Part shown: piece after piece, positions 1 through 64,000 of the stretch
How positions within the stretch are numbered: position 1 is the first letter of the stretch
Layout of the letters: every line of letters starts with the position of its first letter
Assembly (NCBI RefSeq): GCF_022965805.1
Contig: NC_133101.1
Location: forward strand, 19,811,054-19,875,053
Direction: 5' to 3'
Origin: Primulina eburnea
Taxonomy: Eukaryota > Streptophyta > Magnoliopsida > Lamiales > Gesneriaceae
Length of the DNA stretch: 64,000 nt
Program-made: the position numbers and the translations under genes
The notes under the pieces: model-generated
Database searches by the model: none
Told to the model about the DNA's origin: nothing
What the model saw: the letters and a program-made list of their open reading frames with translations, nothing else

Positions 1-1745
1 CATATTAACATATAAACATCCATAATCATTGAAAATAATCATATTAGCATCTAAAACAGCATTCAGGACACTGCCATGACGTTTACTAATTTTTAGGTGT
101 AAAAAGACCGTTTTACCCCTAGACGTATAATCTCACGTTTTACGTTTTCTTAATTTCATTGACTCTAACATGTCCCAAATAATTATATAAGCTTACGTGA
201 ATTTTCTCATATTTTTATTTGGCTTAAATCGATGACTTTTAAATTAATCTTTAAATGTGACGTATTAATGTGTTTTAATCCCGAATTAAGCCAAATCTTA
301 ATATAAAATTTTCAAATTAAAAACTTAGACTTATAATAATTATTTAAGCTTAAATATAATTTTTCATAATTTTAGTAAGCTTAAATCTAGGTATTTTCCG
401 ATTCGTTTTTAAACACAGACGTACTTCCCGGTTTTGACTCGTATGGACTCGAAACTTACCCAAAACTTACCAAACTTAGACCAAAGCTTAATAACACCTA
501 ACTAACCCATATAAAACAAAGTTACAGCCCATTAAGTCCCTTGAAAATGCCTAGGAAGCTACTGAATTTTTCTGCACAAGAGTCCTAGTCCTAATATGAT
601 TCGAACCTAGGTTAGCTATGTCTCTAGCCCTTAACCACCATGTCCAGCCTCTACCCATCCCTCCTATGCAGCCCAATTAAGTCTAGTGGACCCTCACTAA
701 CCGTAGCTAGTAGACGTGACCCTCAAACACTCCTAGTCGAAGAGTCATTTCCCTTAAGGAGTCTATTTTCGTTTTTATTCCTGCCCTTTTTTTTTCAGCC
801 TTTAAACATACACCTAGGGACCCTTAAACATCTGAAAAAACATCCCTTCAATTACCCCTACCATGGCAGCCCCTTTGTGCATCATTATGAGGAGTTTTAA
901 AAGATGAAAACACTAGTTTTGTGCATTTATAGCCATAAAAACGAAAATATGAAAAGTGTATCATGTTTTTCATGCAATCATGTATCAAACACATAATATG
1001 GTGTGAAAGATGAGAAAAAAGAGATTAAGGTGTGCCTTTGCGTTTTAAACGCACGATTATTCGTTGACGATTGCGAAGAACGGCGACGACAACCATGGCT
1101 TGAAACTCCCTTGAAATTTTCGAACATTTTCTATCAAATTGTGATGTGTTGTGCCATGTGAATTGAGGGCAGAGTTTTATTGGAGAATTGGGGGAAGGTG
1201 GCCGTGAGTTATAGGGTTTAATGGGGTGAGTTTTGTATATTTTATAGTTAATTAATCCTTAATTAGGCTTAGGCCCATTAAGCATACAAATTAGGCTCAT
1301 TAGTGCTTAGTTACGATTTAATTAAAATATTAAAATAGCTTTGTTAAAATAAGTTTGTGAATTTATTAGCCGGGTCGCCCATAAGTTCGTATTTTTGTTG
1401 AAAAACCAACAACGATAAAAATTACGTCCCGGCGTATAAAATCACCTCAAAACCACTTATTTTCGAAAATAAGAAAAAACATCACATTTACTTTAAATAA
1501 TCAAAACAATTATTTAATAAAAACATTTTCTATTTTTCAGCCCTCGATCTCCGTTCCTCGATCGCAACTCAAATAACTTTAAAAATACAGTTTAATGCAA
1601 CCATGTAGAAAAATATATTTTTAAACATGTCAATATGCACCACATAATTAATTCAAGCAATTAAAACATTTAATTAAAATACAAGAGAATTTAATAACCG
1701 CAAGCATGTGGTTTACGTGGACCTTTAAATTTTCGGGGCGTTACA
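1..1745 (-). mobile_element. 3' LTR (partial) of gutted Ty3/gypsy element
   Basis: This stretch is repeated at about 3422-5167 with few differences. Read on the minus strand it begins TGTAACGCCCCGAAAA, a typical Tekay-type LTR start. It lies directly beyond a polypurine tract, so it is the 3' LTR. The window starts inside it; by comparison with the complete copy about 1.37 kb is missing to the left. No coding potential is visible; short open frames here are chance. Confidence 0.85.
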
Positions 1746-1779
1746 ATCTCCCCCCCCCCCCCCCCCCCCCCCCCCTTAA
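1746..1779 (-). other. Polypurine tract with G26 run
   Basis: On the plus strand 26 consecutive C residues (1750-1775) are followed by TTAAATT. On the element strand this is an AATTTAA-G26-AGAT tract touching the LTR start. It is the expected primer for plus-strand DNA synthesis. The G run is much longer than the 6-8 G of the other tracts in this window, so it has expanded or contains sequencing slippage. Confidence 0.75.
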
Positions 1780-2038
1780 ATTGAATTTCGTCCTCGAAAT
1801 TCGCTTATCATTGATAATCAAACAATTTCTTATTTCATATCATATCACGTATAAAAATTGTAAAGCATATAAATCATATATTATCATGAAGCTATCAAAC
1901 ATGCGACGTAAACATATAATTCATATAATTATGCAGGTAATATCATAAAATCATATAAAGCATGTAAACTTACAAATTTGAGGCTTGACGACTAATCTTC
2001 CCGGTACTGATGGTGGCACAACCCTTTATAGAACCATT

Positions 2039-2050
2039 GCTCTGATACCA
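2039..2050 (-). other. Primer-binding site, initiator Met tRNA type
   Basis: The minus strand reads TGGTATCAGAGC, the standard complement to the 3' end of plant initiator methionine tRNA. It lies 2 bp from the LTR edge at 2053. This fixes the orientation of the element and makes the 2053-5167 copy the 5' LTR. Confidence 0.85.
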
Positions 2051-2866
2051 ACTGAAACGTCTGCTCTTTTTATTGGATTTGCTTAAAAAGTACTAGAAGT
2101 TTTTTTTTTCAAACTTCACTTAGCATCGGCCGAACAATAAAATATTTTTGACATCAATTTAAATAACTCAACCAACTATAATTTGAAAACCAAAGGAAAT
2201 AGCCCATATCATAACCTCTCAAAAACCTCTCAAAACATGAATAAAAAGTCGTAAAATATTTTTAGCATAACTTAAAAATCATAAATCATATACTAGTGCG
2301 GAAACTAGCGTAGGTCATCGGGTTATGTGCACCTTCAGTCCAGTCAGATCAACCATCAATACCTCCATAAACGTTAACATCAAAACTATCTGCATCAATC
2401 ACACCTAGTGAGTCTAAAGACTCAACACGTCATATTCTTGATACCAAATAATACGTATAAAACCACAATCAACAGTGAAAATACTTGTACTTAAAATATC
2501 GTTTTCATGAAGATGCATAAACTTAAAACATAACATTTACGTAAACATTTTCATGATGCATAAACTTTTAAAAACATTTCCATAATCTTATGCATAAACT
2601 TTAACTTAAACATTTTCATAAACATATTAATATAAACATATTCATATTCGTATCCATATCCATATCCATATTCATGTTCATGTTCATGTTCGTGTTTGTT
2701 TAATTCAGATCGTGATTGTGACTCGTATTCTTAAACGTATTTGGCGATGGATCCATCTACATGTAACCACAGTACTGGGCGGCGGGGACACCAGCAACAC
2801 TCTCACCGGTCAACTGGACCTTGGCCTTACGTATTAACATATACTCATATGGAAATGCGATCGTCG

Positions 2867-2980
2867 GGGCTCCCTCGGGGGCCTTCTCCCATAGACGGGC
2901 TCCCTCGGGGGCCTTTTCCCATAAATGGGTTCCCTCTGGGGCCTTCTCCCGTAAATGGGCTCCCTCTAGGACCTTCTCCC
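2867..2980. repeat. 30-bp minisatellite in LTR
   Basis: About 3.8 copies of a unit containing GGGCTCCCTCGGGGGCCTT followed by a TCCCATAAA-like spacer. Degenerate versions occur at corresponding places in the related LTRs near 60975-61070 and 61995-62055, so the repeat is old within the LTR family but differs in copy number. Confidence 0.8.
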
Positions 2981-3004
2981 CTCACGACATCCCCATTCAT
3001 ATTA

Positions 3005-3034
3005 TCGTATTCGTATTCGTATTCGTATTCGTAT
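3005..3034. repeat. (TCGTAT)5 microsatellite
   Basis: Five perfect copies of the hexamer TCGTAT within the LTR. A related imprecise run of CATATC and TTCATG hexamers lies at about 2640-2695. Confidence 0.9.
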
Positions 3035-5203
3035 CAACGGAAACACGATCGTCGGGCTCCCACTGAGACCATAACCCTCACGATATTTCCAACATGTAGT
3101 AGTCACAATCCCTTCACATCCTTCGACATGTTATCATCACTTAATAAAAATCACTTATATGCATATCGTTTTATTTTTGAAATCAAACTTGCAACATATC
3201 ATTTAAATGTCAAAGATTAAACCATAAGAATCATTGATATTTAAAAATCATAACTTAACATATTAAAAATCATAAACATCCATGAAAATTTTAAAATAAA
3301 CTTTTTTACATCATAAATGTTTAAAATAAACATAAACATTTAAAATAAACATTTTAGCATATTATATCATAAAACATTAAACATATTAACGTCTTAAAAT
3401 CCCATAAACAAATAAAATTGACATATTAACATATAAACATCCATAATCATTGAAAATAATCATATTAGCATCTAAAACAGCATTCAGGACACTGCCATGA
3501 CGTTTACTAATTTTTAGGTGTAAAAAGACCGTTTTACCCCTAGACGTATAATCTCACGTTTTTGACTTTTTCTTAATTTCATTGACTCTAACATGTCCCA
3601 AATAATTATATAAGCTTACAAGAATTTTCTCATATTTTTATTTGGCTTAATTCGATGACTTTTAAATTAATCTTTAAATGTGACGTATTAATGTGTTTTA
3701 ATCCCGAATTAAACCAAATCTTAATATAAAATTTCCAAACTAAAAACTTAGACTTAAAATAATTATTTAAGCTTAAATATAATTTTTCATAGTTTTAGTA
3801 ATCTTAAATCTAGGTATTTTCCGATTCGTTTTTAAACATAGACGTACTTCCCGGTTTTGACTCGTATGGACTCGAAACTTACCCAAAACAAACCAAACTT
3901 GGACCAAAGCTTAATAACACCTAATTAACCCATATAAAACCAAGTTACAGCCCATTAAGTCCTTTGAAAATGCCTAGGAAGCTACTGAATGTTTTTGCAC
4001 AAGAGTCCTAGTCCTAATATGATTCGAACCTAGGTTAGCTTTGTCTCTAGCCCTTAACCACCATGTCCAGCCTCTACCCATCCCTCCTATGCAGTCCACT
4101 TAAGTCTAGTGGACCCTCACTAACCGTAGCTAGTAGACGTGACCCTCAAACACTCCTAGTCGAAGAGTCCTTTCCCTTAAGAAGTCTATTTTCGTTTTTA
4201 TTCCTGCCCTATTTTTTCAGCCTTTAAACATACACCTAGGGACCCTTAAACATCTGGAAAAACATCCCTTCAATTACCCCTACCATGGCAGCCCCTTTGT
4301 GCATCATTATGAGGAGTTTTAAAAGATGAAAACACTAGTTTTGTGTATATATAGCCATAAAAACGAAAATATGAAAAGTGTATCATGTTTTTCATGCAAT
4401 CATGTATCAAACACATAATATGGTGTGAAAGATGAGAAAAAGGAGATTAAGGCGTGCCTTTGCGTTTTAAACGCACGATTATTTGTTGACGATTGCGGAG
4501 AACGGCGACGACAACCTTGGCTTCAAACTCCCTTGAAATTTTCGAACCTTTTCTATCAAATTGTGATGTGTTGTGCCATGTGAATTGAGGGGAGAGTTTG
4601 ATTGGATAATTGGGGGAAGGTGGCCGTGAGTTATAGGGTTTAATGGGGTGAGTTTTGTATATTTTATAGTTAATTAATCCTTAATTAGGCTTAGGCCCAT
4701 TAAGCATACAAATTAGGCCCATTAGTGATTAATTACGATTTAATTAAAATATTAAAATAGCTTTGTTAAAATTAGTTTGTGAATTTATTAGCCGGGTCGC
4801 CCATAAGTTCGTATTTTTTTTGAAAAACCAACAACGATAAAAATTACGTCTCGGCGTATAAAATCACCTCAAAACCCCTTATTTTCAAAAATAAGAAAAA
4901 ACGTCACCTTTACTTTAAATAATCAAAACAATTATTTAATAAAAACATTTTCTATTTTTCAGCCCTCGGTTTTCGTTTCTCGATCGCAACTCGAATAACT
5001 TTTTAAAAATACATTTTAATGCAACCATGTAGAAATTTTTTTTTAAACATGTCAATATGCACCATATAATTAATTCATGCAATTAAAACATTTAATTAAA
5101 ATACAAGAGAATTTAATAACTGCATGCATGTGGTTTACGTGAACCTTTAAATTTTCGGGGCGTTACACGACTCATTCGAAATAACCCTTTATTTTCACAA
5201 AAC

Positions 5204-6700
5204 ATGGAGGAAGAACCCATCCAATAAAATGAAGATGAAATTCAATCTCAGCATGATCATGATAGACGAAGAACACTTAGAGATCACATGAATCCTACAC
5301 GTACTAGTGCACCTTCATGTCTAGTTTTTCCCCCTGATGCATCTCATTTCAATTTTAAGCCTGGTATTATCCAACTTTTACCCAACTTTAATGGTTTAGA
5401 TTCTGAAAATCCATACATGTATTTACGAGAGTTTGAAGAAGTGTGCAATACATATAATGAACTAAATGGTAGCATTAAAACCATTCGACTTAAGCTTTTT
5501 CTTTTTTCTTTAAAAGATAAAGCTAAAACTTGGCTACAAAATCTTAGATCATGATCCATTCGAACATGGGATGAATTGCAACAACAATTTTTGAAAAAGT
5601 TTTTTCCATCTCATAGAACAAATTCTTTCAAAAAGCAAATAATCACTTTCACTCAAAAACAAGGAGAAACTTTTTATCAGTGTTTGGATAGATATAAAGA
5701 ATTGCTTAATCTTTGTCCTCATCATGGTTTTGAAATTTGGAGAGTTGTTTCTCAATTTTATGAAGGCTTAACACCTAAATATAGGCAAATGGTTGAATTT
5801 ATGTGTAATGGAACATTTGAAGATAAAGATTCAAACGAGATAATTGAGTATCTCGATTCATTAGCTGAAAATGCTCAAAATTGGGACACAATAGGTACAA
5901 TTGAACCATCAAACAAAATTCAATCTCCCACATCTGGTGGAGGTATGTACACTCTCAAGGATGAACACGATCTCCAATCCAGATTTACCTCTTTGGCAAG
6001 AAAATTTGAGGCACTTGAATTGAAAAAGAATAGTCAATTAAAATCTGTTCAAGAAATTGAATTTCACATCTGTGATACAAGTGATCATTCTACAAAAGAT
6101 TATCCCACTTTGCCTTCTTTTGAAGAATGTCTCCATGAACAAGCCAATGTTTTAAACAATTTCAAAAGGCCAAATTTTGAACCATTTTCTCAAAGTTACA
6201 ATCCAGGTTGGCGAAATCATCCAAATTTTAGTTGGAGGAATGATAATGCTACACAATTTTCACAACCATATTTCCAAAATCAACAAAATTTTCAAAATTA
6301 TGCACCATATGTTCCTCCACCTAAAAGGAATTTGGAAGATATATTGAATTCTTTCATTGCAAAGCAAGAGTCTATCAATACTAAAACTGCTCAAACCATG
6401 ACAGATTTGAAAGATACTCTTGCTAAATTTGCATCTGCCCTTAATGTTCATGAAAAAGGTAAATTTTCTTCACAACCACAGCCTAATCTCAAAGATCATG
6501 ATTCACAAACAGGAACTTCTGGAACTCAACCGATGGATCAGGTAAAATCTGTTATTACCCTTCGCAGTGGTAAGGTTGTGGAAAAATCCATTCTTGAACC
6601 TTGTGAAGATGATGATCAATCAACTCCAAAGGGTAAGGAAGTGGAACCCATAATTTGCGAAGAGGAGGTTCAACAGACAGTGTCGCCACCATTCCCTCAT
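5204..6700 (+). pseudogene. Athila gag (broken)
   Basis: Capsid-like protein of an Athila element. A start codon at 5204 opens the frame, but an in-frame TAA follows at 5225-5227 and a TGA at 5552-5554; the reading frame is otherwise continuous. The Retrotrans_gag-type core (KPGIIQLLPNF, YLREFEEVC, LFLFSLKDKAKTWL, and after the second stop FFPSHRTNSFKKQI) is clear and aligns with the gag of Athila copy 2. Downstream is a linker with Asn/Gln-rich stretches. No zinc knuckle is evident. Non-functional as it stands. Confidence 0.8.
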
Positions 6701-6899
6701 GCATTAAAAAATACAAAAAAATCAAATTTGAATTCTGATATATATGATATTTTTAAACAAGTAAAAGTTAATATTCCTTTATTAGATGCAATAAAGCAGG
6801 TACCATCATATGCCAAATTTTTGAAAGACTTGTGCACTGTGAAAAGAAAATTGAATGTGAAAAAGAAAGCATTTTTAGCCAAACAAGTAAGTGCAATCA

Positions 6900-7420
6900 T
6901 TCAAAATAATAATACTTTGAAATACAAAGACCCTGGTTGTCCTACTATTTCATGTATTATTGGAGAACGAAAGATTAAAAAAGCCTTGTTTGATCTTGGA
7001 GCTAGTGTGAATTTACTTCCATATTCAGTTTATCAAGAACTCAATCTAGGCGAGATAAAACCTACTTCGATAACACTGTTACTTGCCGATAGATCTGTTA
7101 AAGTTCCAAGAGGTATGGTAGAAGAAGTTTTTGTCCAAGTTGATAATTGTGTATATTCTGTCGATTTCATAGTTTTAGATACAAAACCTATCGAAGCTTG
7201 TAATGCAATTCCTGTAATTTTGGTTCGTCCATTTTTAGCAACTTCTAATGCTCTAATAAATTGAAGGAATGGAATAATGAAGTTGTCATTTGGTAACATG
7301 ACCTTGGAGCTTAATGTGTTTAATCTTTGTAAGCAACCACATGACAAAGGAGATGAAAGTGAAGATGAAAATCTTGTTGAAACTCTTGTGGAAGAAAGCA
7401 TTCAAGAAGGGAGTACTCGT
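6900..7420 (+). pseudogene. Athila aspartic protease region (broken)
   Basis: Same frame as gag. The retroviral-type aspartic protease signature reads LFDLGASVNLLP (Asp codon at 6992-6994), with the downstream flap-like LADRSVKVPRG and a conserved PFLATSNALI. An in-frame TGA at 7262-7264 stops translation, after which homology continues in the same frame. The role in a live element is to cleave the gag-pol polyprotein. Confidence 0.8.
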
Positions 7421-7559
7421 GACCAATTAGATATTTGTTCAATTGATATTGTTAAAGAAAATATTGAAATTGATCTTGATGATTTTATCAGGTATCACTC
7501 GTTACCAGGATCAGAAAAAGAATTTGAGGCGAAATATGAGAACAAAGACGAACCACCCA

Positions 7560-9090
7560 TATTGGAGTTAAAACCCTTGCCAGAAGAATTGAAGTATGCA
7601 TTTCTTGGAAAATATGAAACATATCATGTGGTAATTTCTTCCAAACTATCAAGTAATCAAGAAGGTAAATTAGTTGATATGCTTAAAAGACATAAAAATG
7701 CAATTGGTTGGACACTAAAAGATCTTATGGGCATTAACCCACTAATTTGCACTTACAAAATTCACTTAGAAAAAAATGCTAAAACATCTCAACAACCACA
7801 AAGGAGATTAAATCCACACATGAAAGATGTTGTAAAAACTGAAGTTCTCAAACTACTTGAATTATCTACCCTATTTCTGATAGTAAGTAGGTAAGCTCAA
7901 CACAAGTAGTTCCAAAAAAATCTGGCATCACAGTGATAAAAAATGAAAAAGGTGAATTGTTAACAAGTCGAGTCCCATCTAGTTGGCGGATGTGTATTGA
8001 TTATAGAAAATTAAATGGTACCACTAGAAAAGATCATTTTCCATTACAATTTTTGGATCAAATTTTAGAAAGAATAGCAGGTCATTCCTACTACTGTTTT
8101 CTTGATGGATATTCAGGTTATTATCAAATTCCCATTGCACTCGAAGATCAAAAAAAAACTACATTTACATATCCTTTTGGAACATTTGCATCCAGAAGGA
8201 TGCCATATGGTTTATGCAATGCCCAAGAAACATTTCAAAGATGTATGCTAAGCATTTTTAGCAACATGGTTGAAAACTGTTTCGAGATTTTCATGGATGA
8301 TTTAACTGTTTTTGGGAGTACATTTGATAATTGTCTTGAAAATTTGGAAAAAATTTTAAAAAGATGTGAGGAAAAAGGTCTTATTTTAAATTGGGAAAAA
8401 TGTCAATACATGATTACTTCTGGGATTGTTTTGGGACATATTGTGTCATCTCATGTAATTGAAGTTGATAAAGCAAAAGTTGATGTCATTGCCAATTTAC
8501 CCCCTCCAAAAACCATTAAAGAAATTCGTTCATTTTTGGGACATGCTGGATTTTATAGGAGGTTTATAAAGGACTTTAGTTTAATCTCTAAGCCCATTTG
8601 TAACCTCTTAACAAAAGACACTGTATTTGAGTGGACTCAAGAATGCCAAAATGATTTTGATAAAATCATTCGACATTTAACATCAGCTCCTATCATGAAA
8701 CCTCCTGATTGTCTTTACCATTTGAAATAATGTGCGACGCGAGTGATTATGCTGTCGGTGCAGTATTTGGTCAAAGAAGAAACGGTAAGCCTTATGTGAT
8801 ATATTATGCTAGTAGAACTTTAAACAATGCTCAAATGAATTACTCCACAACTGAAAAAGAATTACTTGCTGTAATATTTGCATTAGATAAATTTCGTTCT
8901 TACTTGATTGGATCAACAACTATTGTGTTTACTGATCCTTCTGCTATTAGATATTTATTGACCAAACAGGATGCAAAGCCACGACTGATACGATGGATTT
9001 TGTTGCTCCAAGAATTTGACAATGTAATCAAAGATAAAAAAAGGAACCGAGAATGTCGTAGCTGATCATTTATCGAGACTAGCAACAGGA
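7560..9090 (+). pseudogene. Athila reverse transcriptase and RNase H (broken)
   Basis: RT homology covers the fingers and palm: [11 protein letters not shown] near 7985, [14 protein letters not shown] near 8100, the catalytic FMDD at 8290-8301, then the thumb and RNase H ([15 protein letters not shown] from about 8731, TTEKELLAV). The frame is disrupted near 7860 (a frameshift and a TAG in place of a Trp codon), near 8710 and near 9055. The catalytic aspartates are still encoded, but no single frame spans the domain. It converts element RNA to DNA in intact relatives. Confidence 0.85.
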
Positions 9091-9102
9091 TCATCTTGTG
9101 AA

Positions 9103-10441
9103 ATGGCACCAATTGATGATAATTATCCTGATGAACATCTATTTTCAGTTATTACTATATCTTGGTTTGCTAACATAGATAATTTTCTTGTGACAGGAAA
9201 AATGCCACCGCAATGGAGTTCCCAAGATAAAAGAAAATTTTTGAATGAGGTAAAAAACTTTTATTGGGATGATCCGTATCTATTCAAGTATTGTCCATAT
9301 CAAATTTTTAGACGTTGCATACCCGACAATGAAGTTAGTAGTGTCATTAAATTTTGTCATTCAGACGCATGTGGAGGACATTTTTCTTCAAAGAAAATGG
9401 CTGCAAAAATCTTGCAGTGTGGATTTTATTGGCTCATTTTGTTTAAAGACACCCACGAAATCTGCAAGATCTGTGAAAATTGTCAAAAATTGGGTGCGAT
9501 TTAAAAAAAACATGATGCCTTTGAATCCTATCATTGAAATTGAAATCTTTGACTGTTGGAGAATTGATTTTATGGTACCTTTTCTACTGTCGTTTGGATA
9601 CTTGTATATTTTAGTTGCAGTTGATTATGTTTCCAAATGGATAGAGGCAATTCCATGTCGAACAAATGATCATAAAATTGTAATCAAATTTTTGAAAGAA
9701 AATATTTTTAGTAGATTTGGAATTTTTTGAGTCATGATAAGTGATGGGTGAACTCACTTTGTTAATAAACCATTTGCTTCATTAATGAAAAAATATGGTA
9801 TTACTCACAAAGTAACTACTCCTTATCATCCTCAAACAAATGGACAGATTGAATTAGCTAATAGGGAGATAAAGCAAATTTTGGAAAAAAATGTTAACCC
9901 AAATAGAAAAGATTAGTATCTGCGACTTAATGATGAACTTTGGGCATATCGAACAGCTTTTAAAACATCATTGAATATGTCTCCCTATAGGTTGGTTTAC
10001 GGAAAACATTGTCATTTGCCTGTGGAATTGGAACATAAATCTTATTGGGCGATCAAAACTTTTAATTCAAGCATGGATGAGGCCAGAAAATTGCGTAAAT
10101 TGCAACTTAATGAACTTGATGAACTCAGAAATGACGCGTATGAGAATTCAAGGATTTATAAAGCAAAAATCAAATCATTTCATGATAAAACAATTCTTAG
10201 AAAATCATTTGAGATTGGTAAAAAAGTTTTGCTTTATAATTCTCGACTTCACATATTCTCAGGAAAATTACGATCAAGATGGACAGGCCCATATATTGTG
10301 AAACATGTGTGTCCTTATGGAGCTGTGGAAATCAAAAATCCTAAAAATGGTGATGTTTTTAAAGTAAATGGACAAAGGCTTAAACCATTTTTAGAAAATG
10401 AAATCTTTAAAGAAGAGTTTATTTCCCTTTCCGATCCTTGA
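9103..10441 (+). pseudogene. Athila integrase (broken)
   Basis: The N-terminal HHCC zinc-binding region ([29 protein letters not shown]) lies at 9370-9500, followed by a frame change near 9495. The catalytic core follows, with first Asp in RIDFMVPF, second Asp in MISDG and Glu in [13 protein letters not shown] codons at 9728 and 9748 and a TAG near 9914 break it. The C-terminal 156 codons (9971-10441) are open and end with a conserved [11 protein letters not shown] motif. This is the end of pol; the accessory ORFs follow. Confidence 0.85.
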
Positions 10442-10715
10442 TTTTTTGTGTTGAAATTAAATTTGTTTGTTTTTATTTCAGGTTTCCTTAATCTTTTTAT
10501 TTTCCTGGTTAAATGGCAGATAACGGTACTCCGTGGCTCTCATAGTCGGTTTAATCAATTTCCCACAATTGCTGATACAAACATTAAAAAAAAATCATTT
10601 CTTTTCTTTTCAAAATGGATGAAATTATCTCAAAATTTGTAAATATTTTCCCTCTGTTTCTGAAAATGTTCTAAGAAAAATTTATGCAGGAAGATGTGAA
10701 AGATTGAGATTGCTA
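10442..10715 (+). other. Leader between pol and accessory ORFs with acceptor-like sites
   Basis: About 270 bp of pyrimidine-rich sequence. Candidate 3' splice sites are TTTTTATTTCAG ending near 10482 and TTTATGCAG ending near 10689. These could feed a spliced subgenomic mRNA for the downstream ORF, as proposed for env-position ORFs of some plant retroelements; this is inference. Short frames starting at ATG 10513 and ATG 10615 run out quickly. Confidence 0.35.
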
Positions 10716-11024
10716 ATGCGAAAAGGAATTCTAGAAGATATTTGTCTTGTAATAGAAGCTAAGGTCCGATTAGGAGGAGAAATTCCACAGTCATTACTCA
10801 TTCCATATATGCCTGGATTAGGAAAAAGCACTTGTGCGAAAAAACGAAGGGCCAAAAGTTTAGGGGTTTGTCATAAGTGTGCAAGATGGACTTGTGACAA
10901 ACGATGCAGATCTTTGGGATGTGTTTCCAATAACAGAGAAGATAAAATTTATTTCATCAGGAATAGGCTAAGTAAGGAGTCTTTAGATAACATCTTATTG
11001 ACTCTTGAGACGCATTCTAGTTGA
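10716..11024 (+). CDS. Small basic C4 zinc-finger protein, NABP-like (accessory ORF A)
   Basis: 102 codons from the first ATG; the frame is open upstream to 10623 without another ATG. A lysine/arginine cluster (AKKRRAKSLG, residues 41-50) is followed at once by cysteines 52, 55, 60, 64 and 69, giving C-x2-C-x8-C-x4-C with one extra Cys. A basic patch directly before a C4 finger is the layout of the small cysteine-rich nucleic-acid-binding proteins of carlaviruses and relatives (Carla_C4 family), which act in RNA binding and silencing suppression. That resemblance is by eye and the spacing differs (x8 rather than about x12). It lies 275 bp after integrase and 348 bp before the LOG-like ORF. 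It could also be an unrelated zinc finger. A frameshift near 10650 may have cut off a longer N-terminus that starts at ATG 10615. Confidence 0.5.
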   Translation: MRKGILEDICLVIEAKVRLGGEIPQSLLIPYMPGLGKSTCAKKRRAKSLGVCHKCARWTCDKRCRSLGCVSNNREDKIYFIRNRLSKESLDNILLTLETHSS

Positions 11025-11372
11025 CACGTGCATATTGAACTTCTCCGTTTATGGAAACAATTTTAAGATGAGCGTCACCGTAATAGTCTTGGGAATCTGA
11101 CTAAAAAAGACCATGTTTGCCAATTTATAAGAAAATTGGATGGGAAGCATATCCTTGACTCATAGAAGGCGTTGAAGCCGTTTCTGGACGTAAAACCAGA
11201 GGAAAATTGTGAGCCACAATCACACTACTGTCTATATGCATGTGTGTCATTATTGTTTTACTGTTTATTCTGTTTACAGCTGTGACCCATTTTTTTGTCA
11301 TGATAACATATTAACCCTATAAAATCTCCCATCTTTCTCTCTATTTTCGCAGACCAAAAAGAAAATAAAAAC
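11025..11372 (+). other. Spacer before the LOG-like ORF with acceptor-like site
   Basis: 348 bp without a convincing ORF. Its end reads TTTCTCTCTATTTTCGCAG (up to about 11352), a good-looking 3' splice acceptor 20 bp before the LOG start codon. A matching donor was not identified. Confidence 0.35.
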
Positions 11373-12011
11373 ATGGCTGGATCTTCTACACAAACATTGA
11401 AAAATATTTGTGTATTTTGTGGGTCGAGTCTTGGTAAAAATGAAGTGTTTGTAGAAGCAGCAAATAAACTTGGAAAGATATTGGCTGAGAGAAAAATTCA
11501 CTTGGTATATGGGGGAGGTAATATTGGGTTAATGGGATCTGTTTCAACATCTGCACATCTTGGAGGTAGTCAGGTTTTCGGTATTATTCCTATAGCTTTA
11601 GCTGAAGGAAATATTACTGGTGCTACGATTGGGGAGGAATTAAAAATTTCTTCTATGTATGAAAGAATCACTAAAGTGATTGAAAATTCGGATGCTTTTA
11701 TCGCACTACCAGGTGGTTTTGGTACATTAGAGGAAATTTTTCATATTGTTTCTTGGGCACAACTTAATATCCATAATAAACCTGTGGGATTGTTGAATAT
11801 CAATAATTATTATGACAGTTTGTTGACATTTCTTGATAAAGCTGTGGAACAGAATTTCATTTCAGAAAATTCACGACGGATGCTCATCACTGCTTCGACT
11901 GCCGACCAATTTATTGATGATTTGGAAGCTTTTGTTCATAAGCCTGATCCGATGATAGCAAAGATCAATTGGTCGCAATCAAGCAGTAAGAAAAGAAAGT
12001 TGGATCATTGA
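11373..12011 (+). CDS. LOG-like: LOG-family cytokinin riboside 5'-monophosphate phosphoribohydrolase (accessory ORF B)
   Basis: 212 codons, uninterrupted. LOG enzymes hydrolyse cytokinin riboside monophosphates to the active free base plus ribose 5-phosphate. Family signatures in order: CVFCGSS (13-19), LVYGGGNIGLMG (44-55), an Arg equivalent to the catalytic one at 98 (MYERITK), the hallmark PGGFGTLEE (113-121), SWAQLNIHNKPVGLLN (127-142), YYDSLL and FLDKAVEQNFIS. Length matches plant LOGs (about 200-230). The start has A at -3 and G at +4. Plant LOG genes have several introns; this copy has none, as expected for a cDNA-derived gene carried by a retroelement. The C-terminus adds KKRKLD, resembling a nuclear localisation signal. 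It occupies the env-position slot of Athila copy 1, between pol and the 3' polypurine tract. Some family positions differ (I instead of K after the catalytic Arg), so activity is not assured. Confidence 0.88.
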   Translation: MAGSSTQTLKNICVFCGSSLGKNEVFVEAANKLGKILAERKIHLVYGGGNIGLMGSVSTSAHLGGSQVFGIIPIALAEGNITGATIGEELKISSMYERITKVIENSDAFIALPGGFGTLEEIFHIVSWAQLNIHNKPVGLLNINNYYDSLLTFLDKAVEQNFISENSRRMLITASTADQFIDDLEAFVHKPDPMIAKINWSQSSSKKRKLDH

Positions 12012-12121
12012 TTGAAAAGTCGTGGATTGGTTTGCGTTTTTTCAGTTTGTTATCTTCAATAAAATTTCAGGTGATATCTCTTTCATTATGTACTCTTTAT
12101 TAATAGTTATTTTGACATTAG

Positions 12122-12155
12122 GGACAATGTCATATTCTGATTGGGGGGAGAAAAA
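12122..12155 (+). promoter_or_regulatory. Internal polypurine-like motif
   Basis: GGACAATG, then ATTC, then TTGGGGGGAGAAAAAA. The same ordered motif occurs in Athila copy 2 at 46577-46614. It may be a second plus-strand primer (a central polypurine tract analogue) or a cleavage/polyadenylation-related element. Function is inferred only from conservation between two otherwise divergent copies. Confidence 0.5.
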
Positions 12156-12168
12156 ATTAAAAAAAAAT

Positions 12169-12173
<5 letters not shown>

Positions 12174-12216
<43 letters not shown>
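12174..12216. repeat. (TA)n microsatellite
   Basis: About 21 uninterrupted TA dinucleotides in the 3' untranslated region of Athila copy 1. Confidence 0.95.
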
Positions 12217-12220
<4 letters not shown>

Positions 12221-13277
12221 ATAATAAAATCATGTTTATTGCTTGTATCTTTGTAATTTTTGCAAAAATATCATACATTACATATTTGAAAGATTTAAAT
12301 TAAAAAATTTATTAATCTATCTAAGGATGTTTAATTATTATTTGGAAAAAAAGTCAATTTTTATATTCTGATCACTATAAAAATATGAATTATGAAATCT
12401 TTTTGAGTGATTAACCATTGTGATAAGATCAGTTATTAAGGTATATTGCCCAAGATATACCTTATAAGAGTGCCTAAAATTTTAAACTCACACATATTTT
12501 GTGAGTGAGTGGAGAGGATTGAGAAAACAGCTTTCGAGCCTTTACTGATCATAAGAGAGGCTATCTATTGCTTAGATCTTGAGTTCTTATTTTTTTTTAA
12601 AAAAAAACAAAAAATTGATATTTATTGAAAAAAAGAGAAAAAAAGAAGATAAATGTTGACGATTTATGTAATTTCAAAGTTATATGCTACGACCCATTTA
12701 TCTCTCATAAAAAAAAGAGAAAGAAAGAAAAAAAATAGAAAGAGAGAAATATATTTTACAAATTAAATAAATATGTGGTCAATGAGCATAAACTTTGTCT
12801 TATTCTATGATGTTATGAAAGAAAAGAAAAAAAATCTCAAAAGAAGATCAGGAAAAAAATATATATATAATAAGAATAACTAGATTTTGAATCATTGGAT
12901 TTCTTATCTTTTGATTAATCTGGCTCGTTTGTCTGTCTGCATTCTGTAAACCATTTTCCTAAGCATTTATATGTATTCCAACTCCATGAGAGAAACTGTC
13001 CCTCTAAATTGAAACATTTATGAACCTGTGAGGATATGAAGTTAAGACTCTTACTAGGAATTTCTGAAGGCCATGTACATTTAACTACCTGAAAATAAGC
13101 TTTGAATTGATCAGATCATTTTTATTTCATAAATTATCATTATGATGATCTTGATATAACTTTGACATTTTTCAAATTTAATTTAAACACTTGGATAGTT
13201 CCGATTACATTTCCATTTAAATTAATCAATATGTTTTGTATTGCTATTAACGCTTAAATTGCTAGGGACTAGCAATA

Positions 13278-13292
13278 AGTTGGTTGGGGGTG
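13278..13292 (+). other. 3' polypurine tract of Athila 1
   Basis: AGTTGGTTGGGGGTG directly precedes the LTR start TGATAAAC. It is preceded by GGGACTAGCAA, which also precedes the tract of Athila copy 2 near 48170. Confidence 0.7.
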
Positions 13293-13851
13293 TGATAAAC
13301 ATAAAAATTGTACATTAATTAAATGTTTTATAATATAAATTTATATTTTTTGTTTTATTAAATGTTTAAATATTATATGTTTTATAATAAATTGTATAAA
13401 AAAATAAGTTGTTGTGTAATTATAAGTTTTTACTATTTTTACAGGTTAGATAAAACAAGAATAACCTTGCCGTTGCAAATGGTATTAAGATGATTTTTTG
13501 ACCTGTAGAAAGTTGATGATAATATCTACAATATTGGTGACAAACATGAGATAAAAATCTTCTCACATTTCGGATTAAATTAAGCAACAAATAAAGTTAT
13601 CGAAGGAATGACAGTTTTACCATGCTCTAGTATTTTGACCATATCTCTCAAATTACTAGGTCAAATGGGAAAAAAATACCACAATTCAGACAACTCAATT
13701 ATCCACATGTTTTATTTTATGTGAAGAAGCAAATTCGGAGAAGAAGATTTTCAAAAGTGATGTGCAATATAATATAATATCTTGGAACACCAATGAAGAC
13801 TTATGTGTAAAAAAATAATATTTTATTTGTGGTTGTCTCCCCAAATTTGGC

Positions 13852-13860
13852 TATAAATAG
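13852..13860 (+). promoter_or_regulatory. TATA box in Athila 1 LTR
   Basis: TATAAATAG, the only strong TATA element in this LTR. In the 5' LTR the same site would drive the genomic RNA. Confidence 0.55.
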
Positions 13861-14204
13861 GGGTGCATTGTATGTAATGTATTGAGATATCCCTCATTCT
13901 ATGAACAAACCTTTGAGTTCATAATATTTCTCTCTATATTTTTTCTTTATTTCTTCATTTAAATACAATTAGCATGTTAATTTCATATTAAAAGTTTTAC
14001 ACTTTGAATAATGAATAGCTAACTTCCTAAAGTTGAGATGATAAGGTGAAACTCTTGGCATGATAATAAGGTTATTAAAAGGTAAGAATCTATGTTTTAT
14101 ATTATTTAATCATTATTTATTGTTTATGTTATATTTATTTCTTTAAGCATTTTTATACCCTACTTATAAGTGGGAGTTTTGATTTATTTTTGCTATATGT
14201 TACA

Positions 14205-14480
14205 CTAAATTTTTGGAACCATTTAAATTTTAGTTTGGTATTACCATCCATTTAAAGTGGATGCCTTGATTTATTATATATAAATATATTATACTATTAA
14301 ATTATTGGAACCATTTAAATGTTTGTTTCGTTTTACCAACCATTTAAATTGGATTCCTTGATTTATTATATATGAATATATCATAATATTAATTTATTGG
14401 TACCATTTAAATGTTTGTTTGGTTTTACCAACCATTTAAAGTGGGAACCTTGATTTAGTATTTACAAATATATATAGCAC
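14205..14480. repeat. 92-bp tandem repeat, three copies
   Basis: Units begin near 14215, 14307 and 14399 with GGAACCATTTAAAT or GGTACCATTTAAAT and contain ACCAACCATTTAAA, CCTTGATTTATTATATAT and AT-rich spacer. A degenerate fourth start lies near 14578. Confidence 0.8.
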
Positions 14481-14845
14481 AATAAATACTTGACCACATT
14501 TATAAGTTTTGGTATATATTATATACTTATAAGATAATAATATATAACATAATATAAATATGATTATTTAATATATTGGAACCATTTATGTAAGTGGATT
14601 TCAATATTGTTCGTTAATGTTAACTTTATTAAAATACCAAGAGTGGATCCTTTAATCTCAACTACTTAAATTAAAATTTGAACAATTAAAAATTAAAAAT
14701 TAAAGATTCAAACAACTAAAAAAAAAGATATTGTAGTGGACTTGTTATTACCTTAGCTTCCTCGTAGATACGATATTCGGACTCATCGAATTATACTACT
14801 TGTGAACAACCTACTCTTGGGAGTGCAAAAATCAAAGTCGCAACA

Positions 14846-15370
14846 CCTATTACGTTGCTGACTCAGAAGAATGCTCCGTTTGTTTGGTCAGAGGAGTGTG
14901 AGTCCAGTTTCTTGGAATTGAAGAAGAGATTGACTAGTGCTCCAGTATTGACTATCCCGTCAGGTAATGGTGATTTTGTGGTTTATTGTGACGCTTCTCA
15001 CAGAGGATTGGGTTGTGTTTTGATGCAGCGAGTCCATGTCATTGCCTATGCTTCGAGACAGTTGAAACCACATGAGACTCGCTACCCAATTCATGTTCTT
15101 GAATTGGCGACCATTGTTTTTGCACTGAAAATATGGCAACATTACCTATACGGTGAGAAATTTGAGATTTATTCTGATCACAAGAGTCTGAAATATCTAT
15201 TTTCACAATCAGAACTGAATATGAGACAAAGAAGATGGATTGATTTATTGAAAGATTTTGATTGAAATCAAGTACTATCCTGGAAAATCAAATGCAGCAG
15301 CTGATGCACTAAGTCGAAAGGTATGTTCTTTCTCTTTATCGACGATTGGTGTTTCAAATTTGATAGAAGA
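14846..15370 (+). pseudogene. Tekay RT tail and RNase H (broken)
   Basis: [18 protein letters not shown], then the RNase H signature [29 protein letters not shown], and [22 protein letters not shown] small deletion at about 15262 shifts the frame before the tether region (YYPGKSNAAADALSRK in the next frame). In intact relatives the domain degrades the RNA strand of the RNA-DNA hybrid. Confidence 0.85.
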
Positions 15371-15377
15371 TTGATGT

Positions 15378-16694
15378 TTGTCTGGATTAGTATTTGAAAC
15401 AGATCATAGACAGTTGAGACTCTATGCTGTTCAAATTGAACTAGAGCTGATTTTGAGAATTAAAGCGGCTCAGAAAGTCAATCAGAATGTGCAGAACTCG
15501 ATATCGATGGTCAGAGCAGGACATCAGTCAGAATATCAGGTTCGTGATGATATTTTGTACTTGAATAATCAACTTGTTGTGCCAGATGTTTCAGATTTGA
15601 GACAGAAGATTTTGACAGAGGCACATTGTAGCTGATTCAGCATTCATCCTGGTGGTAGAAAGATGTACAATGATCTGAAGAAACAGTTTTGGTGGAAACA
15701 GATGAAATCAGATGTCACAGATTTTGTCTCGAAATGTCTGAATTGCCAACATGTGAAACCAGAAAGAAAGAAACCAGGAGGTCTGTTGCACAGCTTATCT
15801 ATTCCTAAATGGAAATGGGATCACATTTCTATGGATTTTTTGACGCTGCTACCACGTTCCTCCAGAGGTTGTAATGCGATTTGGGTTGTGATTGGAAGAT
15901 TTACCAAATCAGTGTGTTTTATTCCGTACAAGATGACTTACAGATATGACCAGATGACAGAGATTTATGTCAGAGAAGTGGTCAGATTGCACGGAGTGCC
16001 GAAGTCGATTGTATCCGACCGTGATCCTCGGTTTACTTCGCACTTTTGGCACAGTTTGCAGCAAGCTCTAGGTACGAAGTTACATCTTAGTACTGCATAT
16101 CATCCATAGACAGACAAACAGTCAGAGCGGACTATCCAGACATTGGAAGATATGCTGAGAGCTGTAGTGCTAGATTTTGGCACAAATTGGCAAGAATCTT
16201 TTCCTTTATGTGAATTCTCGTACAACAACAGCTTTCAGACGAGTATAGAGATGGCTCCATTTGAAGCCTTGTATGACAATAAGTGCAGATCCCCTCTTTA
16301 TTGGGACGCTATCTCTGAGGTACTTGAGTTTGGGCCTGATTCAATTCGAGATATGACAGAGAAAGTGAAGCTGATTCAGAAGAGAATGGAGACAGCTCAA
16401 GACAGACAGGCCAAATATGCCAATGTTCGTCTTCGACCGTTGGTATTTGAGACAGGAGACATAGTATTTTTGAAGATTTCTCCTTTCAGAGGCATTGTCA
16501 GATTTGGAAAACGAGAGAAGTTGTCTCCTCGTTACATTGGTCCTTATGAGATTCTGGATAAGATAGGTGATCGTGCCTACCGACTTGCACTTCCTTCTTC
16601 TCTATCTAGAATACATGATGTCTTTCATGTATTTATGCTGCGGAAGTATCTCCCTGATGATTCCCATATTATTCAACCAGATGAGGCAGAATAG
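15378..16694 (+). pseudogene. Tekay integrase (broken)
   Basis: The zinc-binding module (HPGGRKMYNDLKKQFWW, CLNCQHVK) lies near 15645-15760, the catalytic core from WKWDHISMDFL, the second Asp in IVSDRDPRF, and Glu in QSERTIQTLE. Stop codons interrupt it at 15633-15635 and 16107-16109, and near 16692 before the tail. Two long segments (15663-16109 and 16143-16694) remain open. Confidence 0.85.
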
Positions 16695-16871
16695 GATTAA
16701 AGTCTGAGTTATGTTGAGAAACCGATTCAGGTTCTTGATCGTAAAGAAAAACAGCTCAGAACGAAGACTATTCCACTTGTGAAGGTTCAATGGAATCGTC
16801 ATGGCACTGAAGAAACTACTTGGGAGACTGAATCAGATATGAGACAAAAGTTCCCAGAATTATTTAACTGA
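16695..16871 (+). pseudogene. Chromodomain-like integrase tail
   Basis: After the TAG the frame continues with QVLDRKEKQLRTKTIPLVK and VQWNRHGTEETTWETE, the chromodomain-like segment that ends Tekay integrases and guides insertion to heterochromatin. It ends at PELFN and a stop near 16871. Confidence 0.75.
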
Positions 16872-16948
16872 TGTGAGTCTTTTATTCAACTTCTGTTATG
16901 TCTGTTTATTTATATGATTTAATTGCATATGATTTGATTGCCTGAGAT

Positions 16949-16983
16949 TTCGAGGACGAAATCATGTCTTAGAGGGGGAGAAA
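16949..16983 (+). other. 3' polypurine tract of Tekay 1
   Basis: The GAGATTTCGAGGACGAAATC motif is followed by TAGAGGGGGAGAAA (16970-16983), which touches the LTR start. Confidence 0.8.
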
Positions 16984-18960
16984 TGTAATGCCTGAGATTT
17001 TATGTTGCGATAATCAGAAATTATTTGACTGATTAATTGATTTGATTATGAAAAGCCGAGCACCGAGAAAAAGAATGAAATGCATGTGATCTAAGTGTTG
17101 AGGGCAGTAGCTTCACGCACATGTGCGAGAAGAGGCGCACATATGCGGGAGAGGGCATGCGCAGAGGCAGAGGACCTCGCGCATATGCACGGAGACGAGG
17201 CGCGCATATGCGCGAGCAGGTGCACATGCGCAAAGATAGACGCGCACATGCGCGAGGTGACTAGTGGCCAAGGTGCGAGAACAGAGATTCTCGCGCATAT
17301 GCGCGGAATAGGGACGCGCATATGCGCGAGCTGTTGGGAAACTTAGAGCTGAGACCATTAGGTCTCGCGTATATGCGCCGGTGATGGTCGCGCATATGCG
17401 CGAGACTGCAGCTTGAAGAAATAGGCCACCTGTCTAGCCATGCATGGAATTATATTTAATCTTCACTTTCCTTCGGATGAGCAGCAAAAAAATCGAGAAG
17501 AATTCCAGGAAAAACCTCAAAGCTTCATTTTGGTTTTAATTGTGATTTTACAAGAACTGGTAATCCAAATTTGAATCCGAAAACAGTTCTGAGATCCTCT
17601 CGTCAAGAGCTACACAAGGACGTAAGTTTTCTTATGTTTTGTTATGATTTGAAAATATGATATTGAAGGGATCAGATATGATTGATATATGATGTTCTTG
17701 AGATACTAAACATTGTATAATCGAAACCAGATCAAATAATAGATACCGTATGCAATTGTTATGATTTTTCAGAATTGATATGATTGAGATTGTACAGATT
17801 TGAGATTATGATCTGTTATTGTTAAGATTATGAGTTGTATTGATATCGATTATGAGTTCTGGTATTATATCTGTGAGGTTGAGATTGACGGGGTTATCGA
17901 GATTGTTCTTTTATGCGATCGAAACATCAGTAGATTGATATTGATCAGACTGAGTATTGAATTAAGTGGAATGTTGATATTGTTCTTTTCGATATGTCAT
18001 TCCAGATTGTATTGACAGCTTTTAATTCAGAACTTACACTTCTTCAGACCGAGACTACAAAAAGAAAGTTATAAATCAATGTTGAACCGGGAAGAATGAC
18101 TCGAGTCAGACATGACCTGAGTTTTTCTAAACCACATACTTATTTGTTATTGTTTTCAGATAATTGAATTCATTGCATTTTTATGCTTGTTCTATTGATT
18201 TATAGAAAGAATGTATTAGATGATTGATTTTGAGACAGAGAGTCTTTGGCAGAGGTGCTAGGTCGTGACAGAGTTATTGACAGAGGTGCCAGGTCACTGG
18301 ACGTTTGGTTAATATCGATGTTTCTTAGAATGCATATCAGCTTCTATTGCAGATATTTGATATAGTGTACCAAAGTCTGGGATAAGAACGTACCACTATC
18401 TAGCTGAGGAGAGTAGATGAGTTGTTGCGTTCTTATTCAATCGGGATCCCTAGAGTAGGCCAGATTGAGTCGAGTCAAAGAATAAGAACAGAGTTTGACT
18501 TACAGAATTGTATCGATTATGTTTCATAGATTATGTTTCAGATTATGATACATGCTTTTAATAAATGTTTATCATTTTATACATTACATGTATACATTGT
18601 TTATACTGGGGATTATATTCTCACCGGAGTTATCCTGTTGTTGTCGTGTTTGTATGTGTGCATGGAAATAGGTGGGACATGATCAGGGTCGAGAAGAGGA
18701 TGAGAGATCGAGATAGAGTGGTGATCTCAGACTATGATGTAGCTTTGGTTCCAGCACTTGATGTATAGTTGTTGAACCTTAGTTTCTGATGAATGTACTT
18801 GGTATAAGACTTGTACCTTTACATTTGATGTTTATATAAGATGGATTATTATATGTTCCGCATTTAAGTATTAAAAAAAAAAAATTAGACTCAGTTTAAT
18901 TAATTGATCCATTTAATGCCAAAGATGATTAAGAAAATGATTAACATCCGGGTCCCCACA
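16984..18960 (+). mobile_element. 3' LTR of Tekay 1 (1977 bp)
   Basis: Bounded by TGTAATGCCTGAG and GGGTCCCCACA; both ends match the LTRs of Tekay copy 2 (34088-35949, 52866-54758). It contains a dense array of short CpG-rich palindromes (17100-17405) and no real ORF. The flank on the right begins GTGTA, the expected target duplication, with its partner outside the window. Confidence 0.85.
17100..17405. repeat. Array of GCGCATATGCGC palindromes
   Basis: At least six copies or near copies of the perfect 18-bp palindrome CTCGCGCATATGCGCGAG, irregularly spaced, plus decayed forms where CG has become CA or TG. It lies in U3, followed by an AT-rich TATA-like stretch near 17449. Matching arrays occur in both LTRs of Tekay copy 2. 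Open frames across it are artefacts of the repeat. Confidence 0.85.
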
Positions 18961-19667
18961 GTGTATGTATACGATGACATGAGATATGATGAGCTGAGGC
19001 CCGGGCTCAGTGGGCGAGTAATGTTGTCGCTGATGTCCCCGCCGTCGGGTACCACAGTTTTTATAAAGGGATCCATCGAATAGAGCTGATACGGAAGTCA
19101 CAACTAATGAACTGAATTCAATGAAAATAAAATGTTTAAGTTTATGATGACACGATGAGCTGTTTTGACACGTATATGATAATATGAGATGACATGGTTT
19201 GAGAAGACATGATTTTACACGGCTCGTTTATGTTCATGTTTTTAAGTTCATGAAAGATATGTTGAGTATGATATTTTTCACTACTGTGTGCCTGTATATG
19301 TACTTGTTATTCATGGTACATGTGTGCTGAGTCTTTAGACTTACTAGGCGTGTGTGATGCAGGTGAGCTTCATGTTGAGGAGACTGGAGGTGCCAAACTT
19401 TGAGTAGACAGACCTGGTGGGCGACACGACCCGAGGACCACATGTTTTCTGTATTATGATTTATGAAATTGAGAGGAGATTAATATTTTCTTACGATGAT
19501 GATTTTATGATTTTACACGTTTACGTTTACGTATGATTTTGGATTATGTGATTATTTTAAACTGCGCTATTTTGTTGGGCAAATAAATACAATCATTTTA
19601 AATATTATTCTGTAATTGCGAGCTTTAAAAAAAATTTTTTTGCATTTTAAAACGAGTAGACGTTACA
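18961..19667 (+). mobile_element. 3' end of LTR from gutted-element family
   Basis: Homologous in reverse orientation to the family at 2053-5167. Shared blocks include the GGGATCCATCGAATAG / ACCACAG / GTCCCCGCCGTC segment, GAGTCTTTAGACTTACTAGG, and the terminus GTAGACGTTACA. It is cut on its left by Tekay copy 1 and ends in the copia env-like ORF on its right. No coding potential. Confidence 0.7.
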
Positions 19668-22282
19668 ATTCTTGCTAAAGTTTTCAACCAATAACTGGAG
19701 TTAGTTGATCTTCATTTCTTCCTCTTAACTCATCAGTCTTTCTACTTCGCCCTTTTTCTCAAGCACATCAACTTTTCGAGATAAGATTCGAACATCAGCC
19801 GCGAGATCTTTTACAACAGTCATCACAATTTCTTATATTAAATCAATCTTTTTGGTGACTGTGCTTTGCAAAGAATCAAAGCGTCTGCCGACTAATGCTT
19901 GAGTTTGAAAATGAGATTCAATCGAAAGTCTGTCTTTCTTGATTTCGTCCATCTGGATATAGAGAGCAGCCACATGCTGAGTGATTTGAACTAGTCTGTT
20001 CGAGGTAAACTCATATTTAGAGTTAATCTTTAATGTGTGCGCGAGCTGAGTGGACTGTATATCAGAAATGGCTTGCATCATACTGATGAGGTTGTTCTGA
20101 ACACTCTGAATTTCTTAAAACAGTGCATCAGTATTTGAAATACCAGGAGACATGACTCCAGAAGTTTCTGGAATCTGCACCCGTTCTTGTTGAGTAAATA
20201 CAACAATGGTGCCGTCAGTTGCTTCAGTTTCATGCGTCTTTATTCCTTATATATTTGCAGTGACATGTTCCTGTTGAAGCTATGGAGGAGAAGAAACAGA
20301 TGGAAGAACGAGAGTAGCATAAGGTTCTTCCGTTTGTGGAATAACTGTCTCTTAAGTTGGTGGACTAACTGTCTCTTCAGTTTGTTTATGAACTGGCTCT
20401 TCAGCTGGCACTTCGTCAGTTGTAACTTAGTGCAACTGAGCCTCTTCAGTTGGTTCAAAAACTACCTGTTCAATCATAACATCTAACTGAACTGGCTTTT
20501 CAGTTTCGCCAAAAATAGCCTTCTCTGCTGGTTCTTAAAAAATGACAGCTTGATCAGCTGGTTCTTCAAAAATAATAGGAGAGTCTGCTAATTTCTCAGT
20601 TAAAACAGTATCTTCAACTGATTTGAATGTATCTAGCTGAATATCAGAAGTAACTGACTTGATGATCTTTTCTAGATTAGCCAATGATAATTCAGATTCA
20701 TAGTAAAGCTTTGGATCATAAATTGAAGAAAAAGGTGTGCTGAGGATGATGATGGTGGAACAACTAATGTAGAAAGAGCAGTTGCTGGTTGAGAAAATTC
20801 AACAACTGTTTCCATGAAAGGCTCTTGAACTGACTTGTCAGCCGGCTCTTTCGGTATAAAATCTTGAGAGGCTGCTGGAATGATCAGTTCTTGATCCATT
20901 TCCCAGTTTTTGATCTCCGCTTGTAGTGAGATAAGATCCGATTCTAGTTGGTTGTAAACATCTTTGTCAATAAACGCAGTTGGACTGGTAGGATCATAGT
21001 TCAGTCGCAGTTCAGTAATTGTCTTCTGTAGTTGCTTTGCTCTCACTAGATTGAAAAAATATTTCTTTCGCTCCAAAGCTTGAGCAATGGTAGAAGCCTT
21101 GACCATCTACATAACAACATTTTCTAAGTCAATAAATCTCTTCAGTTTTGACTTTTTTTGAAGCTGTTTGGCTTCTGAAAATTCATTGATCTCTTGCCAG
21201 ATGAGATCAATGTGTGTTTGAATAGCATTGGTTGGCCTGGGCTCTTCCTGCATTTTTCCTTTGCCTTTTGAGTCAGTCAGGGCATGAGAAATGCTCGACC
21301 TTGAAGCAGTTGCATCAACTTGTTCTCTGATCACTACTCCCTTTGGTCGGGCAAAAGGTAGAGAAGAGTAGCCAGTGATAGTGATCAATGGAGCCTTAAC
21401 TCCAACAAGTTTCTTCTGTCCACCTGATTCGGTGATTTTCTTCTGAGGTAGAATAGTAGACAGAGGTAACTGATCCCCTGTTGAGGATTCAGTTGGAATG
21501 GCTTTGAGAGGAATAGCCTTGATAGGATGTTGAGCTTCTGATTGCGTCAAACTTTCAGTTGGGATGATCCCAACTACAGCAGCAGGTTTTGTTTTCGAAG
21601 TCCTTGGCTTCTTGATGACTTTGGGAGATGGAGTCTTTTCAGAGTCAAATTCACTGATAATCAGCTTGCGCTTGATCGTCTTCTTCTGAAGAGTCTTCTT
21701 TTTCTGGACTGATTTGGAAGCTTCTTGTGTCCCAATCTCCTTCTTTATCTTCACAAATTGTTCAGGAGACATGTCCAGTTTCTGCTTTGGAAGCTGGACA
21801 GTCTTAGCGTTGAAGATTTTCAATTTTTATGTCTCTCAGAATCATCAGTCGCCAGCCCTTTGACTTTCATCAAATACCTAAGCTGCACCGCATAACCTTT
21901 GGACTGCTTGGACGATTGAAACATATTCCTCAAGATATTGAAAATAAGGTTCTTCCAGTTCTATCTTCTACCAGCCATGATAACAGTCATGACTTGAAAC
22001 TTTTCAAGAGTGAGTGCAGCAAAGGATCCAGCCTTTGCTAATAGCCCTTTGGCTACAATATCAGCCAGCAGTTGCACCTATGGCTTCAGTTCCTTCTTCG
22101 AATCGGAAACTTCGATTCTCCGACCATCAGAAGATAGAAGAGTTTGCATCTCCTGAATATCAGATTCCTTGACTTCAGCAAGATTTGCTAGCCCATCAGC
22201 AGGCAGTTGGAATAAGTTGCAGAAGAAATCTTTGTCGATGGTTAGCAACTGACCATTAACAGTAGTTGTAATACTGCCGTTT
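19668..22282 (-). pseudogene. SIRE env-position ORF, C-terminal part
   Basis: Continues the ORF that starts at 31085. It begins NGSITTTVNGQ and DFFCNLFQLPADGL, then has a long Lys/Ser-rich stretch (MKIFNAKTVQLPKQKLDMS onward, 21823-21107), a coiled-coil-like region (LERKKYFFNLVRAKQLQKT) and a run of Glu-Pro repeats such as EEPADK (about 20200-20640). Many stops are present, including TAG at 21107-21109 in an otherwise open frame. Function in the element is unknown; no membrane span is obvious. Confidence 0.6.
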
Positions 22283-22354
22283 TGTAGTAGCCCGAATTCC
22301 AAATTGGGTAATTAACGGAGTAATGGTGATTAAGAAGGTTTAATGTGTAATTTT

Positions 22355-22582
22355 GACCGAGTCATGATCGGACGGACCGAAGATGGTTCGGAAGCACCGA
22401 AGAGTTCGGAAGGTCCGAAGTGGGTTCGGTGGATCCGATCATGAGGTGTCAAGAGCAGCTGGACACGTGCATGTTCGGACGGTCCGAAGTGTATGATCGG
22501 AGGATCCGATCATGAGCTGTCAAGAGCCAATGGACACGTAGCGTTCGGACGTTCCGAAGTGTTGTTCGGAGGATCCGAACAT
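22355..22582 (+). promoter_or_regulatory. TTCGGA/TCCGAA palindrome cluster and TATA box region
   Basis: Between the LTR start and the TATA box are at least eight short inverted repeats built on TTCGGA-N-TCCGAA and GATCGGA-N-TCCGATC, for example TTCGGACGGTCCGAA and TTCGGACGTTCCGAA. They lie partly in two tandem blocks of about 80 bp that also share GTCAAGAGC and TGGACACGT. The position just upstream of TATAAATAG suggests transcription factor sites or an enhancer; the factor is unknown. Every LTR of the array carries the cluster. Confidence 0.6.
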
Positions 22583-22586
22583 GGCC

Positions 22587-22595
22587 TATAAATAG
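22587..22595 (+). promoter_or_regulatory. TATA box of array LTR
   Basis: TATAAATAG, 304 bp into LTR 1, with exact copies at 24381, 26174, 27968 and 29762. Five identical promoters thus stand in one 8.6 kb stretch. Confidence 0.6.
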
Positions 22596-23713
22596 TGCTC
22601 GGATTTCTCATTTTTGACTTGCCAATTTCTTGAGTTTTCTCTCATTTTGGAGAGTTTGGAAGGTTCTAGGGTAGTTGTTGGTCGAGCGATAGCCAAGAGC
22701 TGCCAGGAGTAGTAGCGTAGCGGCGCCTGAGTTACAAGGCAATCGACATCAAAGGGCTGTCGACGGACGAAGGTAAACCCTAAACCTTTGGTAGTACTAG
22801 GGAGTACTGGTTTTGCTAGTCGAGCATAGTAGTATTGATTGGGTATGCTTTTGATGCGTAGGCTTGTGCTAGACCTGATTAGCGGTGTTGCGTAAGGCTA
22901 GGCTTGCTGTGATAGAGGTACGAAAGTACTATCCGAGATATCCTGGTTGAGTATACATTCTTATATGTGTTGCATGATTATGTGGTGCATTGATATATGT
23001 CATATGATGCATGCTATTATGTCACGTTTATTACTGCACGTTGCATTTCATGTTGAGCCGTATCTTCTTCGAGATAGCCTTTATTGTTGAGCTGTATCTC
23101 TTTCGAGATAAGCTATATCTTGGGGCCGCTCAGCCCTGTCTTGTGGACGCATGGACACCGAGAGTACACAGTGGCCGACGGGTCGGGAGGGCTTCGGTGG
23201 TCCGGGACATTTTAGGTCCACGTCTGTCTTGTAGTGGATGCAGTGACCCAGAGGTTGGACCGCGCGGCACTATCCACTTGGCGCCTCTAGACTGAGCATT
23301 GTTGAGATCCTTTTGTGACTCCTGTTTCTTGACTACCCCGGTATCATGATCATAGCATGTGCATTTCATATAGGTCTGTATACTCATACTTTTGTACTGG
23401 GCGTTCTTATCGCTCACGTCCTCGGTTTTGTTTATTCTTGGACACCCCATTCCCACGGGGCAGGCCTCAGGTTGGACAGCTCAGGAGGAGCAGGAGGAGG
23501 ACGTTGAGTAGCTGGTTGGTTTAGTTTATCGGTATTGTTTTGATTCGATATGGTTGTATTGGGTATTTTTATTTTGAGTTATTCTAGACTTCGATTGGGT
23601 TGTATAACCACTATTTTTGTTGACTTTTCCGCTGTTATCTCTGATTATTGTTAATTAAGTTAATTGCATGCTTAGTTTTTGATTAGTAGGTGATTCTGGA
23701 ACGGGTCACTACA

Positions 23714-24076
23714 TTTATGGTATCAGAGTATGCATACGATTTTGGGATATAGATTTCTGTTTTGGGATTTCCGTTGACCAATTTACTAGTTTCCCCATTC
23801 TATGTTGTAGCGATGGCTGACCACTTTGGTGATGAGAGTAGTCAGGGAAGTGTATGTCGTTGGGGTGACCAGGACGATTTGTTAAGCGTCATAAGTTACC
23901 GCATGTTTCTCTAGATGTCATTCTTTCCGTTTCTACTCCGATGGGTCATTCGGTTTTAGCCAAGCGTCTAGTGATGGGTTGTCCCTTAGATTTTGAGGGT
24001 AATGATGTTGTTATTTTCGTTTTGTTCATTCTCTTGCCTAGATTTCGAGGACGAAATCTTTTTAAGGGGGGGAGAA
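23714..24076 (+). mobile_element. Array interior 1 (363 bp)
   Basis: Begins with the primer site TGGTATCAGAGT (23718-23729; one mismatch to the Met-tRNA complement). A start codon at 23813 opens a 34-codon frame (MADHFGDESSQGSV...), probably a gag remnant. Then comes a protease-like scrap (ILSVSTPMGHSVLAKRLVMG) as found in Tekay polyproteins, the TTCGAGGACGAAATC motif, and an AAGGGGGGGAGAA polypurine tract touching LTR 2. Variant T in AGTGTATGTCG (other interiors have G). Replication would require proteins in trans. Confidence 0.85.
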
Positions 24077-25506
24077 TGTAGTAGCCCGAATTCCAAATTG
24101 GGTAATTAACGGAGTAATGGTGATTAAGAAGGTTTAATGTGTAATTTTGACCGAGTCATGATCGGACGGACCGAAGATGGTTCGGAAGCACCGAAGAGTT
24201 CGGAAGGTCCGAAGTGGGTTCGGTGGATCCGATCATGAGGTGTCAAGAGCAGCTGGACACGTGCATGTTCGGACGGTCCGAAGTGTATGATCGGAGGATC
24301 CGATCATGAGCTGTCAAGAGCCAATGGACACGTAGCGTTCGGACGTTCCGAAGTGTTGTTCGGAGGATCCGAACATGGCCTATAAATAGTGCTCGGATTT
24401 CTCATTTTTGACTTGCCAATTTCTTGAGTTTTCTCTCATTTTGGAGAGTTTGGAAGGTTCTAGGGTAGTTGTTGGTCGAGCGATAGCCAAGAGCTGCCAG
24501 GAGTAGTAGCGTAGCGGCGCCTGAGTTACAAGGCAATCGACATCAAAGGGCTGTCGACGGACGAAGGTAAACCCTAAACCTTTGTAGTACTAGGGAGTAC
24601 TGGTTTTGCTAGTCGAGCATAGTAGTATTGATTGGGTATGCTTTTGATGCGTAGGCTTGTGCTAGACCTGATTAGCGGTGTTGCGTAAGGCTAGGCTTGC
24701 TGTGATAGAGGTACGAAAGTACTATCCGAGATATCCTGGTTGAGTATACATTCTTATATGTGTTGCATGATTATGTGGTGCATTGATATATGTCATATGA
24801 TGCATGCTATTATGTCACGTTTATTACTGCACGTTGCATTTCATGTTGAGCCGTATCTTCTTCGAGATAGCCTTTACTGTTGAGCTGTATCTCTTTCGAG
24901 ATAAGCTATATCTTGGGGCCGCTCAGCCCTGTCTTGTGGACGCATGGACACCGAGAGTACACAGTGGCCGACGGGTCGGGAGGGCTTCGGTGGTCCGGGA
25001 CATTTTAGGTCCACGTCTGTCTTGTATTGGATGCAGTGACCCAGAGGTTGGACCGCGCGGCACTATCCACTTGGCGCCTCTAGACTGAGCATTGTTGAGA
25101 TCCTTTTGTGACTCCTGTTTCTTGACTACCCCGGTATCATGATCATAGCATGTGCATTTCATATAGGTCTGTATACTCATACTTTTGTACTGGGCGTTCT
25201 TATCGCTCACGTCCTCGGTTTTGTTTATTCTTGGACACCCCATTCCCACGGGGCAGGCCTCAGGTTGGACAGCTCAGGAGGAGCAGGAGGAGGACGTTGA
25301 GTAGCTGGTTGGTTTAGTTTATCGGTATTGTTTTGATTCGATATGGTTGTATTGGGTATTTTTATTTTGAGTTATTCTAGACTTCGATTGGGTTGTATAA
25401 CCACTATTTTTGTTGACTTTTCCGCTGTTATCTCTGATTATTGTTAATTAGGTTAATTGCATGCTTAGTTTTTGATTAGTAGGTGATTCTGGAACGGGTC
25501 ACTACA
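24077..25506 (+). repeat. Array LTR 2 (1430 bp)
   Basis: One base shorter than the others through loss of a G in CCTTTGTAGTACTAG near 24584. It has a private T in TGTATTGGATG near 25027. Otherwise identical by eye to LTRs 3-5. Confidence 0.9.
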
Positions 25507-25869
25507 TTTATGGTATCAGAGTATGCATACGATTTTGGGATATAGATTTCTGTTTTGGGATTTCCGTTGACCAATTTACTAGTTTCCCCATTCTATGTTG
25601 TAGCGATGGCTGACCACTTTGGTGATGAGAGTAGTCAGGGAAGTGTAGGTCGTTGGGGTGACCAGGACGATTTGTTAAGCGTCATAAGTTACCGCATGTT
25701 TCTCTAGATGTCATTCTTTCCGTTTCTACTCCGATGGGTCATTCGGTTTTAGCCAAGCGTCTAGTGATGGGTTGTCCCTTAGATTTTGAGGGTAATGATG
25801 TTGTTATTTTCGTTTTGTTCATTCTCTTGCCTAGATTTCGAGGACGAAATCTTTTTAAGGGGGGGAGAA
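25507..25869 (+). mobile_element. Array interior 2
   Basis: Same 363-bp layout as interior 1; primer site 25511-25522, polypurine tract ending at 25869. Confidence 0.85.
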
Positions 25870-27300
25870 TGTAGTAGCCCGAATTCCAAATTGGGTAATT
25901 AACGGAGTAATGGTGATTAAGAAGGTTTAATGTGTAATTTTGACCGAGTCATGATCGGACGGACCGAAGATGGTTCGGAAGCACCGAAGAGTTCGGAAGG
26001 TCCGAAGTGGGTTCGGTGGATCCGATCATGAGGTGTCAAGAGCAGCTGGACACGTGCATGTTCGGACGGTCCGAAGTGTATGATCGGAGGATCCGATCAT
26101 GAGCTGTCAAGAGCCAATGGACACGTAGCGTTCGGACGTTCCGAAGTGTTGTTCGGAGGATCCGAACATGGCCTATAAATAGTGCTCGGATTTCTCATTT
26201 TTGACTTGCCAATTTCTTGAGTTTTCTCTCATTTTGGAGAGTTTGGAAGGTTCTAGGGTAGTTGTTGGTCGAGCGATAGCCAAGAGCTGCCAGGAGTAGT
26301 AGCGTAGCGGCGCCTGAGTTACAAGGCAATCGACATCAAAGGGCTGTCGACGGACGAAGGTAAACCCTAAACCTTTGGTAGTACTAGGGAGTACTGGTTT
26401 TGCTAGTCGAGCATAGTAGTATTGATTGGGTATGCTTTTGATGCGTAGGCTTGTGCTAGACCTGATTAGCGGTGTTGCGTAAGGCTAGGCTTGCTGTGAT
26501 AGAGGTACGAAAGTACTATCCGAGATATCCTGGTTGAGTATACATTCTTATATGTGTTGCATGATTATGTGGTGCATTGATATATGTCATATGATGCATG
26601 CTATTATGTCACGTTTATTACTGCACGTTGCATTTCATGTTGAGCCGTATCTTCTTCGAGATAGCCTTTACTGTTGAGCTGTATCTCTTTCGAGATAAGC
26701 TATATCTTGGGGCCGCTCAGCCCTGTCTTGTGGACGCATGGACACCGAGAGTACACAGTGGCCGACGGGTCGGGAGGGCTTCGGTGGTCCGGGACATTTT
26801 AGGTCCACGTCTGTCTTGTAGTGGATGCAGTGACCCAGAGGTTGGACCGCGCGGCACTATCCACTTGGCGCCTCTAGACTGAGCATTGTTGAGATCCTTT
26901 TGTGACTCCTGTTTCTTGACTGCCCCGGTATCATGATCATAGCATGTGCATTTCATATAGGTCTGTATACTCATACTTTTGTACTGGGCGTTCTTATCGC
27001 TCACGTCCTCGGTTTTGTTTATTCTTGGACACCCCATTCCCACGGGGCAGGCCTCAGGTTGGACAGCTCAGGAGGAGCAGGAGGAGGACGTTGAGTAGCT
27101 GGTTGGTTTAGTTTATCGGTATTGTTTTGATTCGATATGGTTGTATTGGGTATTTTTATTTTGAGTTATTCTAGACTTCGATTGGGTTGTATAACCACTA
27201 TTTTTGTTGACTTTTCCGCTGTTATCTCTGATTATTGTTAATTAGGTTAATTGCATGCTTAGTTTTTGATTAGTAGGTGATTCTGGAACGGGTCACTACA
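25870..27300 (+). repeat. Array LTR 3
   Basis: Carries G in TTGACTGCCCCGG near 26921, a variant shared only with LTR 5; LTRs 1, 2 and 4 have A there. Alternating sharing suggests that the array grew or was shuffled by duplication or exchange of blocks. Confidence 0.9.
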
Positions 27301-27663
27301 TTTATGGTATCAGAGTATGCATACGATTTTGGGATATAGATTTCTGTTTTGGGATTTCCGTTGACCAATTTACTAGTTTCCCCATTCTATGTTGTAGCGA
27401 TGGCTGACCACTTTGGTGATGAGAGTAGTCAGGGAAGTGTAGGTCGTTGGGGTGACCAGGACGATTTGTTAAGCGTCATAAGTTACCGCATGTTTCTCTA
27501 GATGTCATTCTTTCCGTTTCTACTCCGATGGGTCATTCGGTTTTAGCCAAGCGTCTAGTGATGGGTTGTCCCTTAGATTTTGAGGGTAATGATGTTGTTA
27601 TTTTCGTTTTGTTCATTCTCTTGCCTAGATTTCGAGGACGAAATCTTTTTAAGGGGGGGAGAA
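27301..27663 (+). mobile_element. Array interior 3
   Basis: Same 363-bp layout; primer site 27305-27316. No private variant seen. Confidence 0.85.
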
Positions 27664-29094
27664 TGTAGTAGCCCGAATTCCAAATTGGGTAATTAACGGA
27701 GTAATGGTGATTAAGAAGGTTTAATGTGTAATTTTGACCGAGTCATGATCGGACGGACCGAAGATGGTTCGGAAGCACCGAAGAGTTCGGAAGGTCCGAA
27801 GTGGGTTCGGTGGATCCGATCATGAGGTGTCAAGAGCAGCTGGACACGTGCATGTTCGGACGGTCCGAAGTGTATGATCGGAGGATCCGATCATGAGCTG
27901 TCAAGAGCCAATGGACACGTAGCGTTCGGACGTTCCGAAGTGTTGTTCGGAGGATCCGAACATGGCCTATAAATAGTGCTCGGATTTCTCATTTTTGACT
28001 TGCCAATTTCTTGAGTTTTCTCTCATTTTGGAGAGTTTGGAAGGTTCTAGGGTAGTTGTTGGTCGAGCGATAGCCAAGAGCTGCCAGGAGTAGTAGCGTA
28101 GCGGCGCCTGAGTTACAAGGCAATCGACATCAAAGGGCTGTCGACGGACGAAGGTAAACCCTAAACCTTTGGTAGTACTAGGGAGTACTGGTTTTGCTAG
28201 TCGAGCATAGTAGTATTGATTGGGTATGCTTTTGATGCGTAGGCTTGTGCTAGACCTGATTAGCGGTGTTGCGTAAGGCTAGGCTTGCTGTGATAGAGGT
28301 ACGAAAGTACTATCCGAGATATCCTGGTTGAGTATACATTCTTATATGTGTTGCATGATTATGTGGTGCATTGATATATGTCATATGATGCATGCTATTA
28401 TGTCACGTTTATTACTGCACGTTGCATTTCATGTTGAGCCGTATCTTCTTCGAGATAGCCTTTACTGTTGAGCTGTATCTCTTTCGAGATAAGCTATATC
28501 TTGGGGCCGCTCAGCCCTGTCTTGTGGACGCATGGACACCGAGAGTACACAGTGGCCGACGGGTCGGGAGGGCTTCGGTGGTCCGGGACATTTTAGGTCC
28601 ACGTCTGTCTTGTAGTGGATGCAGTGACCCAGAGGTTGGACCGCGCGGCACTATCCACTTGGCGCCTCTAGACTGAGCATTGTTGAGATCCTTTTGTGAC
28701 TCCTGTTTCTTGACTACCCCGGTATCATGATCATAGCGTGTGCATTTCATATAGGTCTGTATACTCATACTTTTGTACTGGGCGTTCTTATCGCTCACGT
28801 CCTCGGTTTTGTTTATTCTTGGACACCCCATTCCCACGGGGCAGGCCTCAGGTTGGACAGCTCAGGAGGAGCAGGAGGAGGACGTTGAGTAGCTGGTTGG
28901 TTTAGTTTATCGGTATTGTTTTGATTCGATATGGTTGTATTGGGTATTTTTATTTTGAGTTATTCTAGACTTCGATTGGGTTGTATAACCACTATTTTTG
29001 TTGACTTTTCCGCTGTTATCTCTGATTATTGTTAATTAGGTTAATTGCATGCTTAGTTTTTGATTAGTAGGTGATTCTGGAACGGGTCACTACA
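27664..29094 (+). repeat. Array LTR 4
   Basis: Private G in ATAGCGTGTG near 28738 (others CATGTG); otherwise the consensus. Confidence 0.9.
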
Positions 29095-29457
29095 TTTATG
29101 GTATCAGAGTATGCATACGATTTTGGGATATAGATTTCTGTTTTGGGATTTCCGTTGACCAATTTACTAGTTTCCCCATTCTATGTTGTAGCGATGGCTG
29201 ACCACTTTGGTGATGAGAGTAGTCAGGGAAGTGTAGGTCGTTGGGGTGACCAGGACGATTTGTTAAGCGTCATAAGTTACCGCATGTTTCTCTAGATGTC
29301 ATTCTTTCCGTTTCTACTCCGATGGGTCATTCGGTTTTAGCCAAGCGTCTAGTGATGGGTTGTCCCTTAGATTTTGAGGGTAATGATGTTGTTATTTTCG
29401 TTTTGTTCATTCTCTTGCCTAGAATTCGAGGACGAAATCTTTTTAAGGGGGGGAGAA
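29095..29457 (+). mobile_element. Array interior 4
   Basis: Same layout; primer site 29099-29110. The polypurine-proximal motif reads CCTAGAATTCGAGG instead of CCTAGATTTCGAGG near 29421. Confidence 0.85.
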
Positions 29458-30885
29458 TGTAGTAGCCCGAATTCCAAATTGGGTAATTAACGGAGTAATG
29501 GTGATTAAGAAGGTTTAATGTGTAATTTTGACCGAGTCATGATCGGACGGACCGAAGATGGTTCGGAAGCACCGAAGAGTTCGGAAGGTCCGAAGTGGGT
29601 TCGGTGGATCCGATCATGAGGTGTCAAGAGCAGCTGGACACGTGCATGTTCGGACGGTCCGAAGTGTATGATCGGAGGATCCGATCATGAGCTGTCAAGA
29701 GCCAATGGACACGTAGCGTTCGGACGTTCCGAAGTGTTGTTCGGAGGATCCGAACATGGCCTATAAATAGTGCTCGGATTTCTCATTTTTGACTTGCCAA
29801 TTTCTTGAGTTTTCTCTCATTTTGGAGAGTTTGGAAGGTTCTAGGGTAGTTGTTGGTCGAGCGATAGCCAAGAGCTGCCAGGAGTAGTAGCGTAGCGGCG
29901 CCTGAGTTACAAGGCAATCGACATCAAAGGGCTGTCGACGGACGAAGGTAAACCCTAAACCTTTGGTAGTACTAGGGAGTACTGGTTTTGCTAGTCGAGC
30001 ATAGTAGTATTGATTGGGTATGCTTTTGATGCGTAGGCTTGTGCTAGACCTGATTAGCGGTGTTGCGTAAGGCTAGGCTTGCTGTGATAGAGGTACGAAA
30101 GTACTATCCGAGATATCCTGGTTGAGTATACATTCTTATATGTGTTGCATGATTATGTGGTGCATTGATATATGTCATATGATGCATGCTATTATGTCAC
30201 GTTTATTACTGCACGTTGCATTTCATGTTGAGCCGTATCTTCTTCGAGATAGCCTTTACTGTTGAGCTGTATCTCTTTCGAGATAAGCTATATCTTGGGG
30301 CCGCTCAGCCCTGTCTTGTGGACGCATGGACACCGAGAGTACACAGTGGCCGACGGGTCGGGAGGGCTTCGGTGGTCCGGGACATTTTAGGTCCACGTCT
30401 GTCTTGTAGTGGATGCAGTGACCCAGAGGTTGGACCGCGCGGCACTATCCACTTGGCGCCTCTAGACTGAGCATTGTTGAGATCCTTTTGTGACTCCTGT
30501 TTCTTGACTGCCCCGGTATCATGATCATAGCATGTGCATTTCATATAGGTCTGTATACTCATACTTTTGTACTGGGCGTTCTTATCGCTCACGTCCTCGG
30601 TTTTGTTTATTCTTGGACACCCCATTCCCACGGGGCAGGCCTCAGGTTGGACAGCTCAGGAGGAGCAGGAGGAGGACGTTGAGTAGCTGGTTGGTTTAGT
30701 TTATCGGTATTGTTTTGATTCGATATGGTTGTATTGGGTATTTTTATTTTGAGTTATTCTAGACTTCGATTGGGTTGTATAACCACTATTTTTGTTGACT
30801 TTTCCGCTGTTATCTCTGATTATTGTTAATTAGGTTAATTGCATGCTTAGTTTTTGATTAGTAGGTGATTCTGGAACGGGTCACT
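29458..30885 (+). repeat. Array LTR 5 (terminal, 3' end clipped)
   Basis: Matches the consensus, and shares the G variant near 30510 with LTR 3. It ends GGGTCAC and joins host sequence TTGAGTGACATG without the final TACA, and no 5-bp target duplication of the left flank (CGTTT) is seen. Confidence 0.88.
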
Positions 30886-31085
30886 TGAGTGACATGACCA
30901 TTGGCATAGAGATCCTGAATCTCTTTAGTGTAGATTTCTTGGGAAGATAAGCCTAGAAATTGTTTTAGTCCAGCCGCTTCTAGTTTAATGAAGATGTTCT
31001 TAACAGCTTCGTCTGCCACAGTAATAACTGAATCAAAGTTGATGGCCATTGCATTCATGATATGAGCGGGGATCTGATTTGCCAT
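30886..31085 (-). pseudogene. SIRE env-position ORF, N-terminal part
   Basis: Starts MANQIPAHIMNAMAINFDS and runs to GHVTQ, where the LTR array begins; homology resumes with NGSITTTVNGQ at 22282. The predicted protein is rich in helices (NIFIKLEAAGLKQFLG). I associate this N-terminal family with hypothetical proteins of copia elements; its function is unknown. The start ATG at 31083-31085 is the first in frame. Confidence 0.6.
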
Positions 31086-31720
31086 TTTGCTGAATGTTTT
31101 TCTGCGAAAAAGAAAACTTGAGTTTGATTTTGCTCTGTAAATATGTAGTAAGCGTAAGAAGAAAAACTGAAATGGAGCGGGTAAAGTACTAATGTACGTG
31201 ACTGTTCAAATCATTAGACGCGTGTTATTCCAGGAAAATTTTAATTTAAAATATGTGTACGTGTGGTAAAAGCGTGTGTAGAGAATTCATGGATTATGTG
31301 GGTCCACGTATCAAAATACTATCGATTGAAAGACAACAATTAATGCTTCGACAAACAGTCACATAATTTAATATAGAATATTTTTTGATTTATTAATTAA
31401 CTTATTGGAGAAGATCAGTTAGATAATCAGCTGAATGACTAGTTGAAAACTTAGTCAGTTCAGTTGAAGACCAACATACTATTGTCTTCTCAGTTAATTT
31501 TTCAAATCGACATTTCCCCTCAATAAATGCATATAATTAAAGAAAAGAGTAAGAGAAACTCAGTCTGTGGAAGTCAAAAGATGTTCCATTTGGCTTGAGT
31601 CTTTTTATCTTTCTGCAAAGCTTAACTTTCATCAGTTGATAAATAGTTAACGAACTGAATATAACAACTGATAAATGACAAACTGAATGAACAACAATTG
31701 TAAAAGCAGCAACAAGCTGA
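31086..31720 (-). other. Spacer between SIRE pol and env-position ORF
   Basis: About 635 bp, AT-rich, with no clear ORF or motif. A spliced or separately initiated message for the downstream ORF would need a signal here, but none is evident. Confidence 0.5.
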
Positions 31721-32352
31721 TTAAGATAAATCAATTAAACCAAGTATATTGCGAAAGTGAGAAAACTTAGTCTTTGGCAATGGTTTGGTGAAAATGTCGG
31801 CAGCTTGTTGTTCAGTTGATACATATTCCAGTCTGATAGCTTTCTTCAGAGCATGATCTCTGATGAAGTTATGCCTGACATCAATGTGCTTGGTACTTGA
31901 GTGAAGAACTTGATTGTAAGTTATTGCAATCGTGTTTGTATTACCACAAAATATGGGAGATTCTTTAGCATCATCTCCATAATCTTTCAGTTGTTGCTGA
32001 ATCAAGAGCAGTTGGGTACAGCAGCTTCGAGCATCAAGATATTCTGCTTCAGTTGTGGAAGTAGCTATGGATGTTTGCTTCTTGCTGAACCATGAGATCA
32101 GTCTGTCTCCTAGAAACTAACAAGATCCACTGGTGCTTTTACGATCTATCTTACATCCTGCATAATCTGCATCTGAATATCCAACTAAATTGAAAGAAGA
32201 GTCTTTAGCGTATTATAATCCCACATTTTGAGTGCCTTTTAGATATTTTAAACTTCTTTTGGCAACTGATAGATGTGATAGTTTAGGATTTGTTTGAAAT
32301 CTAGCACACATGCCGACAGCAAATACAATATCAGGACGACTAGCAAGTAGGG
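31721..32352 (-). pseudogene. SIRE RT tail and RNase H (broken)
   Basis: Copia signatures on the minus strand: LLASRPDIVFAVGMCARFQ, then LVGYSDADYAGCKIDRKST and SWFSKKQTSIATSTTEAEYL. After a frameshift near 32040 come CGNTNTIAITYNQVLHSSTK, IDVRHNFIRDHALKK and AADIFTKPLPKTKF. An in-frame stop lies near 32118. Only the last part of pol survives; it lies within 80 bp of the primer site, so about 4 kb of gag-pol has been deleted. Confidence 0.85.
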
Positions 32353-32429
32353 ACAATTATTGCACCCAAAAATCTCTCTCCCAATAATTGTACTTCTTGC
32401 AATCAATGGGAATCGAACCCGTGACCTTG

Positions 32430-32441
32430 GCTCTGATACCA
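32430..32441 (-). other. Primer-binding site of SIRE element
   Basis: The minus strand reads TGGTATCAGAGC, complementary to initiator Met tRNA, 2 bp from the LTR edge at 32444. Confidence 0.8.
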
Positions 32442-32443
32442 CT

Positions 32444-33461
32444 TGTTAGGATCGGTTGATAGGTTGCAAAGTGTTTAGAAGGGGGGTTGAATAAACACTA
32501 CCGATTTTGAAATCTTTTCGACTGAAGTGTCAGCTTTGTGACAAACTGAAACTAGGAATCTTGTCGGTCAATAACAATCAGTTTAACTGATAACAGTTGC
32601 GGAAGTAAACTGACTGAAAGATAGAATATGTAACTGAAGTAAGAACACACAAAGATTTATGGATGTTCGGAGATTTAAATAACTCCTACGTCACCCTTTC
32701 TATCACAAGGATATGATATTCACTAAAAGACTTTGATCGATACAAGGATTGTACAGACCCACTTCAGTTTGGACTTAACAATATTTTCCAAAGCTGAAAC
32801 TCTTAGTTTACACAATATCTCACAGTTCTTCGACTGATCTTAGCACAACTGATCTAGTTAAAGATCTAATGAAATACAAAACAGTTTGTGCTTATAAGCT
32901 GGAAAGGTATCCTCAAATGCTACAAATAGATTTGATAAGTGTGAGCTTTTTGATTCTTGAGTAAGAGAGATAATCTGATTAGCAGCATAAAAACAAGCTT
33001 AATAGAATAGAACGAGTATCTTGTTTCTCAACTGCTCTTCTCACCTATTTATATGCTTCTCTTCAACGATAACATTAAATATAATTTGAATATTTGTATC
33101 CGTTGATTGCCACGTCAATATTCATCTGACCTTTGTACACTGTAAACTCTGAAATGCGGCGTTCCACTATGAGTTGCAGTCTGCTTTGTAATATTTGTCG
33201 ATTGAATGTCCTTTTCATTGACTGGTGACGTGTACAGCTAAAAGATCAGCTGATAAGCAATCGCTGGTAAGCTCACAACTGAATTTATTAACTGATCAGT
33301 GAGTTTTCTTCGTTAGTTCATTTCAGTTGGTTTTAGTTGCCTTCGATAAACTGCGCATTAATCTTCAGTTAGGCGACGGTCAGTTGATTTACTACTTGAT
33401 CAGTTTAGTCCATTAATTCAAACACTTAGTTTGTCAAACAACCGAAATTAAGTTTCCAACA
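32444..33461 (-). mobile_element. 5' LTR of SIRE-type element (1018 bp)
   Basis: Plus-strand ends TGTTAGGATCGGTTG and TTTCCAACA. It lies next to the primer site and is flanked on the right by LTR sequence of G3. The expected target duplication is AAAAC (33462-33466), partner outside the window. It contains no coding sequence. Confidence 0.8.
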
Positions 33462-33540
33462 AAAACAATTTAAGTAGTCATTTTTTATTTTCCTAGATTT
33501 ACATGCAATTGGATTACGTTATCACATTTTGGACCTTACA
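33462..33540 (-). mobile_element. 3' LTR start of gypsy element G3 (79 bp)
   Basis: On the minus strand it begins TGTAAGGTCCAAAATG directly after a polypurine tract. The rest of this LTR was displaced by the SIRE element. Confidence 0.7.
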
Positions 33541-33573
33541 ATTCTTCCCTCTCTTAAATGAAATTTGTCCTCA
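33541..33573 (-). other. 3' polypurine tract of G3
   Basis: The minus strand reads TTTGAGGACAAATTTC followed by a purine-rich AAGAGAGGGAAGAAT that touches the LTR start. The first motif is the Tekay-type pre-tract sequence. Confidence 0.7.
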
Positions 33574-33576
33574 AAA

Positions 33577-34087
33577 TTAAAACTTACCAAATAACTCCGA
33601 GTAGCGACTTCTCATGTTGGCCTCGGTTTCCAATTTACCTTTTTCCTCCAAGTGGTTTAGCCACTTGACTTTGACCATTTGAATAACTTTATTTCGGAGC
33701 CTTCTTTCTTTCCTATATAAAATTGGTGTAAGGATTTCCTTGTATGCCATATTTGGAGTCAATTGCAGAGGTTCAGAATTCGGCACATGTGAAGGATTCG
33801 ACATGTACTTCCGTAGCATCGAGATGTAGAACACATTATGAACTCCAGCTAGCATCGGTGGCAACGCCACTCTATAGGCTAATGTGCCAATCTTCTCTAA
33901 AATCTCAAATTCTCTTATGAACCTCGGACTGAGTTTGCCTTTCTTGCCAAATATCATAACACTCTTCATAGGTGCTACTTTCACAAACACGTGGTCCCAT
34001 ACTACAACCTCTATTTCTCTTCTTTGTTATCCGCGTAGCACTTTTGGTGGCTTTGTGCAGTTTTCATCCTTTCTCGGATTTTGACTA
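33577..34087 (-). pseudogene. G3 integrase C-terminus
   Basis: Minus-strand reading contains VFVKVAPMKSVMIFGKKGK and LSPRFIREFEILEKIG, then VALPPMLAGVHNVFYISMLRKY, and a chromodomain-like tail (RNKVIQMVKVKWLNHLEEK) ending SELFGKF. 33577-33990 is open. Upstream KDENCTKPPK links it to the piece at 54759 once the Tekay 2 insertion is discounted. Confidence 0.8.
34083..34087. repeat. Target-site duplication of Tekay 2 (left)
   Basis: GACTA, identical to 54759-54763 on the far side of the element. Confidence 0.9.
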
Positions 34088-35949
34088 TGTGGGGACCCGA
34101 ACCTAATTCACCTTCTTAAATCGTCTTTGGGATTAATTGGCTCAATTAATCAATCTGGGTCTATTTTTTTTTAATACATAAGTGCGTAACGTATGATAAT
34201 CAATCTGATTTCATTTACAAAATGAAAAGCAAGATCTACATCAAGATACATATTATAAGTCTTATGCAAAATAAAACTAGTGTTCAACAACTACATCAAG
34301 TGTTGAAACGTAAATATACTTTTAAGTCCAGATCTCCACTCTAATCTTGATCTCTCATTCTCTTCTTGACCCTGATCCTGTCCCACCTGTTGTCATGCAC
34401 ACATGCAAACACAACAACAGCAGGAAAAACTTCGGTGAGAATAAAACTTTCAGTATAAACAATGTATACATGCATTTTATACAATTCTATATAAAAGCAT
34501 ATACAAATACATAGAATATTTATCAATAAAATGTATCATAATCTGAAAACATGAATCGATATAAAACTATAAATCAAACTCTTTGATTTTTAATCTCTGA
34601 CTCGACTCTGATCTAATCTAGGGATACCGGTTCCCGGAAGTTGGCATATTATATCGAATATCTGGAATAAGAGTCGATCTACTCTTAAGCACATTGATGT
34701 AATCAAACATCCGGTGTCTTGGCACTTCTGCCAAAGACTTGGCACCTCTGCCAAAGACTCGTTCTCAATGTCTATTTTCTATTCTCTGCTTTTCTATAAA
34801 TTAATAGAATAAGCAATACATTCAAAGAATAAAAAGTTATTAAAACAATAACAAATAAGTATGTGGTTTTGGGAAACCCAAGTTATCTCTTACTCGAGTC
34901 GTATCTCCCGGTTAACATTGATTTATACATTTCTTTTCGTAGTCTCGGTCTCAAAAAATGGAAGTTTTGAATTCAAAGCTGTCAATACCAATCTGAAATG
35001 ACATATCGAGAAGAACAATATCAACATTCCATTCACTTCACAACTAAATCTGATCAATACTCAATTTCAGTACATGTTGACGGCATAATAGTACAATATC
35101 GATATCCCCGTCAACTCAGACAACATTAGATATCAATTACAAATCATAACCAATAGCCAATACAACTCATAATCTAAATAATCTGAATAATCTCAATCCA
35201 ATATCTGAAAAATGATAACAATTCCCTAGATGATCCGTTCTTTGATCTGTTTTCAATTCTACGATGTCTAATATTGCGAGAACACATAATAGTAAGTAAA
35301 TCACAATTCCTCCAACACATAAATTTCAAACCATACAGGAATTGAAGAAACTTACGTCCTTGTGTAGCTTTTTTTGAGAGGATCTCAAAACTGTGCTTGG
35401 ATTAAAAATAGGATCATCAGTACATGCAAAATCAAATTCTTTGATGAAATGAAGCTTGAGGGATTTCTGGAGGAATTCTCAATCCTTTATCTGAAGTTGT
35501 GAAGGAAATGAAGACTTTTTCATATTATATATCTTGCATGCAATCACACGTGCCTTCTTCTGAATTTTCGTTCAAAACATCTCGTGCATATGCGCGCCCT
35601 GTCTTCGCGCATATGCACGAGAATCTCTGTTCTTGCACCTGTTCTATACAATTGCTCGCACATATGCGCGCCACCCCTCGGCGCACATGCAACAAAAGTT
35701 CTGTTGCTGAACCTTGGCTACTGCCCTGCTCGCGCATATGCGCGAGACCTACTGTCTCAGCAATTGTCATCTCGTGCAGCTTGCACATATACGCACCTAC
35801 TTTCCGCGCATATGCACGAGACCTTTTGATCTCACACCACACAATACTCATGCTATTTCAATTCGTGTCTTGAAGTGGTCCTTTTATAAGCACATAATAA
35901 GTCAATTGATTAATGTCTAATTATAGTATTAATATTTCCAGGCCTTACA
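34088..35949 (-). mobile_element. 3' LTR of Tekay 2 (1862 bp)
   Basis: Plus-strand ends TGTGGGGACCCG and AGGCCTTACA. It contains a decayed palindrome array at 35576-35825. Many array CG sites have become CA or TG, consistent with methylation-driven decay. Confidence 0.88.
35576..35825. repeat. Palindrome array in Tekay 2 3' LTR
   Basis: Copies and decayed copies of CGCGCATATGCGCG, equivalent to the arrays at 17100-17405 and 54360-54632. Confidence 0.8.
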
Positions 35950-35990
35950 TTTCTCCCCCTTTAAAACACGATTTTGTCCTCGAAATCTCA
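35950..35990 (-). other. 3' polypurine tract of Tekay 2
   Basis: The minus strand reads GAGATTTCGAGGACAAAATC followed by TTTAAAGGGGGAGAAA touching the LTR. Confidence 0.8.
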
Positions 35991-36069
35991 GGCAATCAAA
36001 TCATATGCAATAAAAGAAATAACAGAACTGAAATAGAAAAATCACATCATCGAAATAACTCTGGGAATT

Positions 36070-37516
36070 CCTATCTCATATCTGATTCAGTCTCCCAGGT
36101 AGCTTGTTATGTGCCATGACGACTCCACTGAACTTTTACAAGAGGAATAGTCTTCGTTCTGAGTTGCTTTTCTTTACTATCAAGAATCTGAATCGGATTT
36201 TCAACATAACTAAGAGTGTCGTCAAGTTCGGCCTCATCTGGATGAAGAATATGAGAATCATCAGGGAGATACTTCCGCAGCATAGATACATGAAAGACAT
36301 CATGTATTCCAGATAAAGAAGGCGGAAGATCAAGTCGATAGGCACGACTACCTATCTTCTCAATAATCTCATACGGCCCAATATAACGAGGAGAGAACTT
36401 CCCTCTCTTGCCAAATATGATAGAAATCTTCAGAAATACAATGTCTCCTGTCTCAAATTCTATAGGTCGGCGTCGAATGTTGGCATATTTGGCTTGTCTT
36501 TCCTGAGCTGTCTTCATTCTCTTCTGAATCAGCTTCACTTTCTCATTCATATCTAGAATCATATTAGGTCCAAACTAAGATACCTCAGAGATATAATCCC
36601 AATAAAGAGGGGATCTGCACTTTTTGCCGTACAACGCTTCAAATGGTGCCATATCTATACTCATCTGATAGCTGTTGTTGTACGAAAACTCACAAAGAGG
36701 CAAAGATTCTTGTCAATTAGTGCCAAAATCTAGCACTACAGCTCTAAGCATGTTCTCTAATGTCTCGATAATCCTCTCTGACTGTCCGTCTGTCTAAGGA
36801 TGATATGCAGTACTCAAATGTAATGTAGTACCTAGATCTTGTTGGAGATTGTGCCAAAAGTGTGATCTAAATCGAGGATCACGATCTGATACAATCAACT
36901 TTGGAACTCCATGCAATTTGACCACTTCTCTGACATAAATCTATGTCATCTGGTCATATCTATACGTCATTCTGTAAGGAATAAAACATGCTGATTTGGT
37001 CAACCTGTCAATAACAACCCAAATTGTATCACAACCTCGGGAGGATCGCAGTAGCTGCGTCACAAAATCCATGGAAATGTGATCTCATTTCCATTGTGGA
37101 ATCGATAAACTATGCAATAGACCTCCTGGTTTCTTCCTTTCTGCTTTCACCTGCTGGAAATTCAAGCATTTTGACACAAACTCTGTGACATCTAATTTCA
37201 TCTGTTTCCACCAATATTGCTTTTTCAGATCATTATGCATCTTTCTGCCACAAATATGAATGCTAAATCGACTACAATGCGCCTCTGACAAAATCTGTCA
37301 TCTCCAGTCTGAAACATTTGGCACAACAAGTCGATTATTCACATACAAAATATCATCACGAACCTGATATTCTGACCGATGTCCCGATCTGACCATCAAA
37401 ATTGAATTCTGTACATTTTGATTCACTTTTTGTGCTTCTTTGATTCTGAATATCAATTCTGTTTCGACTTGAATAGCACACAATCTCAAAAGCTTACCAT
37501 CTATCTCAAATACCAA
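36070..37516 (-). pseudogene. Tekay 2 integrase and chromodomain-like tail (broken)
   Basis: On the minus strand: linker 37298-37516 (LRLCAIQVETELIFRIKEAQK), zinc-binding module 37085-37291 where one of the paired cysteines is Phe (CLNFQQVK), catalytic core to about 36565 with several stops, then GPYEIIEKIGSRAYRLDLPP and the chromodomain-like VQWSRHGT tail to about 36070. Clearly inactive. Confidence 0.85.
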
Positions 37517-37623
37517 TCCAGAAAAACATCAATCTTCAATCAAATTAGAAACACCAATCGTGATAAGGATAAAGAACATATCTTTCGGCTCAGTGCATCG
37601 GCTGCTGCATTAGACTTCCCTGG
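37517..37623 (-). pseudogene. Tekay 2 RNase H tether, distal piece
   Basis: Encodes PGKSNAAADALSR after the Athila 2 insertion point; joined in the host frame to 49660 onward across the GTAGT duplication. Confidence 0.8.
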
Positions 37624-37628
37624 GTAGT
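37624..37628. repeat. Target-site duplication of Athila 2 (left)
   Basis: GTAGT, identical to 49660-49664. On the host strand it is ACTAC within the Tyr-Tyr codons of the RNase H tether. Confidence 0.95.
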
Positions 37629-37806
37629 TGATAAGTGCAAGTTTTGCACTTAATTTACATTAGAATCCATTATGAATTATGCGTGTTTCGAACAGGATTA
37701 TGCGTTTTTTTGGTTTGTTTTTGTTGTCATCTCAGGAATGAAGGAAACAGAAGGCACGAAGCCAAGTCACCAAGAAAACAAGGGTCATTTCCATTACCTT
37801 GGACAG

Positions 37807-38120
37807 CAGCTACCGCGCGACCGCGCGACATCTCGCGCTGCCGCGCGCGCACATCACGCAAGGCGTCTACCCGAGGATCCCGCGCGCCCGCGCCAATTCT
37901 CGCGCACCCGCGCGCCCAAGTGCCATGTTGAAGACCCGAGACCAACGCGCGATAGCTCCAAGTATCGCACTGCCGTGCGCAGCGAGACGAGCTGGAAACC
38001 GAGACAAGCACGCGCCCGCGCCACTTCTTGCGCTGCTGCGCGCACACATGCATGGCAAGAAGAGCAGGAGCTTGCGCGCCCTAGCGCCACTTGTCGCGCT
38101 GCCGCGCGCGCCGCGACCCA
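37807..38120. repeat. CGCG-rich palindromic stretch in Athila 2 LTR
   Basis: Repeated short self-complementary blocks (CGCGCG, TCGCGC, GCGCGCCCGCGC) immediately upstream of the TATA box; repeated at 48380-48693 in the 3' LTR, and a similar array at 44690-44990 inside the element. Confidence 0.8.
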
Positions 38121-38126
38121 GAAAAC

Positions 38127-38133
38127 TATAAAT
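38127..38133 (+). promoter_or_regulatory. TATA box of Athila 2
   Basis: TATAAAT about 500 bp into the 5' LTR, directly after the CpG-rich array; the likely core promoter for the genomic RNA. The 3' LTR copy is at 48700-48706. Confidence 0.6.
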
Positions 38134-39091
38134 TGCGCGAGTTAGGTCATAGATTATTATTGAGCCGCCGTGGAGAGCCGTCATTGGAGAAAGACACGCG
38201 AAACAGAGCGCATACACGGGATAGAGATTCAGAGTGCGAAGAACCATCGCAAATACGAAGAACGACGGATCTGGGAACAGAGACGACGCTTCGAATTTGT
38301 TATCTTTCCCTTTGTCTCTTTATTTTATTGCGTGCCGATGTCTAGAATCACAAACATGTCTTGTTTTCTCTTGGATTTTGTGATGAACTAAATTTCATTC
38401 TAGAGAATGACGTAACTCTGTTGATACGATGATTTGACACCGTTATTTATTGGTTTGAATTCCGCTTTCGTTTAATTGTGTTCTCTGCGTTTACTGCACT
38501 GCAATTTACTGGCCATAAATTGTTTGTGGTTTGATTAATCTTATAACTCGGGAGAGGGACTAGGATTATAGATCATTAGAGACACATCGTTGAATGTTTA
38601 TAGCGTTCGGAAGGCGTATAACTTTAGCGAGGCTTAGTAAGAACATTGCATGCACTTATCTATGAACGTAGATTCTAATTAGGAATAATTGAATTGGAGT
38701 TGATAGATACACTTTATTCGTCACTTGGGAAAGGGGGAATAAAACAATCTAAGTGTTCTTGGCCCTTAATCGACTGGAATTCAGGTATATAAATCAAACT
38801 GTGAATAATTATCGTGGAAACTTTGTGAAACCATTTCTCTAGATACTTTCTCTCATTATCATCTCTCGATTCGGTGACTTAATTTATTCTTTGCTTTCAA
38901 TTAATTCGTTTAAACAAACAAAACTGAGTATTGATTTTTCTAAATAAAGTTGAGGCTATTTTAATTACAAGAATTGATATACATTCTTTTACACACTCCT
39001 CGTGGGATCGATACTTGTACTCAAAAGTACATTTTACTATAACTTGACATCGTGCGCTTGCGAGCATTTAAGAAAACGCGTAACAAGTTTT

Positions 39092-39109
39092 TGGCGCCGT
39101 TGCCGGGGA
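39092..39109 (+). other. Primer-binding site, tRNA-Asp
   Basis: TGGCGCCGTTGCCGGGGA is complementary over 18 bases to the 3' end of plant tRNA-Asp. It lies 6 bp after the LTR. This primer is typical of the Athila lineage. Confidence 0.92.
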
Positions 39110-39219
39110 GTGTCAAATTTGAATTTATATCAGTATTGTTACCAATTAGTCTAGATTTTAATTTAGATATTTTATTCTATTTCCTTTTTGATTTATTGAT
39201 TTTCTCTGTTTGACAGTGC

Positions 39220-42200
39220 ATGCTAAGATCGCACAGCCCTGAATTGCTTGTTTTTGATCCGGAGATCGAGCGAACTGCAAGAAGATTAAGAAAAGCGGGA
39301 AGGGAAGAGATCAAAGCGATGGCCGATAACAGAGAAAACGACCGACAGATGCCACCTGAGGCAATACCAATCAGAGATCACTTCCGACCAGTGATCAACA
39401 CGCACTATTCTGGCATTGCAAGAGGGACAATCAACGCCAATAATTTCGAATTGAAGCCCGCTCTAATCAATATGGTTCAGCAAAACCAGTTTGCCGGAAC
39501 AGCCACATCTGATCCTCATGTTCACCTGAGGACCTTTTTGGAGATCACGGATACGGTAAAGATTAATAATGTTCCTGATGATGTTATTAGACTGCGTTTG
39601 TTTCCGTTCTCTCTCAGGGATCAAGCACGAGGATGGCTCCAATCGCTTCCCTTGGGAAGCATCACGACATGGCACGAGCTGGTGACGAAATTTCTGGCAA
39701 AGTACTTTCCCCCTGCAAAGTCTGCGCAGTTGAAGATTGAGATTAGCACTTTCAGGCAGACTGATTTTGAACAACTGTATGAGGCATGGGAGAGATACAA
39801 GGAGTTGTTGAGAAAGTGCCCAAATCATGGATTCGAAGACTGGGTGCAGATTGAGTTATTCTACAACGGTCTGAATGGGCAAACAAGAGGAACAGTGGAT
39901 GCTGCAGCTGGTGGCACGATCTTTGCGAAATCCCCCGAGCAAGCATATGACTTGCTTGAACAGATGACGATAAATAGCTATCAGTGGCCATCTGAAAGGT
40001 CTGGAGTGAAGAGGACAGCTGGAGTTTATGCTGTGGATCCCATTACATCACTCACTGCACAGGTGTCAGCACTGACCACGCAACTCGCAGCTATGAACAA
40101 AGTGAGCATACCAGAAACTGAGAATCCACCGACTGTTGCTGAAGAACAATCTATTCCTGAAGAAGCCCAGTACATCAACAACAGAAATTTTGGAGGATTT
40201 GGAGGATATAGAGGTAACCCTCCCCCTAACACTTATCATCCTGGATTAAGAAATCACGAAAACTTTTCTTATGCAAACAATAAAAATGTGTTGAATCCTC
40301 CACCGGGGTTCAATACATCAAAGGGGGAGGGAAAGCCTTCATTGGAAGATTTGGTAGGAACATTTGTTACTGAGTCTGGAAAAAGGATGGCGAGAACCGA
40401 ATCTCGTCTGGACAACATGGAGACTCATATGGGAAATATGGGGGCCACAATGAAATCTCTGGAGACACAAATCGGACAGTTGGCCAACGCCTTGAGAGAT
40501 CAGAACAGGGGTCAATTTCCTAGTAACACGGAAGTTAACCCAAAAGAACAGTGCAAGGCAGTCACTTTGAGGAGTGGGAAGGAATTAGAGGTACAGAATC
40601 CCAAAGAGAGAGTGGACAGTGGGAAGACAGTTGAAGAAGGTGAAATGGAGAAATCCACGGCTGAAATCAAAGTTGAACCACCTCCAGTGTATAAGCCGAC
40701 TCTACCCTACCCTCAGAGATTCAAGAAGAAGAGCTTGGATGATCAGTTTGCAAAGTTCTTGGAAATTTTCAAGAAGATACACATCAACATACCATTTGCT
40801 GATGCTTTGGAGCAAATGCCGAACTATGCCAAGTTTATTAAAGATGTGATGTCTAAAAAGAGGAAGTTGCAAGAGTTTGAGACAGTGAAGCTTACTGAGG
40901 AGTGTAGTGCCATCTTGCAAAAGAAATTACCACAAAAATTGAAAGATCCAGGGAGTTTTACTATTCCTTGTTTTATTGGTGGTTCTCATTGTAGTAAAGC
41001 TTTATGTGATTTAGGAGCAAGTATTAATTTGATGCCCTTTTCTATTTTCAGGAAATTGGAGCTTGGAGAAGTTAAACCAACTACTATCACCCTACAGCTT
41101 GCAGACAGAAGTCTCACATATCCACGTGGGGTCGTCGAGGATGTACTGGTAAAAGTAGATAAATTTATTTTTCCTATTGATTTTGTGATTTTAGATATGG
41201 AAGAGGATCATGATGCTCCATTGATCTCTGGGAGACCATTCTTGGCGACTGGAAGGGCATTGATCGATGTTCATAAGGGTGAACTCACCTTGAGAGTTGG
41301 TGGTGAAGAAGTTATTTTTAACATCTATCACGCCATGAAGGGATCCAATGAGGTAAGCACTTGTAAAAGCATTAATGTTATAGACTCATGTATGTCTCTT
41401 GATTGTGCAGGAATGAGAGATCCCTTGGAGAGCTGTCTGATAGGTACGGCAGGAACTGTCGATGAAGATAATTGGGAAGTGAAAGAGCAATTAGTGGCTC
41501 TTGACGCGCTGCCAAAAGAAAAGAGAAAAGATGCACCGCATGATGAGCTGAATGTGAATGAGAAACTAGAGGTAAAACCACCTTCCCCTGATTTGAAGGA
41601 GTTGCCAAGCCACCTGTGCTATGCATTTTTAGGTGAGAAGTCGACGTATCCGGTAATTATCTCTTCTTCCCTTTCCTGTGATGAAAAAGATAAATTATTG
41701 AGAGTGCTGCGAAAGTATAAAACTGCTTTAGGATGGTCGATATCTGATATTAGGGGAATTAGCCCCACTATATGCATGCATAAAATTTTGATGGAGGAGG
41801 CGTATACTCCTTATGTGGATCACCAGAGGAGGTTGAACCCAGCAATGAAAGAGGTTGTGAAGAATGAGGTACTGAAATTGTTAAATACTGGTGTAATTTA
41901 TGCTATTTCTGACAGTAGCTGGGTATCTCCTGTGCAAGTTGTACCAAAAAAGGGTGGGATGACAGTGGTCAAAAATGAAAATGATGAGTTAATATCTACT
42001 CGTACTGTAACTGGTTGGCGAGTATGTATTGACTATAGAAAGTTGAACAATGCCACACGAAAAGATCATTTTCCATTGCCTTTTATTGATCAGATGCTTG
42101 ATAGACTTGCAGGTTATTGTCACTACTGTTTCTTAGATGGGTATTCAGGTTATAATCAAATTGCCATAGCACCAGAAGATCAGGAGAAGACAACATTCAC

Positions 42201-44469
42201 ATGCCCCTATGGCACGTTTGCCTTTAGAAGGATGCCTTTTGGACTATGTAATGCACCTGCTACTTTTCAGAGGTGTATGATGGCCATTTTTGTAGACATG
42301 GTGGAGGACATCATGGAAGTCTTCATGGATGACTTCTCGGTATTTGGCTCTTCTTTTGATCACTGTTTACATAACCTATCCCTTGTTTTGCAGAGATGCC
42401 AAGAAAAGAACCTAGTTCTTAACTGGGAGAAGTGTCACTTTATGGTCCAAGATGGCATTGTTCTTGGACATAAAGTATCTTCTAAGGGATTAGAGGTTGA
42501 CAGAGCCAAGGTGGTTGCAATTGAAAAACTCCCTCCGCCAAAGAACATCAAGGGAATAAGGAGCTTCTTAGGGCATGCCGGGTTTTATCGTAGATTTATC
42601 AAAGATTTTTCTAAGATTACTAAACCTCTGTGTAATTTGCTTGAAAAAGAATCCACCTTTATTTTTGATGATGATTGTCTGCAGGCATTTGAGAAGATCA
42701 AGAAAGCATTGGTGACTGCACCAATCATGATAGTGCCGGATTGGGAGCAACCCTTTGAGCTGATGTGCGATGCCAGTGATTATGCAGTGGGTGTGGTGTT
42801 GGGACAGAAACGTGATAAATTCTTCAGATCAATCTACTATGCAAGTCGTACCATGGATGCTGCACAGCAAAACTACACAACCACCGAAAAGGAGATGCTC
42901 GCAGTAGTATTCGCCTTTGACAAGTTCAGACCCTACTTGGTAGGTACAAAGGTAATAGTTTTCACTGATCATGCAGCTATCCGTTACTTATTTGCCAAGA
43001 AGGATGCAAAGCCACGCTTGATAAGGTGGATCTTGTTGCTCCAAGAGTTTGATTTTGAGGTAAGGGATAGAAAGGGATGTGAAAATCAAGTGGCTGACCA
43101 CCTGTCAAGACTTGAGCGAGAGGAGAAGGAAGAAGAGGGAGCTATACAAGAAACTTTTCCAGATGAGCAGCTCTTTGAGGTAAACTCTGTACTTCCTTGG
43201 TTTGCTGATATTGCTAATTATTTGTCTTGTGGAACCCTTCCCCCAGATATGAGCTACCATCAGAAAAAGAAGTTCGTCCATGATATAAAGTTCTTCTATT
43301 GGGACGATCCGTTCGTGTATAAGAGGTGTGCTGACCAAGTGATTAGGAGGTGCGTAGAAGATATCGAAGCGCAACAAATTCTGGAGAAATGCCATTCTTC
43401 ACCATATGGTGGACATTTCGGAGCATCACGAACAGCAGCTAAGGTATTACAATCTGGTTTTTACTGGCCTAGTTTGTTTAAGGATAGTTATACCTTAGTG
43501 AAATCATGTGATAGATGCCAAAGGTTAGGAAACATCTCTAGGCGTCACGAATTACCACTGACAAATGTTTTGGAAGTGGAACTTTTTGACGTTTGGGGCA
43601 TAGATTTCATGGGACCTTTTCCCCCTTCCTCTGGCTATTCTTACATTCTGTTAGCTGTTGATTATGTTTCAAAATGGGTGGAAGCAATCGCCACCAGTAC
43701 TAATGACTCTCATGTTGTAGCGAAATTCGTACAGAAAAACATTTTCACCAGGTTTGGAACACCGAGGGCCATCATAAGTGATGAAGGTACACATTTTTGC
43801 AATAGAATTTTCAACTCACTATTGGCCAAATACAATGTGAAGCACAAGGTGGCACTAGCATATCATCCGCAGTCAAATGGACAAGCTGAAGTATCCAACC
43901 GGGAAATTAAGCAGATACTGGAAAAGACTGTCAACACAAACCGGAGGGATTGGGCATTGAAGTTGGATGATGCGCTATGGGCTTACAGAACTGCATTCAA
44001 GATGCCTATTGGGATGTCTCCCTACCGGCTAGTATTTGGAAAAGCATGCCACCTACCATTGGAGTTGGAGCATAGGGCATTTTGGGCCGTGAAGAAGTTG
44101 AATTTTGATCTGAAAGCGTCTGGCGAAGTTAGAAAGCTGCAATTGAGCGAGATGGACGAATTTCGAAATGACGCCTATGAGAATGCAAAGATCTACAAAG
44201 AACAGACCAAGAAGTGGCATGACAAGATCTTAGTTCGAAGGGAGCTAAAACCAGGACAACAGGTACTGTTGTACAACTCTCGTCTGAAGTTGTTCCCTGG
44301 TAAGTTAAAGTCACGATGGTCAGGACCATTTGTCTTGGAAACGGTATCGCCCTATGGAGCTGTCGAGCTAAAGTGCAATGATGGAAGAACCTTCAAAGTG
44401 AATGGACAGCGGGTTAAACCCTACTTTGGAACTGAAGTAAGAAATATCGACAGTTACAAGTTGATCTGA
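39220..44469 (+). CDS. Athila gag-pol polyprotein (complete)
   Basis: 1749 codons, no internal stop. Gag core of the Retrotrans_gag type spans about residues 70-240 ([30 protein letters not shown]). The protease signature [12 protein letters not shown] has its Asp at 597. RT has [25 protein letters not shown] and catalytic FMDD at 1035-1038. RNase H begins [10 protein letters not shown] (Asp 1184). The integrase HHCC module ([13 protein letters not shown] ... CDRCQRLG) precedes the D,D-35-E core with Asp 1462, Asp 1521 and Glu 1557. The C-terminus ends [13 protein letters not shown]. No chromodomain, as expected for Athila. The start 39220 is 110 bp after the primer site; Met-34 (39319) is a possible alternative. 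All catalytic residues are present, so it could act for itself and for gutted elements. Confidence 0.95.
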
Positions 44470-45389
44470 TCAGACAGGGTACCGTCGGGCTGATGACGTT
44501 AAACCAAGCGCTGTGTGGGAGGCAACCCACATTTATTTATTTTTTGCATTCGTTCTGCTTCATTATTTTAATTAAATTTCTTAGTAATATTTTAATTTCC
44601 GTTATTTAAGTATTAATTAGAATCTTTTTATTTTTTTTTTTTTTGCAGATTATGTTAAAAAAAAAAAAATGGATTTACAGACGTATGCGCGCCCAGGCGC
44701 GACATCTCGCGCGGCAGCGTGCTAAGGACCACTTGGATTTATAGAAGCTAGCGCCCCAGCGCCATGTCTCAAGCGATCGCGCACACAGCAACCTTGCACG
44801 AAGACAGTAGGTCACGCGCGATAGCGCGACCTCTCGCGCGCTCGCGCGTGCCTTTTTATCACCGATTTACAGAAGCTATCGCGCCGTAGCTCGACATCTC
44901 GCGCGATCGCGCGCCCTCGATTATTGCTGACAGACCCGAGGACAACGCGCGATAGCGCGACATTTCGCGCGCCAGCGCGACGCGTCGACCTCACCACTTT
45001 AAATACCCCTCCTCACGATTTCTACCCTAATTTCTTCTCTCCCTCACCACTCAGCCGCCTCCCCCTCAAGATTTCCCTCTCCAAAACTCCTCTCCTCCAC
45101 AAAAGAAAATCCTTAAACTCCTCAAATCATCCCCACCACCGTCTCCACCAAACACTCACCCAACAACACCACCCAACCATCGTCGCCGTCTTCCACCACA
45201 CACGCCGCCGCCGCTAGCAGAGCCGCCGCCTCCTCTCTCCCCTGCCGCCAGTGTCATCTTCTATTCTTGGCTCAAGGGTATCACTTCCCTTACCTTATTA
45301 TTATTTTGGCTTAATCTGAGAAATAAATCTTTGTGGTTGAATTTTGCTCCGTATTTGTTGCTTATTATCGGGGATAGTGTTGATTATTT
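44470..45389 (+). other. Region between pol and ORF2 with second CGCG array
   Basis: 920 bp. 44690-44990 carries CGCGCGATAGCGCG-type palindromic blocks resembling the LTR U3 array. They are followed by a TATA-like TTTAAATACC (44998-45007) and then a CT-rich leader into ORF2. No ORF with homology. The arrangement could form an internal promoter for ORF2. Confidence 0.6.
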
Positions 45390-46526
45390 ATGGCGCCTAG
45401 AAAGAAATCCAAGGATGGTGCTTCCTCGTCTCGTTCCTACGATGCTCACAAATTTTGGAACGAGGAAGCCTCTCGGGTATATGACAACACCGTGTCTCGA
45501 TCTCTCATCCCTGAACGAGGGCTTGATATGACCCACCTTGATTGTGATATAATTACGGAAGTTGTGCGACGTGGATGGGTCGATATAGCACAATCTCCGT
45601 CAGACGCCGTTTTACCCGTAGTCCGTGAATTTTATGCAAATTTGAGAATCAAACATGAGGAATACGGAGTATTGGTGCGTGGGCAACTCGTCTACTTTGA
45701 TTCGGCCACCATTAATGCCATCTACCATCTGCCGGATTTTGATAATGACGGGTACACAGAGTTCATCACTGGAGATGTGGACTACGAGCGGATTATAACG
45801 ACTTTATGTATTGAGGGTGCAGAGTGGAGACTGAATCAGGGCTCCCCGGTTACACTGAAGAGATCTGATCTACGTAGTGACCCACGCCACTAGGCATCAT
45901 TTATTCTCTCACGGATTACGCCCTCCTCCCATCAGACTGAAATTACAAAAGACAAAGTGGCGTTGATTTACGCCATCATGACTGGGCGAACCGTTGATCT
46001 TGGGAAGCTCATTCACAGCTACATCATGCGTGCTGGCACGGGACTCATGACGGTCAGCCTCCCTTGTGCACACACTATCACCGCCTTATGTCTTTATGCC
46101 GGTGTGAGATGGGGAGATGATGAACAGATCTTGAAAGCCAAGAGCCCTATCATAGTATTTGAGGTCAATCGTTCACGCTTTGGATCCGAAATAGAACGAC
46201 AAGCGGAAAGAGCACAATACAACCAGAGGGCCAGAGCACGCAATCCGCCACCACCATCACGCCCGCGATCAAGTTTGGGAGATCGCATGTTCCGATTGGA
46301 ACAGGATATGCGGGTCGAACGCCATGAGCAGGCTGCACATCGACACAGAACTGATGCTTTTATGACACATATGATGGATTTCACGTCGGTTTTCACCCAG
46401 CGCTTTCCACCGACTAGACCCGAGGATGCACCTTGGCCACCACCTCCAGCTTGGCCACCACAGTACGCACCACAAGATGATGATGATGAAGGATCGGGGG
46501 ATGATGACTCGAGCCCCGAGTTCTGA
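45390..46526 (+). pseudogene. Athila env-position ORF2, single amber stop
   Basis: One reading frame of 379 codons including the terminator, broken once by TAG at 45891-45893, after which homology-like sequence continues in frame (ASFILSRITPSSH, then MALIYAIMTGRTVDLG). The N-terminal part begins MAPRKKSKDGASSS and resembles the putative plant transposon protein family found at this place in Athila elements (I believe PF20167). The C-terminal part is Pro-rich (PPPPAWPP) with an acidic end (DDDDEGSGDDD). No signal peptide or membrane span is evident, so it does not look like a real envelope protein. The stop is either a recent lesion or a readthrough site. Confidence 0.65.
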
Positions 46527-48186
46527 CACTCGGGTGCGAGGTATGTGTTGTCATGTTATTTATTTCCATACATTGAGGACAATGCATAATTCAAGTTTGG
46601 GGGGGTCAAAAAAAAAAAAATTGCTGGTTAGAATTTTTCTGAATTCTTTTCATTTTGCGCAGTAGTTAAGTTTTCATTTGTTTCTTTAGATTTTATTTCT
46701 GCATGCTAGTTTTGTTAGGAAAAGTCATGGATAAGTAAAATGTGTGGCCGATGATGAAAATTGAATTGTGGTCCTTAATTATATATGTGTTCACGAGAAC
46801 CTAGGAGTCACAAATATTTTGCACTGTCGTGTTTATCGATACTATTGTTGCTTAGAGACAAGTTGTATGCTTGTGATGCTAAACAGACGACAGATATCTG
46901 ATTTTTGGTAATTCGTGCATGACATGGACTGACACTTTCACAAACATAGAAATGATCTAGGCAGTCTTTCACAATATTTTTGGGCCTGTTTTCTTTGTTA
47001 CTGTCAATTGTAGCCCTTTGAGCCTTGAAGTTTTTGAGATGCTTAAATTTTCTTCGTGCACCTATATTCATCTATCATTTTATTGAAAATTGCATGTGAC
47101 GGGTTTATATGAGTTGACTAATGGATTGACGGAAGTCTAGAACTTGGTTGAACACTTTTCGAGGCGAAATACGGATAATATGTGACATAGGAATGATTTA
47201 GGCGATCTTTGAAACCGTTGAGCCTTCGAGCCTACCAACTGAACATGAAATATCCCTAGTGTCCCATTTTGAGTCTACTGAAAAATTCAAGTGGTGTATG
47301 TCAATGACATACAATTAGCCCCCACTTGTATCTATTCTACATCCCACAACAACTACCTAATGAAGCCTATACACTGAATTTCCTACCTGTTTTTGAGAGA
47401 AATAAATTCATTGGTGTTGTAATGATTCAAAGGCTCCTTGAAAAACAAAAAAAAAAAAAATTTGAAGTGTGCAAAGAGGGAGTTGAAAATAGACAAAAAG
47501 AAGGAGAAAAAGTTCAATCAAAGAAAAGAATGAATCAAAAGTGGTGAAAAAGAAAATTGGGAAATGAAGGATGTGAATGAAAAAAGAATGAAAATGAGTG
47601 AATTTGACAAAGATTCGATCATTTCTCTCAAATGTTGAATCCCATACCTTTTATTGTAGCCGTGAGCCGTGGCCTAACGTTACAAGCCTACAAGACCTAT
47701 TAACCTGGTCACATTTATCCAATATACTAGTGGAGAAAAGTTGTTCAATTCAAGCCTATGGATTACTGAAAAAACATTGTCATCGAGTATAGACTTTAAT
47801 CACTTGCTTGCGAGCATCTCGTTGTGTGATTTCAACTTTGGTATAATTTCGTTGAATATTCATTGAGCCAACTAATCACCGATAAAGACCTTTGTGATCT
47901 ATGAATGTGAATTTGGATTTTAATGAAGTGTGAGTTGAACTAAGCTGATGATTTCTCGATTCTGTAAGGCGAATGGGCATATTTACTCTATCTGAGCATT
48001 CGATGGGGTAAACGAACATGGACATATCACACACACACGTGACTCTTGGGGAACCGTGAATTACATTAAAAAGAAAAAAAATCTGAGGCCAATATCACTT
48101 CTTACGAACCCGTGACTGTTAGAGTTTCATTATTTAGTAATTGACTTCTTGTTTTTATTTTATTTTGCTCGGGACTAGCAAAAGTT
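46527..48186 (+). other. Athila 2 3' untranslated region
   Basis: 1.66 kb of non-coding sequence between ORF2 and the polypurine tract, with an internal polypurine-like motif near its start and several A-rich runs. I see no gene. Confidence 0.7.
46577..46614 (+). promoter_or_regulatory. Internal polypurine-like motif of Athila 2
   Basis: GGACAATG, ATTC, then AGTTTGGGGGGGTC and an A run. It parallels the motif at 12122-12155 in Athila 1 and lies about 1.6 kb before the 3' LTR. Confidence 0.5.
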
Positions 48187-48201
48187 CAAGTTTGGGGGGT
48201 T
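48187..48201 (+). other. 3' polypurine tract of Athila 2
   Basis: CAAGTTTGGGGGGTT touches the LTR start TGATAAG; the preceding GGGACTAGCAA is shared with Athila 1. Confidence 0.85.
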
Positions 48202-49659
48202 TGATAAGTGCAAGTTTTGCACTTAATTTACATTAGAATCCATTATGAATTATGCGTGTTTCGAACAGTATTATGCGTTTTTTTGGTTTGTTTTTGTTGT
48301 CATCTCAGGAATGAAGGAAACAGAAGGCACGAAGCCAAGTCACCAAGAAAACAAGAGTCATTTCCATTACCTTGGACAGCAGCTACCGCGCGACCGCGCG
48401 ACATCTCGCGCTGCCGCGCGCGCACATCACGCAAGGCGTCTACCCGAGGATCCCGCGCGCCCGCGCCAATTCTCGCGCACCCGCGCGCCCAATTGCCATG
48501 TTGAAGAATTGAGACCAACGCGCGATAGCTCCAAGTATCGCGCTGCCGTGCGCAGCGAGACGAGCTGGAAACCGAGACAAGCACGCGCCCGCGCCACTTC
48601 TTGCGCTGCTGCGCGCACACATGCATGGCAAGAAGAGCAGGAGCTTGCGCGCCCTAGCGCCACTTGTCGCGCTGCCGCGCGCGCCGCGACCCAGAAAACT
48701 ATAAATTGCGCGAGTTAGGTCATAGATTATTATTGAGCCGCCGTGGAGAGCCGTCATTGGAGAAAGACACGCGAAACAGAGCGCATACACGGGATAGAGA
48801 TTCAGAGTGCGAAGAACCATCGCAAATACGAAGAACGACGGATCTGGGAACAGAGACGACGCTTCGAATTTGTTATCTTTCCCTTTGTCTCTTTATTTTA
48901 TTGCGTGCCGATGTCTAGAATCACAAACATGTCTTGTTTTCTCTTGGATTTTGTGATGAACTAAATTTCCATTCTAGAGAATGACGTAACTCTGTTGATA
49001 CGATGATTTGACACCGTTATTTATTGGTTTGAATTCCGCTTTCGTTTAATTGTGTTCTCTGCATTTACTGCACTGCAATTTACTGGCCATAAATTGTTTG
49101 TGGTTTGATTAATCTTATAACTCGGGAGAGGGACTAGGATTATAGATCATTAGAGACACATCGTTGAATGTTTATAGCGTTCGGAAGGCGTATAACTTTA
49201 GCGAGGCTTAGTAAGAACATTGCATGCACTTATCTATGAACGTAGATTCTAATTAGGAATAATTGAATTGGAGTTGATAGATACACTTTATTCGTCACTT
49301 GGGAAAGGGGGAATAAAACAATCTAAGTGTTCTTGGCCCTTAATCGACTGGAATTCAGGTATATAAATCAAACTGTGAATAATTATCGTGGAAACTTTGT
49401 GAAACCATTTCTCTAGATACTTTCTCTCATTATCATCTCTCGATTCGGTGACTTAATTTATTCTTTGCTTTCAATTAATTCGTTTAAACAAACAAAACTG
49501 AGTATTGATTTTTCTAAATAAAGTTGAGGCTATTTTAATTACAAGAATTGATATACATTCTTTTACACACTCCTCGTGGGATCGATACTTGTACTCAAAA
49601 GTACATTTTACTATAACTTGACATCGTGCGCTTGCGAGCATTTAAGAAAACGCGTAACA
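48202..49659 (+). mobile_element. 3' LTR of Athila 2 (1458 bp)
   Basis: Matches the 5' LTR throughout. Differences seen: one near the start (AACAGT versus AACAGG), one in AACAAGAGTC, a cluster of four in CAATTGCC / GAAGAATTG, one in TATCGCG, an extra C near 48969, and one in CTGCATTT. Confidence 0.92.
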
Positions 49660-49664
49660 GTAGT
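49660..49664. repeat. Target-site duplication of Athila 2 (right)
   Basis: GTAGT, pairs with 37624-37628. Confidence 0.95.
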
Positions 49665-50270
49665 ATTTGATTCACAATCAAAATTTTTCAGTAAATCAAG
49701 CCATCTTCGTTGCCTCATATTCAATTCTGACTATGAAAATAGATATTTCAAACTCTTGTGATCAGAATAAATCTCAAACTTCTTACCGTATAGATAATGA
49801 AGCCAGATCTTCAATGCAAATACGATGACAGCCAAATCAAGATCATGAATCGGGTAGCGAGTCTCATGTGGCATCAACTGTCTCGAGGCATAAGCAATTA
49901 CATGTCCTCGCTGCATCAAACACAACCTATTCCCTTGTGAGAAGCATCACAATAAACAACAAAATCACCAGTACCTGAAGGAATAGTCAACACATGAGCA
50001 CTGGTTAATTTCTTCTTCAATTCCAGAAAACTGGACTCACACGCCTCTGACCAAACAAAAGGTGTATTCTTCTGAGTCAGCTGAGTAATAGGTTTAGAAA
50101 TACTGGAGAAATATTTAATGAATCGTCGATAATAGCCGCTAAACCCATAAAACTGCGTATCTCTGGCACTGATGTCGGTCTAGGCCAACTGATCACAGCC
50201 TCAACTTTACTGGCACCAACAGAAATACCATCTCCAAATATAATGTGTCCCAAAAATATCACTTGTCTCA
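49665..50270 (-). pseudogene. Tekay 2 RT tail and RNase H (broken)
   Basis: Minus-strand reading: GHIIFGDGISVGASKVEAV (RT connection), [51 protein letters not shown]. Several frame breaks, including near 50110 and 49926. It continues at 37623 after Athila 2. Confidence 0.85.
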
Positions 50271-50930
50271 GCCAAAACTCACACTTTCACAGCTTCGCGT
50301 ACAATTTCTCAGTTCTCAAGATATTTAATACAGTTCTCAAATGCTCAACATGATCAATCATATTCTTCGAATAAATCAGAATATCGTCAATAAAGATAAT
50401 CACAAAATCATCAAGATATCTCTGAAATATGCGGTTCATCAAACCCATAAATACTGCTGGAGCATTAGTTAAACCAAACGGCATGACAATAAACTCATAA
50501 TGTCCATACCTGGTTTTGAAAGCTGTCTTGGATATTTCAGAATCTCTGACTCTCAACTGATGATATCCAGATCTCAAATCAATCTTTGAAATAAATAGAA
50601 GAACCCTGCAACTGATCAAATATGTCATCTATACAAGGCAAAGGGTATTTGTTCTTTACCGTAGCCTTGTTCAGTTGTCGATAGTCAATGCAAAGTCTCA
50701 TTGAACCATCTTTCTTTCTCACAAACAGTACTGGAGCACCCCCAAGGAGAAACACTAGGTCTGATGTAACCCTTGGCTAGTAAATCCTATAACTGATCTT
50801 TCAATTCTTTCAATTCAATCGGTGTCATTCTGTATGGAGTTTTAGAAATAGATACAGTACCTGGTATCAAGTCAATACTGAAGTCTATCTCTCAAACTGG
50901 AGGTAAACCTGGAATCTCATCTGGAAAGAC
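50271..50930 (-). pseudogene. Tekay 2 reverse transcriptase (broken)
   Basis: The open piece 50287-50628 carries [38 protein letters not shown] and catalytic [12 protein letters not shown]. Upstream on the minus strand, fragments of the fingers domain ([17 protein letters not shown]) run to about 50760 in other frames. Confidence 0.85.
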
Positions 50931-50939
50931 ATCAGCAAA

Positions 50940-51485
50940 CTAACATACCACTGGCAAATCTGCCAATGAAGGGCTCGATTTCAGTACATCTACTGAATAC
51001 ACAAAGAATCCCTCTGCTCTTTTCTGTAATAATCGAGTCATAGATAAAACAGACACCAAAGGAATTCTAGCTCTAGAACCCTTACCGTATAATTTCCACT
51101 CATCAGCCATCTCAGGTCTGAATCTCACAATCTTATGGAAACAGTCTACGGTAGCTCTGTACTTGGTCAGCATATCAATACCAATAATGCAGTCAAAATC
51201 AGACAACCCAAGTACAATATAATCTAACTCAATCTCATTCCCATCATACTGCAGTACACAATTTCTAATAGAAGTCACTGAAATAAGACCTCTCCACAAA
51301 GGTGAAGAGACAGATACTACAGTAGATAAAGACTCAATAGGAAAAGCATGCATCAATGCAAATCGCTCAGATATAAATGTATGGTATGCACCTGTATCTA
51401 TCAATACATATGCAGGATAACCACAAAGAGAACAGTTACCTGCAACTACATCATCAGGTGCTTCCTGGGCCTGTTTTTCAGTCAA
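50940..51485 (-). pseudogene. Tekay 2 protease region
   Basis: 181-codon open frame with the aspartic protease signature VLIDTGAYHTFIS (Tyr in place of the usual Ser after DTGA) and DFDCIIGIDMLTKYRA. It ends at a stop before RT. It follows the gag zinc knuckle at 51641-51862. Confidence 0.85.
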
Positions 51486-52550
51486 GCAAATACTCTGGCA
51501 TGTTGTCTAGGAGGCTGGCTAACAGTCTGGCTTCCTCTTGGCCTCGGCTGCGACTTGGTTTAGGGTGGCTGGAAAGAGTGTACAGAAGGTGGTCGTCTAC
51601 CAGTCTGAGCCACTGATCTAGATGATTCTGTACCCTGGGATCATTGAGAACCTTGTTGTGGACACACTCTAGCAAAATGTCCCTGCTGTCGACAGATGTT
51701 GCAACTACCAAACACTCCTTGGCGTTGCTCTGTGGGATGTCTCCCTCCACATGTTCTGCAATAGACCCCTGTATAACTCTGGCTAGAACCTGTCTGTCGT
51801 GAGCCACTAGAGCTAGAAAAACCGCTTCTAGATCTCTTAAACTGTTTCTCTCTTGCTTTCATATTATCTTTCTTCCCACTGCTGCTGCTACCACTCTCAA
51901 ATCTGGGAGGTGGTTGGGGAAATTGGGCTAGAGGTAATTGCTGTCTCGATGTCTAAGCAGCATATGAAGTGCCTCGCTGTTTGATCAAACCAGCTTCGGC
52001 TCCTTTTGCTCTGTTCAGGACATCTGAAAAATTATTCGGTGGCCCGGTGTTCACCAAGGTAAAATGTCAGGGTTCAATCCATTGATGAACTGATTAGCCA
52101 CTGCTTCATCATTCTTGACAACATAGGGAGCAAAACGCAAAAAGGTAGAGAACTTGGCCACATATTCCTCAATATTTAACTGACCCTGTCTCATATTAGC
52201 AAACTCTGCACCCTTGTCCTTTATTTACGATACTGGGAAAAATCGTTGATAAAATTCAGCTTTAAAGACTTTCCAAGCCAATGCTCTCTTGGTTGTCGGC
52301 CACCAACTCTTTGCAACATCATGCAACTGGTGTCCAATCAGTCTGACTCTACGCTCATCTGTATAGTCGAGGGAATCAAACAACATTTCAATATCATCCA
52401 ACCAGCTCTCACAATCAATATAGTTTTCAGTGCCTTTCAAAGTCGGCGGTTTAAATTACTGAAACCTCTTCAACAACATTTCCATCGGTGTCGCTGTCAC
52501 ATCCATTTGAGTACCCGAAGTACTACCCTGTTATGGGATTCTTCGAGGAG
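51486..52550 (-). pseudogene. Tekay 2 gag (broken)
   Basis: On the minus strand: 52225-52440 (YIDCESWLDDIEMLFDSLDY, VAKSWWPTTKR, FYQRFFP) is the Retrotrans_gag core. 51641-51862 holds a CCHC zinc knuckle (CNICRQQGHFARVC, C-x2-C-x4-H-x4-C) that binds element RNA. The frame is broken between and after them. Confidence 0.85.
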
Positions 52551-52844
52551 GCATATCTGATTATCAAAAAGATTAGTAATCAAGTCTAACAAATCTGTCT
52601 CAGTTCTCCTCTGATCATCATACCTCTGATCAAGAATCGGTTCTGATCCATTCTCAAATAATACACGATACCAATCAAATCAGATAATCAGGTAAACATG
52701 TACTTTAAAGCAGTAAAGCATGCTATCATACTAGCATATACAATGTAATTCAACATTATAGTAAATCACATGCTAGCAACACAGAAACAGGAAAGAAAAC
52801 TCAATCTACCCTTCTTACTAGCTTCTATCTCAATCTAAGGAACC

Positions 52845-52856
52845 TACTGCTCTAAT
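52845..52856 (-). other. Primer-binding site of Tekay 2 (degenerate)
   Basis: The minus strand reads TGGTATTAGAGC, one mismatch to the Met-tRNA complement, 9 bp from the LTR edge at 52866. Confidence 0.7.
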
Positions 52857-52865
52857 ACCACCTGC

Positions 52866-54758
52866 TGTGGGGACCCGAACCTAATTCACCTTCTTAAATC
52901 GTCTTTGGGATTAATTGGATCAATTAATCAATCTGGGTCTAAATAATTTTTTTTATATATACATAAGTGCTCAACGTATGATAATCAATCTGATTTCATT
53001 TACAAATTGAAAAGCAAGATCTACATCAAGATCCATATTATAAGTCTTATACAAAATAAAACTAGTGTTCAACAACTACATCAAGTGTTGAAACGTAAAT
53101 CTACTTCTAAGTCCGGATCTCCACTCTAATCTTGATCTCTCATTCTCTTCTTGACCCTGATCCTGTCCCACCTGTTGTCATGCACACATACAAACACAAC
53201 AACAGTCGGAAAACTCCGGTGAGAATAAAACTCCCAGTATAAACAATGTAAACATGCAGTTTATACAATTCTATATAAAAGCATATACAAAAGTATAGAA
53301 TAGTTATCAATAACATGTATCATAATCTGAAAACATGAATCGATATAAAAATATAAATGAAACTCTTTGATTCTTAATCTCTGACTCGACTCTGATCTAA
53401 TCTAGGGATCCCGGTTCCCGGAAGTTGGCATATTATATTGAATCTCTGCAATAAGAGTCGATTTACTCTTAAGCTCATCGATATAACCAAACATCCAGTA
53501 TCTTTGCACTTTTTCCAAAGACTTGGCACATCTGCCAAAGACTCGTTCTCAATGTCGATCTTCTATTATCTGTTTTTTTATAAATCAATAGAATAAGCAT
53601 ATACATTCAAAGAATACAAAGGTATTAAAACAATAACAAATAAGTATGTGGTTTTGGGAAACTCAAGTTATCTCTTACTCGAGTTGTATCTCCCGATTAA
53701 CAATGATTTATACCTTTCTTTTCGTAGTCTCGGTCTAAAAAAGTGGAAGTTCTGAATTCAAAGCTGTCAATACCGATCTGAAATGACATATCGAGAAGAA
53801 CAATATCAACATTCCACTCACTTCACTACTCAATCTGATCAATTCTCAATTTCAGTACATGTTGACGGCATAACGGTACAATATCGGTATCCCCGTCAAC
53901 TCAGAAAACATTAGATGTCAATTACAAATCATAAACAATAGCCAATACAACTCATAATCTCAATAATCTGAATAATCTCAATCCAATATCTGAAAAATGA
54001 TAACAATTCCCTACAGGATCCGTTCTTTGATCTGTTTTCAATTCTATGATGTCTAATATCGTGAGAACACATAATAATAAGTAAATCACAATTCCTCCAA
54101 CACATAAATTTCAAACCATACAGGAATTGAATGAAACTTACGTCCTTGAATAGCTTTTGTTGAGAGGATCTCAAAACTGTACTCGGATTAAAAATTGGAT
54201 CATCAGTACATGCAAAATCAAATTCTTTGATGAAATGAAGCTTGAGGGATTTCTGGAGGAATTCTCGATCCTTTCTCTGAAGTTGTGAAGGAAATGAAAA
54301 CTTTTTCATATTATATATCTTGCATGCAATCACACGTGCCTTCTTCTGAATTTTCGTTCAAAACCTTTCGCGCATATACGCGCCCTGTCTTCGCGCATAT
54401 GCACGAGAATCTCTGTTCTCGCACCTATTCTGTACAATTTCTCGCGCATATGTGCGCCATCCCTCGGCGCACATGCGCCAAAAGTTTTGTTGCTGAACCT
54501 TGGCTACTGCCCTGCTTGCACATCTGCGTGCCATGTCTTGTGCATATGCGCGATACCTACTGTCTCGGCAATGGTCTTCTCGCACAGCTCGCGCATATGC
54601 GCGCCTACTTTCCGTGCATATGCGCGAGACCTTGTGATCTCACACCACACAATACTCATGCTATTTCAATTCGTGTCTCAAAGTGGTCCTTTTATAAGCA
54701 CATCAATAAGTCAATTGATTTGTTTCTGATTACAATATTAATATTTCCAGGCCTTACA
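52866..54758 (-). mobile_element. 5' LTR of Tekay 2 (1893 bp)
   Basis: Ends TGTGGGGACCCG and AGGCCTTACA (plus strand). Palindrome array at 54360-54632. Similar throughout to 34088-35949 with many scattered differences. Confidence 0.88.
54360..54632. repeat. Palindrome array in Tekay 2 5' LTR
   Basis: CGCGCATATGCGCG-type units, some still perfect (near 54590 and 54617), others decayed to CGCATATACGCG or TGCATATGCGCG. Confidence 0.8.
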
Positions 54759-54763
54759 GACTA
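54759..54763. repeat. Target-site duplication of Tekay 2 (right)
   Basis: GACTA, pairs with 34083-34087. Confidence 0.9.
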
Positions 54764-55946
54764 CTAGCTCTGTTGTTTTCTTGATCAAGTCCAGACCAAA
54801 TTCTCCTCTTTCACCAACCTCACCCAATGTATCGGTGATATACACTTCCTCCAATATAGTGCCTCGTAAGGCGCCATTCCTATAGATGATTCATAGCTAT
54901 TGTTATAGGTGAACTCCACTAGAGATAACTACGGTTCCCAAGTTCCTTGGAAATCGATCACACAAGCTCGGAGTAGATCTTCCAATAATTTAATCACACT
55001 TTTGGACTGACCGTAGGTTTGAGGATTAAGCACTGTACTGAGCAACAACTTCGTCCCCATTGCTGCATGCAAACTCTTTCAGAAAGACTATGTGAACCTC
55101 GGATCTCTGTCAGAAACAATACACACTGGAATTCAATGCAGTCAGACTATCTCTCGGATGTAAAGCTCTGCGTACTGTGTCATGGTGAATGTCATCTTAT
55201 TAGGTAGGAATTGAGCTGATTTCATAAGACGATCAACTATCTCTCAAATTGCATTGAATCCCTTGATAGTCCTTGGCAGTCCTACTACAAAATCCATAGT
55301 AATATTTTCTCATTTCCACTCGAGAATGGAAAGTGGCTTAAACTTCCCGGCTGGCCTCTGATACATTACCTTAACTTGTTGGAATGTAAAATACTCTGAC
55401 ACAAAACGCAAGATGTCTCGCTTCATGCACGGCCACCAATACAGTTGCTCCAAGTCCTTGTTCATCTTCGTACTTCCAGGATGGATGGGGCACGGAGTAT
55501 TATGAGCTTCCTTGATAATGACCCCTCTCAATGAATCTCCACTAGGAACCCATAGTCGATCTCGATATCGAATTATGCTATCTTCCTCGGAATACAGCTT
55601 ACGACCCTTAGCTTCAACTCTCAGCCTCCATTTTTGTAATTGTTAATCAGCAGACTGACCTTCTTGAATTCTATCACTCAGAGTCGACTGAATTGTCATG
55701 GTAGAAAGATTAGGGGCCTCGCCCCTAGTTTATACGGCAAGATCGAACCCTGAATTTCGGACTACAGTGGTCTCTGAAGTTATAATTGAGTAATAATGGA
55801 TGTATTACTACTCAATGCATCCGCAACTATATTAGCTTTGCCCGGATGATAGATAATATATCAGTAGTAGTCCTTTTCCAACTCTAACCATCTTCGCTAC
55901 TTCATATTCAGCTGTTTTTGGGTGAAGAAGTGCTTCAAGCTCTTAT
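54764..55946 (-). pseudogene. G3 RNase H and integrase (broken)
   Basis: On the minus strand from the right: RNase H tail (KHFFTQKQLNMK, RRWLELEKDYY, YHPGKANIVADALS; 55946-55790), a linker, the integrase zinc module (HPGSTKMNKDLEQLYWWPCMK, 55310-55531, with one Cys replaced by Phe), and a decayed core to YNNSYESSIGMAPYEALYW near 54900. The RNase H start is cut off by the LTR at 55947. Confidence 0.8.
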
Positions 55947-57291
55947 TGTAACGTCCCGAAAATTTGAAGGTCCATCTAGATCGAATGTATGAAAATTAAT
56001 AAATTGCTAAAATATTTTATTTAAATGATTTTTTAAAGGTTTATATGTTTATTTTAAGAAAATTAAAATGTTTTCTCGAGTTTTAGCTTTTTAGACGGAT
56101 ATTCGATGTGGAACCGCGGAAAGGAGATCAAAGACAACTAAGGTGCTAAGATTAAAACTTATACTTTTATTTTAAGCCAAGAAATTATTTATTTTAAATG
56201 ATTTATGAACTTTAACATTTTAAAGTCTCATTAGACGATTTAAATTTTTTTAAGCGTTTAAAGTGTAAATATTTGAAAATTAAGGATTTAATTCTTGAAA
56301 TTGTTGTGAAATATTTTTTAATGATTTCCATGTCTTAATTAATTTACTTAATTAGTATTTAAGTTGAATTTAATATTTTTATTATTTTAAATGACAACTT
56401 TTGAAAATAAAAATCTTAATATTTTAAATTGGAGTTTATCTTGACAATGGTATTTAAATTTTAAATAAAAGTTGCGGGTTAATTTAATTACCTAACTAAT
56501 GTTTAAATTATTTATTCAAGATTTATTTAACCATAAACTAACCTAAACTAATCACCTACAAAACCACGCCACTTTCACTCCCGTAACACACACATACACC
56601 TATAAACACACATGTGGCTTTGAGCTTCAAGGAACATATTCTTGTTTTTTTTTCTATCTTTTCATTGCTCTACCTTTACCGATCCCTTAACCCACAATTT
56701 CCTCAAGATTTATGTCATTTGGAAGAAAGAAAATTCAGCCTCAAACGCCTCTCCGATCAACTCTCATCTTCACCGCTTCGGTATTCGTATTTCAAGTGTT
56801 TTAAATGCAAAAGCACGCCTTAATCTTCCTTCAAACATCTTTAACCCCATATTATGTATATTTAATTATGTTTGCATGAAAAATAAGATGCACCACTTAT
56901 ATTTTCGTTTTTATGGCTAAATATGCATAAAACTAGAGTTTTTATTTTCTAAAACTCTTGCTAAGGATGCAAAAAGGGGCTGTCATGGTAGGGTACTTGA
57001 AGGGATGTTTTTCCACAGGTTTAAAGCCCCCTAGGTGTACGTCTAAAGGTTGGAAAAGTTAGGGTAAGAGGATGAACGAAAATAGGGTTTTCATGGGACA
57101 AAGGCTTGCGTTTTTTGCCTTAGGAAGAAGCAGGCTGTTAGCTGCTACAGGGATGTGATCATGGGTCCTATTAGGGTCTAGTCATGGTCCTAGACAGCTC
57201 AAGGGAAGGATGGTGCGAAGCCTAGGAAGGAGGCGCAAGCATGAAGTCGCACATGGCCTTTATGTCACGGCTTGAGGGCTGCGGCTTCTAG
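55947..57291 (+). mobile_element. LTR fragment of gutted-element family, plus orientation
   Basis: Begins TGTAACGTCCCGAAAATTTGAAGG, the reverse complement of the right end of 2053-5167, and follows that LTR for about 1.3 kb, including the GGGATGTTTTTCCAC and CCCCCTAGGTGTAC blocks. It then stops at an inverted copy of the opposite LTR end. It cuts G3 RNase H; the left duplication should be CTTAT (55942-55946). No genes. Confidence 0.75.
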
Positions 57292-60284
57292 TGAAACGTC
57301 TGCTACTCGTTTTCTTAAAACTTACTAGAATTTTTTTTAAAAAAAACCTCACTTAGCATCGGCCGAACAATAAAATATTTTGACATCATTTTAAAAATAA
57401 ACAATCAACTATCATTTGAAAACCAAAGAAATAGTCCATACTATAACCTCTCAAAAATCACTCATAAATAATTAAAAGTCATAAAAATATTCTTAACATA
57501 ACTTAAAATCATAAATAATAACTAGTGCGGAAAACTAGCGTCGGTCCTCGGGTTATGTGAACCTTCAGTCAAGTCAGATCAACCATCAAGACCCCTATGA
57601 ACATAATCATGATCACCTGCATCAAACACACCTAGTGAGTCTAAAGACTCAACACGTCATATTCTTGATAACAAGTAATATGTATAAAATCGCATGCAAC
57701 ATTGAAAATACTTTTAAGTAAAATATCGTTTTCATGAAGATGCATAAACTTTAAACATGAACATTTTTGTAAACAATTTCATGATGCATAGCATAAACCT
57801 CAACTTTTCTTTTTTCCTCATTTCATAACATAAATCATCATATCATGATCATAAACATTTTTCCTTTTTCCTTTGTTGAATTCAGATCGTTAATTGTGAT
57901 TTTCCTCAACATGACATGAAACTCATGTAGATGGATCAAAAGTCGATGGATCCATCTACATGAAACCACAGTACTGGGCGACGGGGACATCAGAGACATA
58001 AGATCGTCAACTGAGCCTTGGCCTATCCTCAATCATATCTTCATATATGTATATCCTCATTAGTCGATGAATCCATCTACATGAAACCACAGTACTGGAC
58101 GGCGGGGATATCAGCAACATAAGATCGTCAACTGAGCCTTGGCCTATCCTTAATCATATCCTCCATAGTCACAATTACTTTACTTCCTTCAACGCTTTAT
58201 GTTTTCATCACTTTATAAAAACCATTCATTTAGTATCCTTTTTCCTTTTAAAAACAATAATGCAACATTTCTTTTAACGTTATCGTTTCCTCATAAAAAT
58301 CCATAAACATTTTAAAAGAACCTTCTAACATATAAAATCCATAAATCTTGTAAATAAACATTTCAACATCATAAACATTTAAAATGTGCATTTAAATCAT
58401 AAAAATTTAAAATCAACATTTTAACATTTTAAATCATAACCTTTTAAAATAACATTTTGACATAATAAATCGTAAACATTTAAAATGTCAATTTGACATA
58501 ATAAATCATAATCATTTAAAATCAATGTCATAAAAATGCATAAACATTTGAAATAATCATATTAGCATGTAAAACAACATTCAGGACACTACCATGACGT
58601 TTACTAATTTCTAGGTGTAAAAAGACCGTTTTACCCTTGGACGTAAAACTTTACGTTTTTGACATTTTCTTAATTTCTCTGACTTTAACATGTCCCAAAT
58701 AGATATTAAAGCTTACATGAATTTTCTCATATTTTTATTTAGCTTAAATCAAGGACTTTTAATTTAATCTTTAAATAAGGCGTATTACTACGTTTTAATC
58801 CCGAATTAAACTAAAACTTAATATAAAATTTCCAAATTAAAAACTTAGGCTTTTAATAATTATTTAAGCTTAAATATAATTTTCCATAATTTTATGAAGC
58901 TTAAACTATGTGTTTCAATTAATTCGTTAATAAACGTTTCGTGCGGCGATTAAATCCCGAATAAATCCAAAACTCGTTATTTTGATCCCAAATTTTTAAC
59001 ATAACCTTTTTATGATTTATTCTACCCTTCCAAGTCATGAGCCACCCCCATGGACCCTTGGATACATTTTTAGCCTTGTTAAATTCGAAATAGACACATT
59101 ATCGAACACACCGAGCCATCTCCTAATTTACTCGAGCCAAGCCCGAGCCACCTTGAGCCAAAACCTAGCCAACCCATCTAGGCACCCTATCGACCAAGCC
59201 CAGCCCAAAATCCATCCCTGGCCCGACCAAAACACTTATGCCCTTCAACCCAATTTCTTGCATGTGTGTGTACGTTAGTGTCCTAGGTGTATTAGGTTCC
59301 CTTGTCAACTAGGACGCCTTCAACCCTTAACCACTTGACCCCTCATGACACTAACCCTCCCTAGACCACGCCCAGACTAAGCCCAGACCAAGCCAGCCCC
59401 AAAAATCTAGCAGCGAAGCTCCTGAACCAGTAGCAACAACCATCGCGCTCCCTTGCAGCCACAACTCACGTTTTTTGCTACTAGGGCCCCAACCCTTGAA
59501 CCAACCCCTCAAGCTCCCTCCTAGGACCCTAAAGACCTAACCTAGCCCAGTCCATAGCCCCCTGGCCGAGCCTTTCCTCCCTGCACAAGCAGCAACACCC
59601 TGCGCACAGCATACACCAGCGCCTGCACTTATGCTTCTCGGGTGGAGTCCTTGTTGACAAGAACTCCTCCCAGCCCCTGATTTTCGAGTCCTAGCATGGC
59701 TAGGACTCTTCCCTTGACTCAACCACGTCACTAGCCAGGCCTTGGTCCCAACCAAAGCCAAGCCAAGCCTTTATTTCCCCTAAACCAAAACCTCCTCCCA
59801 CTATGACAGCAACTTGCTACCAAATTTTGTGTTTCTGATTTGTGCAGCGTTTTTGGTTGAGTTTTATGACTCTAAACTCGTGTAAAACCTGTCTCTTATC
59901 ATCCTAATACATGGCAGCCCATTTTAACCACATAATATCATAAATTTGGAATAAAAAATAGCCAAACAAATTGGCTATAACATAATCCGAAAATATTTCA
60001 AGTCCCCACTTGTTTTCCATGCAAATTGAATTTAAATAAGTACTATGATGTGAATGATGTGTAAAAAGGAGAATATGGCGTGCCTTTGCATATTTAACGC
60101 ACGAAATAACGTTGACGATTGCGAAGAACGGCGACGAACGACCTTGGTTTGAAACTCACTTGAAACCTTCAACTTTTTTCCTTCAAATATGGTGTGTGTG
60201 TGCCGTGTAAAACTTGAAAGGAAGTGTTTGAATTCTGATGGAGTGTGAGGCATGTGTTTTCCAAAAGGTTAAGGAGTGGGTTTT
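57292..60284 (-). mobile_element. LTR of gutted-element family, minus orientation
   Basis: Begins TGAAACGTCTGCTACTCG and follows 2053 onward through the GGATCCATCTACATG block, the TTAATTTC / CATGTCCCAAAT block and the GCGTGCCTTTGC block (about 60079). It is broken at 60285 by another LTR. It contains an insertion or divergent section rich in GAGCC/AGCCC at about 59035-59780 with no recognisable coding. Confidence 0.75.
57932..58150. repeat. Tandem duplication of about 130 bp in LTR
   Basis: Two copies (near 57937 and 58064) of a segment with TCCATCTACATGAAACCAC, AGTACTGG, and ATAAGATCGTCAACTGAGCC. The single-copy equivalent lies at 2747-2825. Confidence 0.8.
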
Positions 60285-61235
60285 TGAAACGTCCTCGATT
60301 TTTTTTTTTCTAATCTTAAATCATAAATTCTAAATTACTAAATAAAATAATTTAACAACTTAAATCTCAAATGCATAAAATAAATCTCTAATAAAAATCA
60401 TTATCATAAATCTGTAAATCATAAATATATCTAGCTAGTGCGGAAACATAAAGGCCCTCGGGTGTGTACTGCTGCACTCGATCGACTCAATCGTCACCCC
60501 TCCAAAAATCATCAAATCCTGCATCATACAAACCTAGTGAGTCTAAAAACTCAACACGTTCTAAACATGGATAACAACTAATACATATACATCCACATGC
60601 ATTTAAAAATCATATTTTTATTTAAAATAATCTTTTGAACATAAATAAACCATTAAAAATCATTTAAGCATAATTATATCATAAATAATAAAATCATTTT
60701 AAAATAACTTTAAGCATAAATAAATCCCTTAAAATAATTTAAAATAAGGTTTGAGCATAAATAAATCATTTTAAAATCATTTGAAAATAGCTTTAATCAT
60801 CATCATAAATCATATATCATCAAAATCATTCTTATCATAAAGATTTCAATCATATATCATTTTGGGTGAAGTTGATCCTCGAAAGTGACTAGCTTTTATC
60901 ATTTGGTCGACTGCAGTCTTAGCTCCACATGGTCCATGGAGGTGTGCACTAGGCTCCACCATGGAAATACGATCGTTGGGGTTCTCTCGGGGGCTTTTTC
61001 CCATAAACGGGGTCCATCTGGGCCTTGGCCCGTATATGGGTTCCCTTTGGGGCCTTTTCCCTTCACGTCATCCCCACAAAATCATATATCATATCTTTTG
61101 TCACAGTCAATTCACATCCCTCAAAATATTTTTCTTTTTCTTTTAAAATCATAAAATAAGACAGTTTTCCAAAAATAACATTTTTAGACAGTATAAATTG
61201 CACAGCTTTACCATAAATCGTAAAAATACATATTA
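60285..61235 (-). mobile_element. LTR fragment, minus orientation, divergent subfamily
   Basis: Starts TGAAACGTCCTCGATT, with the AGTGCGGAAAC, CCTAGTGAGTCTAAA and CGATCGTTGGGGTTC blocks of the family but otherwise divergent. It is cut by the next LTR at 61236. The minisatellite-like CCATAAACGGGGTCC region is at 60975-61070. Confidence 0.65.
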
Positions 61236-64000
61236 TGAAACGTCTGCCCTTTTTATTGCTTTAAAAGTACTAGGAAATTTTTTTTTTCAGCCAACATAAA
61301 TAACACATGAAAATATTTTTATAAAATATTTTGCCTTTTTTAAAATAAACTTCAACCGACTAGCATTTTAAAAATCAAGTGAAATAGCTATAAAATAAAA
61401 TCGTCTACTGTTTTACCAAACCTAAATAGCAATAATTTGAAAATTAAGCTCATAGTAAACCTCTCAAAAATCTCTTAAAAGCATAAATATATAGTCTTAA
61501 AATTTTTTAACTTAAATCAGTAATCATAAAACGTAATGCGGAAAATGTAGCGATGGTCCTCGGGTTGTGTGCACCTTCAGTCCAGTTAGGTCAACCATTA
61601 AGACCTACATCAAACTCACCTGCATCCATCACACCTAGTGACTCTAAAGACTCAACACACCATAATCTTTATAACAAATAATACGTATAAAATCGCATGC
61701 AACAGTGAAAATACTTTTAGATAAAAATAACATTTCATGACTTGCATAAATAACCTTCCTCTTTTTCCTTATCATGACATAAAACGTTTTAACTTGATCA
61801 TAATCATTTTCCTTTTCCTTTTCCTTTTTCCTTTGTTTAATTCCGATCGTTAATTGTGACTTTCTTGATCATGATCATGAAGGTCGATGGATCCATCTAC
61901 ATGTAACCACAATACTGGGCGGCGGGGGACACCAGCAACACTCTCACCGGTCAACTGGGCCCTCGCCTATCATTATTCTAATAGAAATACGATCGTCGGG
62001 GCTCCCTCTGAGGTCTTTTCCCATAAATGGGCTCCCTCTGGGGCCTTTTCCCATCACGATATTCCCATTCTTCCGTTACCACAAAACCGTTACCACTTAA
62101 CTGTTACCACATATTCGTAATGATGGAAACACGATCGTCGGGCTCCCACTAGGACCATAACACTCACGACATCGCCAACATTAACGAATTAGTCACAATC
62201 ACTTCACATCCTTCAACATTTTTTCATTCACATCATTTTATAAAAATCATGAATAACATTTACATTTTTCCTTTTTGAGACCAAGCATGCAACATGTATT
62301 TTTAAATGTCTATTTTTAATCATAAAAATCTCTTAGACATTTAAAAATCATAATTTAATCATGAACATTTCATAAACATTTAGAAATAATCATATTTTCA
62401 TAAAAACAGCATTTCGGGCACTTCCATAACCTTTAATAATTTCTCGATGTAAAAAGACCGTTTTACCCCTGGACTCGACATTTTACGATTTCGACTTGTT
62501 TCTTGATTTCATGACTCTAATATGTCCCAAATAATTATTTAATCCTACAAGAATTTTCTCATATTTTTATTTAGCTTAAATCGAGTACTTTTAAATTAAT
62601 TTTTTAAATAAGTCGTATTATTGCGTTTTAATCCCGAATTAAACCAAACCTTAATATAAAATTCCCAAATTAAAAACTTAAACTTCTAATATATATTTAA
62701 GCTTAAACCTAATTTTTAATAATTTTATTAAGCTTAAACTAGGCGTTTCAATTAACTCGATAATTAGCGTTTCATGCGGCGATTAAATCACGAATAAATC
62801 CAAAACTCGTTATTTTGATCCCAAATTTTTAACATAACCTTTTTATGATTTATTCTACCCTTCCAAGACATGAGCTACACCCGTGGACCCATGGATTCAA
62901 TTTTTCTCTAATTTTCGTTCATAATGGTGTCCTATTTTTTCCAGCCTTTAAACATACACCTAGTGACCCTTAAACATGTGGAAAAACATCCCTTCAAGTT
63001 TCCCTACCATGGCAGCCCCTTTGTGCATCATTAGGATGAGTTTTAAAAGAACAAAACTCTACTTTTATGCATAATAAGCCACAAAAACGAAAATACAAAG
63101 TAGTGTTTTAAATTTTTCATGCAAACATGCAACAAACTTATAATATGGTGTGATAGATGAGAAAAAGAAAGATTAAGGCGTGCCTTTGCGTTTAAAATGC
63201 TCGAAATACGAATACCATAGCGGTGAAAGTCGGTGACGAACGGAGGACGATTTCTATTTTTTTCTACTCTTTTCTTTTGTCAAAACTCTACCAAAAACCC
63301 ACCTTGGGATGCACGGGAGTCGGGTGATCGTTGCTGGAAGGAAGAACGATGAAGAAAATCGAAGAACGAAGAATAAAAAAAATCGAAAACTTCCCTTGAC
63401 TTGCAAAGAGAAAAGGCCGCTGTTGTTCTTTTCTTTTTCCCTCAAAATCACGTAAGTTGTGTGTGTTTCGTGGTGTATGTGTGTGTAGGTGTGTGTGTGT
63501 TTAGTTTTAATAAATAAAAAAACAAAAAGGCTTTTAAATTTTTAATCAATGGGCTTAATCAACACTTTTTTTTATTAAATTAGGCCCATTAAAATTAATA
63601 AAATCATTAGGTTTAAATTAAAAAGGTTTAAAATATATATTTCCGAAAATCCCCTTATAAAATACATAAAATTCTTTGTTCCCACAAATTAATTTAAACT
63701 TGTCCTTAAAAATGCAATAATTCTTAAAATATTTAAAATAAATATTTTCTTAACTAAAAATAAAATTTTATCTTTTAAATCTTTAACACCTTAATTGTCT
63801 CTGGTCCTCCGTCCCCGGCCAACCACCGATATTCGTCTTGAAATCTTTATATCATGAAATCAAACAAAATTACACAATTAATCATTTAGTCACTCAAAAT
63901 AAATCATTCAAGCATCCACTTTATTTTAAATAATTAAAAATAATTATTTAATAAAAATATTTTCTTTTGTTCGGCCCTCGATCTTCATTCCTCGATCGCA
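61236..64000 (-). mobile_element. LTR of gutted-element family, minus orientation, runs off window
   Basis: Starts TGAAACGTCTGCCCTTTTTATTG, nearly the same start as 2053, and can be followed to the window end (CCTCGATCTTCATTCCTCGATCGC), which corresponds to about 4965-4988. About 180 bp of LTR would remain beyond the window. No genes. Confidence 0.78.

Follow-up and report, generated by a model that had tools for sequence, protein, structure and literature searches.

The 64-kb stretch of DNA analyzed here (the window) contains a LOG-family gene, and its surroundings support a location inside an Athila-like element, in the ORF2 (env-like) position and on the sense strand. On balance, we lean toward the reading that this element is a dead copy that carries a cassette of a carlavirus CRP-like ORF and a LOG with an altered pocket, which would be expressed through splicing and would serve functions in favor of the element.

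Position of the LOG gene in Athila-like copy 1

The features on which the placement is based are the following:
5276..10405, + strand: decayed gag-pol of Athila-like copy 1, located by tblastn with the copy-2 polyprotein; gag and RT domains
11373..12011, + strand: intact LOG-fold ORF of 212 codons, with profile, sequence and model matches
12123..12148, + strand: internal polypurine-like motif, common to copy 2 (46578-46603)
37628..49659, + strand: copy 2, used for comparison; LTRs at 37628-39085 and 48201-49659, 99.4% identical
39220-44469, + strand: open gag-pol of copy 2, an open polyprotein
45390-46526, + strand: ORF2 of copy 2 (PF20167), between pol and the shared internal motif

The copy-1 gag-pol aligns by tblastn with the copy-2 polyprotein (39220-44469) in five HSPs of 34-69% identity. 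The motif GACAATG...TTGGGGGG, sought with at most two mismatches, occurs window-wide only at 12123-12148 and 46578-46603, with 0 occurrences expected in shuffles. The LOG ORF lies on the pol strand between the copy-1 pol and this motif, and the interval that it occupies is the one that holds ORF2 in copy 2. The preliminary description had placed it between the end of pol and the internal motif, at the site of the copy-2 ORF2, and the tblastn and motif searches bear this out. The assignment of copy 1 to the Athila lineage is based on a gag-pol related to the copy-2 polyprotein and on the motif shared after the ORF, both of which were found. Copy 2 itself we take to be an Athila element because of its layout, the PF20167 match of its ORF2 and general background on the lineage, rather than by comparison with a reference library.

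The layout first proposed for copy 1 holds with regard to position and strand, but not in full: no LTR pair of copy 1 was found within the 64-kb window, and another Ty3/gypsy pol starts at ~14.77 kb, 3' of the LOG. A search for an LTR start in 12001-14900 with five copy-2-like patterns matched only the internal motif, and the copy-2 LTR had no match in the same interval. The segments 1-1745 and 3422-5167 were considered as copy-1 LTRs and rejected, as they have no full partner 3' of the LOG and their relatives lie at 56-64 kb. These segments form a 1,745-bp repeat within 1-5167 (spacing ~3,422 bp, 96% identical) that abuts the 5' end of the copy-1 gag; its relatives in 56123-64000 are partial, with 79-88% identity, and the repeat is not LTR-like for copy 1.

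Several further observations concern copy 2 and the remainder of the window. The ORF2 of this young, otherwise open copy consists of two open frames, both matching PF20167, the second below the cut-off. Copy 2 seems to be inserted in another Ty3/gypsy element, with flanks at 35939-37628 and 49661-50093 that match one continuous stretch, 14845-16994, in reverse, like an empty site. After its pol, G+C-rich repeats of the CGCG type (44687-45004) display 57-68% identity to the LTR stretch 37802-38133. A tandem array occupies 22283-30885; its unit of ~1,794 bp is present in ~4.8 copies of 99.8% identity and contains sub-repeats of 111 bp. An Rfam search at gathering scores found nothing within the 64-kb window.

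Over its 5,130 bp, the copy-1 gag-pol carries 9 or 10 lesions, made up of four frame changes and five or six in-frame stops; stops inside overlapping HSP ends are left out of this count, one stop is located just 6 nt beyond the end of an HSP, and there are 8 stops in total. Between 1.1 and 1.2 lesions are expected in the 639 bp of the LOG ORF, with a probability of none of 0.33 to 0.29. These values agree with the approximately ten gag-pol lesions and the single lesion in 639 bp estimated beforehand, and with the view that the intact LOG frame is suggestive only. For the LOG ORF and the cysteine-rich ORF described below taken together (948 bp), the probability of both staying open, had selection been absent since insertion, is 0.16 to 0.19. 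Because of this chance, the openness of the two ORFs alone is no proof of function.

Fold and identity of the LOG ORF

The translation of 11373-12011, from MAGSST to KKRKLDH and the stop, is an intronless, stop-free frame of 212 codons that includes the motifs CVFCGSS, GGGNIGLMG and PGGFGTLEE, as well as Arg98. The PGGxGTxxE signature and the catalytic residues Arg98 and Glu121 are all present. In profile searches the ORF scores 172.3 bits against TIGR00730 (cut-off 96.35) and 127 bits against PF03641 (cut-off 27). The score against NF058542, the NCBIfam equivalog for cytokinin riboside 5'-monophosphate phosphoribohydrolase, is 114.5 bits and is below its cut-off of 300; this model is intended for naming proteins of bacteria and archaea, and its cut-off may be of limited use for plant LOGs. 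By sequence, Arabidopsis LOG3 (PDB code 2a33, E 1.1e-61) is the closest protein of solved structure. The predicted structure, computed from an alignment of 33 sequences, has a pLDDT of 85.8, and its top PDB match is again 2a33 (E 1.2e-24, rmsd 1.0-1.5). Judged by its sequence and predicted structure, the protein is a LOG-fold member of the type I LOG family. The intact, intron-free LOG ORF of 212 codons reported earlier, with its motifs, is thereby confirmed by translation, TIGR00730, PF03641 and 2a33. One further feature is located at the C-terminus:
11988..11999, + strand: KKRK, residues 206-209 of the LOG ORF, read from the sequence
KKRK resembles the pattern of nuclear-localization signals and may serve as such a tail.

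Divergence and constraint of the LOG ORF

The LOG ORF was compared with the best 80 of 134 bacterial relatives (36-47% identity), of which 79 had a usable ORF and one was dropped. Because the bacterial loci were chosen by exact 8-residue patterns, columns 10-17, common to all 79, are invariant by selection of the loci; we report the counts both with these columns and with them left out. Thirty-three columns, the same in the two Arabidopsis LOGs and in 90% or more of the 79 bacterial relatives, were taken as the core. The LOG ORF keeps 31/33 of these core columns and 45/96 of the other columns in which LOG3 and LOG8 agree; without columns 10-17 the counts are 25/27 and 45/95 (Fisher p 1.5e-5). 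When the core is set at 80%, 36 of 40 columns are kept, and E80N and T127S add to the losses. Among the 79 bacterial relatives, 14 lack between two and four of the 33 core columns; a double loss is thus not unusual in itself, but one that hits K99 and E124 is.

The protein is identical to LOG3 at 96/195 positions (~49%) and to LOG8 at 83/181, compared with 129/181 (71%) between LOG3 and LOG8. A tree of 53 of the 79 bacterial relatives and the two Arabidopsis LOGs groups the LOG ORF with the latter (support 100/99) on an end branch of 0.73 changes per column. Neither a pairing with LOG3 alone nor one with only LOG8 could be rejected (p-AU 0.115 and 0.221), which leaves the branching point, and hence the date of capture, unfixed. 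Strong divergence with nearly the whole core kept implies that selection acted on the protein during most of this divergence. From this pattern, seen in the one copy examined within the window, we infer purifying selection on the LOG for most of the time since it separated from the Arabidopsis LOG3/LOG8 line. Part of the constraint may date from a phase as a host gene before capture.

The adenine and prenyl pocket

Of the 33 core columns, just two are lost, through K99I and E124H; H96Y is a further change nearby. Mapped through the AtLOG3 alignment, the three positions correspond to Lys100, Glu125 and His97 of CgLOG. The CgLOG study places Lys100 in the adenine site and counts His97, Lys100 and Glu125 among five residues that line, in CgLOG, AtLOG3, OsLOG and CpLOG alike, the prenyl pocket proposed for the dimer interface (PMC4979012). 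In this set of Met, His, Lys, Glu and Trp, the LOG ORF keeps Met95 and Trp128 and has Tyr96, Ile99 and His124 at the changed positions. Lys at position 99 is found in 78/79 bacterial relatives and in both Arabidopsis LOGs, as is Glu at position 124, and the core losses of the bacterial relatives fall nearly always outside these two columns. Were two core losses placed at random, the chance of both hitting the three core columns of the pocket would be 0.006 to 0.009, in a test that was framed post hoc.

The LOG ORF thus looks like an N-glycosidase whose base specificity has changed, as far as can be read from its residues. The altered pocket (K99I, E124H and H96Y) makes the production of active cytokinin doubtful. 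An ordinary cytokinin-activating enzyme, as the preliminary description had assumed, is not supported, since three of the five proposed prenyl-pocket residues are changed while Arg98 and Glu121 are kept.

The cysteine-rich ORF preceding the LOG

A second ORF, which the preliminary description does not mention, lies between the copy-1 pol and the LOG:
10716..11024, + strand: cysteine-rich ORF, carlavirus CRP-like, 102 codons, with KKRR and C-x2-C-x8-C-x4-C

The encoded protein is small and basic (11.6 kDa, pI 9.6, both computed with one extra leading residue), and KKRR lies six residues before the C-x2-C-x8-C-x4-C finger. Read from its ATG, it matches Carla_C4 (PF01623) with an E-value of 5.6e-6 and 26.7 bits, above the cut-off of 20.9, which is also passed when the reading starts one codon before the ATG. 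The match to Viral_NABP (PF05515) is below the cut-off (E 2.1e-4, 21.8 bits against 23). In a stop-to-stop reading of 133 residues both scores are just under their cut-offs (Carla_C4 19.9 against 20.9 bits, Viral_NABP 21.2 against 23). None of nine shuffles of this reading, four of them with the cysteines fixed, matched Carla_C4 or Viral_NABP; one gave an unrelated match with an E-value of 0.12. The Carla_C4 match covers 37 of the 102 residues, and the first 32 residues match neither viral model. The structure model, computed without an alignment, is not informative (pLDDT 45.9). From an ATG at 10615, a stretch in another frame runs up to the ORF, and the true N-terminus in intact relatives may therefore be longer.

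Passages on carlavirus CRPs describe a CX2CX12CX4C finger and RRRR or KKRR in 2/3 viruses (PMC9559581), or a C-X2-C-X9-C-X4-C finger (PMC3689765). Several of these proteins are reported to be silencing suppressors, and the chrysanthemum virus B p12 is described as a transcription factor that causes hyperplasia (PMC12172455, PMC3689765). This p12 was unable to suppress silencing according to work cited by PMC3689765, and is weak in this respect according to PMC12172455. Among the titles and opening abstract lines listed from the open-licence literature, none describes a carlavirus-like protein in LTR elements, which is weak evidence of absence; PMC9289625 makes no mention of carlaviruses or nucleic acid binding, and has no word that begins with 'flexivir'.

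Splice-acceptor-like sites

Two sites stand out among the 469 AGs in 5276-14800, which were scored with a simple frequency matrix:
11323..11352, + strand: splice-acceptor-like site that ends 20 nt before the LOG ATG; best of 469 AGs
10452..10481, + strand: splice-acceptor-like site just after pol, with exon start at 10482; second best of 469 AGs

The acceptor-like site nearest to the cysteine-rich ORF (10689) ranks tenth. In copy 2, the best such site is at 44648, 179 nt after the end of the pol ORF. The ranks are only a pointer, because the matrix is simple and T-rich DNA favors the score. Splicing of the env-like ORF is reported for barley Bagy2 in a passage of PMC7264820. The top-ranked site, 20 nt before the LOG ATG, suggests a spliced expression of the env-like type, as far as a motif score can indicate it.

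Origin of the LOG ORF

Position and strand uphold the capture of a LOG by an Athila-like element that had been proposed for this copy. The abstract of Steinbauerova et al. 2011 is said to describe two Athila-like elements with similarity to LOGL4. A LOG (YgdH) domain is recorded in Ty3/gypsy consensuses of Citrus sinensis, C. clementina and unfiltered Populus trichocarpa in PMC9289625, which cites Steinbauerova et al. 2011 for LOG domains in such elements. With these domains already in print, the LOG capture is not new, and copy 1 is not a first.

Pattern searches of IMG/VR returned 5 stretches for the LOG, 13 for the cysteine-rich ORF and 10 for the copy-1 RT, 0 of which were confirmed. A search with a LOG alignment confirmed 15 of 58 matches, distant viral loci with 22-41% identity, and viruses or prophages thus also seem to carry the fold. 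The closest viral fold to the LOG ORF is a cyanophage LOG-family protein with 21% identity, and matches this distant provide no hint of a viral source for the LOG.

Alternative explanations

The function of the LOG can be read in other ways. It may still be a working cytokinin activator that tolerates the pocket changes, the element gaining through local cytokinin and cell division. Retention of Arg98, Glu121, the whole PGGxGTxxE signature, Met95 and Trp128 is consistent with such an enzyme, and wheat LOGs with the same known residues form differing products (PMC11593424), which means that residues predict activity imperfectly. We nevertheless consider a cytokinin activator unlikely, as the K99 and E124 positions are near-invariant in the bacterial relatives (78/79 each) and in both Arabidopsis LOGs, and as alanine changes of AMP-binding and catalytic residues nearly abolished the activity of CgLOG, Ser19 excepted; Lys100 is named there as adenine-binding, in text passages rather than in the per-mutant figure (PMC4979012). 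The same text states that Glu125 and Trp129 of each LOG active site are supplied by the partner subunit, which is the ground for a further reading, in which a LOG-like subunit that is not itself a useful enzyme pairs with a host LOG and alters or poisons it. The changed residues are at the dimer-interface pocket (PMC4979012) and the fold core is kept, as this reading would have it; the catalytic Arg and Glu are kept too, although poisoning does not need them, and we regard it as quite improbable.

The two-gene cassette could also be illusory in one of its parts. The cysteine-rich ORF may be open merely by chance, or be a scrap of some unrelated zinc finger, which would leave the LOG as the sole real cargo; this is doubtful in our judgment, yet carries an appreciable minority chance. 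The shortness of the Carla_C4 match, the 133-residue reading just under both cut-offs and the low pLDDT (45.9) of the AlphaFold model computed without an alignment all speak for it, but the Carla_C4 cut-off is passed from the ATG or from one codon earlier, two related models hit the same stretch, and 0/9 shuffles match. The LOG, in turn, might be a processed retrocopy of a host LOG, inserted once and by chance into a dead Athila copy, a case for which the preliminary description had proposed a check for a target duplication and poly(A) of its own. The search revealed no A-run of at least 8 within 150 nt past the LOG stop, and the two direct repeats of at least 11 nt in 10440-12160 each have a copy inside the LOG, neither of them flanking it. 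These results favor capture, as do the pol strand and ORF2 position, expected for an accessory ORF, the 96/195 identity to AtLOG3 on a long branch, and the recurrence of LOG domains in other Ty3/gypsy consensuses noted in PMC9289625. On the side of a retrocopy are the absence of a LOG from copy 2, the intronless ORF and an AATAAA that starts 47 nt past the LOG stop; we consider it very improbable.

Proposed model and its significance

The model that we favor is that of a captured cassette. Copy 1 would be a dead member of an Athila-like lineage in which an accessory cassette replaces the usual ORF2 (env-like) region, with a small basic cysteine-rich protein, probably nucleic-acid-binding, followed by a LOG-fold nucleotide N-glycosidase. 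Both ORFs would be translated from spliced env-like RNAs, one of them by way of the acceptor 20 nt before the LOG ATG. With its base pocket changed, the LOG would hydrolyze another nucleotide, or cytokinin nucleotides poorly, rather than act as a standard activator. By analogy with the carlavirus CRPs, the CRP would bind nucleic acid in the nucleus and counter silencing or shift transcription for the element. The most specific version, a lineage whose env position holds a two-gene cassette for host manipulation that pairs a flexivirus-type CRP suppressor or activator with a re-tuned LOG N-glycosidase, both from spliced RNAs, is put forward only tentatively and with low confidence.

RNA silencing keeps plant retrotransposons in check, and few of them are known to carry a countermeasure. 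If the cysteine-rich ORF works as its relatives in carlaviruses do, Athila-like elements would possess an RNA-virus-type silencing suppressor or transcription activator. Should the two-gene cassette be real, the retroelement would have the equipment of an RNA virus, and a mobile element would be using a new nucleotide-hydrolyzing activity. What copy 1 adds to the known LOG capture is the altered enzyme pocket, the virus-like neighboring ORF and the acceptor-like site. The LOG would be a naturally altered enzyme, whose pocket changes point to where a new substrate is to be sought.

Comparison with known systems

The LOG ORF shares with the type I LOGs AtLOG3, AtLOG8 and CgLOG the fold, the PGGxGTxxE signature, the catalytic Arg and Glu, and Trp128. 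It differs from them in the pocket, where His, Lys and Glu are replaced by Tyr, Ile and His, and in the basic KKRK tail. The ORF at 10716-11024 resembles the carlavirus CRPs (PF01623, and the related PF05515) in being small and basic, with KKRR before a C-x2-C...C-x4-C finger. By contrast, eight residues separate the halves of its finger, compared with 9 or 12 in theirs, its score is below the PF05515 cut-off, and it is located in a retroelement and not in an RNA virus. The Ty3/gypsy elements of Citrus and Populus carry a LOG-family domain, as does copy 1; the part of PMC9289625 that describes them does not give pocket residues, a cysteine-rich neighbor or splice sites. The same part of that source reports AlkB in Ty3/gypsy elements of orchids, an accessory domain of a type also reported in Alpha- and Betaflexiviridae and likewise carried as cargo, which differs from copy 1 in the protein carried and in the host plants.
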